Positions 1 to 64,000 of a stretch of 64,000 bases of DNA are shown here, piece after piece. Below the pieces are notes generated by a model. It searched no databases. It was not told the DNA's origin and saw nothing but the letters and a program-made list of their open reading frames with translations. Source of the stretch: Actinokineospora sp. NBRC 105648 (lineage in GTDB: Bacteria > Actinomycetota > Actinomycetes > Mycobacteriales > Pseudonocardiaceae); NCBI RefSeq assembly GCF_030269645.1, contig NZ_BSTR01000023.1, positions 1 to 64,000 on the forward strand, given 5' to 3'. Position 1 is the first letter of the stretch, and each line of letters begins with the position of its first letter. The position numbers and the translations under genes are program-made.

Positions 1-105
1 ATCAACCGGCTCAAACGCCACCGTGCCGTGGCCACCCGGTACGACAAGCTGGCCGTGCGCTACGAAGCCACCGTCTATGTCGCCGCGATCAACGAATGGC
101 TCTGA
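1..105 (+). CDS. IS5-family transposase, C-terminal end (cut by window start)
   Basis: The first 34 codons encode the tail of a DDE transposase, including [18 protein letters not shown] and ending AAINEWL before TGA. The Arg/Lys-rich stretch and this ending are typical of IS5-family (IS427-like) enzymes. Nearly the same tail occurs in the remnant at 58648-58890, so two copies of one family lie at opposite ends of the window. The start and catalytic core are outside the window, so it cannot be judged whether the copy is intact. Confidence 0.75.
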   Translation: MNRLKRHRAVATRYDKLAVRYEATVYVAAINEWL

Positions 106-106
106 T

Positions 107-118
107 CGACTTCGATAC
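107..118. repeat. IS terminal inverted-repeat segment
   Basis: The 12 bases cgacttcgatac directly after the transposase stop recur exactly at 58879-58890, at the other (5') end of the related remnant and in the orientation expected for an inverted repeat. I read this as the right end of the first IS copy. Confidence 0.55.
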
Positions 119-123
119 AGGCC

Positions 124-387
124 CTAGGTGCTTGGGCACTCGATCGGGGTGCCGGGGTCGGCGCGGTGCTGGCGGTACAAGTCGGTGCCCAGCCGCTTGA
201 GCGAACCCTCGACGGCGGTGCGGATGTTGGCGGGCTGCTGTCCAGGCCCTCTCGGCCGGTGTGTGACAGGAATCTGGACTTGGTGGCCGGCTCGACTTGG
301 TCGCGGCGGCCCTCCAGGGCTCCACACCGACGAGGAATTCGTCGGTGTGGAGCCCGTGTATCTCCGCGGCGTCGAGGAACGTCACGC
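124..387 (-). pseudogene. aldo/keto reductase fragment (degraded)
   Basis: Two different minus-strand frames carry pieces of one aldo/keto reductase. The first (about 387-325) reads [21 protein letters not shown], the segment normally holding the catalytic Asp/Tyr region. The second (about 327-126) reads [18 protein letters not shown] and [11 protein letters not shown], the family's mid-barrel region. The frame changes between them, the nicotinamide-binding part is mostly missing, and there is no C-terminal half. The gene is dead, probably damaged by the adjacent IS. Product identity rests on motif recognition only. Confidence 0.6.
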
Positions 388-416
388 CTTGCCCCTCTTG
401 GTCCGGTCCACCGCGC

Positions 417-2018
417 TCAATGTGTTGTCGGTAGGTAGCGCGGGGTCTGCCGGGTGTTGGTGGCCTGCTCGAAGGCGTACGCGAACCCGATCAGGCGGGC
501 GTCGCTGAACCGGGTGCCGATGAAGGACAGGCCCAGGGGCAGCCCGTTCGTGGAGTAGCCCGCCGGCACGGTGATGTGCGGGTAGCCGCCCGCCGCGGCG
601 TGGGTGGTCGTCTTCGCGAAGGGGGCGCTGTCGCGTTCGCGGCCGATGACCGGTGCGGGCAGTGACGTCGGGGTGACGATGGCGTCGAGGCGGTGCCGTG
701 CCAGCAGGTCGTCGATCGCCCGCCTGGCCGCGCCGGTGGCCGCCTCGCGGTGGGCCCGGTACGCGGGGGCGGTCAGGTCGCCGTCTGTCCCGTTGGCCAT
801 GTCGAACAGCAGGTGGTCGAACCCGTCGGGGTGCCGCTCGTAGTACTCGATCAACTCGCGGAGGTCCCTGGGGTGGCTGCCCGGTGTGGCGGCGAGGTAG
901 GCGTTCAGGTCGTGCTTGAACTCGGTCAGCACCGCGGGCAGCATGTGCGCCGTCGTCACGTCCTGGATGTCCGGCACGTCCGCGCCCTCGACCACGGTGG
1001 CACCCAGATCGCGCAGCCGCCGCACAGCCGCGTCGAAGACCCGGTCCACATCGGCGTCGACCCCGGTGTGCCCCTCGCGCCACAGGCCGATGCGCTTGCC
1101 CCGCAACGCGTCCCGCCGCAAGACGGTGCGGGGATCACCCGGCAGCGTGCCCGCCGCGACCGCGGTGTCCGGGTCCGCCGGGTCGACGCCCTGGATCGCC
1201 CACAGTGTCAACGCCGCGTCGGTGACGGTGCGCGCGATCGGCCCCGGCGTGTCGTGGCGCGAGGTGATCGGCACGATCCCGCCGCGGCTCACCAGCCCGA
1301 GGGTGGGCCTGATCCCCACGGTCGAGGTGGCGCTGGCCGGGTACACGACCGACCCGTCGGTGTCCGTGCCGATCGCGACCGCGGCCAACCCCGCCGCGGC
1401 GGACACCGCCGAACCGCTCGACGAACCGGACGGGCTGCGGTCCAGGACGTAGGGGTTGCGCGTCTGGCCGCCGACCGCGCTCCGCCCGTCCGGCAGGTTG
1501 GACCCGCGGAAGTTCGACCACTCGGACAGGTTGGCCTTGCCCAGGACCACCGCGCCCGCCGCCCGCAGCCGCGACACCAGGAAGGCGTCCGCCGCGGGCT
1601 TGGCCCCGAGCAGCGCCGTGGAGCCCGCGGTGGTCTGCTGGCGGTCCGCGGTGTTCATGTTCTCCTTGAGCAGCACCGGGATTCCCTCCAATGGCCCCCG
1701 GGCCCCGTGGGCGCGTCGATGGGCGTCGCTGCGCCGCGCCATGGCGACCGCGTCCGGGTTGACCCGCACCACCGCGTTCAGGCGGGGGTTCAGCTGGTCG
1801 ATCCGGCGCAGGTAGCCGCGAGTCACCTGCTCGGAACTGAGCCGACGCGCGCCCATGGCCACCTGCAGGTCGACGACCGTGACGTGCTCGAGCAACCCGA
1901 CCAGGGCCGCGTCACACCTCGCACCGGTCGAGGCCGCGGCGGGCGAGAGCGAACCCACCGCCAACACCGCGGCGAGCCCGGCCACCGCCAAGCACCTCCG
2001 CCGACTGAACGCACCCAT
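417..2018 (-). CDS. secreted amidase (amidase-signature family)
   Basis: A 533-residue amidase-signature hydrolase. The Ser-cisSer-Lys triad is assignable: Lys118 in PVLLKEN, cis-Ser about 199 in SPSGSSSGSA, and nucleophile Ser223 in TDTDGSVVYPA. Such enzymes cleave carboxamides or peptide-like amides; the substrate here is unknown. The N-terminus SRRRCLAVAG followed by an Ala/Val-rich segment and a PAAAS cleavage region is a signal peptide with Tat character, so it should be exported. I chose the ATG at 2018 because GAGGAGG lies just upstream; the frame stays open further 5' but that part is not signal-like. It ends 30 bases upstream of the aldo/keto reductase remnant. Confidence 0.85.
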   Translation of the reverse strand: MGAFSRRRCLAVAGLAAVLAVGSLSPAAASTGARCDAALVGLLEHVTVVDLQVAMGARRLSSEQVTRGYLRRIDQLNPRLNAVVRVNPDAVAMARRSDAHRRAHGARGPLEGIPVLLKENMNTADRQQTTAGSTALLGAKPAADAFLVSRLRAAGAVVLGKANLSEWSNFRGSNLPDGRSAVGGQTRNPYVLDRSPSGSSSGSAVSAAAGLAAVAIGTDTDGSVVYPASATSTVGIRPTLGLVSRGGIVPITSRHDTPGPIARTVTDAALTLWAIQGVDPADPDTAVAAGTLPGDPRTVLRRDALRGKRIGLWREGHTGVDADVDRVFDAAVRRLRDLGATVVEGADVPDIQDVTTAHMLPAVLTEFKHDLNAYLAATPGSHPRDLRELIEYYERHPDGFDHLLFDMANGTDGDLTAPAYRAHREAATGAARRAIDDLLARHRLDAIVTPTSLPAPVIGRERDSAPFAKTTTHAAAGGYPHITVPAGYSTNGLPLGLSFIGTRFSDARLIGFAYAFEQATNTRQTPRYLPTTH

Positions 2019-2186
2019 CGAGTCCTCCTCGTACCTCTGTCCACACGGGACGCGACACGGTGTCGCGCACCCAGGGAGAACGTTATGGAGGCGCTGTGGG
2101 TGAGGCCATCCTGCTGGGTCCCGGACCGGCGGTAGCGCAGGCACCACCACGCGGCAGGCGAGGGTAGCCGTGTCGGAGGTGTCCAT

Positions 2187-2436
2187 CGAACGCGGTCACG
2201 AGCGCGCTCGGTCCGCCTGAGTGCCTACCGTGCGGGCGTAGGCCGGGGATGGTCCATCATCGGTTCGGCGGCGAGGACGGCCTGTTCGTCACGGCGGTCC
2301 CGCACATGCCGGTAGACCTCGCCCGGTCGAAGACCTCGTCGAGATCGCCCGAGGCCACGTACCGGGGGATCCAGGTTCACCGCGGTCCGAGCCAGTATGT
2401 CCACTGAGGACTTCCCGGCTCGGACCGCCGGCACCG
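2187..2436. other. intergenic stretch between katE and the amidase gene
   Basis: The gap downstream of katE and upstream of the amidase gene holds no convincing gene. A minus-strand frame continues past the katE stop region with protein-like wording (LARTAVNLDPPVRGLG) but has no start, RBS or family match that I recognise. No clear terminator hairpin is seen. Confidence 0.4.
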
Positions 2437-4707
2437 CTACCTCGCGGGGGCGGTGAAGCGCTCCCAGACCCGGTGCAGGGTCAGCAGTCGGGTCACCTCG
2501 GTGAACACGTCGTCCGGGTCGTTCCCGACGACCACGCCCGGTGCCCCCGGGGGTACCCGCGCCTCCAGCAGGGCGGCTTCGCCACCACCCCAGGCGCCGA
2601 TCGCCTTGCCGTGGCGGTAGGCCTCCTGGAGCATCAGCACCACCCGCGGGTCGACGGTGGCCGCCGGTGCGCCCGCCCTGTCGTCGAGGCTGGGCAGCGC
2701 GTCTGGTGCCGGGGGCGGTGCGGCGGCCAGCAGGATGGTGTCGAACTCCACCGACCGCGCGGTGAGGAATGTCCGCTGCGCCACCAGGCCGTCGGCCAGC
2801 TCTCCACCTCGGGCGGCGATGACCAGAGGTGTCATGTCGGCGCTGGTGATCGTCCGGCGGAGGGCGTGCAGGGCGCTGAGGCTGTCCGGGTCGTCGGCGT
2901 CCACCACGATGCCGATGACCCGGCCGTCGGTGGGCCACGCGTTGCCCAGCTGGGAGAGTGCCGGGCTGGGCACGACCTCGAGCGGGGGTTCGGTCGCCTC
3001 CGGGGCGGGCAGGCCGAGGCCCTTGGCGACCTGGGCGCAGAGCTCGGTGTCGACGTTGGCCAGGACCCGCAGTTGGCGCTCCTTGATGACCTGTTCGTAG
3101 CACTTGCCCAGTTCGAAGGTGAACGCGCGGATGACGTGGTCGCGCTCGACCGCGGTGAGGCTGCGGTAGAACAGGCTCGCCTGGCTGAAGTGGTCGGCGA
3201 ACGTCGCGGGGGAGCGGCGTTCCTTCACCGAGGCCGCCACGGTCGCGGCCACGTCGACGAACGCGCCCGCGTCGATGCCCGCCTGGAAGGGGCAGCCGCC
3301 GTCGAGGGTGTTCGGCTTGTATGGGGCGACACCGCTGTGCACGGCGTGCTGGTGGGCACCGTCGCGCAGCATGTCGTTGACCGGGGCGTGCGGGCGGTTG
3401 ACCGGGATCTGGTTGAAGTTCGGCCCGGCCAGGCGGCTGAGCTGGGTGTCGAGGTAGGAGAACAGCCGGGCGTGCAGCAGCGGGTCGTCGGTGACGTCGA
3501 TGCCCGGCGGCAGGTGGCCGGTGTGGAAGGCGACCTGCTCGGTCTCGGCGAAGTAGTTGGTGGTGTTGCGGTTGAGGGTGAGCATCCCGACCGGCTGCAC
3601 CGGGGCCAGCTCCTCGGGCACGAGCTTGGTGGGGTCGAGCAGGTCGATGCCCTCGAAGGTCTGCTCGGGGGTGTCGGGCAGCACCTGGATGCCCAGCTCC
3701 CACTGCGGGAACGCGCCCGCCTCGATGGCGTCGAACAGGTCGCGCCGGTGGAAGTCCGGGTCGATCCCGGAGATCAGCTGCGCTTCCTCCCACAGCAGGG
3801 AGTGCACGCCGAGCCTGGGCTTCCAGTGGAACTTCGCCAGCGTGGTCCCGCCCTCGGCGTTCACCAGGCGGAAGGTGTGGACGCCGAAGCCCTCCATCAT
3901 CCGGTAGGACCGCGGCACGGCCCGGTCCGACATCTGCCACAGGACGTGGTGGGTGGCCTCGGTGTGCTGGGAGACGAAGTCCCAGAACGTGTCGTGCGCG
4001 CTCTGCGCCTGCGGGATCTCGCGGTCCGGGTGCGGTTTGGCGGCGTGGATGATGTCCGGGAACTTGATGCCGTCCTGGATGAAGAACACCGGGATGTTGT
4101 TGCCCACCAGGTCGAAGTTTCCCTCGGAGGTGTAGAGCTTCGCGGCGAACCCGCGGGTGTCGCGCACGGTGTCGGCCGAGCCGCGTGAGCCCACCACGGT
4201 GGAGAAACGCACGAACGCCGGTGTCGTCGCGCCCTCCGCGAGGAACCCCGCCTTGCACACCTGCGCGGCGTTGCCGTAGCCGACGAACACCCCGTGCACG
4301 CCTGCGCCACGCGCGTGCACGACCCGCTCGGGGATGCGCTCGTGGTCGAAGTGGGTGATCTTCTCCCGCAGGTGGTGGTCCTGCAGCAGCGTCGGCCCGC
4401 GCGCGCCCGCCTTGAGCGAGTGGTCGGTGTCGTGCAGGCGCGTGCCGGTCGCCGTGGTCAGGTACGCGCCCTGCTGCTCGCGCGCCTCGGGGCCCGCGCC
4501 GGTCTCGGCCCCGGTGGCGGTGCGGGTGTCCGGTGAGGCCTGGTCGGGCTTGCGCGGCAGCGGCCCCTGCGGCTCCGTGGGCGGGTCGAGCTCCGGCGGC
4601 GCGCTTCCCGGTGCGCCGGGAACGGGTGGGGTCACCAGGTCGGCGACCCTTTCCGCGGCCTTTTCCAAGGCGTCCTTGACGATTCTGGCGGGTGTGAAAG
4701 CGTCCAC
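2437..4707 (-). CDS. katE: monofunctional catalase, large-subunit (HPII) type
   Basis: A 756-residue clade-2 catalase that dismutates hydrogen peroxide to water and oxygen. The distal His131 is in RVVHARG, the distal Asn in NFDLVGNN (203-204), and the proximal heme ligand Tyr418 in RLFSYLDTQ. FVRFSTVVGSRGSADT is the usual core block. After about residue 590 comes the extra flavodoxin/DJ-1-like domain that distinguishes large-subunit catalases (GRVIGIVVDADD, TPLVIAARGG). The ATG at 4707 is preceded by AGGAGG. A GTGT-N16-GGGTAG sequence upstream resembles a stress-sigma promoter. It stands alone on the minus strand. A heme peroxidase of another class, katG, lies 15 kb away. Confidence 0.95.
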   Translation of the reverse strand: MDAFTPARIVKDALEKAAERVADLVTPPVPGAPGSAPPELDPPTEPQGPLPRKPDQASPDTRTATGAETGAGPEAREQQGAYLTTATGTRLHDTDHSLKAGARGPTLLQDHHLREKITHFDHERIPERVVHARGAGVHGVFVGYGNAAQVCKAGFLAEGATTPAFVRFSTVVGSRGSADTVRDTRGFAAKLYTSEGNFDLVGNNIPVFFIQDGIKFPDIIHAAKPHPDREIPQAQSAHDTFWDFVSQHTEATHHVLWQMSDRAVPRSYRMMEGFGVHTFRLVNAEGGTTLAKFHWKPRLGVHSLLWEEAQLISGIDPDFHRRDLFDAIEAGAFPQWELGIQVLPDTPEQTFEGIDLLDPTKLVPEELAPVQPVGMLTLNRNTTNYFAETEQVAFHTGHLPPGIDVTDDPLLHARLFSYLDTQLSRLAGPNFNQIPVNRPHAPVNDMLRDGAHQHAVHSGVAPYKPNTLDGGCPFQAGIDAGAFVDVAATVAASVKERRSPATFADHFSQASLFYRSLTAVERDHVIRAFTFELGKCYEQVIKERQLRVLANVDTELCAQVAKGLGLPAPEATEPPLEVVPSPALSQLGNAWPTDGRVIGIVVDADDPDSLSALHALRRTITSADMTPLVIAARGGELADGLVAQRTFLTARSVEFDTILLAAAPPPAPDALPSLDDRAGAPAATVDPRVVLMLQEAYRHGKAIGAWGGGEAALLEARVPPGAPGVVVGNDPDDVFTEVTRLLTLHRVWERFTAPAR

Positions 4708-4739
4708 GTGATCCTCCTGGTCGACACGTGAGACTCGTC

Positions 4740-4764
4740 TACCCGGGGCTGATGACCCCTACAC
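4740..4764 (-). promoter_or_regulatory. candidate SigB/SigF-type promoter of katE
   Basis: On the minus strand GTGT (4764-4761), 16 bases, then GGGTAG (4744-4739). This fits the GNNT-N14-16-GGGTA pattern described for actinobacterial SigB/SigF promoters, 32 bases upstream of the katE start. The -35 part is loose, so this is suggestive only. Confidence 0.4.
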
Positions 4765-4900
4765 GTGAACCACCCGCCCGAACGGGGACCCGACAATTTG
4801 TCCACTGTGGACACTAAATATCGATCGAATGCTTTGGACGCGCGGCAAACTCGCCGCGTGCCGCGGTCCGGTTCCCATGACAGCGGTTCTTCCGCTACAG

Positions 4901-4936
4901 CGCAGTGAGTGTTGTCAGCGCAGTGGGTGTTGTCGG
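4901..4936. repeat. 18-base tandem direct repeat (2 copies, 2 mismatches)
   Basis: Two adjacent copies, cgcagtgagtgttgtcag and cgcagtgggtgttgtcgg, in the gap between the start of katE and the end of the hydrolase gene. Function unknown; the rest of this 315-base gap shows no gene. Confidence 0.6.
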
Positions 4937-5022
4937 GTACGCGCGTCCCGGCTTGGTGGCCGTCTGGCGGTGATCGTCGTCAGCGCGGTGTCTGGGCACG
5001 TCCCGACGAAAGGACCCCCAGG

Positions 5023-6063
5023 CTAACCCGGTCGCCGAGTTCCCGCGTGCCGGACCGCGCGCTCGTCCCCGTCGGGACCGCCCAGCCAGGCGAGCACGGC
5101 GTCGTAGACGGCGTCGTGGCGCAGGAGCGCGAAGTGGTTGAGGCCGCCGAGCCACCGGAGGTCCGCGGTCTGGGTGTGGTCGCCCGCGCTGCTCGAGGCG
5201 ACCATCAGGTCGCCGAGGAGCCGTCCCCACAGGCTCCCCTCGGTGCGGGCGAGCGTGCTCGCGACGAAGTACTGGCGCAGCCCCGCCGGAAGCCTGGTCG
5301 CCGTGCTCGCGTCGGCCGCGGCAGCCTGCCCGGACCACTGGGCCCGGTGCAGGCGGCCCTGGGCGAGGTCCTTGATGCCGTCGCTGCGCAGGCCGAGGAC
5401 TCGTGCCAGGGGAGCGGTGACGACGAGTCCGTCGAGCACCGCCGCGGTTCGGACCACCCACCGCTCGAGGGGGGCTCCGGTGTGCGGCGTCCCCAGGCAC
5501 ACCAACCGGGTCGTCGGGCTGGTCCACGGCGCGGACTCGGCAGTGGCCTGGTGCAGGGCGCTGCGGGCGACGAGCCCGCCCATCGAGTGCCCGATGAGGA
5601 TGATCTCGGTGACGGTCACCGGCCAGGACCCGACCAGGCGGGTCAGCAGGTCGGTGAGCTCGCGGCCGTTGTCGGAGACGTGCCGCCCGGTGTTGTACCG
5701 CAGGTAGACCGCGGTCGCGGGCAGGTCCGCGGCGAACCTGCTCCCGTAGTCGGTGCCCGAGCGGGATCGAGCCGGTTCGTCCCGGTGGTACCACGCGCGT
5801 TCGGTGTCCAGCAGGCCGTGCAGGAGCACCACGATCCGGCTCGACGCCGCGGGGTAGGCCGCCGCGAGGGACGCGCGGTCGACGGCGATCCGACGACCGT
5901 CCACTCGCACGGTCATGGCCGCGGGCAGCACCCCACGGCGGAGGTCGGCGTTCTCACCGAACAGGCCGGTCGCGATCCCCACGACGCGCGTGCCCGCGAC
6001 GGAGCGGAGGAGCCTGTGCCCAGTCCGGTGCCACACCGGTCGCCGGACCGCGGTTGTCGGCAT
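5023..6063 (-). CDS. alpha/beta-hydrolase (lipase/esterase-like)
   Basis: A 346-residue alpha/beta-hydrolase. VVLLHGLLDTERAW gives the oxyanion-hole HG motif, LIGHSMGGLVARSA the nucleophile elbow (GHSMG), and GLNHFALLRHDAV supplies the likely catalytic His. The GTPHTGAPLE block and the nucleophile context resemble PGAP1/triacylglycerol-lipase-like hydrolases. No signal peptide is clear, although the N-terminus is basic and hydrophobic. The ATG at 6063 was chosen because homologous sequence begins shortly after it; the frame stays open far upstream over the opposite-strand crtE gene, which is a GC artefact. It is divergent from crtE. Substrate unknown. Confidence 0.8.
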   Translation of the reverse strand: MPTTAVRRPVWHRTGHRLLRSVAGTRVVGIATGLFGENADLRRGVLPAAMTVRVDGRRIAVDRASLAAAYPAASSRIVVLLHGLLDTERAWYHRDEPARSRSGTDYGSRFAADLPATAVYLRYNTGRHVSDNGRELTDLLTRLVGSWPVTVTEIILIGHSMGGLVARSALHQATAESAPWTSPTTRLVCLGTPHTGAPLERWVVRTAAVLDGLVVTAPLARVLGLRSDGIKDLAQGRLHRAQWSGQAAAADASTATRLPAGLRQYFVASTLARTEGSLWGRLLGDLMVASSSAGDHTQTADLRWLGGLNHFALLRHDAVYDAVLAWLGGPDGDERAVRHAGTRRPG

Positions 6064-6257
6064 GTGGAGTTCCTGTCCCGGGTGGTCCGGTGTCTTGACC
6101 CGGCCGTTGTCGTCGCGGATGGCCCGCAGTCCTGAGTGCCCGGTCGAGCGGTCCTGCACACCGTGGACACCGTGTTTGTGACGGACATCCCCTGGTGCGG
6201 GCACCCGCGGACGGCTTGTGCCCGGTCGCGACAAGCGCACCTGATCGTGACCGCGAC

Positions 6258-6282
6258 GTTTCGACCGCGCTCTAGCGGCTAC
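6258..6282 (+). promoter_or_regulatory. candidate stress-sigma promoter of crtE
   Basis: GTTT (6258-6261), 15 bases, then GGCTAC (6277-6282), one mismatch from the SigB-type GGGTAC, about 48 bases before the crtE start. In Streptomyces griseus/setonii, crt genes depend on CrtS, a SigB-like factor, so such a promoter would make sense here. Confidence 0.35.
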
Positions 6283-6329
6283 CCACGGCACACGCCCATC
6301 GTCAGGGTCGAGACGGAGAGGCGGTGCGC

Positions 6330-7424
6330 ATGGGACTCTCGCTCGCGGATCAGACACCGGTGACCGAGCACGAGCCGTTCGACCGGTGGCGGGCCCGGGT
6401 GCGTGACTCGGCGGCGGCGCAGGTCGGGGTGTTCGTGTCGCAGCGGTGCGACGAGCACCTCGCACCGGCCCCCGAGACGGCGTTCCTCGGCGAGGTGCTG
6501 GTCGGGTTCGTGGCGTCCGGGAAGTTCCTGCGGTCGGCGTTCGTGCTCGCGGGTGTGCTCTGTGGACAGCCCGAGTCGGCGGCGGCGGTGCGCGCCGCGG
6601 CCAGTGCCGAGCTGCTGCACTGCTTCGCGCTGCTACAGGACGACGTGATGGACGGCTCGCCCACCCGCAGGGGCGCGCCGTCCGCGCACGTGCGGTTCGC
6701 CGACTGGCACCGGCGGGCCGGACTGCCGGGATCATCGGCCCGGTTCGGGGAGTCGGCCGCGGTGCTCGCCGCGGACCTCTGCCTGGTGTGGGCGAGCCAG
6801 TTGCTCCGGGAGTGCGGCCTGCCCCCGGACGCCGTGGCGCGGGCGCTGCCGCGCTACGACTGGATGCGCGCGGAGTTGGCCGTGGGCCAGCTGCGGGACC
6901 TGGCGAACCAGGCCAGCGAAGACCCGTCGCTGGTCGAGGTGCTGGCCATCGCGCGGGCCAAGTCAGGGCACTACACCGTGCGCAGACCGGTGGAGCTGGG
7001 TGCCGACCTCGCGGGCTGCCTGCCCGAGGTCTTGGCCGCGCTCGGGGTCTACGGCGACGCGATCGGCGAGGCCTTCCAGCTCCGCGACGACCTGCTCGGA
7101 CTCTTCGGCGACCCCGCGACCACCGGCAAGCCACGCGGGGAGGACCTGCGCGCGGGTCGGGCGACCAGCGTGCTCGTGGTGGCCCGCGACCTGGCCACGC
7201 CCGCCCAGCGGCGGGCGCTGCGGCTCGGACCCGAGCCGGGTGACGACGCGGTGGACCGGTGCCTGGCCGTGGTCGAGGAGACGGGGGCCAGGCACCACGT
7301 CGAGCGCCTGATCGATCAGCGGTTGCGGAACGGCCTGGCCGCCCTGGCGTCCGCGGCGATCCCGGTGGCGGCGCGGGAGTACCTGACCGGGCTCGCGCGG
7401 CTCAGCTGCGTACGAGACCACTGA
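6330..7424 (+). CDS. crtE: geranylgeranyl diphosphate synthase
   Basis: A 364-residue trans-isoprenyl diphosphate synthase that condenses IPP with allylic diphosphates to give C20 GGPP, the carotenoid precursor. The first Asp-rich motif is DDVMDGSPTRRG (104-115) and the second RDDLLGLFGD near residue 250; both bind Mg-diphosphate. It heads the crtE-crtI-crtB set, with crtI 26 bases downstream. Start: ATG at 6330 has GGAGAGG 8 bases upstream; an in-frame GTG at 6324 is the alternative. It could in principle make another chain length, but the cluster context argues for GGPP. Confidence 0.92.
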   Translation: MGLSLADQTPVTEHEPFDRWRARVRDSAAAQVGVFVSQRCDEHLAPAPETAFLGEVLVGFVASGKFLRSAFVLAGVLCGQPESAAAVRAAASAELLHCFALLQDDVMDGSPTRRGAPSAHVRFADWHRRAGLPGSSARFGESAAVLAADLCLVWASQLLRECGLPPDAVARALPRYDWMRAELAVGQLRDLANQASEDPSLVEVLAIARAKSGHYTVRRPVELGADLAGCLPEVLAALGVYGDAIGEAFQLRDDLLGLFGDPATTGKPRGEDLRAGRATSVLVVARDLATPAQRRALRLGPEPGDDAVDRCLAVVEETGARHHVERLIDQRLRNGLAALASAAIPVAAREYLTGLARLSCVRDH

Positions 7425-7450
7425 CCGCTGATCGGCCCACGAGGAGAGCG

Positions 7451-8932
7451 ATGCGCACCGTACGGGGCAAGACGGATCACGTGGTCGTCGTGGGAGCCGG
7501 GTTGTCCGGCCTGTCGGCGGCCGTGCACCTGGCCGGACGCGGGCGCCAGGTGACCCTGCTCGAACGCGACAGCGTCCCAGGGGGCCGCGCGGGCAGGCAC
7601 GACATGGCGGGGTACCGGGTCGACACCGGCCCCACGGTGCTCACCATGCCGGACATCCTCGACGAGACCCTTGCCGCGGTCGGCTCGTCGGTGCGGGAGC
7701 GCCTCGAGCTGCTCCCGCTGACCCCGGCCTACCGGGCACACTTCGCCGACGGGTCCCGGCTGGACGTGCACAGCGACGCCGGGGCCATGACCGAGGCGGT
7801 CCGCGGGTTCGCCGGACCCGCCGAGGCGGACGGGTACCTGCGGTTGCGGCGCTGGCTGACCCGGCTGCACGAGGTCGAGTACGACCGGTTCATCGCCGCG
7901 AACGTCGACTCGCCGCTGTCGCTGCTGACCCCGACCCTGGCCCGGCTCGCGGCGATGGGCGGGTTCCGCAGGCTCGACCGCGCGGTGGGCCGGTTCATCT
8001 CCGACGAGCGGCTGCGGAGGGTGTTCACCTTCCAGTCGCTCTACGCGGGCGAGGCACCGAGCCGGGCGTTGGCGGTCTACGCGGTGATCGCCTACATGGA
8101 CACCGTGGCAGGCGTGTACTTCCCGCGCGGCGGCATGCGCGCGGTGCCCGACGCCCTCGCCGACGCCGCCCGGGAGGCGGGCGTGGACATCCGCTTCGAC
8201 ACCCGGGTCGAGGAGCTGGAGCGACGGGGGAGCCGGATCACCGCCGTGCGCACCGCCCACGGTGACCGGGTCGAGTGCGACGCGGTCGTGCTGACCACCG
8301 AGCCGCACACGGCCTACCGGCTGCTGGGGCGCACGCCGCGCAGGCTCGTCCGGCTGCGCGCGGCGCCCTCGGCGGTAGTCGTCCACCTGGGACTGGACCG
8401 CGCGTTCCCGGACACCGCGCACCACTCGCTCTCGTTCGGGCGGGCCTGGGACAGCACCTTCGACGAGATCATCCGGGTGGGCACCACGATGCGCGACCCG
8501 TCGCTGCTGATCACCCGGCCCACCGCGACCGACCCCGCCCTGGCGCCGGCCGGTCGCGACCTGCTCTACCTGCTGGCCCCGGTGCCGAACCTGGACGCGG
8601 GGGCCATCGACTGGGCCCGCGACGGCAAGGCCTACGCCGAGGAGGTCGTCGAGGTGGCCCAGCGCAGGCTGCTGCCCGGCCTGGCGGGCTCGGTCGTGGC
8701 CACGCACCTGGTCACCCCGGCCGACTGGGCCGCCCAGGACCACACCGCTGGGACACCGTTCAGCTACGCGCACTCCCTGCCCCAGACCGGGCCGTTCCGA
8801 CCGGCGAACTTCCCGCGCTGGAGCGACAACGCGGTGCTCGCGGGTTCGGGGACGGTGCCGGGGGTCGGCGTGCCGACAGCACTGGTCTCCGGGCGGCTCG
8901 CCGCCGACCGGATCACCGGGACCACGCCGTGA
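7451..8932 (+). CDS. crtI: phytoene desaturase
   Basis: A 493-residue FAD-dependent desaturase that turns colourless phytoene into a coloured polyene, probably lycopene or a close relative. The N-terminal Rossmann motif is VVVVGAGLSGLSAAVHLAGRG, followed by GGRAGRHDMAGYRVDTGPTVLTMP, typical of CrtI. The C-terminal dinucleotide-binding block is GSGTVPGVGVPTALVSGRLAA. The RBS is GAGGAGAG before the ATG. The stop TGA overlaps the crtB GTG (GTGA), so the two are translationally coupled. How many desaturation steps it performs cannot be told from sequence. Confidence 0.92.
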   Translation: MRTVRGKTDHVVVVGAGLSGLSAAVHLAGRGRQVTLLERDSVPGGRAGRHDMAGYRVDTGPTVLTMPDILDETLAAVGSSVRERLELLPLTPAYRAHFADGSRLDVHSDAGAMTEAVRGFAGPAEADGYLRLRRWLTRLHEVEYDRFIAANVDSPLSLLTPTLARLAAMGGFRRLDRAVGRFISDERLRRVFTFQSLYAGEAPSRALAVYAVIAYMDTVAGVYFPRGGMRAVPDALADAAREAGVDIRFDTRVEELERRGSRITAVRTAHGDRVECDAVVLTTEPHTAYRLLGRTPRRLVRLRAAPSAVVVHLGLDRAFPDTAHHSLSFGRAWDSTFDEIIRVGTTMRDPSLLITRPTATDPALAPAGRDLLYLLAPVPNLDAGAIDWARDGKAYAEEVVEVAQRRLLPGLAGSVVATHLVTPADWAAQDHTAGTPFSYAHSLPQTGPFRPANFPRWSDNAVLAGSGTVPGVGVPTALVSGRLAADRITGTTP

Positions 8933-9912
8933 CCCGGCGCGAGCTCGACGCCGCGGGCATCGACGACCCGGTGCTGCGCGCCGCCTACGCCCGCTGCCGC
9001 GCGCTCAACGCCGCGCACGGGCGCACCTACTTCCTCGCCACCCGCTTGCTCGCACCGAGCCAGCGGCCCGCGATCCACGCCCTCTACGGGTTCGCCCGCT
9101 GGACCGACGACCTGGTGGACGAACCCGCCCCGGGCGCGACACCGGCCGAGCTCGACGGCGCCCTCGCGAAGATCACCCGCCACCTCGACCGCGGGCTCGA
9201 GGCGGGCCACGACGACCACCCGGTGGTCGCCGCGGTGGTCGACACCACCCTCCGGTACGGCGTCGACCCGGGGTTGTTCACCGCGTTCATGGCCTCGATG
9301 CGGATGGACCTGCAGGTCACCGACTACGCCAGCCGCGCCGACCTGATGCGGTACGTGCACGGGTCGGCCGAGGTGATCGGCTTGCAGGTGCTGCCGGTGC
9401 TGGGCACCGTGACCAGCCAGGCCGAGGCCGCCCCGCACGCCGCGGCCCTCGGGCGGGCCTTCCAACTCACCAACTTCCTGCGCGACGTCGCCGAGGACCT
9501 CGACCGCGGTCGGGTCTACCTGCCCGCCGACGAGCTGGCCTCCTTCGGCGTCGACCGTGAACGGCTCCTGTGGTGCCGCGCGATGGGCCGCGCGGACAAA
9601 CCGGTCCGCGCGGCCCTCGGTCACCAGGCGGCGATCGCCCGGGACGTCTACCTGATCGCTCGACGCGGCATCCCGATGCTGCACCCGGTGTCCCGGCCGT
9701 GCGTGGAGACGGCACTGGTGCTCTACGCCGAGATCCTGCACCGGATCAGCGACCTCGACCACGACGTGTTCGCCGGTCGCGCCCGGGTCGGCGGCAGGCG
9801 GAGGGCGGCCGTGGCCGGACGTGCCCTCGCAGGGGCGGTCTGGGCTCGTAGGGGAGGTAGGGCACCGCGGGCCCCCGCTGACAACAAGACCGTCCAGGCC
9901 CGCGTGGCGTGA
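8929..9912 (+). CDS. crtB: phytoene synthase
   Basis: A 327-residue squalene/phytoene synthase that joins two GGPP molecules to phytoene. The first Asp-rich motif is YGFARWTDDLVDEP and the second GRAFQLTNFLRDVAEDLDRG, with the RVYLPADEL block after it; all are diagnostic. The GTG start at 8929 overlaps the crtI stop by four bases. The Arg/Ala-rich tail after about residue 300 is ordinary for the family in high-GC hosts. Pathway order is CrtE, CrtB, then CrtI, although gene order is E-I-B. Confidence 0.92.
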   Translation: MTRRELDAAGIDDPVLRAAYARCRALNAAHGRTYFLATRLLAPSQRPAIHALYGFARWTDDLVDEPAPGATPAELDGALAKITRHLDRGLEAGHDDHPVVAAVVDTTLRYGVDPGLFTAFMASMRMDLQVTDYASRADLMRYVHGSAEVIGLQVLPVLGTVTSQAEAAPHAAALGRAFQLTNFLRDVAEDLDRGRVYLPADELASFGVDRERLLWCRAMGRADKPVRAALGHQAAIARDVYLIARRGIPMLHPVSRPCVETALVLYAEILHRISDLDHDVFAGRARVGGRRRAAVAGRALAGAVWARRGGRAPRAPADNKTVQARVA

Positions 9913-10000
9913 TCGGGCCGAGCCGAACCGGACCGGTGGCGGCCGGCCCCGGCGAAATCCAGGCGACTTCGTCGGTTGTTTCCGGCCAGTATGGCCGGGT

Positions 10001-10747
10001 ATGGACGAGGTTGAAGTCGTTGTCGCTCACAGTCAGCGCGCGACGCTGCGCGTGGGTGGGGTGTTCCTGAAGGTCGACGGCGACCCGGCGCACGCCGGTG
10101 TGGAGGTTCGGGCGATGGCCATGGCGCCGATACCAACCCCGGCGATCCTGTGGCACGAGCCGCCGGTGCTCGCCATCGCCGCCGTGCCCGGCACGGCGCT
10201 CGGCGTCCTCGGTGAACCGTCGACCGCGTCACCGGCGGCGTGGGCCGCGGCGGGGGCCGCCATCCGCAGGCTGCACGACGCGCCGCTGCCACCGTGGCCG
10301 GGTCGGAGCCTCGACGACGTGGCGGCGGAGCTCGACCGCGAGTGCGCGTGGCTGCTCGACAACGCGGTGCTGCCCGCCGACGTGGTCCTGCGCAACCGCG
10401 AGATCGCCGAGGCCGCGCTGCGGCCGTGGACACCGGTGTTCATCCACGGCGACCTGCAGATCACCCATGTGTTCGTCGACGGCGACGAGGTCACCGGCGT
10501 CATCGACTGGTCCGAGGCCGCCCCCGGCGACGCCATGTTCGACCTGGCCACCCTGACCCTCGGGCACGAGGAGCGCCTGAACGACTTGCTCGCGGGCTAT
10601 GGGACCGGCGCCGACCGGGACGTGATCCGCGCTTGGTGGTCCCTGCGCAGCCTGGTGGTGTCGCGCTGGCTGATCGAACACGGCTTCGACCCGGACACGC
10701 CGGGGTGCGAGTTCGACGTCCTCCGGTCCCGGATGCGAGAACCCTGA
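10001..10747 (+). CDS. APH-family phosphotransferase
   Basis: A 248-residue kinase-like protein of the aminoglycoside/choline-kinase fold. The catalytic loop is FIHGDLQITHVFVDG, in which the usual Asn of HGDxxxxN is His, and the metal-binding block is VTGVIDWSEAAPGDAMFDLA. Members phosphorylate small hydroxylated molecules; the substrate is not predictable. The ATG at 10001 is the first start that leaves a sensible N-terminus. It follows crtB by 88 bases on the same strand but need not belong to carotenoid synthesis. The altered catalytic-loop Asn may lower or change activity. Confidence 0.75.
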   Translation: MDEVEVVVAHSQRATLRVGGVFLKVDGDPAHAGVEVRAMAMAPIPTPAILWHEPPVLAIAAVPGTALGVLGEPSTASPAAWAAAGAAIRRLHDAPLPPWPGRSLDDVAAELDRECAWLLDNAVLPADVVLRNREIAEAALRPWTPVFIHGDLQITHVFVDGDEVTGVIDWSEAAPGDAMFDLATLTLGHEERLNDLLAGYGTGADRDVIRAWWSLRSLVVSRWLIEHGFDPDTPGCEFDVLRSRMREP

Positions 10748-10968
10748 GCAAACCATGTCCCCGACGGTGAGTTCCCCGCCATCGATCTCCGGGCAGGACC
10801 GGGATTCGCCCGGCGGTGCGCATCGAGGGCGAGGCACACACCGTGATCCGGCACCGCGACCCGCGGACCCGGTGGGCGACCCCAGCACCCGACAACAACG
10901 GCGTCTTTGTCCCCGTCGGGCGGCTACCCCGCGCGGCCGCTGAGCACGACCGTGGAGTCCACCGACAC
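10748..10968. other. convergent intergenic gap
   Basis: 221 bases between the ends of the phosphotransferase and Rieske genes. No gene or obvious long hairpin is seen. Confidence 0.4.
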
Positions 10969-12003
10969 TCACGAGGGGCCGTGCCGCAGGGCGTAGCGGC
11001 GCTGGGCGTAGGCCAGGTCGTCGCGCCAGAGACGAGCGGCGCCCCAGCGCATCAGCGGGCGCAGCAAAGGGGCAGCGCGGTGGGCGGCGGCGAACCCCGC
11101 CCGGTCGGAGACCGCCACCACGGCCTCTGTGACCGCGGTGCGCGCCCGTCCGTCCACGCCCCGGGGCAGCGGGGTGGCGTGGGTCTCCACGACGCTGCCC
11201 GCGCCCTCGCCGTCGGTGATCCGCATCAGCACCGTGCGCGGCTCCGGGCAGGTGAACTCCGCGCGCACCGGTACGCCCAGGCGCGGGCCCAGGCGGAAGG
11301 TCACGTCCACCACGAACCGATCGTGACCGCCACAGCCACCGCCACGGTCACCCCCGCCGGTCTCGCTCGGCGCGCTCAGCACGTTCAGCCGGGCGAAGGA
11401 GTACGGGTGGAACCAGGCGCCGTGCCAGGGGTCGAGGCGGTTGGCGATGATGTCGACCGGCTCGCACACGCCGGTCAGCCGCGCCACGGCGGCGATGCCG
11501 AGGGCGGGGTCCGGTCGCCCGACGATCACCGGCGCGGGCAAGGGGTCCTCGCCGCCGAGGGCGTCGAGCCGCACCCAGGCGAGGACGCCGTCGTCGTGCG
11601 CGGGCAGCGGTCGCCAGCCGGGGCCGCCGTCGCGGTCCAGGGGCAGGCCGTGCCAGCGGCAGCGCAGGGTGCCGCAGTCGACCCGCCCGGCGGCCAGCGG
11701 CGCGCCCAGGTGCGGGCACGCGCCGGGGCCGATCACCAGGGTGTTGTCCGCGGCCCGCCAGGCGACCAGCTCCACACCGCCCACATATGTCCCAAAAGGA
11801 CGGTCGGGTCGGATGTCCGAGCTCGCCGCGAGGACGAACCAGTTGCCCGAGGGGCGAGCCGACGCGCGGGCCACCGCCGCCTCGATCAGGGCCGGGCGGG
11901 CGTCGGCGAAGGTCGGGCGCTGCCGGGACCACTCCTGCGGCTCGAGCGGGCGCACCGGCACCGAGTCGGGCCACCGCCGCCGCAGCCAACCGGACACCGC
12001 CAT
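10969..12003 (-). CDS. Rieske non-heme iron oxygenase in the carotenoid cluster
   Basis: A 344-residue protein with a complete Rieske [2Fe-2S] site, C96-P-H98 in GACPHLGAPL and C115-R-W-H118 in TLRCRWHGL. It also has a D-x2-H-x4-H mononuclear iron motif, D191-P-W-H194 to H199 in NRLDPWHGAWFH. Both halves of a Rieske oxygenase are therefore present. I recall similar actinobacterial proteins labelled DUF5914, uncertainly. Its position between crtB and the cruF-cruG-crtD set suggests a carotenoid-modifying oxygenase, which is inference. The ATG at 12003 has GAGGGAG upstream; a TTG at 12009 is the alternative. It lies 11 bases downstream of the YihY-type gene, probably one transcript. A reductase partner is not nearby. 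Confidence 0.75.
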   Translation of the reverse strand: MAVSGWLRRRWPDSVPVRPLEPQEWSRQRPTFADARPALIEAAVARASARPSGNWFVLAASSDIRPDRPFGTYVGGVELVAWRAADNTLVIGPGACPHLGAPLAAGRVDCGTLRCRWHGLPLDRDGGPGWRPLPAHDDGVLAWVRLDALGGEDPLPAPVIVGRPDPALGIAAVARLTGVCEPVDIIANRLDPWHGAWFHPYSFARLNVLSAPSETGGGDRGGGCGGHDRFVVDVTFRLGPRLGVPVRAEFTCPEPRTVLMRITDGEGAGSVVETHATPLPRGVDGRARTAVTEAVVAVSDRAGFAAAHRAAPLLRPLMRWGAARLWRDDLAYAQRRYALRHGPS

Positions 12004-12014
12004 GGGCAACTCCC

Positions 12015-12884
12015 TCAGTCTCGGTCACCACTGTGGACCTGATCGGCCCGGCCCGCCCGACTGGTCGCCGCGACGCTCAGGACCGCCTGGTGGCCGACCA
12101 ACAGCACCACGTGCAGCAGGTAGAGCCACAGCGCCCAGGCCGAGACCGCGCCGATCAGCGGCAGCCCGGCGAACGGCGCGTCCCAGTCCAGCAGGATGGC
12201 CAGGAACAGCAGGAACCCGTGCAGGAAACCGGAGAGCACCGCGCCGAGGCCGAACCCGGCCGCGATCGCCGCGCTCGGCGTCGCGGACGAGTTGACCGCG
12301 AACACCAGGGACAGCCCGATGGACACGACCACCCAGAGCACGTGGAAGGACACGACCACCCCGAGCACCGGGTACCAGCCCGTGCCGGTGTAGAGCGGTT
12401 CGACGACCGGCGCCGCGGTGAGGACCAGGATCGCGGCCACCGGGGCGGTGGCGACGACCGGCAGGAAGCCCAACCGCCCCTTCCACCCGGCCGCCGCGTC
12501 CACGGGCGCGCCCGCCACCTGGCGCATGGCCCGCCGCAGCCCCTCGCCGTAGAACGTCGCGGGCAACAGGACCACGACCGCCACCCACCACGGCATGCGC
12601 AGGGCGGCCTCGGCGAACGCCACGATGCCGCCTCCGCCATCGTGCGCGTCGGGCAGCATCTTGGTGACCGCCCGCGCTCCCCGCAGGACCACCGACGGCG
12701 AGGTGAGCAGGGCCGCCCCCCGGGCGGCGATGAGCAGCAGCGGGACCGTGGCCAGGATGGCGAAGAAGGTCAGGCCCGCCGCCCACAGGGACACGTCCCG
12801 GCCGCGCAACCCCGCCGCGGCGTGCCGCACTGTGTCCCGGACCCGGCGCACGGCCGACCCGGCGGGATCTCGGGTCACCGTCAT
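12015..12884 (-). CDS. YihY/BrkB-family membrane protein
   Basis: A 289-residue integral membrane protein of the YihY/UPF0761 (formerly BrkB) family. The signature segment is AAGLTFFAILATVPLLLIAA near the N-terminus, followed by roughly six hydrophobic spans, the last near WALWLYLLHVVLLVGHQAVL. The family is often mislabelled ribonuclease BN; its function is unsettled. It precedes the Rieske gene by 11 bases and is divergent from the CDP-alcohol phosphatidyltransferase gene. GGGTAC sits nine bases before the ATG, the spacing also seen at ndh and ppk2. Its role in the cluster is unknown. Confidence 0.8.
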   Translation of the reverse strand: MTVTRDPAGSAVRRVRDTVRHAAAGLRGRDVSLWAAGLTFFAILATVPLLLIAARGAALLTSPSVVLRGARAVTKMLPDAHDGGGGIVAFAEAALRMPWWVAVVVLLPATFYGEGLRRAMRQVAGAPVDAAAGWKGRLGFLPVVATAPVAAILVLTAAPVVEPLYTGTGWYPVLGVVVSFHVLWVVVSIGLSLVFAVNSSATPSAAIAAGFGLGAVLSGFLHGFLLFLAILLDWDAPFAGLPLIGAVSAWALWLYLLHVVLLVGHQAVLSVAATSRAGRADQVHSGDRD

Positions 12885-12962
12885 GGGCGCCGGGTACCCG
12901 GTAGGCGGGCGTTCCTACCCACCGGCGCATACCGTGAGGTCATCAACACAAGGAGAGCACCA

Positions 12963-13643
12963 GTGGCGCAGGACGGCGAGCCCACCGAGAGCGCCGTGGC
13001 GGGCTGGTCCCGGCTGCACGGGGTCGACGTGTCCGGCAGCCCGGTCGTGGTGGGCTGGCTGCGGCTGGTGCACGCCTGCGCGCGGCCGGTGCGCCGAGTG
13101 CCGCCTGATGTCCTCTCCGCGATCGGTGTGCTGTGCGCCGCAGGTGCCGTGGCGGTCGCGGCGGCCGGTGGGCGGTGGCCGTTGCTCGCGGCGCTGCTCG
13201 TCGTGCTCACCGGGCTGCTCGACGGCCTCGACGGCGCGGTCGCGCTGCTTACCGGGCGCGCCCGGCCGCTGGGCGCGGTCGTCGACGCCGTGGCCGACCG
13301 ACTGGGCGACATGGCGTTCGTCGGTGTCCTCGTGGTGCTCGGTGCCCCGGCGTGGTGGTGCGCGGCGGTCGCGGCCGCGGTGCTGCTGCACGAGTACGCC
13401 AGGGCCCGGGCCCAGGGCGCGGGGATGACGGGGGCAGGGGCGGTGACCGTCGCGGAGCGCCCGACCAGGGTCATCGTCACCACCGTGGTCGCCGTGGGCG
13501 CTGGGGTCTTCCCCGGCGGCGCGCCGGGGCCCGGGTGGGCGTGGGGGTTGGTCGGTGCCGTCACCTGGTCGGCGTTGGCGGCGGTCGGTCTGGTCCAGCT
13601 CGCGGTGGGTATCAAGCGTTCCCTCGCCGAACCGCGCGGGTGA
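12963..13643 (+). CDS. CDP-alcohol phosphatidyltransferase-family membrane protein
   Basis: A 226-residue membrane protein with the CDP-alcohol phosphatidyltransferase signature LLDGLDGAVALLTGRARPL continuing to GAVVDAVAD. All four metal/catalytic Asp residues are in place, but the Arg of the consensus DGxxAR is Leu. Such enzymes transfer a phosphoalcohol from CDP-diacylglycerol or CDP-inositol-type donors. AAGGAG precedes the GTG start at 12963. It ends exactly at the base before the convergent crtD-like gene. Its place among carotenoid genes is conserved or accidental; I cannot tell. The Arg-to-Leu change could alter substrate choice. Confidence 0.8.
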   Translation: MAQDGEPTESAVAGWSRLHGVDVSGSPVVVGWLRLVHACARPVRRVPPDVLSAIGVLCAAGAVAVAAAGGRWPLLAALLVVLTGLLDGLDGAVALLTGRARPLGAVVDAVADRLGDMAFVGVLVVLGAPAWWCAAVAAAVLLHEYARARAQGAGMTGAGAVTVAERPTRVIVTTVVAVGAGVFPGGAPGPGWAWGLVGAVTWSALAAVGLVQLAVGIKRSLAEPRG

Positions 13644-15122
13644 TCACGCGGGGCCGATGAGGTCCGCGACGATCTCGGCCGACAGCGCCACCAGCGGCAG
13701 CCCGCCGCCCGGGTGCGCCGAGCCGCCCACCAGGTAGAGACCGGGCACGGGGGAGCGGTTGGCCGGGCGCAGCAACGCGGCGCGGGGCCCGTTGGAGGAG
13801 GTGCCGTAGATGGATCCGCCGGGGGAGCGGGTTTCCCGCTCCCACCACGCCGGGCTGCGGATCTCCCGCCACAGCAAGCGGTCCCACACGTCCAGGCCGC
13901 GCTCGGCCAGCACCGAGAGGACCCGGTCCGCGTAGCGCTCGGCCAGCCCGGGCGCGTCCCAGTCGACACCGCCCGCCGGGTCGTGGCGGGGCGCGTTGAC
14001 CAGGACGAACCACGCCTCGTGGCCCGCGGGCCGAACGGTGGGGTCGTCGGGGGCGCAGATGTAGACCGTCGGGTCGGGGACCGGGCGCGGACGCTTGCCG
14101 AAGATGGCGTCGAACTCGGCCGCGTAGTCGGCCGGGAACAGCACCCGGTGGTGCCGCGGTAGCTCGGACCGTCCGCGCAGCGCGAGCAGCAGCACGAACC
14201 CGGCCAGTGACGGCTGGGCGCGCCGAAGGGAGCGCCGGGGGCGACGCGCGCGCGGGTCGGTGACGAGGTCGCCGTAGAGGTGCTCGGCGTCGGCGTCGGA
14301 GACCACGGCGGTGGCGGCCAGCCGCTCGCCGTCGGCGAGCCGGACGCCGGTGACCCCGTTCCGGTCGGTGCGCACCTCGGCGACCTCGGTGTCCAGGCGG
14401 ATGGTGACGCCCAGGTCGAGGCAGTGCCGGTGCAGGGCGTCGGCGAGGCCGCGCAGCCCACCGCGCACGTACCAGCCGCCGAACCGCTGCTCGATGTAGG
14501 GCACGACGGTCATCAGGGCCGGGGTGCGGCGCGGGTCGGACCCGGAGTAGGTGGCGTAGCGGTCGAGGAACTGCCGCAGCCGGGGGTCGGAGAGCTCGCG
14601 CGCCCCGAGCGCGTGCAGCGTGCGCCAGGGAGCGATCGCCCACAGGTCGCGGGGGTTGGTCGAGTGCTTGAGCAGGTCGCGCACGCCGTTGAGCGGTTTG
14701 CGCAGCACCGGCTCGCCCACCAGGTCCCACAGCCGGTTCGCCTGGGTCATCAGCCCGGTCCACTCGGTGCCCGCGGCCGGGCCCAGGGCCGCGGCCAGCG
14801 CGTCGGGGATCTTGCGGTGGTCGTGCGGGATGTCCAGCTCGGTCCCGTCGGCGAAGCGGTAGTGGCAGGTCGGCTCAACGGGAGCGACCTCGACCACGGC
14901 GTCGAGGTCACCGCCGGTGTCGGCGAACAGCCTGCGGTAGACCTCGGGGAGGGTGAGCAAAGAGGGGCCGGTGTCGAAGCTGAAACCGTCCCGGTCGAAC
15001 ACGCCGAGCTTGCCGCCGGATGCCGGGGACCGCTCGCACACGGTCACCGCGTGCCCGCCCGCGGCCAGTCGCGCGGCGACGGCGAGCCCGCCCATGCCCG
15101 CCCCGATCACCACGACGCCCAC
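13644..15122 (-). CDS. CrtI/CrtD-type carotenoid desaturase
   Basis: A 492-residue FAD-dependent carotene desaturase family member. The N-terminal motif is VVVIGAGMGGLAVAARLAAG, then SGGKLGVFDRDGFSFDTGPSLLTLP; the C-terminal block is YLVGGSAHPGGGLPLVALSA, the form usual for CrtI/CrtD enzymes. A separate crtI exists at 7451, and this gene is joined to cruG and cruF homologues. A C-3',4' desaturase acting on the acyclic end group (CrtD role) is therefore the likeliest reading; a ketolase/oxygenase of the CrtO type is an alternative. The GTG start at 15122 abuts the cruG stop with no gap, so it is last in a coupled three-gene operon. Confidence 0.75.
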   Translation of the reverse strand: MGVVVIGAGMGGLAVAARLAAGGHAVTVCERSPASGGKLGVFDRDGFSFDTGPSLLTLPEVYRRLFADTGGDLDAVVEVAPVEPTCHYRFADGTELDIPHDHRKIPDALAAALGPAAGTEWTGLMTQANRLWDLVGEPVLRKPLNGVRDLLKHSTNPRDLWAIAPWRTLHALGARELSDPRLRQFLDRYATYSGSDPRRTPALMTVVPYIEQRFGGWYVRGGLRGLADALHRHCLDLGVTIRLDTEVAEVRTDRNGVTGVRLADGERLAATAVVSDADAEHLYGDLVTDPRARRPRRSLRRAQPSLAGFVLLLALRGRSELPRHHRVLFPADYAAEFDAIFGKRPRPVPDPTVYICAPDDPTVRPAGHEAWFVLVNAPRHDPAGGVDWDAPGLAERYADRVLSVLAERGLDVWDRLLWREIRSPAWWERETRSPGGSIYGTSSNGPRAALLRPANRSPVPGLYLVGGSAHPGGGLPLVALSAEIVADLIGPA

Positions 15123-16229
15123 TCAGCTGCTCCCGTCCAGCGCCCGGCCCTTCCAGGTCAGCCCCCCGGTCAGCCGGGCCCACCACGACCGGGCGACGAG
15201 CCCGAGCAGCACCGCCACCGACACCGGGTGCGCGAGCGCGTCCGGCCAGACCCGTGCCCCGGTCTTGCGCCCGGTGACCACCCGGCTGGCGACCCCGGCG
15301 AGGTAGCCGACCAGACCCGCCCGCGACCCGAACAGCGCGGCCACCGGCGGAACCAGGTAGACCCAGCCGAACGCGCCCACCACGGCGGCAGCCGCCCACG
15401 GCGACCCCGTGGCCGACCAGAGCGACTTCTCGTACCCGCGGCCCAGGTCCGACCACCCGGCGTACATCCGGCACCGCGCGACGGTGCTCCCGTCGACCAG
15501 CGCGGTCCGCCCACCCGCGCGCTTGAGCAGCCGGACCACCGCCATGTCGTCCAGCACCGCGCCCGCGATGGCCTCGTAACCGCCCGCCGCCCGCAGGGAA
15601 GCGGCGTCGATCACCAAGAACTGCCCGTTCGCCGCCGACATCGACGGCCTCGGCGAGCGTTCGGCCAGTCGCATCGGCAGCAGCACCAGCAGCAACCACT
15701 GCAACAGCGGTTGGGTGAGTCGCGGTCCGAGCCCGTCGGCGAGCTGGCGCGGGAACGGCGACACCGCCACCAGCCCGTTGCCCCGCAGGAGTTCCACGGC
15801 GGCCGCGACGGCGTGCGGCGCCAACTCCACGTCGGCGTCGACCAGCACGACCACCGCCCCGCGCGCCTCGCGGACCAGGTGCGCACAGGCGTGCGGTTTG
15901 CCCGGCAGGCCCGCGGGTGGCGGCTCGCCGACCAGGACCCGGACCCGCTCGTCGTCGCCCCCGACCCGGCGCACGACCCCGGCCGTGTCGTCGGTCGAGC
16001 AGTCGTCGAGCACCAGGATCTCCAGGTCGGGCAGCCCGCGTTGGGCCATCAGCGAGCGCAGCGCCGGGGTGATGCGATCGGCCTCGTCGCGCGCGGGCAG
16101 CAGCACCGACACCGACTCGCGGCACGGCCGCGGGCGGGCGGGCGGAACGCGGATCAAGCGGGCGTTGAGCACCGAGTGCGCGGCCCCGAGCACCGCCGCG
16201 ACGGCCGCCCCGAAAACCCAACGGCTCAC
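15123..16229 (-). CDS. cruG: CruG-like family 2 glycosyltransferase
   Basis: A 368-residue GT2 enzyme anchored by an N-terminal hydrophobic segment and by C-terminal ones. Core blocks are SVLLPARDEADRI, LEILVLDDCSTDDTAGV, VVLVDADVELAPHAV (DxD) and the later GAVLDDMAVVRLLK acceptor-site region. CruG enzymes glycosylate the 2'-hydroxyl of myxol-type carotenoids in cyanobacteria; the association with a CruF homologue supports a carotenoid glycosyltransferase here. GTG at 16229 overlaps the cruF stop (GTGA). Diacylglycerol or hopanoid glycosylation would be the main alternative. Confidence 0.72.
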   Translation of the reverse strand: MSRWVFGAAVAAVLGAAHSVLNARLIRVPPARPRPCRESVSVLLPARDEADRITPALRSLMAQRGLPDLEILVLDDCSTDDTAGVVRRVGGDDERVRVLVGEPPPAGLPGKPHACAHLVREARGAVVVLVDADVELAPHAVAAAVELLRGNGLVAVSPFPRQLADGLGPRLTQPLLQWLLLVLLPMRLAERSPRPSMSAANGQFLVIDAASLRAAGGYEAIAGAVLDDMAVVRLLKRAGGRTALVDGSTVARCRMYAGWSDLGRGYEKSLWSATGSPWAAAAVVGAFGWVYLVPPVAALFGSRAGLVGYLAGVASRVVTGRKTGARVWPDALAHPVSVAVLLGLVARSWWARLTGGLTWKGRALDGSS

Positions 16230-17032
16230 CGTCCCCACCGGGCCCGGGCCGACCTGACGACCACCCACGCGTAGGGCAGCGCCACGAGACCCATCAGCAG
16301 ACCACCGACCAGCGACACCCACGGCCGGTCGAAGAACGCGGCGTGGGCCCACACCGAGGACACGTAGGTCCACACGTACAGCGCGGGCGCGGGACCGGCG
16401 GCCACGTCGGACGGGTCCCCCCGGTCGCGAGGGACCCAGGCGTGCAGGCAGGCGACGATGACGACCGCGACCACCAGCCACCCCGCGAAGTTCGACACGG
16501 GCACCCCGGACACCCCCGGCAGGGCGGGCTCGGGATCCGACCAGGACCAGTACCCGGCGTCGACCATCTGCGGGTCGAGGAAGACGTCCCACGAGGCCAG
16601 GGCCCAGGCGCCCACGACGACGGCCCACCGGCCCACCCCGAGCGCGCGGCCGACCAGCAGCGCGGGCCAGGCCATCATCACCCAGGCCAACGGCACCACC
16701 GCGGGCACGCCGAGCACCGACCACCCCAGGTCGCCGGAGTAGGCGTACTCGCCGAACGGCAGGCCCGTGTGGACACCGACGACCTCCGCCAGCAGACCGC
16801 CGCCACCGGCGAACACCAGCAGCCCCACTGCCGCGCGCGGACCACCGCGCACGGCGGCGTCCACCACCGACGCCGCCGCGAAGAACAGCACGGTGAGAAC
16901 GGTGAGCGGGACCCGACCGCCGGGTTCGGTCTTGGAGTAGAGGATCTGGCTCAGCACATACCCCAGCGCGCACGACCACGCGAGGACGACCGCGACGCGC
17001 GAGCCGACCACCGCGGTGCGCGACAGGACCAT
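16226..17032 (-). CDS. cruF: carotenoid 1',2'-hydratase, CruF type
   Basis: A 268-residue membrane protein of the CruF (DUF422) family, which adds water across the terminal double bond of an acyclic carotenoid end to give a tertiary 1'-hydroxyl. Diagnostic blocks are HTGLPFGEYAYSGDLG, GVPAVVPLAWVMMAWPALL, WDVFLDPQMVDAGYWSW and GVPVSNFAGW. About seven hydrophobic spans are visible. It is first in the cruF-cruG-crtD operon and divergent from crtU; the 85-base gap between them must hold both promoters. The RBS is weak. Confidence 0.85.
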   Translation of the reverse strand: MVLSRTAVVGSRVAVVLAWSCALGYVLSQILYSKTEPGGRVPLTVLTVLFFAAASVVDAAVRGGPRAAVGLLVFAGGGGLLAEVVGVHTGLPFGEYAYSGDLGWSVLGVPAVVPLAWVMMAWPALLVGRALGVGRWAVVVGAWALASWDVFLDPQMVDAGYWSWSDPEPALPGVSGVPVSNFAGWLVVAVVIVACLHAWVPRDRGDPSDVAAGPAPALYVWTYVSSVWAHAAFFDRPWVSLVGGLLMGLVALPYAWVVVRSARARWGR

Positions 17033-17117
17033 ATCCCGAGCCTAGGACGCCGCGGTCCCGTTGGCGCGCCGACGATTTCACCCGGCGCGGGCCGCACCGC
17101 ACTGCGAGACTTCGGGA

Positions 17118-18719
17118 ATGCTGCCCCTGCGGACCCGGGCCCCGGGCCTGCCGGGGCGTGACCGGGAAGCCCAAGTCCACCCGGGCGCCGCCGGGCGCCC
17201 CACCGTCGACCACCTCGACCGGGTGCCCCGCGTCGCCGTGGTGGGTGGTGGGATCGCCGGCGTCACCGCGGCGGTCGCGCTGGCCGAGCGCGGTGTCCTG
17301 GTCGAGGTGTTCGAACGCGAACCCGAACTGGGCGGGCGGGTCACCGGTTGGCACACCACCCACGCCGACGGGACCGGCGCGACGATGTCGCGCGGCTTCC
17401 ACGCCTTCTTCCGCCAGTACTACAACCTGCGCGCCCTGCTCCGCAGGATCGACCCTGACCTCGCGATGTTCACCCCGGTGGCGGACTACCCGCTGGCCCA
17501 CCACGACGGCACCACCGAGACGTTCGCCGGGTTGCCGCTGACCCCGCCGTGGAACGTGGCCTCGTTCGTCCTGCGCAGCGACACCTTCACCCTGCGCGAC
17601 CTCACCCGGATGAACCCCACCGCGGCGGCGGGCCTGTTCGACGTGTCCGTGCCCGGTGTCTACGACCGACTGGACACAGTGGACGCAGGCACCTACCTGA
17701 CCGACATCGGCTTCCCCGACGCGGCCAGGCACCTGGCCTTCGAGGTGTTCTCCCGCAGCTTCTTCGCCCACCCGGAGTCGTTGTCGGCGGCCGAGTTGGC
17801 GACCATGTTCCACATCTACTTCCTCGGCTCCAACGAGGGCCTCCTCTTCGATGTGCCGACTTCTCCTTACCCGCGAGCGATCTGGCGCCCGCTGCACGCG
17901 CACCTGACGGACCTGGGCGCACGCGTGCGCACCGGTGTCGAGGTGGATCGGATCACGCGCGGCCGCGATCGACCGCACCGCGTCGGGGACCACGAGTTCG
18001 ACGCCGTGGTCCTGGCAGCGGACACCGCGGGCCTACGCGACGTCGTGTCGCGGTCGGAACACCTCGGCGACCCGGGGTGGCGCGGAAGTGTGTCGCGCCT
18101 GCGGACCGCGCCGCCGTTCCTGGTCAGCCGCTACTGGCTCGACCGGCCGGTCGACACCGACCGCGCCGCGTTCCTGGGTACGAGCGGCTACCGCTATCTC
18201 GACAACATCAGCGTGCTCGACCGCTTCGAGGACGAGGCGCGCCAGTGGAATCGGCAGACGGGCGGGTCCGTCGTGGAACTGCACGCCTACGCACTCGCCG
18301 AGCCCATCGACACCCGCCAGACCGCCGAAGCCGCCTACGCGGAGGCGTGCCTGCTCTATCCCGAACTACGGCGAGCGAGGCCGTCGCACACCGAACACGT
18401 CCTGCGCGCCGACTGCCCGCTCTTCGCCCCCGGCACCTTCACCGACCGTCCAACGGTGTCGACCCCCGATCCGACTGTGGTGTTGGCGGGCGACCTCGTC
18501 CGGGTCGAGTTGCCCGTCGCGTTGATGGAACGGGCCGCCACCACGGGATTCCTGGCCGCCAACACCCTGCTCGCGCGGTGGAGCGTACGCGGGCACGATG
18601 TCTGGACCGTCCCCAACGGCGGCAGGTCCCCGCTGCTGCGCCGCGCCGCCCGACGTGCGGCCGCCCGCCAGAAACGGCACAACGGCACGCAGGCACCATC
18701 GGAACCGCTTCCTCGGTGA
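17118..18719 (+). CDS. crtU: carotene beta-ring desaturase/methyltransferase (isorenieratene synthase type)
   Basis: A 533-residue FAD enzyme that aromatises a beta-ionone ring and shifts a methyl group, giving chi or phi end groups. The dinucleotide motif is RVAVVGGGIAGVTAAVALAE, and SRGFHAFFRQYYNLRALLRR is the hallmark of CrtU. The substrate must carry a beta-ring, yet no lycopene cyclase is visible in the window. Start choice: ATG at 17118 with a weak RBS; homology-like sequence begins near residue 25 (GRPTVDHLDRVPR), so a later GTG is possible. A basic, low-complexity tail ends the protein. The IS lies 130 bases downstream. Confidence 0.88.
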   Translation: MLPLRTRAPGLPGRDREAQVHPGAAGRPTVDHLDRVPRVAVVGGGIAGVTAAVALAERGVLVEVFEREPELGGRVTGWHTTHADGTGATMSRGFHAFFRQYYNLRALLRRIDPDLAMFTPVADYPLAHHDGTTETFAGLPLTPPWNVASFVLRSDTFTLRDLTRMNPTAAAGLFDVSVPGVYDRLDTVDAGTYLTDIGFPDAARHLAFEVFSRSFFAHPESLSAAELATMFHIYFLGSNEGLLFDVPTSPYPRAIWRPLHAHLTDLGARVRTGVEVDRITRGRDRPHRVGDHEFDAVVLAADTAGLRDVVSRSEHLGDPGWRGSVSRLRTAPPFLVSRYWLDRPVDTDRAAFLGTSGYRYLDNISVLDRFEDEARQWNRQTGGSVVELHAYALAEPIDTRQTAEAAYAEACLLYPELRRARPSHTEHVLRADCPLFAPGTFTDRPTVSTPDPTVVLAGDLVRVELPVALMERAATTGFLAANTLLARWSVRGHDVWTVPNGGRSPLLRRAARRAAARQKRHNGTQAPSEPLPR

Positions 18720-18848
18720 CCCACCGGTGAAGTCCGAGTCGCCTGGACGCGCCCGGCTCTCTCGCCACGAACACGATCGCGGTTAACAGCGGGCGAAGGA
18801 TCAGCCACCGGACAGGCGGGCCGACGTCCACAGCGTTTTCGACATCAC

Positions 18849-19790
18849 TGAGCCCTTTTTCATCCTGCGGTGGCCTCGTGGTTCTGTAGGACGTGGATGG
18901 TTTTGGCGAGTCGGCCGGCGCGGCGGGGGCAGCAGCGGAGCTTGCGCAGGATGCGCGAGGTCTTGAGTTGGGCGTTGGCGCGTTTGCCGGGGCCGCGCAG
19001 GCGGGCATGAGCGCGGTTGGCGTCCTTCTGCGACTCGGGTTTGTTACGACCCTTGTACGGGGTGATCACGTGACGGCCGGTCTGGTCGTAGCCGTGACAC
19101 CCCTTGTCTTCCACAGCGATCAGCCCAGCGTCGCGCAGCGCGGCGAGGATGTTGAAGATCCTGGCGGCGGCGGTGTCGTGGGTACTGCCCGGCAGGTCAC
19201 CGGAGACCCACGCCGATCGTCCCATCCGGGGACGCGATCACCTGCAGGTTCACCCCGTGCATCCTGTGTTTACCCGAGTAGAACGGTCGGTCCGCGGCGA
19301 CCCTGTCGATCGGGATCAACGTGCCATCGATCACCACATGGGCCATGCCTTGCCGCTTCGCCCCGCCCAACGCTTCCCGCGGCTTCGGGGACCGCCGGGC
19401 CGGCAACTCGACGACTTCGTTGACATAACGCCAGCAGGTTGTCGTGCAGACCTCGAACCCGGCGCCCACCTCGGCGAACGGCTCACCCTTGCGCAGGTAC
19501 ACCAGCCCAAGCAGTGCCTGCCGTCCTGGGTTGAGCTTGCGCCACACCGACCCCAACTCCCGGCAGTGGGCGCGGACGAGTCCAGACACAAAAGTCAGGG
19601 TCTGATGCGACAACGGCAGTGCGGCACGGTAGAACAACACGTGAAGCCCCTGAGGTGCGGAACGATCTTGGTCGAAACCTCTGCTACCAGGGCCCTCGCC
19701 ACGTCTGGAACCCGACACGCCGACCATCGACCAGTTGTGATCAACATCCCCTGTACGCCAACACATCCACATCAGGATGAAAAGGGCTCA
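18849..19790 (-). mobile_element. IS5-family insertion sequence, 942 bp
   Basis: The ends are imperfect inverted repeats: tgagcccttttt then catcctg at 18849-18867, and caggatgaaaagggctca at 19773-19790. They are identical but for one extra T. A single transposase gene fills the element on the minus strand and is frameshifted. The stop codon lies inside the left repeat. No clear target duplication is seen. The element sits between crtU and katG and does not break an identifiable gene. Confidence 0.75.
18860..19772 (-). pseudogene. IS5-family transposase, frameshifted
   Basis: The N-terminal part (19772-19197) carries HVVIDGTLIPIDRVAADRP with the first catalytic Asp, and the C-terminal part (19225-18860) carries WVSGDLPGSTHDTAAARI and NAQLKTSRILRKLRCC with the remaining catalytic region. 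The parts are in different frames. Around 19206-19218 the reading needs three bases between ACGATC and TGGGTCTCC, but four (GGCG) are present, so a one-base insertion explains the break. No slippery heptamer is seen, so programmed frameshifting is unlikely. Confidence 0.75.
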
Positions 19791-19874
19791 CTGCACACGT
19801 CCGCCCGACCAGCCCGGCGCGTAGTCCTTGCGAACGAGACTCGGCCGTCATCACGAGTCCCGTCCTGGTCGCGA

Positions 19875-19912
19875 ACGAGCCCGGCCGTTCGAGGGTGATC
19901 GGCCGGGCTCGT
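19875..19912 (-). terminator. hairpin terminator of katG
   Basis: Arms acgagcccggccg (19875-19887) and cggccgggctcgt (19900-19912) pair perfectly over 13 bases with a 12-base loop, 16 bases beyond the katG stop. There is no U-run, as is common in actinobacteria. Confidence 0.65.
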
Positions 19913-19927
19913 CAGTGTGGCTGGGGG

Positions 19928-22655
<2,728 letters not shown>

Positions 22656-22662
22656 CCGGCCG

Positions 22663-22691
22663 ACTGTAGGTCCGTTTCTGGAACTCTTCAA
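22663..22691 (-). promoter_or_regulatory. furA-katG promoter, probably leaderless
   Basis: The -35 TTGAAG (22691-22686) and -10 TACAGT (22668-22663) are separated by exactly 17 bases. The furA GTG begins only seven bases after the -10, so transcription should start at or next to the start codon. The spacer contains TTCCAGAAACGG, the likely region of FurA autoregulation. Confidence 0.65.
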
Positions 22692-22755
22692 CTTAAGCCG
22701 TCACAACCCAGGCCGGTGCCACGGGCACGCCATCGCGGTCACGCGGGCGACCAGT

Positions 22756-22780
22756 GTGTGCCCGGCCGGGCAGTGGGTAC
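22756..22780 (+). promoter_or_regulatory. candidate SigB/SigF-type promoter of ndh
   Basis: GTGT (22756-22759), 15 bases, GGGTAC (22775-22780), then nine bases to the ndh ATG. If used, the mRNA would be leaderless or nearly so. The same nine-base spacing occurs before ppk2. Confidence 0.4.
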
Positions 22781-22789
22781 CTGAGCGGT

Positions 22790-24100
22790 ATGGCTGAGCG
22801 GACCGACGTGATCGTGGACCGACCCGGTGACCGGCACCGCGTGGTGGTGGTCGGGGCGGGTTTCGGGGGGCTCAACGCCGCCCGGGGCCTGCGTCGGACC
22901 GACGCGGAGGTGGTCGTGGTGGACCGGGTCAACCACCACCTGTTCCAGCCGCTGCTCTACCAGGTGGCCACGGCGCTGCTGCCGCCCGGTGACATCGCGC
23001 CGCCGCTGCGGCAGGTGCTGGGCAAGCGCAACCGGGTGGTGCTCGGGGAAGCTACCGACGTCGACGTCGCGGAGCGCACGGTCACCCTCACCCAGACCGA
23101 CGGCCGGACCCGGCTGCTGGGCTATGACTCCCTGGTCGTGGCGGTCGGCAGCACGGACAGTTACTTCGGCCATGACGAGTGGCGCCGGTGGGCGCCGCCG
23201 ATGAAGACCCTCGACGACGCGGTGGCCCTGCGTGGTCGGGTGCTCGGCGCGTTCGAGCGGGCGGCGGTGGCGACCGTGGACGCGGTCCGGCGCCGCGACC
23301 TGACCTTCGCGATCATCGGCGCCGGGCCCACCGGGGTGGAGCTGGCGGGCCAGCTCGCCGCGATGACCCGGCGGACGCTGCGCGGGCAGTACCCCGAACT
23401 GGACTTGGACGAGGTGCGCGTCGTGCTCATGGACGCGCTGGACCACGTGCTCCCGCCGTACGCGCCCGCGCTGCGCAGGCACACCGAGGCGAAGCTGCGA
23501 GCCTTGGGCGTCGACGTGCGGTTGGGTCGCAAGGTCGAGCAGGTCGACGAGGACGGCGTCGTCAGCGCCCCCACCGCTGGTGGCGAGCCGGAGCGGTTGA
23601 GCGCGGGCACGGTCGTGTGGGCGGCCGGTGTCCGCGCGGCGCCGTTGACGGCCAAGCTGGCCGCGTCGGCCGGAGTGGACAGTGACAAGCGGGGCAGGCT
23701 CGTGGTGCGCGACGACTGCACGGTGCCCGGGCACCCGGAGGTGTTCGTCATCGGGGACACGGCCAACCACCGAGACCTGCCCGGGGTGGCCGAACCCGCC
23801 ATCCAGCAGGGCAAGTACGTCGCGAAGGTGCTGCGCGCCCGGCTCGCTGGTGGCTCGGCGCCGGGGCCTTTCCGCTACCTCGACCTCGGCGTGATGGCCA
23901 CGATCTCCGCGGGCGACGCGGTGGCCGACGTGCGTGGTCTGCGGTTGCGAGGGCTGGTGGGCAAGGTGGCCTGGTCGGTGGTGCACCTGGCTTTCCTAGT
24001 CGGTTGGCGCAACCGGGCCGCGGTGCTGGCGGAGTGGGCTTGGACGGTGACCACCGGACGGCGCAACCAGCGAGTGATCCTGGAACCGGTGCGCGCCTGA
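22790..24100 (+). CDS. ndh: type II NADH dehydrogenase
   Basis: A 436-residue FAD enzyme passing electrons from NADH to quinone without pumping protons. The FAD-binding motif is RVVVVGAGFGGLNAARGL, the NADH-binding motif FAIIGAGPTGVELAGQLA, and the second FAD block VFVIGDTANH. VNHHLFQPLLYQVATALLPP and PAIQQGKYVAKVL are typical NDH-2 blocks. Two C-terminal hydrophobic stretches (GKVAWSVVHLAFLVGWRNR) provide membrane association. ATG at 22790; the RBS is poor, in keeping with the near-leaderless promoter. It is divergent from furA. Confidence 0.9.
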   Translation: MAERTDVIVDRPGDRHRVVVVGAGFGGLNAARGLRRTDAEVVVVDRVNHHLFQPLLYQVATALLPPGDIAPPLRQVLGKRNRVVLGEATDVDVAERTVTLTQTDGRTRLLGYDSLVVAVGSTDSYFGHDEWRRWAPPMKTLDDAVALRGRVLGAFERAAVATVDAVRRRDLTFAIIGAGPTGVELAGQLAAMTRRTLRGQYPELDLDEVRVVLMDALDHVLPPYAPALRRHTEAKLRALGVDVRLGRKVEQVDEDGVVSAPTAGGEPERLSAGTVVWAAGVRAAPLTAKLAASAGVDSDKRGRLVVRDDCTVPGHPEVFVIGDTANHRDLPGVAEPAIQQGKYVAKVLRARLAGGSAPGPFRYLDLGVMATISAGDAVADVRGLRLRGLVGKVAWSVVHLAFLVGWRNRAAVLAEWAWTVTTGRRNQRVILEPVRA

Positions 24101-24684
24101 CGCCGCTGTCCCAGATGATTTGCGGCTGGACCGCCGGGACTGACGAGCAGTGGCTGCGCACCGAGGTGGATCGTGAGCTGGCCGAGTTCGAGGTGGCGGC
24201 GCACCGCGGCCCTCGTGTCGGACCTCGAGTCGGCGGTGGCGGTGGGCGCGGACCTGGTGACCATGCGGGATGAATTGGCCCTATCAGGACGTATCAGTGT
24301 CCTCTTGCGACCTGCGGGGGCGGCTGACTCGGCCACGGCCCCTGAGCCGCACCTGCCCGGCACCGCCGGTGATTGCCCGCGCTGCCTCGCACATCCGGCC
24401 GGGTCGACCCCGCCTCGCCCGTGGTGGGCAGCCGGATAGACCACAGCGTCATAGACCACAGCGTCGGGACGTGGTCCGCCGTGGTCGAGGATCCCACCGA
24501 GGTGCGGGTGTCGAACCCGGGGGAGTTGCTGGAGCCGGAGGCCCGGGTCTGGCCCGTAGGATCGGCGGTGGCGCGGCAGCCAGCGGGGGTGGACGGCGGA
24601 ACACTCGCCACCATGAGCGAGCGCGCGCACCGCGGGCCGATGTCGGTGATGCCCTTACAGGTCTTAGTTGTGACGGTTCCGCTG
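24101..24684. other. 584-base gap between convergent ndh and GCS2 genes
   Basis: A 52-codon frame from ATG 24115 (EQWLRTEVDRELAEFEVAAH) looks protein-like and appears to continue in another frame (SDLESAVAVGADLVTMRDEL), so it may be a small decayed gene. A 15-base tandem repeat lies at 24436-24465. Nothing else is recognised. Confidence 0.35.
24436..24465. repeat. 15-base tandem repeat, two perfect copies
   Basis: atagaccacagcgtc occurs twice back to back. Function unknown. Confidence 0.7.
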
Positions 24685-25869
24685 TCATTTTGTCGGGGTC
24701 GCCAGGGGTCCACTTGTGGGCGGATCACAGGGAGCCGTCCGGGCGTCAATAGCGTCCACTTGGGCTGTGACCGCACTGCGCAGACCCGCGATCCCGTGGC
24801 GTGCGGCTTCTCGTTGCCTGCGGGCGCCGGTGCCGTGGTCTGCCAGGGCGGTGAGGGCGGCTCGCACGAAATCGGTGTCGGACGTCTGGGCCAACGCCGG
24901 GCCGACCCACCGGGTCAACTCGGTCACCCGGTCGGTGATCGTGGTCGGCCGGGCCCGCACTGGGTCCACGGCGGGCCCGTCCAGTCCGAACCGCGCGGCG
25001 GTCCACACCGCGGCGGCGCCGACTTGCGGGTCCACCGGCCCGGCCTCGTGGCCCAGGGCCAGTTCGGTGAGCGCCGTGCGGACCAGGGCTCGGCTCAGTG
25101 CGGCTTGCAGCAGGGTTTCCCAGGGTCGGACCATGGTGTCGGCCACGCGCAGTTCCACCGTCGGCAGGTGTGCCGATCGACGGACAAGCCAGAACGACAT
25201 CCGTTCGTCGACGAGCACCCCGCAGTCGATCAGCCGGTCGACGTGGCGGTCGTAGTCGGCCGCGCTCGCCGCCCACGGGGGCAGCCCGAACCCGGGGAAT
25301 CGTGTCTGGTCGGCGATCCGGAGGCTTGCCTGCCCGCGGTCGCGACCGCCGCGAACCGGGGAGTTGGTGGAAAGGGCGAGCAGTGTCGGCAACCAGGGTG
25401 AGAGGTGGTTCAGCACCGCGGTCGCGGTGTCGGGATCGGCGACGCCGATGTGGACGTGGCAGCCGCTCGCCTGGTAGTCGGCCATGAGCGCGGAGAACCG
25501 GGTGCTGATGGCGGCGAATCGCTCGCCCTCGGAAACCGGCACCGGTGGTCCGTCCACTATCGGCACCCCGGTTGCGGCCAAGCGCAGCCCGCGCTCCGCG
25601 GCCGCCGCCGTCAGCACCTCGCGGCCGTGCCGGATCTGGGCACCCAACTCCGCCAGGTCCCGGCACACACCCGTGCTGGCTTCCACCTGGCTGGCGAACA
25701 ATTCCGAGTGGAACCGCGTCGTGGAGAGGTCCGACTGCCGGGCCGAGGCCAAGACGGCGGGGGCCAGCGCGGCAGGTGCGGCTGTGTCGGCGTCTACCAG
25801 GAGGAACTCTTCCTCGACACCGATTGTCACACCATCGGTGGGCTCGCCCGCGGCGGTGGAGGTGGTCAT
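24685..25869 (-). CDS. GCS2-type carboxylate-amine ligase
   Basis: A 394-residue member of the glutamate-cysteine ligase 2 (YbdK/EgtA) family, ATP-dependent enzymes that join the gamma-carboxyl of glutamate to an amine such as cysteine. The N-terminus TIGVEEEFLLVDADT is the family's metal/ATP block, ASGCHVHIGVADPDT the central HVHxG block, and PTVELRVADTMVRP the C-terminal ExR block. ATG at 25869 overlaps the stop of the CDGSH-like gene (ATGA), so translation is coupled. It is last of five genes starting at 28458. Actual substrates are unknown. Confidence 0.85.
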   Translation of the reverse strand: MTTSTAAGEPTDGVTIGVEEEFLLVDADTAAPAALAPAVLASARQSDLSTTRFHSELFASQVEASTGVCRDLAELGAQIRHGREVLTAAAAERGLRLAATGVPIVDGPPVPVSEGERFAAISTRFSALMADYQASGCHVHIGVADPDTATAVLNHLSPWLPTLLALSTNSPVRGGRDRGQASLRIADQTRFPGFGLPPWAASAADYDRHVDRLIDCGVLVDERMSFWLVRRSAHLPTVELRVADTMVRPWETLLQAALSRALVRTALTELALGHEAGPVDPQVGAAAVWTAARFGLDGPAVDPVRARPTTITDRVTELTRWVGPALAQTSDTDFVRAALTALADHGTGARRQREAARHGIAGLRSAVTAQVDAIDARTAPCDPPTSGPLATPTK

Positions 25870-26063
25870 TCCGGATCGGTGGGGGAGGTGCGAGGCTTGC
25901 CGACCTTGTGCAGGGGTTTGATCGCCGATGGACCGCAGCGGCACAGGGCCATCGTGGGCCGCTGCACGGTCCCACCGTCTTGGGTGCGAATTTCGAAGTC
26001 GCCCCGGATGAGCAGCGGGCCACCCTCGTAGACGGTGATGGTCGTCGCCGGATCCGCTGCCAT
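25866..26063 (-). CDS. CDGSH-type iron-sulfur protein with the CDGT segment missing
   Basis: A 65-residue protein resembling small CDGSH proteins, which bind a [2Fe-2S] cluster by three Cys and one His (CxCxxSxxxPxCDGSH). Here the end reads ALCRCGPSAIKPLHKVGK. C41, C43 and H52 are aligned, but the four residues between Leu51 and His52 that should contain the third Cys (CDGT/S) are absent without disturbing the frame. It either cannot hold a normal cluster or uses another ligand. The N-terminal part (TTITVYEGGPLLIRGDFEI) is normal. Its stop overlaps the ligase start, and the 50-residue gene ends nine bases upstream. Confidence 0.65.
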   Translation of the reverse strand: MAADPATTITVYEGGPLLIRGDFEIRTQDGGTVQRPTMALCRCGPSAIKPLHKVGKPRTSPTDPE

Positions 26064-26072
26064 GGCGACGGT

Positions 26073-26225
26073 CTACCCACTCACCGCCTCGGCCACACGT
26101 CGCTCCGTCCGGTGGCGGTCGCGATTGGACTCCTCCATCCGGTAGTCCCGGACCTCGGTGACAACCGAATGCAGTCGCTTCCGCAACTGACCCAGTGCCA
26201 TCGGACACCACGATCCGTTCGTCAT
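26073..26225 (-). CDS. small 50-residue protein coupled to the glycosyltransferase
   Basis: ATG at 26225 overlaps the stop of the GT2 gene (ATGA), and the frame runs 50 codons to TAG at 26073. The sequence is hydrophilic and charged, beginning MTNGSWCPMALGQLRKRL and ending RRVAEAVSG, and looks mostly helical. I recognise no family. GGGGAGG just before the ATG, the overlap, and the nine-base spacing to the next gene support a real gene. It sits in the middle of the five-gene operon. Confidence 0.6.
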   Translation of the reverse strand: MTNGSWCPMALGQLRKRLHSVVTEVRDYRMEESNRDRHRTERRVAEAVSG

Positions 26226-27499
26226 CCTCCCCAGCCGTTGTGGAAGAAGCCGTCCAGGGTGTCGCGCGGGGCTGGTCCGCTCCCGACGTCGAGGGCGCCG
26301 GTGCCGAAGCTCGACCGGACCTGGTCGGCCGGCATGAGCCCCGCCCACCGTCGGACTCGGCCGGTGGCGCGGGTGCTGGACAGCACGGCCCCGGGCGCTC
26401 CCCCCGCCGTGATGACGACGCGGGCCAGGTCGTCGTCGACCAGCGTTCGCATGGCCCGGGTGAGCGCGCCCGGGGGGAGTGGGCTGTTCACCAGCAGGTG
26501 GGCTCGGGCACGGCGGCGCTGGTCCGGTGACCACGCGGTGCCGTCCGCGGTACCGGCGTAGAGGGCACGGGTCTGGTCGTCGGCGTGGTGCGGGAGACAG
26601 ACCCTGAGGTCGCGGAAGTCCTGACGCAGCAAGGAATGGACCGTGCGGATTACGTCGGCGCCGGGTGCGAGGTCGACCAAGACATCGGGGACACTGGCGG
26701 GCAGGGGGGCGCCCCGGGTGCCGGGTTCGGGGATGAGCGCGGCGAGACGGGCGGTCTGGGCGTCGAGGTCGTCGGGGTTCGTGCGCCCTTCCCAGGAGGG
26801 ACCGTCGTGCCAGGCGAGCGCGTCGGACTCGTGCACGAGGACGGCCCCGCTGTTCCACGCGCGGTAGGCCAGGTCCCAGTCCTCTCCGCCGTACCCGGTG
26901 AAGCGTTCGTCGAATCCGCCGAGGTCGGTGAACAGACTCGCCCGGCAGGCCAGGACGGCGCTGATGACGTAGCGGAAGCCGCGGCCGTCGGTGTGCAGCA
27001 GGTTGCCGCTCGCCCGGTACCCCTCGACGAGCCAGGCGGGCGCTGGCAGGGCCGGCGCCGTCGACGGGTCCGCACCGGGGTGCAGGGCGCTCAGGTCGCG
27101 GTGTTCGCGTCGTCCGACGGCGAGTACGTCGGGGCAGCGGGCGACCCGCTGGGTGAGTGCGGCGAGGAAGTCAGGTCCGGGCACGGTGTCGGCGTCGAGG
27201 AACACCAGCACCTCGCCGCGCGCCGCCCGTGCGCCCATGTTCCGCGCCGCTGCCGCGCGGAACCCCCGGTCCGGCTGGGTGAGGACCTTGGTGCCCGGGC
27301 ACACCGGAGCGGTGGCGGACCCGTCATCGGCGACGATCACCTCCGCGGGCGGCGTGGTCTGGGCGCGCAGGGCAGCCAGGACGCGAGCGAGTTGGGCGTG
27401 TTGCTCGTAGTGGGCGACCACCACGCTGATCGTCGGGTCGACGGGGGCGCGCACGTCGAGCAGGTCCCACCGGTTGTGCGGGACGTAGACATCGGTCAC
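26222..27499 (-). CDS. family 2 glycosyltransferase
   Basis: A 425-residue GT2. The N-terminal catalytic part has TISVVVAHYEQHAQLARVL, VIVADDGSA, GFRAAAARNMGARAARG and EVLVFLDADTVPG with the metal-binding DAD. FDERFTGYGGEDWDLAYRAW is the C-terminal block typical of chondroitin-polymerase-like GT2/GT27 enzymes, with GGEDWDL carrying the catalytic acid. A less conserved region of about 150 residues follows. The GTG at 27499 overlaps the stop of the upstream gene (GTGA). No membrane span is evident. Sugar and acceptor unknown. Confidence 0.85.
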   Translation of the reverse strand: MTDVYVPHNRWDLLDVRAPVDPTISVVVAHYEQHAQLARVLAALRAQTTPPAEVIVADDGSATAPVCPGTKVLTQPDRGFRAAAARNMGARAARGEVLVFLDADTVPGPDFLAALTQRVARCPDVLAVGRREHRDLSALHPGADPSTAPALPAPAWLVEGYRASGNLLHTDGRGFRYVISAVLACRASLFTDLGGFDERFTGYGGEDWDLAYRAWNSGAVLVHESDALAWHDGPSWEGRTNPDDLDAQTARLAALIPEPGTRGAPLPASVPDVLVDLAPGADVIRTVHSLLRQDFRDLRVCLPHHADDQTRALYAGTADGTAWSPDQRRRARAHLLVNSPLPPGALTRAMRTLVDDDLARVVITAGGAPGAVLSSTRATGRVRRWAGLMPADQVRSSFGTGALDVGSGPAPRDTLDGFFHNGWGG

Positions 27500-28458
27500 C
27501 ACGCTTTGCCCGCCCTCAAGGACCGGTAGAGGCGGGCGTGCGCGGCACCCGCATCGGGCCAGGCGGGCACACGGTCGAGCCAGGTGTGCCCGGGGGAGCG
27601 CAGCGCCTCGGCGACCGCGCGGTCGAGCTCGGCCTCGTCCGACGAGAGCGCGAGCGCGCCCGGGTGGCGCTGGTGGAGTTCCCTGGCGTAGTCGCCCGCG
27701 GCGGTGATGGGTCGACGACCTGACCGCCACCAGGTGAGCAGGGTGCCGCTGGCGCTGACCCGGTGGTTGAGCGCGAGCGGCGCGGTGATGGCGGCCGCGG
27801 CGGCGGCCATGGCCGGGTCGGGGAGCGAGCCCGTGATGACCAGGTCCACGCCGCGGTCGGCAGCGCGTTCGCGGAGCGAACGGATCAGTCCGCTGTGACC
27901 GGGACTCGCCCCGCCCGCCGCCACGACCCGGGGGTTGAACGGGCTCCGCGCGGCGGCATCGATGGCCGCCTCGTGGCCCTTGCCGGGGTAGATGAACCCC
28001 AGCACACCCAAGACCGGCCGATCAGCCCACCACGGCACGGGGCCCGGTGCGGACAAGGACGGCAGCGGTAGATCGATCACGTGCACCGGCCGGTCGACGA
28101 AGCCGCGGACCTTCACCGCTTCGTGCTCCGAGGACACCACCACGGCGTCACACACCTGGGCCACCCGCCGATAACCCTCGACCCGCGCCTGGTCCCGGTT
28201 CGAGTCCGGGTCGCCGCCCGGTACGTCGTGGAAGGTCACGACCAAGGGCCGCGGCGCGGTGGTGGCCCACTCCAAGAACGCCGTGGTCGACCTGGCGATA
28301 CCCGTTCCGAAGAGGGAGTCGGTGAACTGGGCGTGGGTGAGGTCGGCGCGCACCCGCACGGGCCAGATCCCGTGCGGGCGCGCCAGGTCGACGACGAGGG
28401 CAGCGTGTCTGACGACACCGTGGCCGGGCGGCCCGGGGGCGTACGAGCCGACCTTCAC
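27496..28458 (-). CDS. GT-B fold glycosyltransferase (family 4-like)
   Basis: A 320-residue GT-B enzyme. PLVVTFHDVPGGD, AVVVSSEHEAVKVRGF and VLGVLGFIYPGKGHEAAID are characteristic of family 4 glycosyltransferases; the donor-site E-x7-E motif is not clearly seen near the C-terminus. I chose GTG at 28458 (GTGAAGGTCGGC), with GGGAG eight bases upstream; the frame is open further 5' without homology-like sequence. First gene of the five-gene operon. Confidence 0.75.
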   Translation of the reverse strand: MKVGSYAPGPPGHGVVRHAALVVDLARPHGIWPVRVRADLTHAQFTDSLFGTGIARSTTAFLEWATTAPRPLVVTFHDVPGGDPDSNRDQARVEGYRRVAQVCDAVVVSSEHEAVKVRGFVDRPVHVIDLPLPSLSAPGPVPWWADRPVLGVLGFIYPGKGHEAAIDAAARSPFNPRVVAAGGASPGHSGLIRSLRERAADRGVDLVITGSLPDPAMAAAAAAITAPLALNHRVSASGTLLTWWRSGRRPITAAGDYARELHQRHPGALALSSDEAELDRAVAEALRSPGHTWLDRVPAWPDAGAAHARLYRSLRAGKAW

Positions 28459-28752
28459 GACCCCACTCCCGACCCCGCGGGCGCGGCAAGGGACGCGCCG
28501 CCGATTACACGCGGGCGCGGCAGGTGAACTCGCGCCTCGGGCGTGAGCGAGCCCCGCTGCAAGCAGACTGTGAACACGGACGCGGGTGCCCGGCCAGGAA
28601 TATCGACAAACCCCGTACACCCAGGACCGACCTCTTGCTCAGCTGCTTCGGGTCACAGACCACGGTTGGCGCACCACCGTGGACACAGTCACCCGAACAG
28701 CGCCGCGCCCATGTCTGCCATCGCGTCTTCCGGGCCCCGCCCGCGCCGAGGG
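28459..28752. other. gap upstream of the glycosyltransferase operon
   Basis: 294 bases between the operon start and the end of ppk2. It must hold the operon promoter. No gene, hairpin or recognisable promoter stands out. Confidence 0.3.
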
Positions 28753-29727
28753 CTAGTCGGGGTGCAGCCCGGGTTCGTCGGTGAGTTCCGGGGCGATCGG
28801 TGTCGGGCTGAGTGAGGAGTCGTCCTCGCCCTGTTCCAGCAGGGTGTTGGCGGCGCCGACGATGCGGTTGTCGGGTTCGCCGATGACGTCGGGGTCGCGG
28901 TCGGTGTAGTCGAGGCGGGCCAGGACGCTGCGCATGGCCTCGATGCGGGCGCGGCGCTTGTCGTTGCTCTTGACCACCGTCCAGGGTGCCTGGGCGGTGT
29001 CGGTCGCGCGCAGCATCGCCACCTTGGCCTGGGTGTAGTCGTCCCAGCGGTCCAGGGAGGCCAGGTCGTTCGCGCTGAGCTTCCAGCGCCGGACGGGGTC
29101 GACCTGCCGGATGATGAACCGGGTGCGCTGCTCGGCGCGCGAGACCGAGAACCACAGCTTGACCAGGATGACGCCGTCGTCGACGAGCATCCGCTCGAAG
29201 ACCGGGGCTTGCCGCAGGAATCGTTGGTACTGCTCGTCGTCGCAGTACCCCATGACCCGTTCGACGCCCGCGCGGTTGTACCAGGACCGGTCGAACAGCA
29301 CCATCTCACCCGCGGTGGGCAGGTGTCGGGTGTAGCGCTGGAAGTACCACTGCCCCCGCTCGCGTTCGGTGGGGGTGCCCAGCGCGACCACGCGAGCGCC
29401 GCGCGGATCGAGGTTCTCGGTGAACCGCCGGATCGTGCCACCCTTGCCCGCCGCGTCGCGGCCCTCGAAGACGATGACCACCCGCTGCCCGGTGTCCTGG
29501 ACCCAGTACTGGAGTTTGAGCATCTCGATGTGCAGCAAGCGCTTGGCCCGTTCGTACTCCCGGCGGCCCAACCGTTCTCGGAACGGATAGTTCTCCCGCC
29601 ACGTGTCCACCACCGTGCCGTCCGAGCGGAGCAGCACCGGCTCCTCGCCCTCGGGGAAGCGGACATCCACCTCGTCGGACGGTTCAGGGAACATCTTCGC
29701 CGCGGCCTGGAGCCCTTGGTCGGTCAT
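28753..29727 (-). CDS. ppk2: polyphosphate kinase 2
   Basis: A 324-residue PPK2-family enzyme transferring phosphate between polyphosphate and nucleotides. The Walker A is FEGRDAAGKGGTIRRF (88-103) and the Walker B MVLFDRSWYNRAG (142-154). WTVVKSNDKRRARIEAMR carries the lid and base-contact residues. Length matches single-domain PPK2 (class I type). Direction of reaction (GTP/ATP formation or polyphosphate synthesis) cannot be fixed. ATG at 29727 with AGGAG close upstream and a stress-sigma-like promoter. Single-gene unit. Confidence 0.93.
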   Translation of the reverse strand: MTDQGLQAAAKMFPEPSDEVDVRFPEGEEPVLLRSDGTVVDTWRENYPFRERLGRREYERAKRLLHIEMLKLQYWVQDTGQRVVIVFEGRDAAGKGGTIRRFTENLDPRGARVVALGTPTERERGQWYFQRYTRHLPTAGEMVLFDRSWYNRAGVERVMGYCDDEQYQRFLRQAPVFERMLVDDGVILVKLWFSVSRAEQRTRFIIRQVDPVRRWKLSANDLASLDRWDDYTQAKVAMLRATDTAQAPWTVVKSNDKRRARIEAMRSVLARLDYTDRDPDVIGEPDNRIVGAANTLLEQGEDDSSLSPTPIAPELTDEPGLHPD

Positions 29728-29736
29728 GCACTCCTA

Positions 29737-29761
29737 GTACCCGCCCATCCCCGGACCAATC
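29737..29761 (-). promoter_or_regulatory. candidate SigB/SigF-type promoter of ppk2
   Basis: Minus strand GATT (29761-29758), 15 bases, GGGTAC (29742-29737), then nine bases to the ATG. Matches the loose GNNT-N15-GGGTA pattern. Confidence 0.4.
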
Positions 29762-30001
29762 CGACATTTCGCCCGGCGTCGCAGTGGCGCCGGCCGGTGT
29801 CGGCCCGGACCCGCGTTCTGCTTGGCGGGTAAGGGCTTCAGGGATGCGGGGCGGTAGGAACCAGCCCAGACCCCAGTTGTATGCCTCACCTCTCGGGAGA
29901 CCTCCGAGCAGGCGCGTGCGTGCCCAGTCGCGACCGTCGTCCACAATGGAGTCGACCTGGACCTGTGATCGCCTGGCCCCGGCGGGGCTGGTCCGGTCAG
30001 G

Positions 30002-30079
30002 TTGCACGGCGGGCGCACCTGCTCGCTCACCGCGATGGTCGGCGGCTACGAACGCCTCTACCAGAGCCTGACGGCGTGA
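30002..30079 (+). pseudogene. possible 3' remnant of a glycosyltransferase gene
   Basis: A 25-codon stretch ending in TGA reads HGGRTCSLTAMVGGYERLYQ and resembles the last helix of family 4 glycosyltransferases (a pattern like MVDxYExLYR at the C-terminus). Nothing upstream in frame supports the rest of the gene. The surrounding 29763-30166 contains no other recognisable gene. Confidence 0.3.
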
Positions 30080-30166
30080 TCGCCCACTACGTCCACCACC
30101 ACGGCTCCGGTCACCCGCACCAGGCCCGCACCACAACCACCCTGCCTGTCCCTCGGGGGGTAGTGG

Positions 30167-31447
30167 TCAGCCGGGTCGGCGGTTGATGTACGCGTTCAGC
30201 CCGCCGAGCTCCTCGCTGGCGATGAAGGCCGACCGCACGTGGATGATGGCTTCTGCCGCGTGGGCTTGGCAGCCCCAGGCCGCGTCGCCCCAGGAGTCGG
30301 CGACCTTGAGCTCGGCCGGCGCGGTGCACCCGTCCGCGCCGCCGAGTCGGCAGTGCTCGGGGTGCGGCGCGGCGGCCTGCGCGGCCGCGGCGGCGCGCAT
30401 CCGCGTGGCCAGTTCGGCGGCCGCGGTGGCGCGCTGTTCGGCCTCGGCGCGCAGTTCCCGTTCGGTGTGTATCGACTTGGCCAGCTCGTCACGGGCCGCT
30501 TCGGCGCGGGTTTCAGCGTCCCGCCGGGCTTGCTCGCTGTGGTGGCGTTCGATGGCCAGGGCCGCGGTGCCCGCGAAGACCCGGGCGAGGGCGAGGTCGA
30601 AGTCCTGCGGGACGCGGGGGACCCGGTGGTACATGGCGAAGGTGCCCAGCAGGCTGCCGTCGCGGGCCAGGATCGGCGTGGACCAGCACGCGGCCAGTCC
30701 GGCCCGGTCGGCGAGGTCTCGGAAGTCGGCCCAGAACGGGTCGGTGGCGATGTCGGTGACGATGACCGGTTCCCGGCGGTGGGCGGCCGTGCCGCACGAG
30801 CCGATGCCCTCGCCGGTGGCGATCCCGTCGATGGCCTGGTTGTAGAAGTCGGGCAGGCTGGGCGCGGCTCCGTGGCGCAGGTGCGCGCCGTCGGCGAGCA
30901 GGACGGAGACGAGCACCTCCTGCGGGGTGAGGTTCTCGATGCAGCGGGCCATCCCGTCGAGCACCTCGGTCAGCGGTGCCTGCCGGGCGATCTGCTCGAG
31001 CAGGGCGCGGTGTTCGGTCATCAGCTGCTGGGCGTGTTTGACCTGGGTGGTCTCGACACCGATCACCTGGACCCCGACGACGCCGCCCTCGACGTCGCGC
31101 CGCGGCTCGTAGGTGAGGTCGAAGAACGCCTCCCGCGCGTGCGGGCCGGAGTCGAGGACGACCCGGACATCGCGGACCGTGGCGGACTCGCCGGTGCGGT
31201 AGACCTCGTCGAGCAGGGCGACGAAGCCCTGACCGGCCGACTCGACGAGCGGGACACCGGTACGGGCCCGTTGCCCGCCGATGGTGGCCAAGAACGCGGG
31301 ATTCGCCGTCTCTACCAGGTGCGCGGGGCCCGCCAGTGAGGCGAACACCGCGATCGACTCCCCGAACAGCGCCCGCAGGTCCTCCTCCGCCTGTCCGGCG
31401 ACCGCGGGCTCCGCGGCGCGGGGGTGCTGGCTTGATGGCGCTGTCAT
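30167..31447 (-). CDS. PAS/GAF-domain signalling protein
   Basis: A 426-residue cytoplasmic sensor-like protein. A PAS-type domain fills about residues 25-130 (VETANPAFLATIGGQ and FFDLTYEPRRDVEGGVVG), then a GAF domain about 150-310 (GIGSCGTAAHRREPVIVTDI, ACWSTPILARDGSLLGTFAMY). An Ala/Glu-rich coiled coil covers about 315-370. A short C-terminal module contains WGCQAHAAEAIIHV. There is no kinase, phosphatase or DNA-binding domain, so output is through an unknown partner. ATG at 31447 has GAGGAAC upstream; an ATG ten codons earlier is possible. Confidence 0.8.
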   Translation of the reverse strand: MTAPSSQHPRAAEPAVAGQAEEDLRALFGESIAVFASLAGPAHLVETANPAFLATIGGQRARTGVPLVESAGQGFVALLDEVYRTGESATVRDVRVVLDSGPHAREAFFDLTYEPRRDVEGGVVGVQVIGVETTQVKHAQQLMTEHRALLEQIARQAPLTEVLDGMARCIENLTPQEVLVSVLLADGAHLRHGAAPSLPDFYNQAIDGIATGEGIGSCGTAAHRREPVIVTDIATDPFWADFRDLADRAGLAACWSTPILARDGSLLGTFAMYHRVPRVPQDFDLALARVFAGTAALAIERHHSEQARRDAETRAEAARDELAKSIHTERELRAEAEQRATAAAELATRMRAAAAAQAAAPHPEHCRLGGADGCTAPAELKVADSWGDAAWGCQAHAAEAIIHVRSAFIASEELGGLNAYINRRPG

Positions 31448-31494
31448 GGTGTGGTCCGTTCCTCGTGGAGAGGCCATGCTCGCACCATCACCTG

Positions 31495-31519
31495 GTACCC
31501 ACCGTCTCGGCCGGGAAAC
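31495..31519 (-). promoter_or_regulatory. candidate SigB/SigF-type promoter of the PAS/GAF gene
   Basis: Minus strand GTTTCC (31519-31514), 13 bases, GGGTAC (31500-31495); counted as GTTT-N15-GGGTA this is the best match to the SigB consensus in the window, 47 bases upstream of the chosen ATG. Confidence 0.5.
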
Positions 31520-31529
31520 GCCAGGGGCA

Positions 31530-31967
31530 TCAGCGGGCTTCGATCAACGTCTTGAACTCGACCGCGGCCTGTTCCACCTTCGACTGGGGGTCGTCGAAGA
31601 TCGCGGCGATCACCTCGCCGACCTTGCCGACCGGCGGCGAGTACTCGAGCTGGATCTCCACGCCGGTCAGGCCTCGCCCCTTGTCCACGAAGCTGACTGC
31701 CCCACGACTGGCCACGTCATCGCCATCGCCCACGGTGCTCCACGAGATCTTGCGCGGAGAGGCCTCCTCCACGATCCGTGCCGTCCACTCCAGGGTGCTG
31801 CCCATGGGGCCCGCGACTTCCCAGTCGGTGATGTCGGGATGACCTCGCCTCGTCGTGACCTGTCGCACGTCGGTCATGATCTCGGGAAGCCTGGTCAGGT
31901 TCCGCCACCAGTCGTAACAGGCCTGCACGGGGGCGTGCACCTCGATGTAGTGCGTGACAGCGCCCAT
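31530..31967 (-). CDS. SRPBCC (START-like) family protein
   Basis: A 145-residue protein of the SRPBCC ligand-binding fold. YIEVHAPVQACYDWWRNLTR is the typical first strand and helices, and GVEIQLEYSPPVGKVGEVIA the last strand and helix entry. Members near stress genes are often called cyclase/dehydrase or polyketide cyclase; the ligand is unknown. AGGAGAG precedes the ATG. The PAS/GAF gene follows 82 bases downstream on the same strand but has its own candidate promoter. Confidence 0.85.
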   Translation of the reverse strand: MGAVTHYIEVHAPVQACYDWWRNLTRLPEIMTDVRQVTTRRGHPDITDWEVAGPMGSTLEWTARIVEEASPRKISWSTVGDGDDVASRGAVSFVDKGRGLTGVEIQLEYSPPVGKVGEVIAAIFDDPQSKVEQAAVEFKTLIEAR

Positions 31968-32011
31968 GGCAACTCTCCTGTCGGCCGGGAGACGCGCGAT
32001 CCTGGACCTGG

Positions 32012-32036
32012 GTACCCGGACTGGAGCTGGTTACTC
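32012..32036 (-). promoter_or_regulatory. candidate SigB/SigF-type promoter of the SRPBCC gene
   Basis: Minus strand GAGT (32036-32033), 15 bases, GGGTAC (32017-32012), about 44 bases before the ATG. Confidence 0.35.
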
Positions 32037-32160
32037 GACGCGGCGAGATTGATGTGTTCCGGACGACCACTGTGGACCCCTGGCCCGCGGCCGATGGTCG
32101 GGTCGATCAGCGATCACGGCCGCTGGCCATGGCCACCGTCGTGCGCCGACCAGAACGCCG

Positions 32161-32192
32161 GCGCAGGGCCGGGAGGGTGCCCGGCCCTGCGC
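32161..32192 (-). terminator. hairpin terminator of hsp20
   Basis: Arms gcgcagggccggg and cccggccctgcgc pair perfectly over 13 bases with a six-base loop, 24 bases past the hsp20 stop. Confidence 0.65.
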
Positions 32193-32215
32193 GTTGTCGA
32201 CGTAGAACGGGTCGG

Positions 32216-32650
32216 TCAGGCGTTGATGACCTTCTGGTCGCCGCTGGTGGCCTCGATGGCGATCTTGCGGGGCTTGGCCCGCTCGGCCACCGGGATGCGC
32301 AGGGTCAGCACACCGCGGTCGTAGGCGGCGCTGATGTGCTCGGTGTCGAGGGTGTCGCCGAGGAACAGCTGCCTGCTGAACACGCCGCTGGGGCGCTCGG
32401 CAACCTGCAGCTCCACACCCTCGGCGCTCTCCTGCGGCCTGCGCTCGGCCTTGACCGTGAGCACGTTGCGCTCGACGTCGAGGTCGATGGCGTCGGGGTC
32501 GACGCCGGGCAGGTCGAAGGAGACCACGAACTCGTCCCCGGCCCGGTAGGCGTCCATCGGCATGGAGGTCGGCCGGGACCACGTCCCCTGGCCGAACACC
32601 TGCTGGGCGAACCGGTCGAGCTCCCGGAACGGGTCGGTGCGCATCAACAT
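32216..32650 (-). CDS. hsp20: small heat shock protein (Hsp20/alpha-crystallin)
   Basis: A 144-residue ATP-independent holdase. The alpha-crystallin domain spans about residues 35-135: [45 protein letters not shown], and [20 protein letters not shown] with the GVL core motif. GGAGGTGGAACG precedes the ATG. It is divergent from a gene for an HTH protein of the type annotated as Hsp18 regulator. The intergenic region carries a promoter and a palindrome between its -35 and -10. A frameshifted paralogue lies at 59013. Confidence 0.95.
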
Positions 32651-32695
32651 CGTTCCACCTCCTGTGTTGTCGCTCGGTCGTCAACGCGCAGGACA

Positions 32696-32724
32696 TTTCT
32701 AACACGTCATCACAACGATGACAA
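32696..32724 (-). promoter_or_regulatory. hsp20 promoter
   Basis: Minus strand -35 TTGTCA (32724-32719) and -10 TAGAAA (32701-32696) separated by 17 bases, 45 bases upstream of the hsp20 ATG. Both hexamers keep the strongest consensus positions. Confidence 0.55.
32706..32722. promoter_or_regulatory. palindromic operator candidate in the hsp20 promoter
   Basis: gtcatc-acaac-gatgac is a perfect 6-bp inverted repeat with a five-base spacer. It covers the spacer between the hsp20 -35 and -10, where a bound repressor would block transcription. It is not the HspR HAIR sequence nor CIRCE. Confidence 0.5.
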
Positions 32725-32813
32725 CCACGATGTCGCTGATGTGACGACGCTCATGGCTGTTCTGCCCAGGTCGGGGGAGCTACGCTGTCGTCCAGATGAC
32801 GACCGACGGGTGA

Positions 32814-33452
32814 ATGGACGAGCGCATGGAGGACGACCGGGACGTCGCGCGATCGCGGCTGCGAGCGGAACGGACCCGCGACGACGCGGTGGCCGACCTC
32901 GCCCTCGTCCGCGCGGTCGCGGGGCAGCAGGACGCGGTCGCGGAGGACGTGCTGGCCGCGCTCGGCCTGCTGCGCCACATCCGCGACGAGCTGGCCGACT
33001 GGGAACCGCGGCTGATCGAGGCGGCGCGGGTCGCCGGGGTCAGCTGGGCCCGGATCGCGCCCGCGCTCGGGGTGGCCAGCAGGCAGGCGGCCGAGCGCCG
33101 CTACCTGCGGCTGCGCCCGGACGGCACGACGACGAGCACGGGGGAGCAGCGGGTCCGCGCCGAGCGCGACCGCCGGGCCGGTGACCGCGCGGTCGGGCGC
33201 TGGGCCCGGGACAACGCCGTCCTGCTGCGCAGGCTCGCCGCCGCGGTCAGCGCGGTCGACGGGCTAGGCCACGACGGCAGGCGCTCGGTCGAGGGCGTCA
33301 CCGACGCCCTCGCCGGCAACGACACCGCCGACCTGCTCGACCCACTCGCCGACGCGGGCCCCCACCTGCGCGAGACCCACCCCGACCTCGCCGACCAGAT
33401 CACCGCCGTCGGCGACCAAGCCGACCGCGCCCGCCACGACACCGCAACCTGA
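32814..33452 (+). CDS. HTH protein, probable regulator of the adjacent hsp20
   Basis: A 212-residue protein. A basic, charged N-terminal helix region is followed by LIEAARVAGVSWARIAPALG and VASRQAAERRYLRLRPDG, a clear helix-turn-helix of the type in proteins annotated as Hsp18 transcriptional regulators. The C-terminal half is helical and acidic with no known domain. It is divergent from hsp20, 163 bases apart, with the shared palindrome between. Two in-frame starts exist (32814 and 32826); I keep the first. Confidence 0.7.
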   Translation: MDERMEDDRDVARSRLRAERTRDDAVADLALVRAVAGQQDAVAEDVLAALGLLRHIRDELADWEPRLIEAARVAGVSWARIAPALGVASRQAAERRYLRLRPDGTTTSTGEQRVRAERDRRAGDRAVGRWARDNAVLLRRLAAAVSAVDGLGHDGRRSVEGVTDALAGNDTADLLDPLADAGPHLRETHPDLADQITAVGDQADRARHDTAT

Positions 33453-33550
33453 ACTCGCGCGCGCTGTGCCCCGGCGGACCAGTCCTCTGTTCTGTTTGTT
33501 GGCCGCGACAACGGGCGGTTGAGCAGACAGCGGCCCAGGACGCCGCGTTC

Positions 33551-33811
33551 ATGGACCACACCGCGTTCGTCGGTGACCCGGGACACTCGGCGCTGGTCAT
33601 CGGCCTGACGGTGATCACCTTCACCGGTTCGGCTGGCCTCGCCGCGCTCGTGATGGCGAGCGAACGCGCAACGGCCGCCGAACGCCCTCTCCGATGCGCT
33701 CGTTACTCTGATCTTCGTTGGCCGCACCGAGTTGAACACCCGCACAGTCGGTTCGCCTTTCCAGGGGGCGTCGTCGACGTCTTCTCCGTCGATGAGATGA
33801 ACAGTCGATGA
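33551..33811 (+). pseudogene. truncated STAS-domain (anti-sigma antagonist) remnant
   Basis: HSALVIGLTVITFTGSAGLA followed by ALVMASERA matches the central strand and phosphoacceptor helix of STAS domains (pattern VVVDLSGVTFxDSSGLAxLV). The first two strands are missing and the sequence after residue 50 is unrelated. It ends inside a 16-base tandem repeat. The invariant Asp before Ser is Gly here. Probably a decayed fragment; an intact relative is at 53715. Confidence 0.5.
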
Positions 33812-33819
33812 GATGAACA
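33788..33819. repeat. 16-base tandem repeat, two perfect copies
   Basis: gtcgatgagatgaaca occurs twice in a row just upstream of the RCC1-like gene and across the end of the STAS remnant. Base composition is lower in GC than its surroundings. Confidence 0.75.
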
Positions 33820-33848
33820 GACGTCCACAGTGGCCGGCGAGGAGTGAA

Positions 33849-34703
33849 ATGCGAGGAAACGCATCGGCGCTGGCGGCCGGGCGGCGTCATTCGGTCGGTC
33901 GTCGTCGGGACGGAACGGTTCTTGCCGCCGGAAACAATGCGGCCGGCGAGTGTCATGTCGAGCGCTGGAGTGACGTCGTTTCTGTGGCGGTGGGCAATGT
34001 GCACAGCGCGGCAAACACCGGGAAGTCCCACACGGTCGGACTTCGATCGGACGGCACCGTGCTGGCCACGGGGTGGAACGCGGACTTCCAGTGCGATGTC
34101 GCCGCGTGGCGTGACGTCGTGGCCGTGGCCGCGGGCTGGCGCCGCACACTCGGGCTCATTTCGGATGGCACGGTGCTGGCAGCCGGCCGAGGCTCGGAAG
34201 GCCAGTGCGACGTGCGGTCCTGGCGGGAGATCGTGGCCCTGTCCTGTGGCGACTGGCATTCAGCCGGAATCCGGGCGGACGGTTCGGCATTGGCCGTGGG
34301 AATCAATCGCCGAGGACAGTGCTCTGTCGACGGTTGGCGGGACCTGACCGCCGTCGGCGCCGGCTATCTGCACACGGTCGCTCTCAGAAGCGACGGGCGT
34401 GTTCTGGCGACGGGGGAGCGGGCGACCGGGGCCTGCGACGTCCAGCAGTGGGAAAACGTGGTGGCGGTCTCCGCGGGCAGCTATCACACTGTCGGAGTCA
34501 CAGCGCATGGACGAGTCCTCGCGGCAGGCGACAACACCCACGGACAGTGCGAAGTCGCCAATTGGCGAGACATCGTCGCGGTGGCCGCAGGTTCCCTCCA
34601 TACCCTGGGAGCGCGTGCCGATGGTACGGTCGTCAGCACTGGGAACAACCTCCATGGTCAATGCGACGTCGAGTCCTGGTCGGGAATTCAACCCAGCACG
34701 TGA
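33849..34703 (+). CDS. RCC1-like seven-repeat beta-propeller protein
   Basis: A 284-residue protein made almost entirely of seven repeats of about 39 residues, each close to HTVGLRSDGTVLATGxNxxG followed by QCDVxxWxDIVAVAAG. Seven repeats suit a closed RCC1-type propeller, a binding platform rather than an enzyme. There is no signal peptide or second domain. GGCGAGGAGTG precedes the ATG at 33849, which I prefer to the in-frame ATG at 33813. The repeat wording resembles propeller proteins of Firmicutes, and the gene is less GC-biased than its neighbours, so acquisition by transfer is plausible. Confidence 0.75.
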   Translation: MRGNASALAAGRRHSVGRRRDGTVLAAGNNAAGECHVERWSDVVSVAVGNVHSAANTGKSHTVGLRSDGTVLATGWNADFQCDVAAWRDVVAVAAGWRRTLGLISDGTVLAAGRGSEGQCDVRSWREIVALSCGDWHSAGIRADGSALAVGINRRGQCSVDGWRDLTAVGAGYLHTVALRSDGRVLATGERATGACDVQQWENVVAVSAGSYHTVGVTAHGRVLAAGDNTHGQCEVANWRDIVAVAAGSLHTLGARADGTVVSTGNNLHGQCDVESWSGIQPST

Positions 34704-34836
34704 ACAGCGCGCCGAACCGCTGCCTCGGTGTTCCTGCACATCCACCTCATGGACATGGGCCTCCCGACTGCCGGTTGGGTCAGGGACAAGATGACGTCTC
34801 GGACGGCGGTGTCATCCCCGCCTATATGGTTCGGGT

Positions 34837-35253
34837 ATGAGCCAACCGATTCCCTTCGCCGACGGCAACTTCAAGCTCGCCATCGTCCAGGAGCTGATGT
34901 ACAACCAGGACCTCTTGCCGAGGTTCGACCTGCGCGAGTACGCCGCCGAGCAGGGCTTCACCTACGACGTCGCGAGCGCCGAGGCGGTGCCGGAGGCTCT
35001 GGCCTACTTCGAGGCGCTCGAGGTCCCCGTCGAGCTCGCGGAGAAGATCACCGAGATCGAGATGGACGGCGGCAACGAGATCTACCTCGAGATCGCGCCG
35101 GGCTGGGACGGCGAGGACGGACTGTTCGACGTCGACGAGTTCGCCGACCTGCGGCACTTTTCGCACCTGAAGTCGATGACACTGTTCTACACGGGCAACG
35201 AGGAGGCGCTGGAGTCGCTGCGTGCCCGCGGGATCGAGGCGGACTGGCTCTGA
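34837..35253 (+). CDS. conserved hypothetical protein (DUF6892-like)
   Basis: A 138-residue acidic protein beginning MSQPIPFADGNFKLAIVQEL and containing DLREYAAEQGF, EMDGGNEIYLEIAPGWDGED and SHLKSMTLFY. This wording recalls a family I know as DUF6892, possibly immunity-like, but I hold that weakly. No membrane span or catalytic motif is seen. It follows the RCC1-like gene by 133 bases. A strong hairpin lies 95 bases downstream. Confidence 0.6.
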   Translation: MSQPIPFADGNFKLAIVQELMYNQDLLPRFDLREYAAEQGFTYDVASAEAVPEALAYFEALEVPVELAEKITEIEMDGGNEIYLEIAPGWDGEDGLFDVDEFADLRHFSHLKSMTLFYTGNEEALESLRARGIEADWL

Positions 35254-35347
35254 ACCGGCTGCGGTCGACACCGTCGGGCACTTCCGCCAGCCGGGCCTGG
35301 ACCTTGGTGATCTCGTTGGTACCGGCCTGGACCTGACGATCGTGGTG

Positions 35348-35376
35348 CCTCCCGCGATGGCCCACATCGCGGGAGG
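35348..35376 (+). terminator. hairpin terminator after the DUF6892-like gene
   Basis: Arms cctcccgcgatg and catcgcgggagg pair perfectly over 12 bases with a five-base loop. It separates the small gene from the hydrolase gene downstream. Confidence 0.6.
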
Positions 35377-35381
35377 ACGAC

Positions 35382-36305
35382 GTGGATCGATCGTTCTCGC
35401 AAGTCCACGCGCCGCGCGGCACCTTCCCGCCGATCGCGATCCGCACCAGCCATCGGGTGCCCTGGAAACCCAGCGGGCGGGCTGTCGGCGGTGGGAGACG
35501 CAGTGTCGGATTCGACAGTTCCACCTCAGTTCGTCCGTTTGCGAGCGACAGGCGAGGGTATGCCGTCCGCGACCGGTTGAGCGGGCCGCGCCGACCACGT
35601 CCGGGACGGAGGTGTGACCTGCAGACCACTGCACGTCTCGTTCCTACCCGTGTCCGGCAGTCGCCTGCGGGGGCGGTGGTCGTGCTGCACGGTGGCGGTA
35701 GCCGGGGTGGGGCCACGCCGGTGAGCCCGACGCAGCTTTCAGTGGTGCGCATGATCCCGATCGCCCACCGCGTCGCTCATGCTGGACGGGGGCGCTTGGC
35801 GGTGTGGCGGCTATTGAACTCAGTGCGCGGGTGGAATGGCTCGCACACCCCGGTCGACGACGTTCGCTGGGCGTTGGAACGGATCCGGGCGCAGCTTCCG
35901 CCGGATACACCGATCGGCCTGATTGGACACTCGCTCGGCGCGCGGGCGGCGATCCTGAGCGTAGGTGAGGAGAATGTGCGCAGCGTTGTCGCGCTCGCAC
36001 CCTGGGTCTACCCCCACGACGGCGACGTCGATGCCACCGGTCGTCGGGTTCTCGTCGTGCACGGTGCGAACGATCGGGTGGCCAGCCCAGGACGCGCGCG
36101 CGCCGCCGCCAGTCGGCTCGCTCGTACCGGGCAGGTCAGTGTGATCCGAGTCGACAACGGCGAGCACACGATGCTGCGCCGCCGCAAAACGTTTGAAGGA
36201 CTGGCCGCCGACTTCACCACGGCCACCCTGCTCGGTGAAGCCCCGGACGATCCGCGCGGCCCGCTCGCCCATGTCCTGTCGGGTGAATCGTTCGCGACCG
36301 TCTGA
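35382..36305 (+). CDS. alpha/beta-hydrolase (start uncertain)
   Basis: Family-like sequence begins near 35640: AGAVVVLHGGGSRGG (oxyanion HGGG), LIGHSLGARAAILS (nucleophile GHSLG), VLVVHGANDRVASP (acid) and VDNGEHTMLRR (His). It is a small serine hydrolase of the dienelactone-hydrolase/BAAT-like type with unknown substrate. The open frame starts at GTG 35382, but the first 80 codons do not look like protein and no good RBS or start is found closer, so the true start is unresolved. It lies 23 bases before the ADH gene on the same strand. Confidence 0.7.
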   Translation: MDRSFSQVHAPRGTFPPIAIRTSHRVPWKPSGRAVGGGRRSVGFDSSTSVRPFASDRRGYAVRDRLSGPRRPRPGRRCDLQTTARLVPTRVRQSPAGAVVVLHGGGSRGGATPVSPTQLSVVRMIPIAHRVAHAGRGRLAVWRLLNSVRGWNGSHTPVDDVRWALERIRAQLPPDTPIGLIGHSLGARAAILSVGEENVRSVVALAPWVYPHDGDVDATGRRVLVVHGANDRVASPGRARAAASRLARTGQVSVIRVDNGEHTMLRRRKTFEGLAADFTTATLLGEAPDDPRGPLAHVLSGESFATV

Positions 36306-36328
36306 CCCCCATCGACCGAGGAGTCGTC

Positions 36329-37516
36329 ATGAAAGCACTGACATGGCAGGGAAATCAGAACGTTCAGGTCACCGAGGTGCCGGATCCGCGCATCGAGCAC
36401 CCGACCGATGCCATCATCAAGGTCACCTCGACCGCGATCTGCGGCTCCGACCTGCACCTCTACGGTGTTCTCGGCCCGTACCTCAAGCCCGGTGACGTCC
36501 TCGGACATGAGGCGATGGGCATCGTGGAGGAGGTGGGCGCCGAGGCCGCCGGACACCTGTCGGTGGGTGACCGCGTCGTGGTGCCGTTCAACATCTCCTG
36601 CGGCCACTGCTGGATGTGCGAGCGCGGCCTGTTCGCCCAGTGCGAGACGACCCAGGTGCGCGAGCAGGGCAAGGGTGCGAGCCTGTTCGGCTACACCTCC
36701 CTCTACGGATCGGTGGCCGGCGGGCAGGCCGAGTACCTGCGCGTGCCGCAGGCCCAGTTCGGGCCGATCGTCGTGCCCGAGGGCACGCCGGACGAGAGGT
36801 TCCTGTTCCTCTCCGACATCCTGCCGACCGCCTGGCAGGCAGTGCGGTACGCCGACGTGCCCACGGGCGGCACGGTCGCGGTCCTGGGTCTCGGCCCTGT
36901 CGGGCAGTTCGCCGTCCGCATCGCCGCGCACCTGGGCGCGGGCCGGGTCATCGGCGTCGACCGGGTGCCCGAGCGGCTCGCGCTCGCCGCGCGGTACGGC
37001 GCCGAGACCGTCAACCTCGACGAGGTCGACGACGTCGCCGCCACGCTGATCGACATGGTCGACGGCCGCGGTCCGGACGCCACCATCGACGCGGTCGGCA
37101 TGGAGGCACACGGCGGGCGGCTCGTCGCAGCGGCGCAGAAGGCCATGGGCCTGCTCCCCGACGCCATCGCCCAGAAGGTGACCGACAAGATGGCCGTCGA
37201 CCGGCTCGACGCCCTGCACGCGGCGGTGAAGGGCGTGCGCCGGGGCGGGACGGCGTCGGTGTCGGGCGTGTACGGCGGCGAGGTGGACGCGATGCCGATG
37301 ATGGAGATGTTCGACCGGGGCATCCAGCTGCGCATGGGCCAGGCCCACGTGCGTCGGTGGACCGACGAGATCCTGCCGCTGGTCCTCGACGCGAGCGACC
37401 CGCTCGGCACGCTCGACCTGACCACCCACCACCTACCGCTCGCCGAGGCCGCGAACGGCTACGAGATGTTCCGCGACAAGTCCGACGGCTGCGTCAAGGT
37501 GGTGCTCAACCCGTGA
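36329..37516 (+). CDS. zinc-dependent alcohol dehydrogenase
   Basis: A 395-residue medium-chain dehydrogenase. Catalytic zinc ligands lie in ICGSDLHLYG and VLGHEAMGIVEEVG; the structural-zinc cysteines are in SCGHCWMCERGLFAQC. The NAD-binding motif is VAVLGLGPVGQFAVRIAA. It is of the FDH-like/threonine-dehydrogenase-like subgroup. The RBS is GAGGAG. Its TGA overlaps the GTG of the SDR gene (GTGA), so the two dehydrogenases are coupled and may act on one substrate. Substrate not known. Confidence 0.88.
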   Translation: MKALTWQGNQNVQVTEVPDPRIEHPTDAIIKVTSTAICGSDLHLYGVLGPYLKPGDVLGHEAMGIVEEVGAEAAGHLSVGDRVVVPFNISCGHCWMCERGLFAQCETTQVREQGKGASLFGYTSLYGSVAGGQAEYLRVPQAQFGPIVVPEGTPDERFLFLSDILPTAWQAVRYADVPTGGTVAVLGLGPVGQFAVRIAAHLGAGRVIGVDRVPERLALAARYGAETVNLDEVDDVAATLIDMVDGRGPDATIDAVGMEAHGGRLVAAAQKAMGLLPDAIAQKVTDKMAVDRLDALHAAVKGVRRGGTASVSGVYGGEVDAMPMMEMFDRGIQLRMGQAHVRRWTDEILPLVLDASDPLGTLDLTTHHLPLAEAANGYEMFRDKSDGCVKVVLNP

Positions 37517-38400
37517 CCGGCCGGGTCGTGGTCGTCGTCGGCGCCAGCAGCGGGATCGGGCTGGCCGCCGCGACGGCGTTCGCCGCCCGCGGCGACGACC
37601 TGGTGCTGGTCTCGCGCAGCGCCGAGGCCCTCGACACCGCCGCGGCGACGTGCCGCGGCGCGGGAGCCGGTGACGTGGACGCGATCGCCGACGACATCGG
37701 CGACCCGAGCGCGGCAGGCCGGATCATCACGCGAACCCTCGACCGGCGCGGACGCGTCGATGTGCTGGTGCACACCGCGACAGTGATGGGCTACGGCACC
37801 GTGGAAGCCATTCCGGCGGATGTGTTCACCAGCGTGGTCGACAACGCCGTGCACGGCACAGTCCACCTGGCCCAAGCGGTACTCCCGGTCATGCGACGCC
37901 AACACGCGGGCGTTTTCATCGGGGTCAACTCGCTGCTGGGCTCGGTCACCGTGCCGCAGATGGGAGCCTACGCGGCAGCCAAATGGGGGCAACGCGCCAT
38001 TCTCCGCACCCTGCAACAGGAAACCCGCGGCGAACGCGGCGTCCACGTCTGCATCGTGAGTCCAGGGAGCATCAACACACCCATCTACTACCAAGCCGCC
38101 AACTACACCGGCCACCCCACCCGCCCACCCTGGCCGGTCTTGACCCCCGAACGCGTAGGGGCCGCGATCGCGCGGCTCGCCGACCGACCCCGCAAGCACG
38201 TATCCGTACCTGTCGGCCCCGGAAACCCTGTCATCATCACCGGATTCCGACTTCTACCGCTGCTCTACGACCGCCTAGTCGGCCCCCTGTTCCGACTGGG
38301 CGCGCTCACCCGAGGGCGTGCGGAACCCACACCCGGCAACGTCAACAAGCCAGTGCCCGCCCAAGAACGCGTCCACGGGCACTGGCCAGATCCCAGCTGA
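37513..38400 (+). CDS. short-chain dehydrogenase/reductase
   Basis: A 295-residue SDR. The cofactor motif is VVVVVGASSGIGLAAATA, the catalytic Ser is in FIGVNSLLGS, and the YxxxK pair in MGAYAAAKWGQR. After the SDR core, about 60 residues including GFRLLPLLYDRLVGPLFRLG form a hydrophobic tail that may bind membrane. Translation is coupled to the ADH gene by a GTGA overlap. Base composition drops slightly in the second half. Confidence 0.88.
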   Translation: MTGRVVVVVGASSGIGLAAATAFAARGDDLVLVSRSAEALDTAAATCRGAGAGDVDAIADDIGDPSAAGRIITRTLDRRGRVDVLVHTATVMGYGTVEAIPADVFTSVVDNAVHGTVHLAQAVLPVMRRQHAGVFIGVNSLLGSVTVPQMGAYAAAKWGQRAILRTLQQETRGERGVHVCIVSPGSINTPIYYQAANYTGHPTRPPWPVLTPERVGAAIARLADRPRKHVSVPVGPGNPVIITGFRLLPLLYDRLVGPLFRLGALTRGRAEPTPGNVNKPVPAQERVHGHWPDPS

Positions 38401-38570
38401 GCGCACCCCTTCCCGCGGATCTGAGGGGCTCGTACACGTCCGGCGATACGTCGCGACTGGTCGACACCGTCGCGCAGCGCGAATGCTAACCACACGTGGA
38501 CAGTCGTCAGGCGTGTTCTTGGCGGTCCACTCAGGACGGACGGTGACCGGTCCGCACCGTCGGACATCGA

Positions 38571-40448
38571 CTACTCGGCCCTGGTCGCCGTGGAGTCGAC
38601 CGGTTCGGCGGTCGAACTCGGCGCTGGTGACACCGACTTGATCCGTTCCACTCTGAACTGCCGGTCGGCCTCCCGCATGTGGCACCACGCCAACAGGAAC
38701 GGCCCGTCCCATCTGATCGGCGTGATGGTGCGCCTGGAGGCTTCGCCCTTCCCGTCGACGTAGTCGATGCGCACGTCGGATTGCTCGTCGATGGCCCCGG
38801 CCAACAACGACACCGCTTTCTTCGACAGCTTCCGGTTCCGTCCTCGCACGATCTGCGCCGTGGACGGCTCATCCGGATCCAGGTCGGGGAGGTCCACCGC
38901 AACTGGCTCCACCTGTTCCACCGGGGCGGCCACTCGCGCCTTCCGCGGCCGCCGGACGACGACACTCCCGGATGACGGATCGTCGATCACGGCGAACCCT
39001 TCCGACCGCAACTGGGTAACTACTTCCGACGTCGGCATCGCACTTCCCGCCACAGTCGGCGCTAACTCCGCGAAACCGGGCAACCGCAACACCTCTGCGA
39101 TGACATCCGCCTCGGCCACCACGCAGCACCCCACCTCCCGCAACCGCACCTGCCCTCGCCCGCGTTCTCCCAACAGTGCCCGCAGCGCCCACGGCACGTT
39201 GTGCCGCGTCAGCTCGTCCAGGGAGGCCAGCAAGGACTCTTGGGTCCACCCCTGGGCGAACGCCGCCCGGACACTCGCCGCGGTGAACCGCCACACCCGC
39301 GCCCCGTCCTCCACCAGGCTCTCCGCGGAAGCCTCCAGCACCCGCGCGGCCTCGACCGTCAACTGCCCGAACACCACGGCCTTCAGGTCGTCCAGCACTT
39401 CCACCTCGCACCGCATCGGCACCACCACCTCGGCCACCGCAGCGGCCAGCGCCTCCGTGTCGCGTGCGGCCAACAACGCCTCCCCGCACACACTCAGCGC
39501 AGTACCGGCCACCACCCCCACAATCGTCGCCTCACGAACAACCCCGACGGCGTGCTGATGCACCGCCGGGCAGAACCAGTAGGCGGCGGCAGCGACCCCT
39601 TCGACCGACAACCCGTCCCGTCCCGCCCGCAGCACCGCCCACCGGGCTGCCCGAGCATGCGGCGACTCGACCTTCGACACCGCCGCGCTCCGCCGGGCGG
39701 TCGGGGAGTGGGACAACCAGAACCAGGCCCACGCCAGTTCGGCCCACTGCTGAGCCGGCGTTGCCCCCCGCCACCGCTCATACCGCGCGGTCACCTCGAA
39801 AGCCGTCCCGACCTGCACCAACAACCCGGCCGCGAACAGCAGGTCCAGCACCAACAACAGGTAGTCATCGTCCAGCCCGAGAGCCGCCCCCAACCGTTGC
39901 CGCTCCTGGACCCCGACCCCACCCCGTTGCAACCCCACCATCGGCCTGCTCGTGTCCAACAACGCATATGCGACACGCAGCAGGTGCTGCACCGAAGACC
40001 GCAACTCACCGTCCGCACCGCGCCGACCAAGCTCAACCGCCGGCGGTCCAGTCACCTCCATGTGGCCGGTCGCCCGCGTGAACCGCGCCAGGACCGGCGG
40101 TACCAGACACACCACGCCCCCATCCGGCCACGCCACCCCGACCCGCCGCAACTCGCCCAGCGCCGACCGGACCGCTTCCCCGCGCCCCCCGGTCAACGCC
40201 GCCACGGCGTCAACGGTGGCCCCGGGCCCCAAGCCGGCCGCGGCCTGCCCCGCCGCCACCGCGTCCCGGCTCACCAACCGCACCGCGGCCAAGGACCCGC
40301 GACCGCTCAACCGTTCCGCGAGCGCCCCAGGCCCATCGGGCACCGGCGCCGTCCGCACCTCCGGCCGAACCCGCAACACCTCAGCCAGCTCCGCCCGGTC
40401 CATCCGACCGAGGTACCGCGCGAACGAACCGGTGTCCATACCAGGCAT
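38571..40448 (-). CDS. helicase-associated/WYL-domain protein
   Basis: A 625-residue protein of the actinobacterial family annotated as helicase C-terminal or helicase-associated domain protein (XPB/Ssl2-like). It lacks Walker motifs, so it is not a helicase by itself. The middle holds helical repeats (WAELAWAWFWLSHSP, ESLLASLDELTRHNVPWALR). The C-terminus has a WYL-type domain, DVRIDYVDGKGEASRRTITP and DRQFRVERI, which in other proteins senses nucleic-acid-like ligands. Start uncertain among ATGs at 40448 and 40439. Function inferred only as nucleic-acid related. Confidence 0.7.
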   Translation of the reverse strand: MPGMDTGSFARYLGRMDRAELAEVLRVRPEVRTAPVPDGPGALAERLSGRGSLAAVRLVSRDAVAAGQAAAGLGPGATVDAVAALTGGRGEAVRSALGELRRVGVAWPDGGVVCLVPPVLARFTRATGHMEVTGPPAVELGRRGADGELRSSVQHLLRVAYALLDTSRPMVGLQRGGVGVQERQRLGAALGLDDDYLLLVLDLLFAAGLLVQVGTAFEVTARYERWRGATPAQQWAELAWAWFWLSHSPTARRSAAVSKVESPHARAARWAVLRAGRDGLSVEGVAAAAYWFCPAVHQHAVGVVREATIVGVVAGTALSVCGEALLAARDTEALAAAVAEVVVPMRCEVEVLDDLKAVVFGQLTVEAARVLEASAESLVEDGARVWRFTAASVRAAFAQGWTQESLLASLDELTRHNVPWALRALLGERGRGQVRLREVGCCVVAEADVIAEVLRLPGFAELAPTVAGSAMPTSEVVTQLRSEGFAVIDDPSSGSVVVRRPRKARVAAPVEQVEPVAVDLPDLDPDEPSTAQIVRGRNRKLSKKAVSLLAGAIDEQSDVRIDYVDGKGEASRRTITPIRWDGPFLLAWCHMREADRQFRVERIKSVSPAPSSTAEPVDSTATRAE

Positions 40449-40480
40449 TCTGCCCAGCACCAGGTTCTCGCGTCGCCCAG

Positions 40481-40627
40481 ATGCGCGACCGGGTCGCGTT
40501 GGTGAAGGGCGTCAGCAAGGTCCACGAGCTGGAGTACCACGACGGATTCATCAAGGACCTGCACTCCCCACATGGAATCCCAGAGGGAGACGTCCCACTG
40601 CCGCTCGATGACGGCCTCGACGAGTGA
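40481..40627 (+). CDS. possible small protein or gene tail (48 residues)
   Basis: ATG 40481 to TGA 40627 reads MRDRVALVKGVSKVHELEYH and then DGFIKDLHSPHGIPEGD. Its amino-acid composition is normal rather than Arg/Ala-rich, unlike chance frames here. No RBS is obvious, and it could be the decayed 3' end of a longer gene. Family unknown. Confidence 0.35.
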   Translation: MRDRVALVKGVSKVHELEYHDGFIKDLHSPHGIPEGDVPLPLDDGLDE

Positions 40628-41939
40628 TCAGCTTGTGGGTGCTCGCCGCGTTCACCGCCGGGCACGTCGAGCAGCGCATCGGCGGCGCCTAACACCCGGT
40701 GTCGGTGCAGCGCATCGACGCGATCACCGCTGCCTCGATGAGTTCTGCGGCGAGTAGACCCGCACACCTGTGCGGAACCGATGAGCGCACCCGCTTGCCG
40801 GGTACCCGTCATCTGCCGCTCGTCAGCCCGGCGGGTCCGGCCCGCCTTCGGCACCTCCCACTGCTTGCGCTGCGGCGAGGGCGGCGACGCCAGTGCGTTC
40901 GCGACCCCGCCAGAGATCTTCGTCCGTCGGGACCGAATGACCCACAAGACCTGTGGCCGATCAGGCCGCGGCCTTTCGCCGCCGAGCCCCACGCGCCTGC
41001 CGTCCCGCAGGATCCGCGCACGCACACCCTCGCCGAGGGCCACGGTCATTCCTGCGGAGTCGTAGCACCTTGAGCTGCGGGTTTCCGGGACTGTCCGGTC
41101 CCGGTCCGGGTCGAGTCTGCCCGAAGCCGATCTATTCGCCGACACCAATCGACACAGCGACTTCGGTCGAAGCGGGCGAACCACTGGCTCTCGGTCTGCG
41201 CCCCGAGATCGTGATCACCGACATGCGGGTGCGCAGGACGGGTGTGCGACCTGTCCGTCGCCCGGCGGGAGTACCGAAGGATGTGAGCAGGGCTGACCAG
41301 CGGGTTTACCGGCAGCCTGGTGGTTGAGTCATCGTCCAGCCTGTCCGCGCCCGAGTGGCGGCGTGGGGACGGGTCGCTCGGACCCGTCCCCACCGCGTGC
41401 GTTCCCTCTCTCCAACCGGGCGCCAGTGGGACTGCCTCAACCAGCCAGGAAGGCGGGAGCTGCGCGAGTGCCCTGCCGAAGAGGTCTTGCGGGGGCCACT
41501 GGGGCTCTGGTAGGGAACTCCGTGAACTGGAGGAAGAAGCCGTCAAGTGCGTCCACGCGCAGCCAGACCGGCAACGGCGCTTCACTTTGACGGGCATTGC
41601 CGGGATACCAGAGGAAACCAGCCGCGACCCGCAGGTTCGCGTCGCTTGCGCGCATCCCCGAGATGATCTTGACTCCCGGTCGAATCCGGGTCGCTGCTCC
41701 CCCGTCCGCTCCCCGGTCTTGCCTGCGGCAGGCTTGGTTGATCTTGCAAGTCGTGCTCGACCCGTCTGAGCATGCCCGGGTGTTCGCCACGCCAGGCGTA
41801 GGTCGCAGGCTGCGGTGCGCAGTGCGGCGAAGAGGTGACCAGCCTGATCCTGCTCCAGGGCATGACTCCGAGTGGTGCTCGAACAACGGGGTGGGCCGAC
41901 GGTCGGGCACGGGCCCGACCGTCGGCGACGGAGCGGCCC
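40628..41939. other. gene-poor, probably decayed region
   Basis: 1.3 kb without a gene I can defend. A minus-strand stretch around 41690-41540 reads RVAAGFLWYPGNARQSEAPL and VWLRVDALDGFFLQFTEF, which is protein-like and may continue in another frame (PQDLFGRALAQLPPSW) near 41480-41440. This looks like a broken gene of unknown family. No hairpins or RNA genes are recognised. Confidence 0.35.
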
Positions 41940-43094
41940 TCAGGGGTGCAGCACGACCTTGGTCCAGCCCTTCTCCCGTCGGTCGAAGTTGCGGTATGCC
42001 TCGGGAGCCTTGTCGAGCGGTAGTTCGTGGGAGACGATGATTCCCGGGTGTGCCCTGCCGCCCGCGATCAGATCCCGCAGTGCGCGGTTGTACTTCTTCA
42101 CCGGACACTGCCCGGTGCCGATCGTCTGCCCCTTGAACCACATCAGCCCGAAGTCCAACGCCAGCTTGCCCTCGGCCTCGAGCTCGCCTGCCCGCTGCTT
42201 CTCCCGGCCTCCGGGGTCGCTCGGGACGAACACCCCGACGCAGCCGATCTTCCCGGTGAACCGGACGGCGTCGATCAGTGTGTTGAGGGTCAGGCCGGCG
42301 TCCTCGTTGCCCTGCGGGTCGTGGGCCTGGTAACCGACGCACTCGCAGCCGTTGTCGGCACCGAGTCCGAGCGTGGCGTCCTTGACGACCTCGACCGGGT
42401 CCTGCGCGGAGTCGTCGATCGGGATGGCACCGATCTTCGCCGCGAGCGCCAACCGGTCCGGGTGCCGGTCCACGACCCACACCCGGCCTGCGCCCTTGAG
42501 GATCGCGGAGTAGGCGGCCATCAGCCCGACCGGGCCGCCGCCCATGATCACCGTCTGGTCACCGGGCTTGACCCCCGCCATCTCGGTGGCGTGGTACCCG
42601 GTGGGGAAGATGTCCGCCAGCATCACGTAGTCGGTCTGGCGCTCGGCGGCGTCCTCGCCCAGGCGCAGGGCCATGAAGTCGCCGTGCGGCACACGCAGCA
42701 GTTCGGCCTGCCCGCCCTGGTAGGGACCCATGTCGGCGAACCCGAAGGCCGCCCCGGCGAAGGACGGTTCGGGCTGCATGGTGAGGCAGTAGTTGGTCAG
42801 GCCGCGTTCGCAGTTCTTGCAGAACCCGCAGGAGACGTTGAACGGCAGCACGACGTACTCGCCGACCTTCACCTTGCGTACGGCGTCCCCGACCTCGACG
42901 ACCTCGCCCATGTTCTCGTGGCCGAAGGTCCGCCCGGTCTCGAAGCTCGTCCGGCCCTCGTACATGTGCAGGTCGGATCCGCAGATGTTGGTGGTGGTGA
43001 TGCGGACGAGGATGTCGTTCGGGTCCTCGATCCGGGCGTCCGGCACATCGGTGACGGCGATGTCCTCCGGGCCCTGGTACACGACTGCCTTCAT
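41940..43094 (-). CDS. glutathione-independent formaldehyde dehydrogenase-like enzyme
   Basis: A 384-residue zinc dehydrogenase close to the FdhA/aldehyde dismutase subgroup. NICGSDLHMYEGRTSF and TFGHENMGEVVEVG give the catalytic zinc site, SCGFCKNCERGLTNYC the structural zinc site, and TVIMGGGPVGLMAAYSA the NAD site. Subgroup marks are the long insertion GFADMGPYQGGQAELLRVPH and DNGCECVGYQAHDPQGNED. It probably oxidises formaldehyde or small aldehydes with tightly bound NAD. AGGAAGG precedes the ATG at 43094. A pseudogene of a similar enzyme lies directly upstream. Confidence 0.88.
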   Translation of the reverse strand: MKAVVYQGPEDIAVTDVPDARIEDPNDILVRITTTNICGSDLHMYEGRTSFETGRTFGHENMGEVVEVGDAVRKVKVGEYVVLPFNVSCGFCKNCERGLTNYCLTMQPEPSFAGAAFGFADMGPYQGGQAELLRVPHGDFMALRLGEDAAERQTDYVMLADIFPTGYHATEMAGVKPGDQTVIMGGGPVGLMAAYSAILKGAGRVWVVDRHPDRLALAAKIGAIPIDDSAQDPVEVVKDATLGLGADNGCECVGYQAHDPQGNEDAGLTLNTLIDAVRFTGKIGCVGVFVPSDPGGREKQRAGELEAEGKLALDFGLMWFKGQTIGTGQCPVKKYNRALRDLIAGGRAHPGIIVSHELPLDKAPEAYRNFDRREKGWTKVVLHP

Positions 43095-43239
43095 GCCGAT
43101 CCTTCCTGGTGCTGTCGGTGGGGTGTTGCACGTCCCGGTCCGCGTCCATGCTGCGCGCCGGATCAGCGGCACCGCTTCAGCCCGACAGGGCGAAAACGGG
43201 GGCCGCGAGCCGAATCCGGGAGGCGCGTGTCACCGCATG

Positions 43240-43815
43240 GGCCTCCCGTGAACCCGCGCGTCACGGCCGGAACACCGGCACGGCCGCACCCGTCCTTCTC
43301 CTTGAACATCCGATAGCTCGCCGGACCGTCGTCCAGCCGCATCGGGTGGGTTGCGAGGTGGCGGGTGGGCAGCTCACCCGTTGCGATGCGGTCGAGCAGC
43401 ATCGGGATGTAGCGCTGCCCGTGCTGCTGGGCACCGCGCAGGGTCAGCCCCTTGTTCATCAGCGCGTCGAGCGGGAACTTGTCGACGATGCCGCGGAAGA
43501 CCCCCAGGCAGAACACGGAGCCACCCTTGCGGCAGGCGTGGATGGCCTCCCGGATCGCGGGCGCGGGCAGCGACCTGCCCGACGCCACCGGCACCCCACA
43601 CCGCCACGACGTCACCCGGCTTGACGCCACCCAGGTGCGCGCCCATCCACCCGGTCGGGCCGGCGTCGGAGGCGAGGACCGCGGCGAGGTCGTCCTCGAT
43701 CGCCTCCGGCACGACGAACGTGCTGTGGTCGGCGAAAGGCACGCGGATGACTCGGCATGACTGCCCGCGTACCCGCCGAGGGCGTGGGAGTACCCGAAGC
43801 GGGCACCGATGCTCT
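43240..43815 (-). pseudogene. zinc alcohol dehydrogenase, multiply broken
   Basis: Three frames hold consecutive pieces of one dehydrogenase: IGARFGYSHALGGYAGSHAE, then IRVPFADHSTFVVPEAIEDD and GVKPGDVVAVWGAGGVGQVA, then AIREAIHACRKGGSVFCLG and NKGLTLRGAQQHGQRYIPML. The nucleotide-binding half is cut short between the second and third pieces and the N-terminal zinc-binding third is absent. At least two frame changes and a deletion are needed. The neighbouring intact gene is a relative, so this may be a failed duplicate or an old paralogue. Confidence 0.7.
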
Positions 43816-43990
43816 GACCCCAGAGTGCTCTGACCCCAGAGTGCCGACCGAGCTGACCGCCGGCCGCAGGATGTCCTGCTCCCGGGTCCGATCGAACCTG
43901 ACCATCGCGAGCGCGAACACGCTGCGGACGTTCGACATCTGGGGGCGAAGCGCGACCGGATGCTGTTGATCGTCCACCATGGCTGCCCAA

Positions 43991-45028
43991 CCGAACGGCT
44001 CCGGGGTCGCCGACGACCAGCTCGACGACTGGAGAGCCGGCGCGCTGGTCCGGGTCTGGGCGGGCCGCGCGGGCGGGTCGGGGTGGTGAATCCCGTACCG
44101 CACACCACGATCTCGCCGACCCAGCGGATCGGGTACGGGGTCCGCGGCGGGTGGTGGATACGTTCGACCTGGGTCGGCCGTGTCTCCCGGGGCACCGGGC
44201 CCGGCCGCCGGAGCAGGGTCACCGGGGAGGCCAGGGTGCGGCTGTCCTCGGAAGTGATCATCAGGTGCCGGGCGGACCCGCTCCCGCGACACCAAGTCCG
44301 CGTAGACCGGCGAGATCGGGGCCCGGCGGTGATGTAGACCTCGCTCGGCCATCCCGTCCCGCTCGATGAGCACCTGGCACACCCGCCGGGTACAGGGTGA
44401 TCCGCAGTCTCCCGACCCGCATCAGCTGATCCCAGGGCACGCGGTGCACAACCCCATGGCACCCAAACGCGTCGAGCAACGCCGTCGAGGTCAGGACCCC
44501 GGTACGGATCAGGGTCTCGCGCGGCGACCGCGCCGGCGAGCTCAGGTCGACGTGGTCGAGCCGGCGCCGGTCAGGACCACCGCCGACCGGCGGCATCGCC
44601 TCGCACTCGACCGTGCGCGGCGGCCGGATCGGGTAGTCCGGTTCCCGACCATGATCCCGATCCCGGCACCGGATCCACCGACATCGCGCGTTCGTCGTCG
44701 CCGGCGTGCCGGCCGTGGTGGCCGAGGAAGGTCAACTCCAGCACCGCCTCGCCCGGGCCCGCCGCCCCGAGGGCGGCGTCGGGCGCGGCCGCGACAGGGA
44801 GTCCATAGTGGACATTCCGCCAACGCGCCCGGGGGCCATGGGCATCCGCTGCGAGAAGATCTCCCGCTGGGAGGCCGGGCGCGGCGCCCCGGCGCCGGTC
44901 GCCCAGGCCGCGACGGCCGACCTGCGCGGTGTGCTGCCCGCGACGGTGGCACGGCTGAACCGGGGACTCGTGATCGCGTCCGGATCGCCCCGTATGGGCG
45001 TATCGGTGGTGCGGATCTTGCTCTAGCT
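43991..45028. other. gene-poor stretch upstream of the chitinase gene
   Basis: About 1 kb without a defensible gene. Protein-like scraps appear: minus-strand ALLDAFGCHGVVHRVPWDQL near 44490 and HLMITSEDSRTLASPVTLL near 44240, and plus-strand RCEKISRWEAGRGAPAP near 44850, which resembles the end of an XRE-type helix-turn-helix. They lie in different frames and suggest decay. Confidence 0.35.
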
Positions 45029-45040
45029 TGGTCTAGACCA
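45029..45040. promoter_or_regulatory. dre palindrome (DasR-type operator) of the chitinase gene
   Basis: TGGTCTAGACCA is a perfect 12-base palindrome identical to the core of DasR-responsive elements and of the streptomycete chitinase promoter repeats. It ends 22 bases before the chitinase ATG, so a bound GntR-type repressor would block initiation. In Streptomyces, DasR is released by glucosamine-6-phosphate, linking expression to chitin and N-acetylglucosamine supply. Confidence 0.8.
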
Positions 45041-45062
45041 TTGCGCTGGTACGAGGAGGATC

Positions 45063-46364
45063 ATGTCCGGGAAGAGGTGGGGGGCCGCCGTCGCGGTCGG
45101 TGCCTTGGCGGTCGGGTTGGCGGTTGTCGGGGCGCCCGCCCAAGCACACGGCGGCGGTGGTGGTGAGGTCCGCACAGTCGGCTACTACACGCAGTGGAGC
45201 CACGAGGACCGGGGCATCCCCGTCCGCTACATCGTGGACAACGGCACGGCGGCCAGGCTGACCCACATCAACTACGCCTTCGGCCTGCTCGACGAGCGGG
45301 GCCGCTGCGTCAGCTCCGACCCGGTGGCCGACTACCAGCGGCTGATCCCCGCCCAGGAGTCGGTCAACGGCGAGGCCGACCGGCCGGGCCAGCCGCTGGC
45401 GGGCAACCTCAACCAGCTCAAGCAGCTCAAGCGGAAGTACCCGGGCCTGCGCGTCTACATCTCCCTCGGGGGCTGGATCGGCTCCACCTACTTCTCCAAC
45501 GCCGCCCTGAACCCGCGGTCCCGCGCCGCGCACGTCAAGTCCTGCATCGACCTGTGGCTCAAGGGCGACCTCCCCGGTGCACCCGCCGGTGCCGCCAAGG
45601 GCGTGTTCGACGGCATCGACCTGGACTGGGAGTGGCCCGCGACCGAGGGCAACGCGGGCAACGTCGTTCGCCCTGAGGACAAGCAGAACTTCACCGAGCT
45701 GCTGCGCGAGTACCGCGTCCAGCTCGACCGGCAGGGCCGCGCCGACCACAAGCGCTACGACCTCACCGCGTTCCTGCCCGCCAACCGCGAGGCGATGGAC
45801 CGCGGCTACGAGCTCGCCGAGGTGTACCGGCTGCTGACCTTCGCCACCGTCCAGGGCTACGACTACCACGGCGCCTGGGAGAAGACCGCCAACCAGCAGT
45901 CGGCCCTGCGCGTCCCCGACGGCGACCCGACCTCGCCCAAGGACAGCGGCGAGATCGTCGTCAACGCCCACCTCGACCGCGGCGCCCCCCGGGACAAGAT
46001 CACCCTCGGCGTGCCGTACTACGGCCGGGGCTGGACCGGGTTGCCGAACGCGAACAACGGCCTGTTCCAACAGTCCACCGGCCCCGCGCCGGGCACCTAC
46101 GAAGCGGGCTACGACGACTACCGCACCCTCAAGAGCCTGCTGACGAGCGGGAAGTCCACGCTCTACCGCGACAACAAGGCAGGCCACGCCTGGCTGTTCG
46201 ACGGCACCACCTTCTGGACCTACGACGACCCGACCGAGCTCACCCGCAAGGGCCGCTACATCAAGGACCGCAAACTCGGCGGCGCCATGATCTGGTCCCT
46301 CGATGGTGACACCCCCCAAGGCGAACTGATCCGCGCCCTCTCGACCGGCCTGCACCGGCGGTAG
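45063..46364 (+). CDS. secreted GH18 chitinase
   Basis: A 433-residue family 18 glycosyl hydrolase that cleaves chitin with retention. The signature FDGIDLDWEWP contains D183, D186, D188 and the acid E190. VRTVGYYTQW is the first barrel strand, VYISLGGW the third, and GGAMIWSLDGD the last. Residues 1-28 (GKRWGAAVAVGALAVGLAVV, APAQA) form a Sec signal peptide. There is no chitin-binding or fibronectin domain, so it is a bare catalytic enzyme. GAGGAGG precedes the ATG at 45063. It is flanked by a dre site and an 18-bp terminator hairpin, so it is monocistronic. Confidence 0.95.
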   Translation: MSGKRWGAAVAVGALAVGLAVVGAPAQAHGGGGGEVRTVGYYTQWSHEDRGIPVRYIVDNGTAARLTHINYAFGLLDERGRCVSSDPVADYQRLIPAQESVNGEADRPGQPLAGNLNQLKQLKRKYPGLRVYISLGGWIGSTYFSNAALNPRSRAAHVKSCIDLWLKGDLPGAPAGAAKGVFDGIDLDWEWPATEGNAGNVVRPEDKQNFTELLREYRVQLDRQGRADHKRYDLTAFLPANREAMDRGYELAEVYRLLTFATVQGYDYHGAWEKTANQQSALRVPDGDPTSPKDSGEIVVNAHLDRGAPRDKITLGVPYYGRGWTGLPNANNGLFQQSTGPAPGTYEAGYDDYRTLKSLLTSGKSTLYRDNKAGHAWLFDGTTFWTYDDPTELTRKGRYIKDRKLGGAMIWSLDGDTPQGELIRALSTGLHRR

Positions 46365-46370
46365 TCCCGG

Positions 46371-46410
46371 CGTGCCTCTCCGCTCGCCGGCAGGCGAGCG
46401 GAGAGGCACG
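46371..46410 (+). terminator. strong hairpin terminator of the chitinase gene
   Basis: cgtgcctctccgctcgcc and ggcgagcggagaggcacg form a perfect 18-bp stem with a four-base loop (ggca), six bases after the stop, followed by ttct. Confidence 0.85.
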
Positions 46411-47574
46411 TTCTCGTGCGATGTCCGGCGGCGGTGCCGGATCGGAGTGGTCGCGGTGGTGTGGAGCTCGAGCAGAGCGGCGTCGAGGGCGTCGATCCCG
46501 TGTCGTCGGCGCCGTGGAGGTCAACGCACCACGTCGCGGGTGACCACTGGGTGACCGGGCGCGGGTCTGGGACCCAAGTCGATCACCTCGGGCGGGCCCA
46601 GCACCGCGACCTCGTACAGCGCAGCGGGTGAGGGCGCGATCCCGCAACCGACACCCCCCGAACGCCACAGCCGGCGACTAACCGCCAACCGTGATCACCC
46701 GCGCGCCGGGGTAGACCGGACCGCGGGCGATCTCGCCCATGGTCGGGCGCCTCTCGCACCTATCGCTGCCTCGCTCGTCCTCGTCGGTGCCGAGGGTTCG
46801 GTCCACCTCCGCACCGACGAGCCCACCTCATCACAAAATCTGTCGTGGCTGGAGTAGACATTCGCACTCGGGCGGGTGTAATGTTCTACTCATACCGAGA
46901 GAGACAGCGTCAAGCAGGCGCGGGAGATGATGGAACTACCCGCGAGGCGAGACCCGCGGCCGGGCAGGGTGATCACATCGCCGACCGGCCAGTGCCGGGA
47001 CCGGAGTGCAAGACGATGTACGAGGCAGTGCCGGTCCCGAGGTGACCAGCGCGGGCGCACGGGTGGCCAGTGAGCCCGAGTGCCGGGTAAGGCAGCTGGA
47101 GCAGTGGCACGACAGCGTTCGAGCAAGTGAATGACAGCAAGTGAATGACAGCAAGAGCGAGCAGCAAGAGCGAGCAGCAAGACGGTCAGGTGGCCGGAGC
47201 CGATCGGTGGACGGGGTTCCGGGCAGTGATCAGCGGCGCGGGGCGCGCTGGGGCCGGTCAGTGGTAGGGGTCCCGCCGTGAACGCCGCGCACAAGGCAGT
47301 ACACGCAGTACCTGTGGTCGACAGTGCAGTACCTGTGGTGAACGCAGTGGTAGAGGCAGTTGAGAAGAAGAATGGTGAAGGAGGGGAGAGGGCCCATCAT
47401 TGGATCGCCCGCGGCGGCCGCCTTGACGTGCCGCGCGGGTACCGCAGTCCCATCGGAAGGAAGGGTGGTTCTGGGTACGAAGCAGCGATCCCCGCACCGG
47501 CTGTGTCGTGGCCGGGTCAGGCGGGTAACGGAAGCCGGTCTCACGGCCGGATGACAATGGTGACACCCAACCCC
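46411..47574. other. gene-poor, repeat-bearing region
   Basis: Nearly 1.2 kb between two terminator-like hairpins, with AT content above its surroundings in 46840-47400. It has short tandem repeats (47125-47178) and a twice-used gcagtacctgtggt (near 47310-47350). Several short frames exist, e.g. from GTG 47278 (NAAHKAVHAVPVVDSAVPVV), but none has a convincing start, RBS or family. It could hold an untranslated RNA. Confidence 0.4.
47125..47178. repeat. tandem repeats, 2 x 14 bases then 2 x 13 bases
   Basis: aagtgaatgacagc occurs twice, immediately followed by aagagcgagcagc twice. All four units share the aag...cagc frame, so they look like one unit that has diverged and re-duplicated. Confidence 0.75.
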
Positions 47575-47610
47575 GGGACCCCGGACGCCGAACACGGCGT
47601 CCGGGGTCCC
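47575..47610. terminator. 16-bp hairpin just upstream of the MerR gene
   Basis: gggaccccggacgccg and cggcgtccggggtccc pair perfectly with loop aaca. It ends 18 bases before the MerR start and only about ten before its RBS. It may terminate an upstream transcript or act as an attenuator in the MerR leader. Confidence 0.65.
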
Positions 47611-47628
47611 TTGTGCCGCGGAGGTGCG

Positions 47629-47988
47629 ATGACCCCTGACCACAGCGAGACCCCCGCCGCCGGCGCGACCGGGGCGGAGGAGAGGTTCGACGACGAGTAC
47701 TACCCCGCTTACACCATGGGTGGCGCGGCGGACCTGCTCGGCGTGACCGCCGGATTCCTGCGCAGCCTCGACGAGGCGGGCCTCATCGAGCCGCACCGCT
47801 CCACCGGCGGTCACCGCCGCTACTCCCGCCACCAGCTCCGCTTGGCCGCCCGCGTGCGAGAACTGCTCGACCAGGGCACCGGCCTCGACGCGGCCTGCCG
47901 CGTCATCACCCTCGAGGACCGACTCCGGGACTCCGAACGACACAACACCGAACTCCGCGCCGCCGCCGATCCGCACCGCACCGACTGA
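47629..47988 (+). CDS. MerR-family transcriptional regulator
   Basis: A 119-residue regulator. After an acidic N-terminus, YTMGGAADLLGVTAGFLRSL and EAGLIEPHRSTGGHRRYSRH form the MerR winged helix, followed by LRLAARVRELLDQGTGLDAA and a short dimerisation helix. There is no effector domain, as in the HspR/BldC-like short regulators common in actinobacteria. GGAGGTG precedes the ATG at 47629. Target unknown; a terminator-like hairpin lies in its leader. Confidence 0.85.
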   Translation: MTPDHSETPAAGATGAEERFDDEYYPAYTMGGAADLLGVTAGFLRSLDEAGLIEPHRSTGGHRRYSRHQLRLAARVRELLDQGTGLDAACRVITLEDRLRDSERHNTELRAAADPHRTD

Positions 47989-49196
47989 TCCGGGCTGCCG
48001 GGCCCCAGCCCCGTCATCTCATCCGGTGTCTTCGCTCCCGTCGCGGCATACCAGCGTGGGCCCCGGCGAAGGCGGTCCGTGTGATGAATCTGATCGACAC
48101 ACCCGTGCGCTCGGACCTCGTCGTCGAGGTGGAGAGGCCCCTCGACGTCCTCGTCGCACCGCCTGCGGTGGAGGACGGGCAGCCGCAGACCCGACTGCCG
48201 GTGCGCGTCGTGGTCGAGATGGGCGTACGCGCACTGCTGTTCGCCAAGGAGGTCGACCGCCCGGCGGCCGGTGCGCCAGCCGCGTCGCGACGATCCGCGT
48301 GGCACCGTCCCCCCCACGGTGCGGCGGATGAGCGACGTCGTGGACCTGGGCGCCCTATCGCGGCGTAGCCACGGGGCACCTTCGACGGGATCGGACCAGG
48401 CCGCCGAGGCAGCGACGGGTCGCGAGGCCGATCTGGGCTTTCCGCGCCGCTTCGTTGACGATCCCACGTCCGCTTGACGGTGCCTGATACCTGCGCCGCA
48501 TCACCGAGTTGACCGCTGCGGGCGCGCCACACCTGGTCAACCTCGGCTCCGCCGCGCTCGGCGTCGAATGCTGCTCGCCGCGGGCGCGTCCTCACCCTCA
48601 CCGCGGCCACCGCGGTGTCCTGTGTCGTGCTGTTCGTCGGGGCGCTGCTGATCGACGCATCCGCCCCGAACGGATTCTGCGTCCGCCGGTCGATCTCGTC
48701 GACTCCCGACCCCCGGCTGCGACATGCTCTCGTCGGGCCCACGGCGAACAGACCGTGGTCCGCGGTTGCCGACAGGCGGGAAAGGCGCTTCCTCCGCTGC
48801 CGAGGAACCAGTGCCGTTGTTGGCCCCCGGGAGGGAGAGCGATCGCGCGGTCGACCGGGGAGAGGTCGAGCACAGACATCGCACTGCCTGCGAGGCCGTT
48901 CTGTGTGAACAGCGTCGCGTTGCCGCCGTACCCGCAGTCACCCTCCGCCAGTTGCCGCCGCCACGGTCGAGGCCAAGTGGCCGGGAGGGCAGTTGGGTGG
49001 ATAGACGCGGCCGCCCATTCTCGGTGGCGCCGAGACGACGTCCTACTCGGGTGCCCACCACCCATGTGCCCCCACTTCGGCGATTCACGCTGGCCGGCTG
49101 GGTGTGGGAACGAGCCGATTCGTCGAGTCCGGGGGAGCACCTGGTCGGTGCGTGACTCGATCAGCCTTCCGCACGGTGTGCTGGAAGACTGGACGG
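47989..49196. other. gene-poor region
   Basis: 1.2 kb. A frame from ATG 48084 (MNLIDTPVRSDLVVEVERPL) is protein-like for about 60 codons, then becomes Arg-rich. Around 48590 a plus-strand frame shows a membrane-like stretch, VSCVVLFVGALLIDASA, without a start. Neither belongs to a family I know; both may be remnants. Confidence 0.35.
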
Positions 49197-49952
49197 GTGC
49201 GCTCGTTCGATGACTTGGTTCGTGAGGCCGCCGCGGTGTCGGTGGCGGGCTCGGATTACTCCTGGTTGGCGGGTCGGGCGAGCGAGGAGCGCCCCCCGTG
49301 GGGGTATGTCCGGCTGGTCGCGCGGCGGGCGTCGCGGGTTCGTCGGGTGTTGGACGCGCAGACCGGTGACGGTCGCGTGCTGGCCGAGGCCGTGCGTGTC
49401 GCGCCGGAGGTGTTGGCGGCGACTGACAACAGGCTGGACCTGCTGGAGAGCGCTCGACGCGCGCTGGTACCGCTGGGTGGCGTGGTCGTCGCGGCGGAGG
49501 ATGGTGTGCTCCCGTTCCGCGACGGCGCGTTCGACTTGGTGGTCAGCAGGCATCCGCGGATCGGGTCCATGAACTGGTCGGAGGTGGCCAGGGTGCTGGC
49601 ACCCGGGGGTGGGTATCTTGGTCAGCACGTCGGGTCGGGGTCGGGCCGGGAGTTGGTGGAGGCCATGCTCGGCGCCCAAGAGGTGGACGACGGGCTCGCC
49701 GAACGGGAAGCCGGGGCGGCCGAAGCGGCCGGGTTGCGCGTGCGGGACCTGCGCAAGGTTGGTCTGCGGGTGGAGTTCGCGGACATCGGCGCGGTGGTCT
49801 ACCTGCTGCGCAAGATCGTCTGGTTCGTGCCCGACTTCGCGGTCGAGCCGTACCGGGAGCGGTTGGCGTTGGTGGACAAGCACATCCGTGCGGAAGGCTC
49901 GTTCCGCACCCTTGCTCACCGCTTCCTCATCGACGTTCGCGCGTCCGGCTGA
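49197..49952 (+). CDS. SAM-dependent methyltransferase-like protein
   Basis: A 251-residue class I methyltransferase fold. VRRVLDAQTGDGRVLAEAV is the SAM-binding motif I (with Gln-Thr where Gly is usual), VLAATDNRLDLLESARRAL carries the ribose-binding acid, and DGAFDLVVSRHPRIGSMNW is motif II/III. EVARVLAPGGGYLGQHVG is the usual post-motif. Substrate unknown. GTG at 49197 is chosen because the family-like part begins a few residues later; the RBS is weak. Confidence 0.75.
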   Translation: MRSFDDLVREAAAVSVAGSDYSWLAGRASEERPPWGYVRLVARRASRVRRVLDAQTGDGRVLAEAVRVAPEVLAATDNRLDLLESARRALVPLGGVVVAAEDGVLPFRDGAFDLVVSRHPRIGSMNWSEVARVLAPGGGYLGQHVGSGSGRELVEAMLGAQEVDDGLAEREAGAAEAAGLRVRDLRKVGLRVEFADIGAVVYLLRKIVWFVPDFAVEPYRERLALVDKHIRAEGSFRTLAHRFLIDVRASG

Positions 49953-50147
49953 TGTGTGTTTCCGGCTCTCGTGGAATCGGCCGGCGTGGGAGTGCGTCGT
50001 CCGGATTTCAGCTTGTGAGCCGGTCACCAGGGAGGTCCGGTTTCTTACCCACCCGATGGCGGGCAGGAACCGTTGTCATCAGTGGTACCCATCCGCGGTG
50101 AGGGGACTGTGCCCGCCCGTGCCGCGGCCCGGTGGAAGGAGTTCCTG

Positions 50148-50654
50148 GTGAAGGTGGTCGTCGTCTCCGACACGCACGCGCCGCGCCGGTGGAAGTCGTG
50201 CCCGCCGGAGTTGGCCGCGTGCCTGGCCGATGCCGACGCGATCCTGCACGCGGGTGACGTGTGTGTCCCGAGCGTGCTCGACGAACTCGCCCAGTACGCC
50301 CCCGTGCACGTGGTGCTCGGCAACAACGACGGTCCTGATGTGGCCGCTTGGGGCGCGTCGGAGACCCTGCTGCTGGACCTCGATGGCCTCGTCGTCGCCG
50401 TGGTGCACGACAGCGGCCCCGCCACCGGGCGCGCCGCTCGGCTGCACAAGTGGTTCCCGACGGCGGACCTGGTGGTCTTCGGCCACTCGCACATCCCGCT
50501 GGACGAGCGGACCCATCAGGTCCGGATCTTCAACCCGGGGTCGCCGACCGACCGGCGCAGGCAGCCACGAGGCACCTTCGGCGTGCTCGACATCAACGCG
50601 GGGGCCCTGGTCTCGGCCCACCTCGTCGCGGTGGCCGGTCCGACGAGGGCCTGA
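50148..50654 (+). CDS. metallophosphoesterase (YfcE-like)
   Basis: A 168-residue calcineurin-like phosphoesterase. Metal and phosphate motifs appear in order: VVSDTHAP, AILHAGDVC, VLGNNDGP, VVHDSGP and LVVFGHSHIP, with the closing FNPGSPTDRRR. The compact size matches YfcE/MJ0936-type phosphodiesterases acting on small phosphodiesters. GGAAGGAG precedes the GTG at 50148; an ATG at 50073 in frame is possible but unlikely. It stands alone. Confidence 0.88.
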   Translation: MKVVVVSDTHAPRRWKSCPPELAACLADADAILHAGDVCVPSVLDELAQYAPVHVVLGNNDGPDVAAWGASETLLLDLDGLVVAVVHDSGPATGRAARLHKWFPTADLVVFGHSHIPLDERTHQVRIFNPGSPTDRRRQPRGTFGVLDINAGALVSAHLVAVAGPTRA

Positions 50655-50973
50655 CCACCTGGCCCTTCCGAGACCGCGCGCCGGGGCGAGTGTTTCGACG
50701 CCTCCGCGCGTTCGCTCAGTGGCGGCCTGCCGGGGGCGTTGGCGGCCAAGAGCGGCCGTCCACGATGTTGCGGGCGGAGGCGGCACGGCGCGCTGGTGGG
50801 GTAGCGGGAGCTCGGGGTGCTGTCACTGTTCGCTCGGTAAGCGGCGATCTTGCTCGCCAACGCGCGGTTGGTGCCGCCGAAGTGGTTTCACGGCCACGCC
50901 AAGGAGAAGCCGCGTGGTTTGGCCGGTGGCGCCCCGGGCAACCGGTCAGTACCGATGAGCGAGGTGAAGTCGC
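50655..50973. other. intergenic, no clear gene
   Basis: 319 bases. One plus-strand frame near 50848 reads ILLANARLVPPKWFHGHAKE, protein-like but without a start. No hairpin stands out. Confidence 0.3.
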
Positions 50974-52086
50974 ATGGACACACCCGATCAGGTGAGTATC
51001 GGGGTGCTGGCCGACAAAGGGCTGCCCGGGCAGGTGATCACGGCGATCGCCGACGATCTACCCAGGGTTTTGGCCGCCCGAGTGAGCGGGGAGACGCGGT
51101 GGGGGGTGGAGCACCGGGTCGAGCAGTTGCCGTTGGACGAGGACGGTGACATCCCGATGCGCTCGTTGTCGCAGCAGTACAGACAGGACCGGGGGTGGGA
51201 CCTGCTGGTCTTGATCACTGATTTGCCCCGGCGTACGGGGGCGAGACCTGTCGTCGCGGGTATCGATGTCGAGCACGGGGTCGCGATGATCTCGATGCCT
51301 GCGCTTGGCGCCGTCCTGGTGCGTCGTCGGGCACGGAGACTGCTGGTCCGCGTGGTGCGGCAGTTGGTGTCTCAGCGGTTCGGGATCGAGGGGGATCAGG
51401 GCCGACGGGGGTTGGCTGATCGGCTGGGTGAGGTGTTGGCCCCGACGCAGCGGGTGTCCGGCGGGCACCAGTCCGCGGCGAGCCACCTGGCTCTGGTGGG
51501 GCTGCGTGGCCGGCTGCGGCTGCTGGCCGGGATGGTGCGGGACAACCGTCCGTGGCGGCTCGTCCCGCACCTGGCCGGTGCCACCGCGGCCGCGGCGGGC
51601 ACCGCCGCCTACGGCGTCATCACCAGTTCGTTCTGGAAGCTGGCGGACGCGTTGTCCCCGCTCCGGCTGGCGGGGATCACGGTGGTCACGGTCGTGATCA
51701 TGGTGGTGTGGTTGATGGTGTACAACCACCTGTGGGACCGGCCTTCCGAGGCCGTCGAGCGGCGCAAGGCGGTGCTGTACAACGCTTCCACGGCGGCCAC
51801 GCTGGCGATCGGGGTGTTGTGCATGTACACGATCCTCTACGTGCTCGCGGCGCTCGCCGCGGTTGTCCTGATCGACAGCGGCTATTTCGCGCAGACCCTG
51901 GGGCACCCGGTCGGTATGGGTTCGTACTTGAACCTGGTGTGGCTGTGCAGTTCAGTCGGGATCGTCGCCGGTGCGCTCGGGTCAAGCCTGGAAGACGAGG
52001 AGACCGTCCGCAAGGCGACCTACAGTCGCCGCGAGCGGGAACGCCAAGAAGGAAACCGGGGCAGGCGGGAAGACCGACCCACCTAG
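50974..52086 (+). CDS. conserved actinobacterial membrane protein
   Basis: A 370-residue protein. The first 190 residues are soluble (GWDLLVLITDLPRRTGARPV), then about four membrane spans follow: AGATAAAAGTAAYGVITSSF, LAGITVVTVVIMVVWLMVYN, LAIGVLCMYTILYVLAALAA and LVWLCSSVGIVAGALGSSL. The C-terminus is highly charged. I know similar proteins only as uncharacterised; some carry a false methylenetetrahydrofolate dehydrogenase label. No enzyme motif is seen. ATG at 50974. Confidence 0.75.
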   Translation: MDTPDQVSIGVLADKGLPGQVITAIADDLPRVLAARVSGETRWGVEHRVEQLPLDEDGDIPMRSLSQQYRQDRGWDLLVLITDLPRRTGARPVVAGIDVEHGVAMISMPALGAVLVRRRARRLLVRVVRQLVSQRFGIEGDQGRRGLADRLGEVLAPTQRVSGGHQSAASHLALVGLRGRLRLLAGMVRDNRPWRLVPHLAGATAAAAGTAAYGVITSSFWKLADALSPLRLAGITVVTVVIMVVWLMVYNHLWDRPSEAVERRKAVLYNASTAATLAIGVLCMYTILYVLAALAAVVLIDSGYFAQTLGHPVGMGSYLNLVWLCSSVGIVAGALGSSLEDEETVRKATYSRRERERQEGNRGRREDRPT

Positions 52087-52500
52087 CGCGGCGACGGCAC
52101 TCAGGACAGCGGGTGACGTCGTTGACTATTCGGTCGAACCGGGTCTGTCGTGCCGTCACGGTCGGGGAGGGCACTCGGGTGGCGTGAGTGGCGCGTCGGT
52201 CCGAGTACCAGGCGATCGACTGGTGCGCGGTGTGATCGTGAGGTGTGGCACCGGCAGGGAGTCGGGACCGGTGTGGCGCGCGGAGTCGGGTTTGCGTCCG
52301 TGCTGAATGTCCCTCTCGTGGTCGAGGACCGGGTGTTGGGCGAGCTGCCCCGCGGTGAATCTGGGCTGTTGGCCAGGCTGTGCATCTCGGCCGCGGCTTG
52401 CGTGGCGTTGGGGGTTCAGTCGCCGCCGTCCGGGGAACGTGATCATCATGTCGCGACCGACTGGGTGGGATCGCGGTCGCTGGGTGGAAGGGGGACTGTC
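52087..52500. other. intergenic, no clear gene
   Basis: 414 bases. Frames such as VEDRVLGELPRGESGLLARL near 52320 followed by CISAAACVALGVQ look protein-like but have no start or RBS; this may be a GAF-type remnant. Otherwise nothing is recognised. Confidence 0.3.
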
Positions 52501-52716
52501 ATGTTCTCGCGCTTGGACGCGGGTGATCTTGTGGTGTGGGTGCTGGGGGTGTCCGCGCTGGTGCTGCTGGCTGTGTCGCTGGTCCTCACGCTGAGCACCG
52601 GCGAGTCGACGGTCAGGAACTCGACCGGTGCGGCCGGAGGGATCCTCGTGGGCATGTGGGCGGCGGCCTCCACCGGCAACGACAAGGACAAGGCCGAACG
52701 CGGAGCCGACAAGTGA
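52501..52716 (+). CDS. small membrane protein, first of a coupled pair
   Basis: A 71-residue protein with two hydrophobic spans, LVVWVLGVSALVLLAVSLVL and a weaker GAAGGILVGMWAAAST, and a charged C-terminal tail (NDKDKAERGADK). GGAAGGGGGA precedes the ATG. Its stop overlaps the GTG of the next gene (GTGA), so the two are made together and probably interact in the membrane. Family unknown. Confidence 0.6.
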   Translation: MFSRLDAGDLVVWVLGVSALVLLAVSLVLTLSTGESTVRNSTGAAGGILVGMWAAASTGNDKDKAERGADK

Positions 52717-52886
52717 GCCGGACGGTGGCCACGGTCTTCCTGACTGTGTCGGCGATCCTGGTGGCAGCTTCGACCACCATGGCCATCATGTGGCGACAGC
52801 CACTGGCCGTGGTCACCTCGGCCATACTGCTCGTGCTGTTCGCTTACTCGGTCGTCTCGGTCCGTAGAAGTACGCGAGACGACTGA
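52713..52886 (+). CDS. small membrane protein, second of a coupled pair
   Basis: A 57-residue protein of two hydrophobic spans, VATVFLTVSAILVAASTTMA and LAVVTSAILLVLFAYSVVS, with a basic-acidic tail RRSTRDD. GTG at 52713 overlaps the previous stop. There is no recognised family; holin-like or regulatory micro-protein roles are both possible. Confidence 0.6.
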   Translation: MSRTVATVFLTVSAILVAASTTMAIMWRQPLAVVTSAILLVLFAYSVVSVRRSTRDD

Positions 52887-52889
52887 TCC

Positions 52890-53560
52890 GCCCAGAGGCT
52901 CGCACGGTGGCGGGCAGGGTGACCCCGGTGGCGGCGTTGCGTTCGCGGCGGTCACGTTTCGCGGACCGTGCCGCTGCGAGGTCGCCCTGGGCGTGGCGCA
53001 GGCAGTCGACCTTGGCCGGACGAACGCGCGGTAGGTCGGGAACAGCCGGTCGCGGGCGGCCGCCATTGGCATCTCCCGAGATTTTCACCGCCGCGGGAAG
53101 CCGCCGATCGACCAGGGCGGTGGCGACCGATCCCACCAGTTGTGACCGGTGTTGACGAAGACCTCGACACAAGCCACCCAAGGCCACCGCAATCGCCGCG
53201 TTGCCGATCCACACGGTCAAACCAGTACGAACACGCGGTCGCGAACCCGCCGAGGTCGCCCAAGGCATCCCGGGCGTAGAGGTAGGGGCCACCCACCCCG
53301 GTACTCGTTTGCCCAGCTTGCCGAAGACCAACGCGAGGTGAGCGCTCCGACGACGACCAACCCGAAGGCCACCAAGCTCAGTGGCTCGCACGGAGCGTGA
53401 TCGGGACGGCAACGCGAACACACCCGTCCCGATCACCGATCCCACCACCAGGACCGTCCCCGTCGGCAGCCCGTAGCACTCGGTGACACGCCTTCCCCTT
53501 GGTCGCGCACCGGTGTCCTGACCGCGTGCGCACGCGCTGCTCTGTTCGGACATGACGACC
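52890..53560 (-). pseudogene. amino acid permease (APC family), frameshifted
   Basis: Fragments of one APC transporter occur in several minus-strand frames: TGTVLVVGSVIGTGVFALPS (first span), LVAFGLVVVGALTSRW, then GGPYLYARDALGDLGGFATA with CSYW, and LTVWIGNAAIAVALGGL. The order is that of the family, but at least three frame changes and losses are needed, and the C-terminal two thirds are missing or unreadable. Confidence 0.7.
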
Positions 53561-53714
53561 ATTTCCCCAGTGTCCTGAGTCGACAGTCGACGTGACTCTC
53601 GAGGGCGGCAGTGGGAAGCCGGTACGTCATCCAGCAGGGGTGGGCAGAACCGAGGTCGCCGACCTTCGACTCCGTCGTCTGCCGCGTACTGGGCCGCGCC
53701 ACCGGGGTATCGGG

Positions 53715-54056
53715 TTACACGCGCACCATGTCGTGGCAGAGCGTGCCCGCCACGCCGGTCACCTCGAACAGCCGCGACACCCCCCGATTGCACACCACCA
53801 CCAGCGTGACGCCACGGCGAGTGGCTCGGTGGTGCGCGTCCAGAACAACCAGCAGGCCGTGCGATCCGAAGAACGTGACCTCGCTGAGGTCGAGCACGAC
53901 GTGCCCAGCGGCACCTTCGGTCGCCGCCATCAACGGCTCGGTCAGCAGCCAAGCCGAGGTCGCGTCGACCTCGCCGCGGACCTCGATCGTCCACAGCGGA
54001 TTGAAATGGTGCATGCTGACTTCGAGGAAACCGGGCCTGTGCGGATGAATTCCCAT
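53715..54056 (-). CDS. STAS-domain anti-sigma factor antagonist
   Basis: A 113-residue single STAS domain. WTIEVRGEVDATSAWLLTEP is the N-terminal strand and helix, HVVLDLSEVTFFGSHGLLVV the strand and phosphoacceptor helix, with Ser in GSHGL and Gly where Asp usually precedes it. Such proteins sequester anti-sigma kinases (RsbW-like) and so free a stress sigma factor. GGGAGAG precedes the ATG. No kinase or sigma gene is adjacent. It fits the SigB-like promoters found elsewhere in the window, by inference. Confidence 0.82.
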   Translation of the reverse strand: MGIHPHRPGFLEVSMHHFNPLWTIEVRGEVDATSAWLLTEPLMAATEGAAGHVVLDLSEVTFFGSHGLLVVLDAHHRATRRGVTLVVVCNRGVSRLFEVTGVAGTLCHDMVRV

Positions 54057-54814
54057 TGCTCTCCCTGTCGGACCGCGAGTGCGTGAACACGCTGGAGCGA
54101 GTTCACCGGATCGTTTTCGACCATAGGTCGGAAATGTCTGGTCCGGTTCGCCCCGGTCGGGTGATGGGTGCTACCCCGGACCGTCCTCATCATCGCGCGG
54201 AGAAGCCCGCATCTGCGAAATAGGGTCTAAATGGGACGTTCAGTCGACACGCAGTCAATCTGCCCGGGTGCGCGACGGAGGTGAAAGGGCCGCCCGCCAA
54301 CTGTCTTGCGGCTCCTGCTGATGTGCACCGCGATCGGGCTCGCTCTGGCCTTGGCGCCGCTGCCCGCGCTCGTCGCGATCGTGCTCCACTGGGCTCATAG
54401 ACCGGTGCCGGGCCTGGGAGGTCCGCTGCCGCCGCGCCCCGACTCGCCGCGGCGGGATTCCTGCCAGGTCCGGCACCGGTGGGCGGAGCCGCCGGTCCAG
54501 GGATGCCCGGGTGAGCGCCGTCCGCCGACAACGATGCCGGTTGCACCCAGCAAGATCATCACCTATTGCGGGTGAGAGCCGAACAGCGGCCGAATGATTC
54601 TGCGCGGCGAATTTCCGGCGGTTTCCACTACCGTGAGCCAGGTAATAGTCGATCTTGTGTCTTTCGCCCGCTAAAGGTGAGGTCCACACTGGCGCCCACC
54701 GATCTACTCCTGACCAAGAGTGCGATGGTCCGGCGCGACATGCTGTCCATCGTCTGCGTTGACAACAACGGCGGCGTCGAGTTCGACCTACAGTGTGAAC
54801 AGGGGCAGAAGAAC
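54057..54814. other. intergenic upstream of the LAL regulator
   Basis: 758 bases. A plus-strand frame near 54303 has a membrane-like start (MCTAIGLALALAPLPALVAI) and then an unstructured tail; it may be a small protein but lacks an RBS. The stretch 54566-54814 is in frame with the regulator gene but reads unlike protein. Confidence 0.35.
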
Positions 54815-57448
54815 ATGCTGGAGCAAGGCCGAATGGCACAGATAAACGAGGCTGACTCCGTGGTGGTCGCGCGTGGTCGTGCGTTGCCCACCGGAAGGGC
54901 GCGCACACCGCACCCGAGTGTGGTACCTGCCTGGCGTGAGCGACTCGTCGGTGTGCTGGACGAGTGCGTCTCCTCGGTGTGCACGCCTCCGCCGGTCACG
55001 CTCGTGCACGGTCCCGCGGGTTCGGGCAAGACCACCGCGCTGGCCGCGTGGGCGGCTGAGCCTGCCCGGCCTGCGGCACCCCGGGTTCGCTGGGCCGGCC
55101 TCGACCAGCACGACAACTCCCCGGCGAGGCTGTGGGGCACGATCCACTCCGCGCTCGCAGTCGACGACAGCCCGCTGTCGTGGGATTCCACCGACCCGTT
55201 CGCCGACTTGGTGCGCGCGGTGGACAGCGCGTCGGGCCACACCTGCCTCGTGCTCGACGACATCCACGAATTGCGCGAGCCCGCCGCGTGCGAGGTGCTG
55301 TCCGCCCTGGTGCGGCACCCGCCGGACGGACTGCGGCTGATCCTGGCAGGCCGGACGCCGCCGGTGCACCTCTCACGGCTGTCCCTGGAGGGGCGCTTGC
55401 GCGAAGTGGACGGACACACGCTCGCCCTCACCAGGGCCGAGACGGCGGCGCTGCTGGCCGAGTACGGCATCGACCCCGACCCGACCGCGCTGACCGCGCT
55501 GCTGGAACGGACCATGGGCTGGGTGGCGGGCACTCGGCTGGTGGCGTCCTGGATGGCCGGAGCACCCGCGGCCGCGCGCGACCCCGGGGCGTTCCCGGCT
55601 GACGACCCGCTCGCCGCGGACTACTTCGCCGAGGAGGTGCTCGCCGAGCACCCACCGCACGTGCGGCACCTCCTGCTCGTGACGAGCGTGTGCGATCGGG
55701 TCAGCGCCGAGCTGGCCGCGGTGCTGTCCGGGCAACGGCACGCCGGGACGCTGCTGCACTGCCTGGCCCGGACCAACTCGCTCGTCATGCGCTGCGCGGA
55801 CACCGCGGGTGAGTGGTACCGCTACCACCCGTTGCTCCGCGATCACCTGCGTGCCGAACTCACCCGAACCCGGCCCGGTGCACGGCAGCGGTTGCACCGG
55901 AAAGCCGCGCGATGGCTGCGCGCCGAAGGTGATGTGTCCGCCGCGCTCAGGCATGCCGAACTGGCCCAGGACCACGACCTCACCGCCGAGATGATCGAGG
56001 CGGATGGGCTGCGGGAGGTTCTGCGCGGCAACAGCGACCAGGTGTGCGCGGCCGTCGCCGCGCTGCCCGAGGACAAGGTTGGTGCGCCCGAGGTGACGGC
56101 CATCGCCGCTGTCGCGGCTCTCGAAGTGCCGGATGTGATTGCTGCCGAGGGGTTCCTGGCCCGGCTCGCCGACGCTGACCCCACTCGATGGTCTTACCGG
56201 ATGCGGGCCTTGCGCGCGTTCGCCCTGCTGCGCCGCGCCCACCTCGACGGTGGCGGCGTGGTGCCACCGCAGGCCCGGACAGCGGTGAGCGGCGACCCGC
56301 AGGTGGACGTGCTCATGCGATTCGCACGCGGTAGTGCGGCCCTGTGGTCGGGCAGACCAGGTGCGGCGGAGTCGGAGCTGAGCCTGGTCGTGCAGGCATG
56401 CCTGCGTGCCGACCTGCCCTGGGCGGCGCTGCACGCCAAGGTCTACCTGGCGGTCACCGCCGCGCTGCGCGGAGACCTGCCGGAGGTGGAGCGGCGGACC
56501 CGCCGGGCACTGCACCTGGCGGCACGGCACGGCTGGGAGCGCTCATGGGCCTGTGCGCCCGCGCACCTGCTGCTGGCCTGGCAGGCGCACCAGCAGGGTG
56601 ACACCGCGGCCGCCCGACGGCACGCCGGGGTGTCCGCCGAACTGGCGCCCCGGTACCAGGAGCCCGCCCTGGCGCTCACCCACGCGTGCCTGACCGCGTT
56701 CATCGAGTTCGAGGACGCGGCGGACCCCCACGCCGTGGTGCGTGACACGAACCGCTTGTGGCAGCGGCACACCGCGGTTCGGGTGGCCCCGCAAGTGGTC
56801 GCGCTGCTGCTGCCGTCCCTGGTGCGGATGACGCTGAGGGTCGGCGAACCGGTGCGCGCGCTGGAATTGGTGGATCGCGCCCAGCCCGTGCTCGAGGGCC
56901 ACGCGGAGCTTTCCGTGCTGCACGCGATCATGCACGACCAGCACGGCCGCACGACCCAGGCGCGCAGACTGCTCGTCCCGGTGCTCAGCGGGCGAACCCA
57001 GCCGCTCGCGCCGCCGACCACGGTCGACGCCTGGCTGCTGGAGGCGACCCTGGTCGACCGCGCCGACCGCAAGCGCGCTCACGAGGCAGTGGGTCGTGCC
57101 CTGCGAGCCGCCGAGCCGATCAACGCGATCCGTCCGTTCCTGACCGCGCGGCGCTCGGTGCGCGATCTGCTGGCCGAGGGCGCGGGCCGATTCGGCAGAC
57201 TCGACCCGTTCGCCGAGGCCACCCTCGCCGCACTGCCCGTGACGGCCGCGACCTCCGACCCGCTCACCGGCCGCGAGCGTGAGCTGCTGCTGGAGTTGCC
57301 CTCCATGCGCACCGTCGACGAGATCGCGGAGTCGATGTTCGTCTCGGCCAACACGGTCAAGACGCACATGCGCGGCATCTACCGCAAACTTGGGGTGCGG
57401 CAACGCCGCGACGCCGTTGTCGCCGCCCGCAGGCAGGGCCTGCTCTGA
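54815..57448 (+). CDS. LAL-type (MalT-like) LuxR-family ATPase regulator
   Basis: An 877-residue large ATP-binding LuxR regulator. The Walker A is HGPAGSGKTTALAAW (65-79) and the Walker B TCLVLDDIHEL. LILAGRTPP is the sensor motif. The long middle region is TPR-like helices, and residues 810-877 hold the LuxR helix-turn-helix (LTGRERELLLELPSMRTVDE, FVSANTVKTHMRGIYRKLGV). Such proteins activate genes after binding an inducer and ATP. The start is uncertain: ATG 54815 with GGGGCAG upstream is my choice, ATG 54833 is possible, and the frame is open back to 54566. It is followed by a GAF/ANTAR pseudogene. Confidence 0.85.
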   Translation: MLEQGRMAQINEADSVVVARGRALPTGRARTPHPSVVPAWRERLVGVLDECVSSVCTPPPVTLVHGPAGSGKTTALAAWAAEPARPAAPRVRWAGLDQHDNSPARLWGTIHSALAVDDSPLSWDSTDPFADLVRAVDSASGHTCLVLDDIHELREPAACEVLSALVRHPPDGLRLILAGRTPPVHLSRLSLEGRLREVDGHTLALTRAETAALLAEYGIDPDPTALTALLERTMGWVAGTRLVASWMAGAPAAARDPGAFPADDPLAADYFAEEVLAEHPPHVRHLLLVTSVCDRVSAELAAVLSGQRHAGTLLHCLARTNSLVMRCADTAGEWYRYHPLLRDHLRAELTRTRPGARQRLHRKAARWLRAEGDVSAALRHAELAQDHDLTAEMIEADGLREVLRGNSDQVCAAVAALPEDKVGAPEVTAIAAVAALEVPDVIAAEGFLARLADADPTRWSYRMRALRAFALLRRAHLDGGGVVPPQARTAVSGDPQVDVLMRFARGSAALWSGRPGAAESELSLVVQACLRADLPWAALHAKVYLAVTAALRGDLPEVERRTRRALHLAARHGWERSWACAPAHLLLAWQAHQQGDTAAARRHAGVSAELAPRYQEPALALTHACLTAFIEFEDAADPHAVVRDTNRLWQRHTAVRVAPQVVALLLPSLVRMTLRVGEPVRALELVDRAQPVLEGHAELSVLHAIMHDQHGRTTQARRLLVPVLSGRTQPLAPPTTVDAWLLEATLVDRADRKRAHEAVGRALRAAEPINAIRPFLTARRSVRDLLAEGAGRFGRLDPFAEATLAALPVTAATSDPLTGRERELLLELPSMRTVDEIAESMFVSANTVKTHMRGIYRKLGVRQRRDAVVAARRQGLL

Positions 57449-57495
57449 CCACGGGAAGGGCGCTGCGGACCAAGGACTCGTGGCTCGACTGCCTC

Positions 57496-58100
57496 ATGCG
57501 GCTCGTCCGGCACGGGGTCCACGCCGATCTGCCGGGATGCTGGGCGCCGCGGTGTGCGTTCTGCGCCCGTGCACCCGCACCACCGACCGGCGGTGTTCGT
57601 CGCCTCAGGCGTCGGCCGGGCCGAGTGCGGAGGCCGCGCTGGTGGCGCACCGGTGGCGACGCCAGACCTGTGGTGCGACCAACGCTGGCCCGAGCTGTCC
57701 CTGGCCCGGGCTCGAGCACCCGACCGGGCCACGGCCCTGGGCCAGGTGACGGGGGCGGCCGCCCTGCCCGGCCTGCGGGACAACGGGAGCAGGGTGGTGC
57801 TCACGGTGTACCTGGGGCAACCACCCCCGCCGACGTCGCGGTCGTGCTGCGCGGGCACGAGCGACTCGCCGCGCCCGGTGTCGCGGCGCTGGCCACGACT
57901 TCCGGCCAGCCGCACCGGCTCAACCGGACGCTGGATGTACTGCACGGGCGCGATCTGGTCGAACAGGCGAAGGGCCTGCTGATGGCTCGGCACGGCACCG
58001 ATAGTTCTACGGCGTGGACGAGCTGGCCGAGATCAACACGGCCGCAGGTACGACGGTGGAAGCACTCGCGGCCCGGCTGACCGATGGCACCGGCCGCTGA
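57496..58100 (+). pseudogene. GAF/ANTAR regulator, frameshifted
   Basis: GAF-like wording (ALPGLRDNGSRVVLTVYLGQ) and an ANTAR RNA-binding segment (LNRTLDVLHGRDLVEQAKGL, LMARHGTDSS, then YGVDELAEINTAAGTTVEAL before a stop at 58100) lie in three different frames. A functional ANTAR antiterminator would need one frame, so the gene is broken by at least two small indels. Confidence 0.65.
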
Positions 58101-58176
58101 TCACCTGCTCCGAATGAGGTCAGGTTCGCCAGGGCGCGACAGACTGGACCGGGAGTCCACAGTGGAGGAGGAGCTC

Positions 58177-58365
58177 ATGAGCTCATCTCGGCGCAAGACC
58201 CTCGTCTCAGTGCTGTTCGTCGTGGTCATGCTGGCCTCGGCCAAGCGCACGGCCAACCCGGCCGACCCGCCGGACCCGACGGCCGAGGCCGTCATCGGCG
58301 TACTCGACGCTCCATTGCTGTGGCGCGTCGCGGCCGAGGCGCTGCGTCTGCGATCAGGTCGATAG
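58177..58365 (+). CDS. small membrane-anchored or exported protein (62 residues)
   Basis: ATG at 58177 follows GGAGGAGG. The protein begins SSSRRKTLVSVLFVVVMLAS, a signal-anchor-like segment, then a Pro/Asp-rich linker and a helical end (LWRVAAEALRLRSGR). I recognise no family. A real gene is supported mainly by the RBS and the shape of the N-terminus. Confidence 0.5.
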   Translation: MSSSRRKTLVSVLFVVVMLASAKRTANPADPPDPTAEAVIGVLDAPLLWRVAAEALRLRSGR

Positions 58366-58647
58366 GTTCACGGCAGGACCGTGTCGGTCCGTTCGGCACC
58401 GGCATCGGGACAGCCGCGCCCGCGGCCTGGACCTCCTCGCCGGACACACCTGGCCCTCGGGCGACCGAGGGCGCCACGGTGCGGCTGGGGTCAGTGGACG
58501 GCCGAACCGGTCGGCGAGCGTGGTGGCCCCGTGGTCGGAGTGGCCAGCACACCGAGGTCGATGCGCCCGCGGTCTTCGACGTTGGGGCCCGATCTCGGGC
58601 GTCGCCCGCCACGCGCCTGGGCACGGCTCGGGCGAGCGGACCGTTGG

Positions 58648-58890
58648 TCAGAGCCATTCGTTGATCGCGGCGAGGTGGACGGTGGTCTCCCGGCGGATGG
58701 CGAGCTGGTCACATCGGGTAGCCGCGGCGCGGTGGCGTTTGAGCCGGTTGATGCCGCACTCCACCGCATGACGCTGCTGGTAGATCTCGGGGTCCAAGGC
58801 CGGTGGCCGCCCCCGGCCGCGACGGTTCAGGCAGCAACGGCCCCAGCGCCGCCCACTGCTCGTCGGTCAGGTCGGAACCGACTTCGATAC
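58648..58890 (-). mobile_element. internally deleted IS5-family remnant
   Basis: The 5' end carries the inverted-repeat core (58879-58890), then [19 protein letters not shown], the N-terminus of an IS427-like transposase. After a frame change comes [20 protein letters not shown] and [18 protein letters not shown], ending AAINEWL at the stop. The central catalytic part (some 200 residues) is gone. The tail closely matches the transposase end at position 1, so both belong to one IS family. Confidence 0.75.
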
Positions 58891-59012
58891 CGGCCCCGAG
58901 GCGGAGGGCGGGTTTCGTCCTCACCGGGTGAGGCGCCGCACACGTGCCTTCGTCAGGCTGGGAGGAGGTGCATGTCCCCCGGAACACAAGATCCAGGAGG
59001 GGAAGGGCCCAG

Positions 59013-59419
59013 ATGACAGTGAGGCGTTTCGACCCGATCCGAGTACTCGACCGACTTCCCGAGCTGACAGGCCGCACACCACGCGCACCGCGGGTGGAGG
59101 CGTTCCGCCGCTGTGATCGCTGCATCGTCGCACTCGAGTTGCCGGGCGTGGACCGCAAGGACGTCGACGTGACCGTGGAACGCAACGTTGTCAGGGTCAA
59201 GGCAAGGCGAGACCCGCTGCGGCACGAGAACGACGAGGTGCTGATCGATCAACGGCCACATGGAGAGTTCAGCCGTCAGCTCTTCCTCGGCGACCTGCCG
59301 GCCGCCGGTGACCTGACCGCGAGTTCGACCGCGGCGTGCTCGTGCCGGCCATGCTGATCGCCGAGTCGAGCAAGCCTCGCAAGATCGAGGTTTCCGAGCA
59401 GACGACCGTCAATGCCTGA
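59013..59419 (+). pseudogene. hsp20, frameshifted near the C-terminus
   Basis: AGGAGGGGAAGG precedes the ATG at 59013. The alpha-crystallin domain reads CIVALELPGVDRKDVDVTVE, NVVRVKARRD and [18 protein letters not shown] in one frame. Then EFDRGVLVPAMLIAESSKPR followed by KIEVS continues in another, to TGA 59419, ten bases before the next gene. One base appears lost near 59325. The unshifted frame stops at 59357 and would lack the last strands and the GVL motif. It heads the chaperone operon and could still make a truncated product. Confidence 0.75.
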
Positions 59420-59428
59420 GAGGTAGCC

Positions 59429-59958
59429 ATGACCACTCATCACCCGAATTCGCATACCCGCGCTGACACCAGCTGGGACATCGCGCCGAGCGCGCCGCAG
59501 CGGCGCGCGATCGCGTCGTTCACCAACTACCGCGACGCCGAAAGTGCCGTGGACCACCTCGCGGACAACAAGTTCCCGGTCGACCGCACCGCGATCATCG
59601 GCGTTGACGTCCACTTGGTCGAGCAGGTCGTCGGCCGGATGAACTGGGGCCGCGCGCTGCTGAACGGCGCCACCGCGGGCGCGGTTCCCGGCCTGCTGCT
59701 CGGCTGGATCTTCGGCCTGTTCGACCTTGTCAACCCGCTCGTCGCCGCGTTCACGCTCGCCTTGTACGGCCTGGTGTTCGGCGCGGTCATCGGCGCCGTC
59801 ATGGGCGTGGTCTGCTACGCGTCGCAGCGTGGCAGGCGCGACTTCAGCTCCGTGACCATGATGGTGCCGAGCCGGTACGACCTCGTGGTCGACGCGGAGA
59901 TCGCGGACGGGGCACAGCGGCTGCTCTCCGGCATGCCCCCCGCGGGGGGTGCGTCGTA

Positions 59959-59959
<1 letters not shown>
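59429..59959 (+). CDS. general-stress-protein-17M-like membrane protein
   Basis: A 176-residue protein. [20 protein letters not shown] and [14 protein letters not shown] match the N-terminal general stress protein 17M (YflT-type) domain. Two to three hydrophobic helices follow: [48 protein letters not shown]. The C-terminus returns to a soluble strand region. The family is stress induced, of unknown biochemistry. Its TAG shares one base with the dnaK GTG, so it is part of the chaperone operon. Confidence 0.8.
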
Positions 59960-61839
<1,880 letters not shown>

Positions 61840-61844
61840 TCACG

Positions 61845-62333
61845 ATGACCGCCCAGGGGGACGCCGCGAACCCCGCGGCCGGGACCGGGGCAGGCGCGAC
61901 CCCTCCCGCGTCGGCCCCGGACCGGGACATCGCCGAGTTGGAAGACCGCTGGCTGCGCGCCATGGCGGAGCTCGACAACGTGCGCAAACGCCACAGCCGC
62001 GAGCTGGAACGCCAGCGCGCCGCCGAACGCGCGCGGGTGGCGTCGGTCTGGCTGCCGGTGCTCGACAACCTGGAGCTCGCGCTCGGGCACGCCTCCGACG
62101 ACCCGTTCGCCGAAGGCGTGCGGGCGACCCTCGACCAGGCCGTCGAGGTGCTCGCCCGGCTCGGCTACCCGCGCCACGACGCCACCGGCGTGCCGTTCGA
62201 CCCAGCCGTGCACGAGGTCGTGACGGTGCAGGACGACCCGGACGCGCCACCGAACGCGGTCGTGCGCGTGCTGCGGCCGGGCTACGGCGATCTGCGTCCC
62301 GCCGCCGTCGCGGTGTCGCGCCAGCGGGAGTGA
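61845..62333 (+). CDS. grpE: nucleotide exchange factor GrpE
   Basis: A 162-residue GrpE. A disordered Ala/Pro-rich N-terminus is followed by the dimerising helix (AELEDRWLRAMAELDNVRKR) and the head domain (VWLPVLDNLELALGH, HEVVTVQDDPDAPPNAVVRV, VLRPGYGDLRPAAVAVS). It releases ADP from DnaK. ATG at 61845 starts five bases after the dnaK stop; a TTG at 61836 would overlap dnaK. It is shorter than typical GrpE, mostly in the first helix. Confidence 0.9.
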   Translation: MTAQGDAANPAAGTGAGATPPASAPDRDIAELEDRWLRAMAELDNVRKRHSRELERQRAAERARVASVWLPVLDNLELALGHASDDPFAEGVRATLDQAVEVLARLGYPRHDATGVPFDPAVHEVVTVQDDPDAPPNAVVRVLRPGYGDLRPAAVAVSRQRE

Positions 62334-62339
62334 GCTGAC

Positions 62340-63221
62340 GTGGCCACGGACTTCTACGACGCGCTCGGCGTGCCACGCGGGGCGGGCGACGACGAGATCG
62401 GGCGGGCGTACCGCGAGCTCGCGCGGCAGTACCACCCGGACGTCAACCGCGACCCCGGTGCTGAGGACCGGTTCAAGGAGGTCAGCGAGGCCTACGAGGT
62501 CCTCTCCGACCCGGCGCGACGCAAGCGGTACGACCAGTTCGGCGCGGACTTCCGCCGCGTCCCGGAGGACTACGGCGAACGCGCTCCTCGGGGACGCACG
62601 GTGTACACGAGCGGGCCGGGCCACGGCGGGTTCGAGGACTTCGACTTCGAGGACCTGTTCGGCGGGGTCTTCCGCCGCGGTGGTCGCGGCGGCCCGATCC
62701 CGGGCGCCGACCAGGAGGCCGAGCTGACGCTCTCGGTCGAGGACGCCTACGGGGGCGGCCACCGCAGGCTCACGATCGGCGACCGCGAGCTGGATGTGAC
62801 GATCCCACCCGGCGTGGTGGACGGCTGGCGCATCCGCCTGTCGGGCCAGGGTGGACACGGATCGGGCGGCGGCGCGTCCGGGGACCTCTTCCTGGTGGTC
62901 CGGATCGCGCCGCACCCCCGGTACCGGCTGGAAGGCCACGACATCGTCGTGGATCTGCCGGTCGCGCCGTGGGAAGCGGCGCTCGGCGCCACTGTGCCGA
63001 TCATGACGCCGGGCGGCGAGGCGAAGGTCCGCGTGGTGGCGGGCTCGTCGAGCGGACGACGGCTGCGGCTGCGCGGTGAGGGCATGCCTAATCCGCGCGG
63101 CAAGGCCGGTGACCTCCACGCCGTCGTGAAAGTCATGGTGCCGAAGTCGCTCGGCAAGCGGGAACGGGGGCTTTTCGAAGAGCTCGCCGCGATCTCCGAC
63201 TTCAACCCGAGAGGCCCGTGA
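62340..63221 (+). CDS. cbpA: J-domain co-chaperone, CbpA type
   Basis: A 293-residue DnaJ homologue without the zinc-finger region. The J domain has the HPD triad in ARQYHPDVNRDPG, then a Gly/Phe-rich linker (GGFEDFDFEDLFGGVF), then the two substrate-binding domains (DQEAELTLSVEDAYGGGHRR, DLPVAPWEAALGATV). The missing zinc finger and the following CbpM gene identify the CbpA class. It stimulates DnaK ATPase and hands over clients. GTG at 62340, six bases after grpE; its TGA overlaps the next start. Confidence 0.9.
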   Translation: MATDFYDALGVPRGAGDDEIGRAYRELARQYHPDVNRDPGAEDRFKEVSEAYEVLSDPARRKRYDQFGADFRRVPEDYGERAPRGRTVYTSGPGHGGFEDFDFEDLFGGVFRRGGRGGPIPGADQEAELTLSVEDAYGGGHRRLTIGDRELDVTIPPGVVDGWRIRLSGQGGHGSGGGASGDLFLVVRIAPHPRYRLEGHDIVVDLPVAPWEAALGATVPIMTPGGEAKVRVVAGSSSGRRLRLRGEGMPNPRGKAGDLHAVVKVMVPKSLGKRERGLFEELAAISDFNPRGP

Positions 63222-63514
63222 TGTACGTCCTGACGAAACCAGCCAGGCTCAGCGCCGACCGCGTGTCCATCCACACAGGACTCCACCCGGAACTGGTGCG
63301 CCGGTTCGCGGCGCTCGGGCTGATCGAGTGCGCGGTGGACGACAGCGGACGGTTCTGGTTCCCGCCGGGCACCGTGGCCCGCCTCGCGCGGATCCAGCGG
63401 CTGCGTGGCGGGCTCTCGCTCAACTACAACGCGGTCGGGCTCGTGCTGGACCTGCTCGACCGGATCCGAGTCCTGGAAGCACAAGCGCGCGGGAGTGAAC
63501 CACCATGGAGGTGA
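63221..63514 (+). CDS. cbpM: CbpM-like chaperone modulator (MerR-type fold)
   Basis: A 97-residue protein. LSADRVSIHTGLHPELVRRF and LGLIECAVDDSGRFWFPPGT resemble a MerR-like winged helix, and LSLNYNAVGLVLDLLDRIRV a following helix pair, the layout of CbpM, which inhibits CbpA. HspR-like repression of the operon is the alternative, but HAIR sites are not visible. ATG at 63221 or GTG at 63218 overlaps the cbpA stop. A 12-base direct repeat, gtgaaccggctg, lies just after its stop. Confidence 0.8.
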   Translation: MYVLTKPARLSADRVSIHTGLHPELVRRFAALGLIECAVDDSGRFWFPPGTVARLARIQRLRGGLSLNYNAVGLVLDLLDRIRVLEAQARGSEPPWR

Positions 63515-63521
63515 ACCGGCT

Positions 63522-64000
63522 GTGGACGTGAACCGGCTGACGCGGAAGTCGCAGGAGGCGCTGCGGTCCGCTCAGGAGGTCGCCCAGCGGCTCGGGCACA
63601 CCGAGACCGACGGCGAACACCTCCTGCTGGCCCTGGTCGAGCAGCCCGATGGCCTGGTGCCGCGCCTGCTCACCCAGGCGGACGTGGACGTGCGGGCGGT
63701 GGCCGGAGATGTGCGGACCGCACTCTCCGGCCGCCCCCGGGTGACCGGACCGGGTGTCCAACCCGGACAGGTCAACCTCACCCGCCGGCTGCTCGGCCTG
63801 CTCGACACCGCGGCACGAGAAGCCAAGCGGCTCAGGGACGAGTACGTCAGCGTCGAGCACCTGCTGCTCGCGCTGGCGGAGGAGGGCGACACCACCAAGG
63901 CGGGCCAGGTCCTGGCGCGGCACGGCATCACGCGAGACCGGTTCCTGGAGAGCCTGACCAGGATCCGCGGCAACCAGCGCGTGCGCAGTGCCACGCCGGA
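63522..64000 (+). CDS. clpB: ClpB disaggregase, N-terminal part (cut by window end)
   Basis: The first 159 residues of a Hsp100 protein. LTRKSQEALRSAQEVAQRLG and TETDGEHLLLALVEQPDGLV form the first Clp-N repeat, and EAKRLRDEYVSVEHLLLALA the second. The AAA domains lie outside the window. It is last visible in the operon; DnaK, GrpE and ClpB work together to rescue aggregated proteins. GGAGG precedes the GTG at 63522; GTG 63528 is the alternative. Confidence 0.85.
   Translation, partial: MDVNRLTRKSQEALRSAQEVAQRLGHTETDGEHLLLALVEQPDGLVPRLLTQADVDVRAVAGDVRTALSGRPRVTGPGVQPGQVNLTRRLLGLLDTAAREAKRLRDEYVSVEHLLLALAEEGDTTKAGQVLARHGITRDRFLESLTRIRGNQRVRSATP

Follow-up and report, generated by a model that had tools for sequence, protein, structure and literature searches.

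The carotenoid region of Actinokineospora sp. NBRC 105648 raises the question of how a carotenoid with an aromatic end could be built from a gene set in which no lycopene cyclase is seen. The window analysed here comprises 64,000 nucleotides (contig NZ_BSTR01000023.1, positions 1 to 64,000), within which crtE-crtI-crtB, crtU and the cruF operon form one 12.4 kb stretch (Table 1). A sequence-only reading had described crtE-crtI-crtB, a cruF-cruG-crtD-like operon and crtU, and all of these were found there as open frames. As we read it, the region holds the bulk of a sioxanthin-type C40 pathway that is sub-clustered and uses an unlinked CrtL-type cyclase; we give this reading a probability of roughly 0.78.

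Gene content and layout

All named genes have a start and a stop codon, and their frames are open throughout. The crtI and crtB genes overlap by four bases, as do cruF and cruG, and crtD abuts cruG; crtI/crtB and cruF/cruG/crtD are therefore likely coupled operons. The crtU gene is divergent from cruF. Scans for promoters and terminators found none. Transposase pieces were located at 18860-19772, directly after crtU.

A similar gene order recurs among relatives (66 loci); conservation, like the presence of the genes and their open frames, was observed directly. In the sister species A. pegani (L008) and A. spheciospongiae (L010, identical with G014), crtD is missing at the equivalent place. 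The crtI count (47 of 51 loci) was left out of the results, since genes matching crtI include crtD by cross-match and raise the figure. An APH gene at 9821-10747 was ruled out as a pathway member, as none of the 51 fully flanked loci contains it.

Table 1. Features of the carotenoid region, with their positions in the window.
Feature	Position	Strand	Evidence
crtE-like, geranylgeranyl diphosphate synthase family	6324..7424	+	PF00348 158.2 bits; DDVMD motif
crtI, phytoene desaturase	7451..8932	+	TIGR02734 517.8 bits, above cut-off 238.1
crtB-like, phytoene/squalene synthase family	8929..9912	+	PF00494 222.2 bits; GTG start overlaps crtI stop
CrtV-like Rieske non-heme iron oxygenase (Rieske + DUF5914)	10969..12003	-	PF19299 292 bits; PF00355 56 bits
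BrkB/YihY-like membrane protein, carotenoid-cluster-associated	12015..12884	-	PF03631 47 bits
CDP-alcohol-phosphotransferase-like (CDP-AP-like) membrane protein	12963..13643	+	PF01066 41.4 bits; AAGGAG at 12950
crtD-like 1-hydroxycarotenoid 3,4-desaturase	13644..15122	-	best model NF045637 CrtD
cruG-like GT2 glycosyltransferase	15123..16229	-	PF00535 66 bits
cruF, carotenoid 1,2-hydratase family	16226..17032	-	PF04240 118.5 bits, above its cut-off
crtU, beta-ring desaturase/methyl-shifting (aryl) enzyme	~17118..18719	+	start uncertain; identity to Streptomyces copies

Assignment of the genes

Exact names were judged by curated NCBIfam equivalog models and their cut-offs. The lycopene core genes crtE, crtI and crtB are present at the level of family models. 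The best curated score of CrtE was 226 (cut-off 600), and the crtB product scored 158 with the CrtB model (cut-off 550) and higher, 165.5, with HpnD (cut-off 278.6). The CruF hydratase, glycosyltransferase and 3',4'-desaturase families are likewise present at family level. The cruF product reached 113.2 bits with TIGR03460, below the cut-off of 154.7, and the cruG product reached 104.5 bits with the CruG model (cut-off 600) and 118.7 bits with HpnB (cut-off 379), both below cut-off. The crtD product scored 359.8 bits with the CrtD model, below its cut-off of 580, and 355.3 bits with the TIGR02734 family, above the cut-off of that model. No model among the best 25 of 46 named CrtU, which Pfam places with the flavin amine oxidoreductases; we use the name because the protein shows 57-58% identity with the FAD enzyme found at the crtU position of two Streptomyces clusters (L109 and L110). 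It is the only crtU in the genome (E <= 1e-40). A second crtE-crtI-crtB set lies elsewhere in the genome, on contig C9, and its phytoene-synthase-type gene scores above the window crtB (254.6 vs 222.5 bits). In consequence, lycopene need not come from the window cluster.

The Rieske/DUF5914 oxygenase encoded near crtB was absent from the sequence-only reading. It keeps the CxH-CxxH and NxxDxxHxxxxH motifs (Rieske cluster and mononuclear iron ligands) and shows 60% and 63% identity with the gene that follows crtB, in the crtV position, in two Streptomyces clusters. Moreover, its structure model (pLDDT 87.8) matches Rieske oxygenases. DUF5914 is accompanied by crtU in 27 of 28 genomes, the exception (G090) being a fragment. 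We infer CrtV orthology from identity and position, and take the name from PMC5993118, which presents CrtV as a Rieske oxygenase and proposed ring 3-hydroxylase. The window protein probably hydroxylates the aryl ring. We do not tie this step to the glycosylated end, because 17 of the 28 DUF5914 genomes lack cruF and S. griseus is described as making isorenieratene without need of CrtV (PMC5993118). Kinship with CruH was considered and dropped once CrtV fitted.

The lycopene cyclase

Neither PF05834 nor the CrtYcd models gave a lycopene cyclase match on the window's contig (C23), where only an NAD-binding stub of crtD scored, with 20.1 bits against a cut-off of 23.4. The earlier statement that a cyclase is lacking holds for this contig but not for the genome. 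A full-length CrtL-type cyclase gene was observed on another contig, isolated, at G000:C2:399810-400886, as the suggestion of a ring-forming enzyme located elsewhere had anticipated. The homologue search proposed at that time, run with PF05834 and CrtYcd models, returned this CrtL-type gene, and a CrtYcd cyclase was ruled out, none being found in the genome.

The C2 protein matched PF05834 with 153.7 bits in the genome search and 156.1 bits as a protein (positions 1-375 of 380), and it keeps the GxGPAG and EET motifs. With the curated models it scored 200.5 bits for TIGR01790 (cut-off 209.5) and 192.6 for CrtL NF045687 (cut-off 500). It is 45% identical to CrtL-like proteins encoded less than 10 kb from cruF in four Mycobacterium/Mycolicibacterium loci, and 53% identical to a 94-residue piece adjoining crtE of Actinophytocola oryzae (L013). 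A phmmer search against solved structures gave no match. The sequence suggests that the protein belongs to the CrtL family, reported as present in C40 actinobacteria (PMC2889829), and is related to the CrtLm type. Known cyclases are also the rule in our 150-genome sample: 79 of 81 cruF genomes carry PF05834 or CrtYcd, as do all 26 genomes with both cruF and crtU. With the cyclase on C2, ring formation does not call for any of the unassigned membrane proteins.

Conserved membrane proteins

The CDP-AP-like profile (A1) was found in 73 of 150 genomes, 69 of them with cruF, and the BrkB-like profile (A3) in 45, all 45 with the CDP-AP-like gene and 44 with cruF; both profiles were built from loci found via cruF, which favours linkage, and the co-occurrence tests account for kinship by one genus-level count only. 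The CDP-AP-like gene is thus present in 69 of the 81 cruF genomes, in 61 of these within 12 kb of cruF.

CDP-alcohol phosphotransferases are described by the signature D1xxD2G1xxAR...G2xxxD3xxxD4, with eight conserved residues (PMC4634129). In the CDP-AP-like proteins the signature is incomplete, with seven of the eight residues kept and the Arg replaced by Leu (37), Ile (8), Ala (4), Val (3) or Ser (2) among the 54 sequences, out of 57, that show the motif; two of the remaining three are cut off before it and one has Asn there. The four other PF01066 genes of the same genome keep AR. The model of the CDP-AP-like protein (pLDDT 90.9) matches the folds of 6wmv, 6h53 and 5d91 (TM ~0.6, E 2e-4 to 2e-3), and in sequence as well as in fold the protein resembles PIP synthases rather than cyclases.

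Proposed pathway and alternative explanations

The genes are best accounted for by a glycosylated carotenoid of the sioxanthin or OH-chlorobactene-glucoside kind, most likely orange, which would be monocyclic and aryl, 1'-hydroxylated and 3',4'-desaturated. One aromatic and one hydroxylated, glycosylated end had been proposed before; the genes imply both, and pigments of this kind are already known from actinomycetes. From family knowledge we infer each of the reactions, their order and the cyclisation of just one end. CrtE, CrtB and CrtI would yield lycopene, and the unlinked C2 cyclase would form a beta-ring at one end, which CrtU would convert to an aryl (phi) ring, with the CrtV-like oxygenase as its putative hydroxylase. 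At the open end, hydration across C-1',2' by CruF would leave a tertiary alcohol, CrtD would desaturate C-3',4', and the CruG-like GT2 enzyme would add a sugar. The product would be polar at one end and less so at the other, and would serve as a membrane antioxidant.

If the cyclase acted on both ends, two separate pigments could be made instead: CrtL, CrtU and CrtV would give a dicyclic aromatic carotenoid, either isorenieratene or its 3-hydroxy derivatives, and CruF, CruG and CrtD a glycosylated one that is acyclic or non-aromatic. A Streptomyces CrtU-CrtV-CrtY cluster is described as giving 3-hydroxy- and 3,3'-dihydroxyleprotene (PMC5993118), many DUF5914 genomes lack cruF, as given above, and five relatives (G034, G059, G083, G122 and G144) hold a second crtU away from the copy that lies by cruF. 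We nevertheless consider two pigments unlikely here: the single crtU of the genome is divergent from cruF, the cyclase is of the CrtL type and tblastn gave no match for it in the two Streptomyces loci holding an annotated cyclase, and the related CrtLm is described as a one-ended lycopene monocyclase (PMC7502451).

The frequency of the CDP-AP-like gene among cruF genomes could also suggest that it or the BrkB-like protein is the cyclase, as the sequence-only reading had speculated, and that the C2 protein does something else. This is scarcely credible, given the likeness to PIP synthases, the cyclase motifs retained by the C2 protein and the known cyclases of all cruF+crtU genomes. Furthermore, of the 12 cruF genomes without the CDP-AP-like gene, 10 carry a cyclase of a known class; the other two, G123 and G148, are the only cruF genomes of the sample that lack such a cyclase. 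Both proteins might be true pathway members, the first joining a phospho-head group or phospholipid to the carotenoid glycoside or feeding a lipid-linked donor, and the second moving the conjugate across the membrane; this would define an overlooked phospholipid-like carotenoid class, with CrtV adding an extra aryl hydroxyl. We regard this idea as quite improbable; our literature search returned no report of a CDP-AP-like companion in carotenoid clusters, which is not proof of absence. Finally, the transposase pieces after crtU and the missing crtD of the two sister species would suit a silent or partly decayed cluster with no glycosylated product, but with all frames open and the checked catalytic motifs kept, we find this very hard to accept.

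A sioxanthin-type pathway completed by an unlinked cyclase would explain the seemingly incomplete gene set: the ring-forming enzyme for a glycosylated aryl carotenoid can be encoded away from the other clustered genes, and cluster-only genome mining can therefore misname the product. The sioxanthin kind would be extended, at gene level, to Actinokineospora, and DUF5914 proteins tied to CrtU as CrtV-like oxygenases. The two conserved membrane proteins highlighted here may bear on a membrane-side helper for carotenoid glycosides.

Comparison with known systems

Richter, Hughes and Moore (2015) reportedly described the sioxanthin pathway of Salinispora tropica, which is said to place an aryl end on a glycosylated C40 carotenoid and to have its cyclase apart. 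Sioxanthin is presented as an actinomycete pigment of Salinispora and Micromonospora, glycosylated (PMC10298575) and encoded in a non-clustered arrangement (PMC5765111, PMC6341766). The product predicted for the window resembles it as a glycosylated C40 with an aryl other end, and its cyclase likewise lies apart. Whereas the sioxanthin genes are described as not lying in one cluster (PMC6341766), the window holds crtEIB, crtU and the cruF operon together, with a CrtV-like oxygenase added. In genome G015, probably Micromonospora-like, crtE, the CDP-AP-like gene, crtD, cruG and cruF lie together, and crtU and a PF05834 cyclase are distant on the same contig. The window crtU is 50-61% identical to copies beside DUF5914, compared with 42-44% to that of G015, and the cyclase of the window's genome matches profile A2, whereas the G015 cyclase has no A2 match at E <= 1e-20.

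The Streptomyces crtEIBV-crtUTY cluster of the isorenieratene type shares crtE-crtI-crtB, the CrtV-like DUF5914 protein and CrtU with the window, which adds CruF-CruG-CrtD, has no linked cyclase and shows no methyltransferase among the genes identified in the stretch. The hydroxychlorobactene glycosides invoked by the sequence-only reading proved an apt comparison, since OH-chlorobactene glucosides are reported from Rhodococcus sp. CIP (PMC7502451). That pigment resembles the predicted product in being an aromatic carotenoid that bears both a hydroxyl and a glucoside, and it is described as occurring also as a hexadecanoate (PMC7502451).

Gene content of the carotenoid region

The sequence-only reading had placed crtE-crtI-crtB, a cruF-cruG-crtD-like operon and crtU at positions 6330-18719, and all of these genes were present there as open frames. 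Three genes that it had left unnamed encoded a Rieske protein with a DUF5914 domain, a BrkB/YihY-like membrane protein and a CDP-alcohol-phosphotransferase-like (CDP-AP-like) membrane protein.

Genes of the carotenoid region, with model scores (bit-score cut-offs of curated models in brackets)
Gene	Position	Strand	Remarks
crtE	6324-7424	+	family-level model matched; best CrtE curated score 226 (cut-off 600)
crtI	7451-8932	+	family-level model matched
crtB	8929-9912	+	family-level model matched; CrtB curated score 158 (cut-off 550)
APH-family gene	9821-10747	+	between the two operons
Rieske + DUF5914 protein	10969-12003	-	between the operons
BrkB/YihY-like membrane protein	12015-12884	-	between the operons
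CDP-AP-like membrane protein	12963-13643	+	between the operons
crtD	13644-15122	-	CrtD curated score 360 (cut-off 580)
cruG	15123-16229	-	GT2 domain model matched; CruG curated score 104.5 (cut-off 600)
cruF	16226-17032	-	family-level model matched; CruF curated score 113 (cut-off 154.7)
crtU	~17118-18719	+	divergent from cruF

The window proteins missed every cut-off of the stricter curated models for CrtE, CrtB, CruF, CruG and CrtD. The HpnD model outscored that of CrtB on the window crtB (165.5), and HpnB outscored CruG on cruG (118.7), with their own cut-offs (278.6 and 379, respectively) likewise unreached. CrtU was named by no model among the matches listed (the best 25 of 46); we use the name crtU because the protein is 57-58% identical to the FAD enzyme at the crtU position of two Streptomyces clusters. 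Pieces of a DDE_Tnp_4 transposase lay immediately downstream of crtU (18860-19772), and on its flanks the carotenoid stretch had genes for a large catalase and for a KatG-like peroxidase, together with one of the Fur family (2437-4707, 19928-22369, 22230-22691).

The assembly to which the window contig, C23, belongs (8.43 Mb, 149 contigs) also contained a second crtE-crtI-crtB-like set on contig C9 (locus L108, about 4397-9519), whose phytoene-synthase-type gene scored 254.6 bits, against 222.5 bits for that of the window. The closest cruF relatives were found in Actinokineospora, Lentzea, Actinophytocola and Saccharothrix. Genome G014, classed in the window's genus, shares an identical stretch with A. 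spheciospongiae EG49 (locus L105 falls entirely inside L010), which makes the genus Actinokineospora under that classification. The sister species A. pegani (L008) and A. spheciospongiae (L010) both had no crtD between cruG and the CDP-AP-like gene; these two loci and that of Actinosynnema pretiosum (L018) had no crtD match, and cruG was followed directly by the CDP-AP-like gene.

A lycopene cyclase on another contig

The absence of a visible lycopene cyclase in the sequence-only reading held for the window contig, where neither PF05834 nor the CrtYcd model TIGR03462 found a match, but not for the genome. TIGR03462 had no match anywhere in the genome. PF05834 matched G000:C2:399810-400886, on another contig of the same assembly, with 153.7 bits over positions 1-375 of 380 (156.1 bits as protein). 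The 372-residue product retained the GxGPAG and EET motifs; against TIGR01790, a lycopene cyclase family model with a cut-off of 209.5, it reached 200.5 bits, and against CrtL NF045687 192.6 bits (cut-off 500). By our reading of the translations, its gene is flanked by an EAL-type gene on one side and an HD-domain gene on the other. Four Mycobacterium/Mycolicibacterium loci (L031, L034, L035, L036) encode CrtL-like proteins no more than 10 kb from cruF, to which the C2 protein was 45% identical; it was 53% identical to a 94-residue piece adjoining crtE at the edge of the Actinophytocola oryzae locus (L013). This cyclase type is therefore a companion of some clusters of this kind, and in the present genome it stands apart. 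A CrtL-like neighbour was present in five of 51 loci with full flanks.

Among 150 sampled genomes of the order, 81 carried cruF, of which 36 had PF05834 (E ≤ 1e-12), 47 had CrtYcd and 79 had either one; a known cyclase class was found in all 26 genomes with both cruF and crtU. The two cruF genomes with neither class (G123, G148) were also without the CDP-AP-like gene. There is no need for a novel cyclase to explain the pathway.

The CrtV-like Rieske oxygenase

The Rieske protein carried the [2Fe-2S] motif CxH-CxxH and the mononuclear iron motif NxxDxxHxxxxH, both conserved at 95% or more across 22 aligned sequences, the window's included, and invariant in all 18 sequences of the Rieske alignment A4. 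Its predicted structure (pLDDT 87.8) matched Rieske oxygenases such as GxtA, SxtT and dicamba monooxygenase, and it was 60% and 63% identical to the product of the DUF5914 gene just after crtB in the Streptomyces atratus and S. griseofuscus clusters. According to one report (PMC5993118), the V gene of S. argillaceus crtEIBV encodes a Rieske oxygenase, a proposed leprotene 3-hydroxylase, and CrtV of S. griseus is dispensable for isorenieratene. In the 150-genome sample, crtU occurred in 27 of the 28 DUF5914 genomes, the exception (G090) showing no more than a 42-position DUF5914 fragment, and 17 of the 28 were without cruF. DUF5914 was absent from 18 of 45 crtU genomes, including the group f15/g22, which we take to be Micromonospora-like. 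A ring-hydroxylating role of the CrtV-like protein would fit this distribution; if so, the window pigment would be a hydroxylated relative of sioxanthin.

We also observed two crtU copies in five genomes (G034, G059, G083, G122, G144), one beside cruF and the other at a separate site; such organisms may each make two aromatic pigments.

Two conserved membrane-protein companions

The CDP-AP-like profile A1, built from cruF-linked loci (E ≤ 1e-20), matched 73 of the 150 genomes, 69 with cruF and four without; 12 cruF genomes had no match. In 61 of the 69, spanning ten families, no more than 12 kb separated the gene from cruF, and in 59 of these it was on the opposite strand; it was distant on the same contig in one and on another contig in seven. 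Counted by genus, 31 had both genes, four cruF only, two the CDP-AP-like gene only and 18 neither (Fisher p 8e-9). Within the 51 full-flank cruF loci, many of them mycobacterial, the gene was present in 48, and convergent with crtD or cruG in 47 of these. The cruF-linked origin of A1 and the many mycobacterial loci call for caution in reading these counts.

Seven of the eight CDP-AP signature residues were kept in this family and the Arg was replaced: 54 of 57 sequences showed the motif with Leu (37), Ile (8), Ala (4), Val (3) or Ser (2), two ended before it and one read Asn at the site. The other four PF01066 genes in the genome of the window retained AR. Sequence and predicted structure (pLDDT 90.9) were nearest to actinobacterial PIP synthases. 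An ERPxR stretch was invariant in 12 CDP-AP-like sequences and, by our own alignment, would hold an acceptor-phosphate arginine of PIP synthase as described in PMC4634129.

The BrkB-like profile A3 matched 45 genomes, all with the CDP-AP-like gene and 44 with cruF, so that its distribution was nested within that of the CDP-AP-like gene; in many of them it stood on another contig. The companions are possibly a lipid-side partner of carotenoid glycosides; that a membrane-lipid gene merely travels with the cluster is at least as likely. Both are targets worth a deletion test. In Amycolatopsis vastitatis (L016), a MerR-type gene (14907-15806) sat between the BrkB-like and Rieske genes; we read it as LitR/CarH-like, and light control is possible.

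Predicted product and comparison with known pigments

The CruF, CrtD and CruG families work on the open carotenoid end, and CrtU on the ring. A one-ended cyclase acting with CrtU and CruF/CrtD/CruG would yield a product of the sioxanthin or OH-chlorobactene glucoside kind. The mixed aromatic, hydroxylated and glycosylated carotenoid of the sequence-only reading is supported at the level of gene families (CrtU; CruF, CrtD, CruG), given a one-ended cyclase. Richter et al. (2015) reportedly described the exact sioxanthin structure, with the cyclase unlinked.

According to PMC7502451, Rhodococcus sp. CIP makes OH-chlorobactene glucoside and its hexadecanoate, and a one-ended CrtLm is known from R. 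erythropolis AN12. Sioxanthin is known from Salinispora tropica and a Micromonospora; clusters for it were present in all but two Micromonospora strains of one study, and the Salinispora arrangement is non-clustered, according to PMC11766884, PMC10298575, PMC5765111 and PMC6341766. Judged from its genes, the window appears to encode an intact sioxanthin-type pathway with the cyclase elsewhere, a kind already known; what goes beyond that kind is the CrtV-like addition and the two conserved companion genes.
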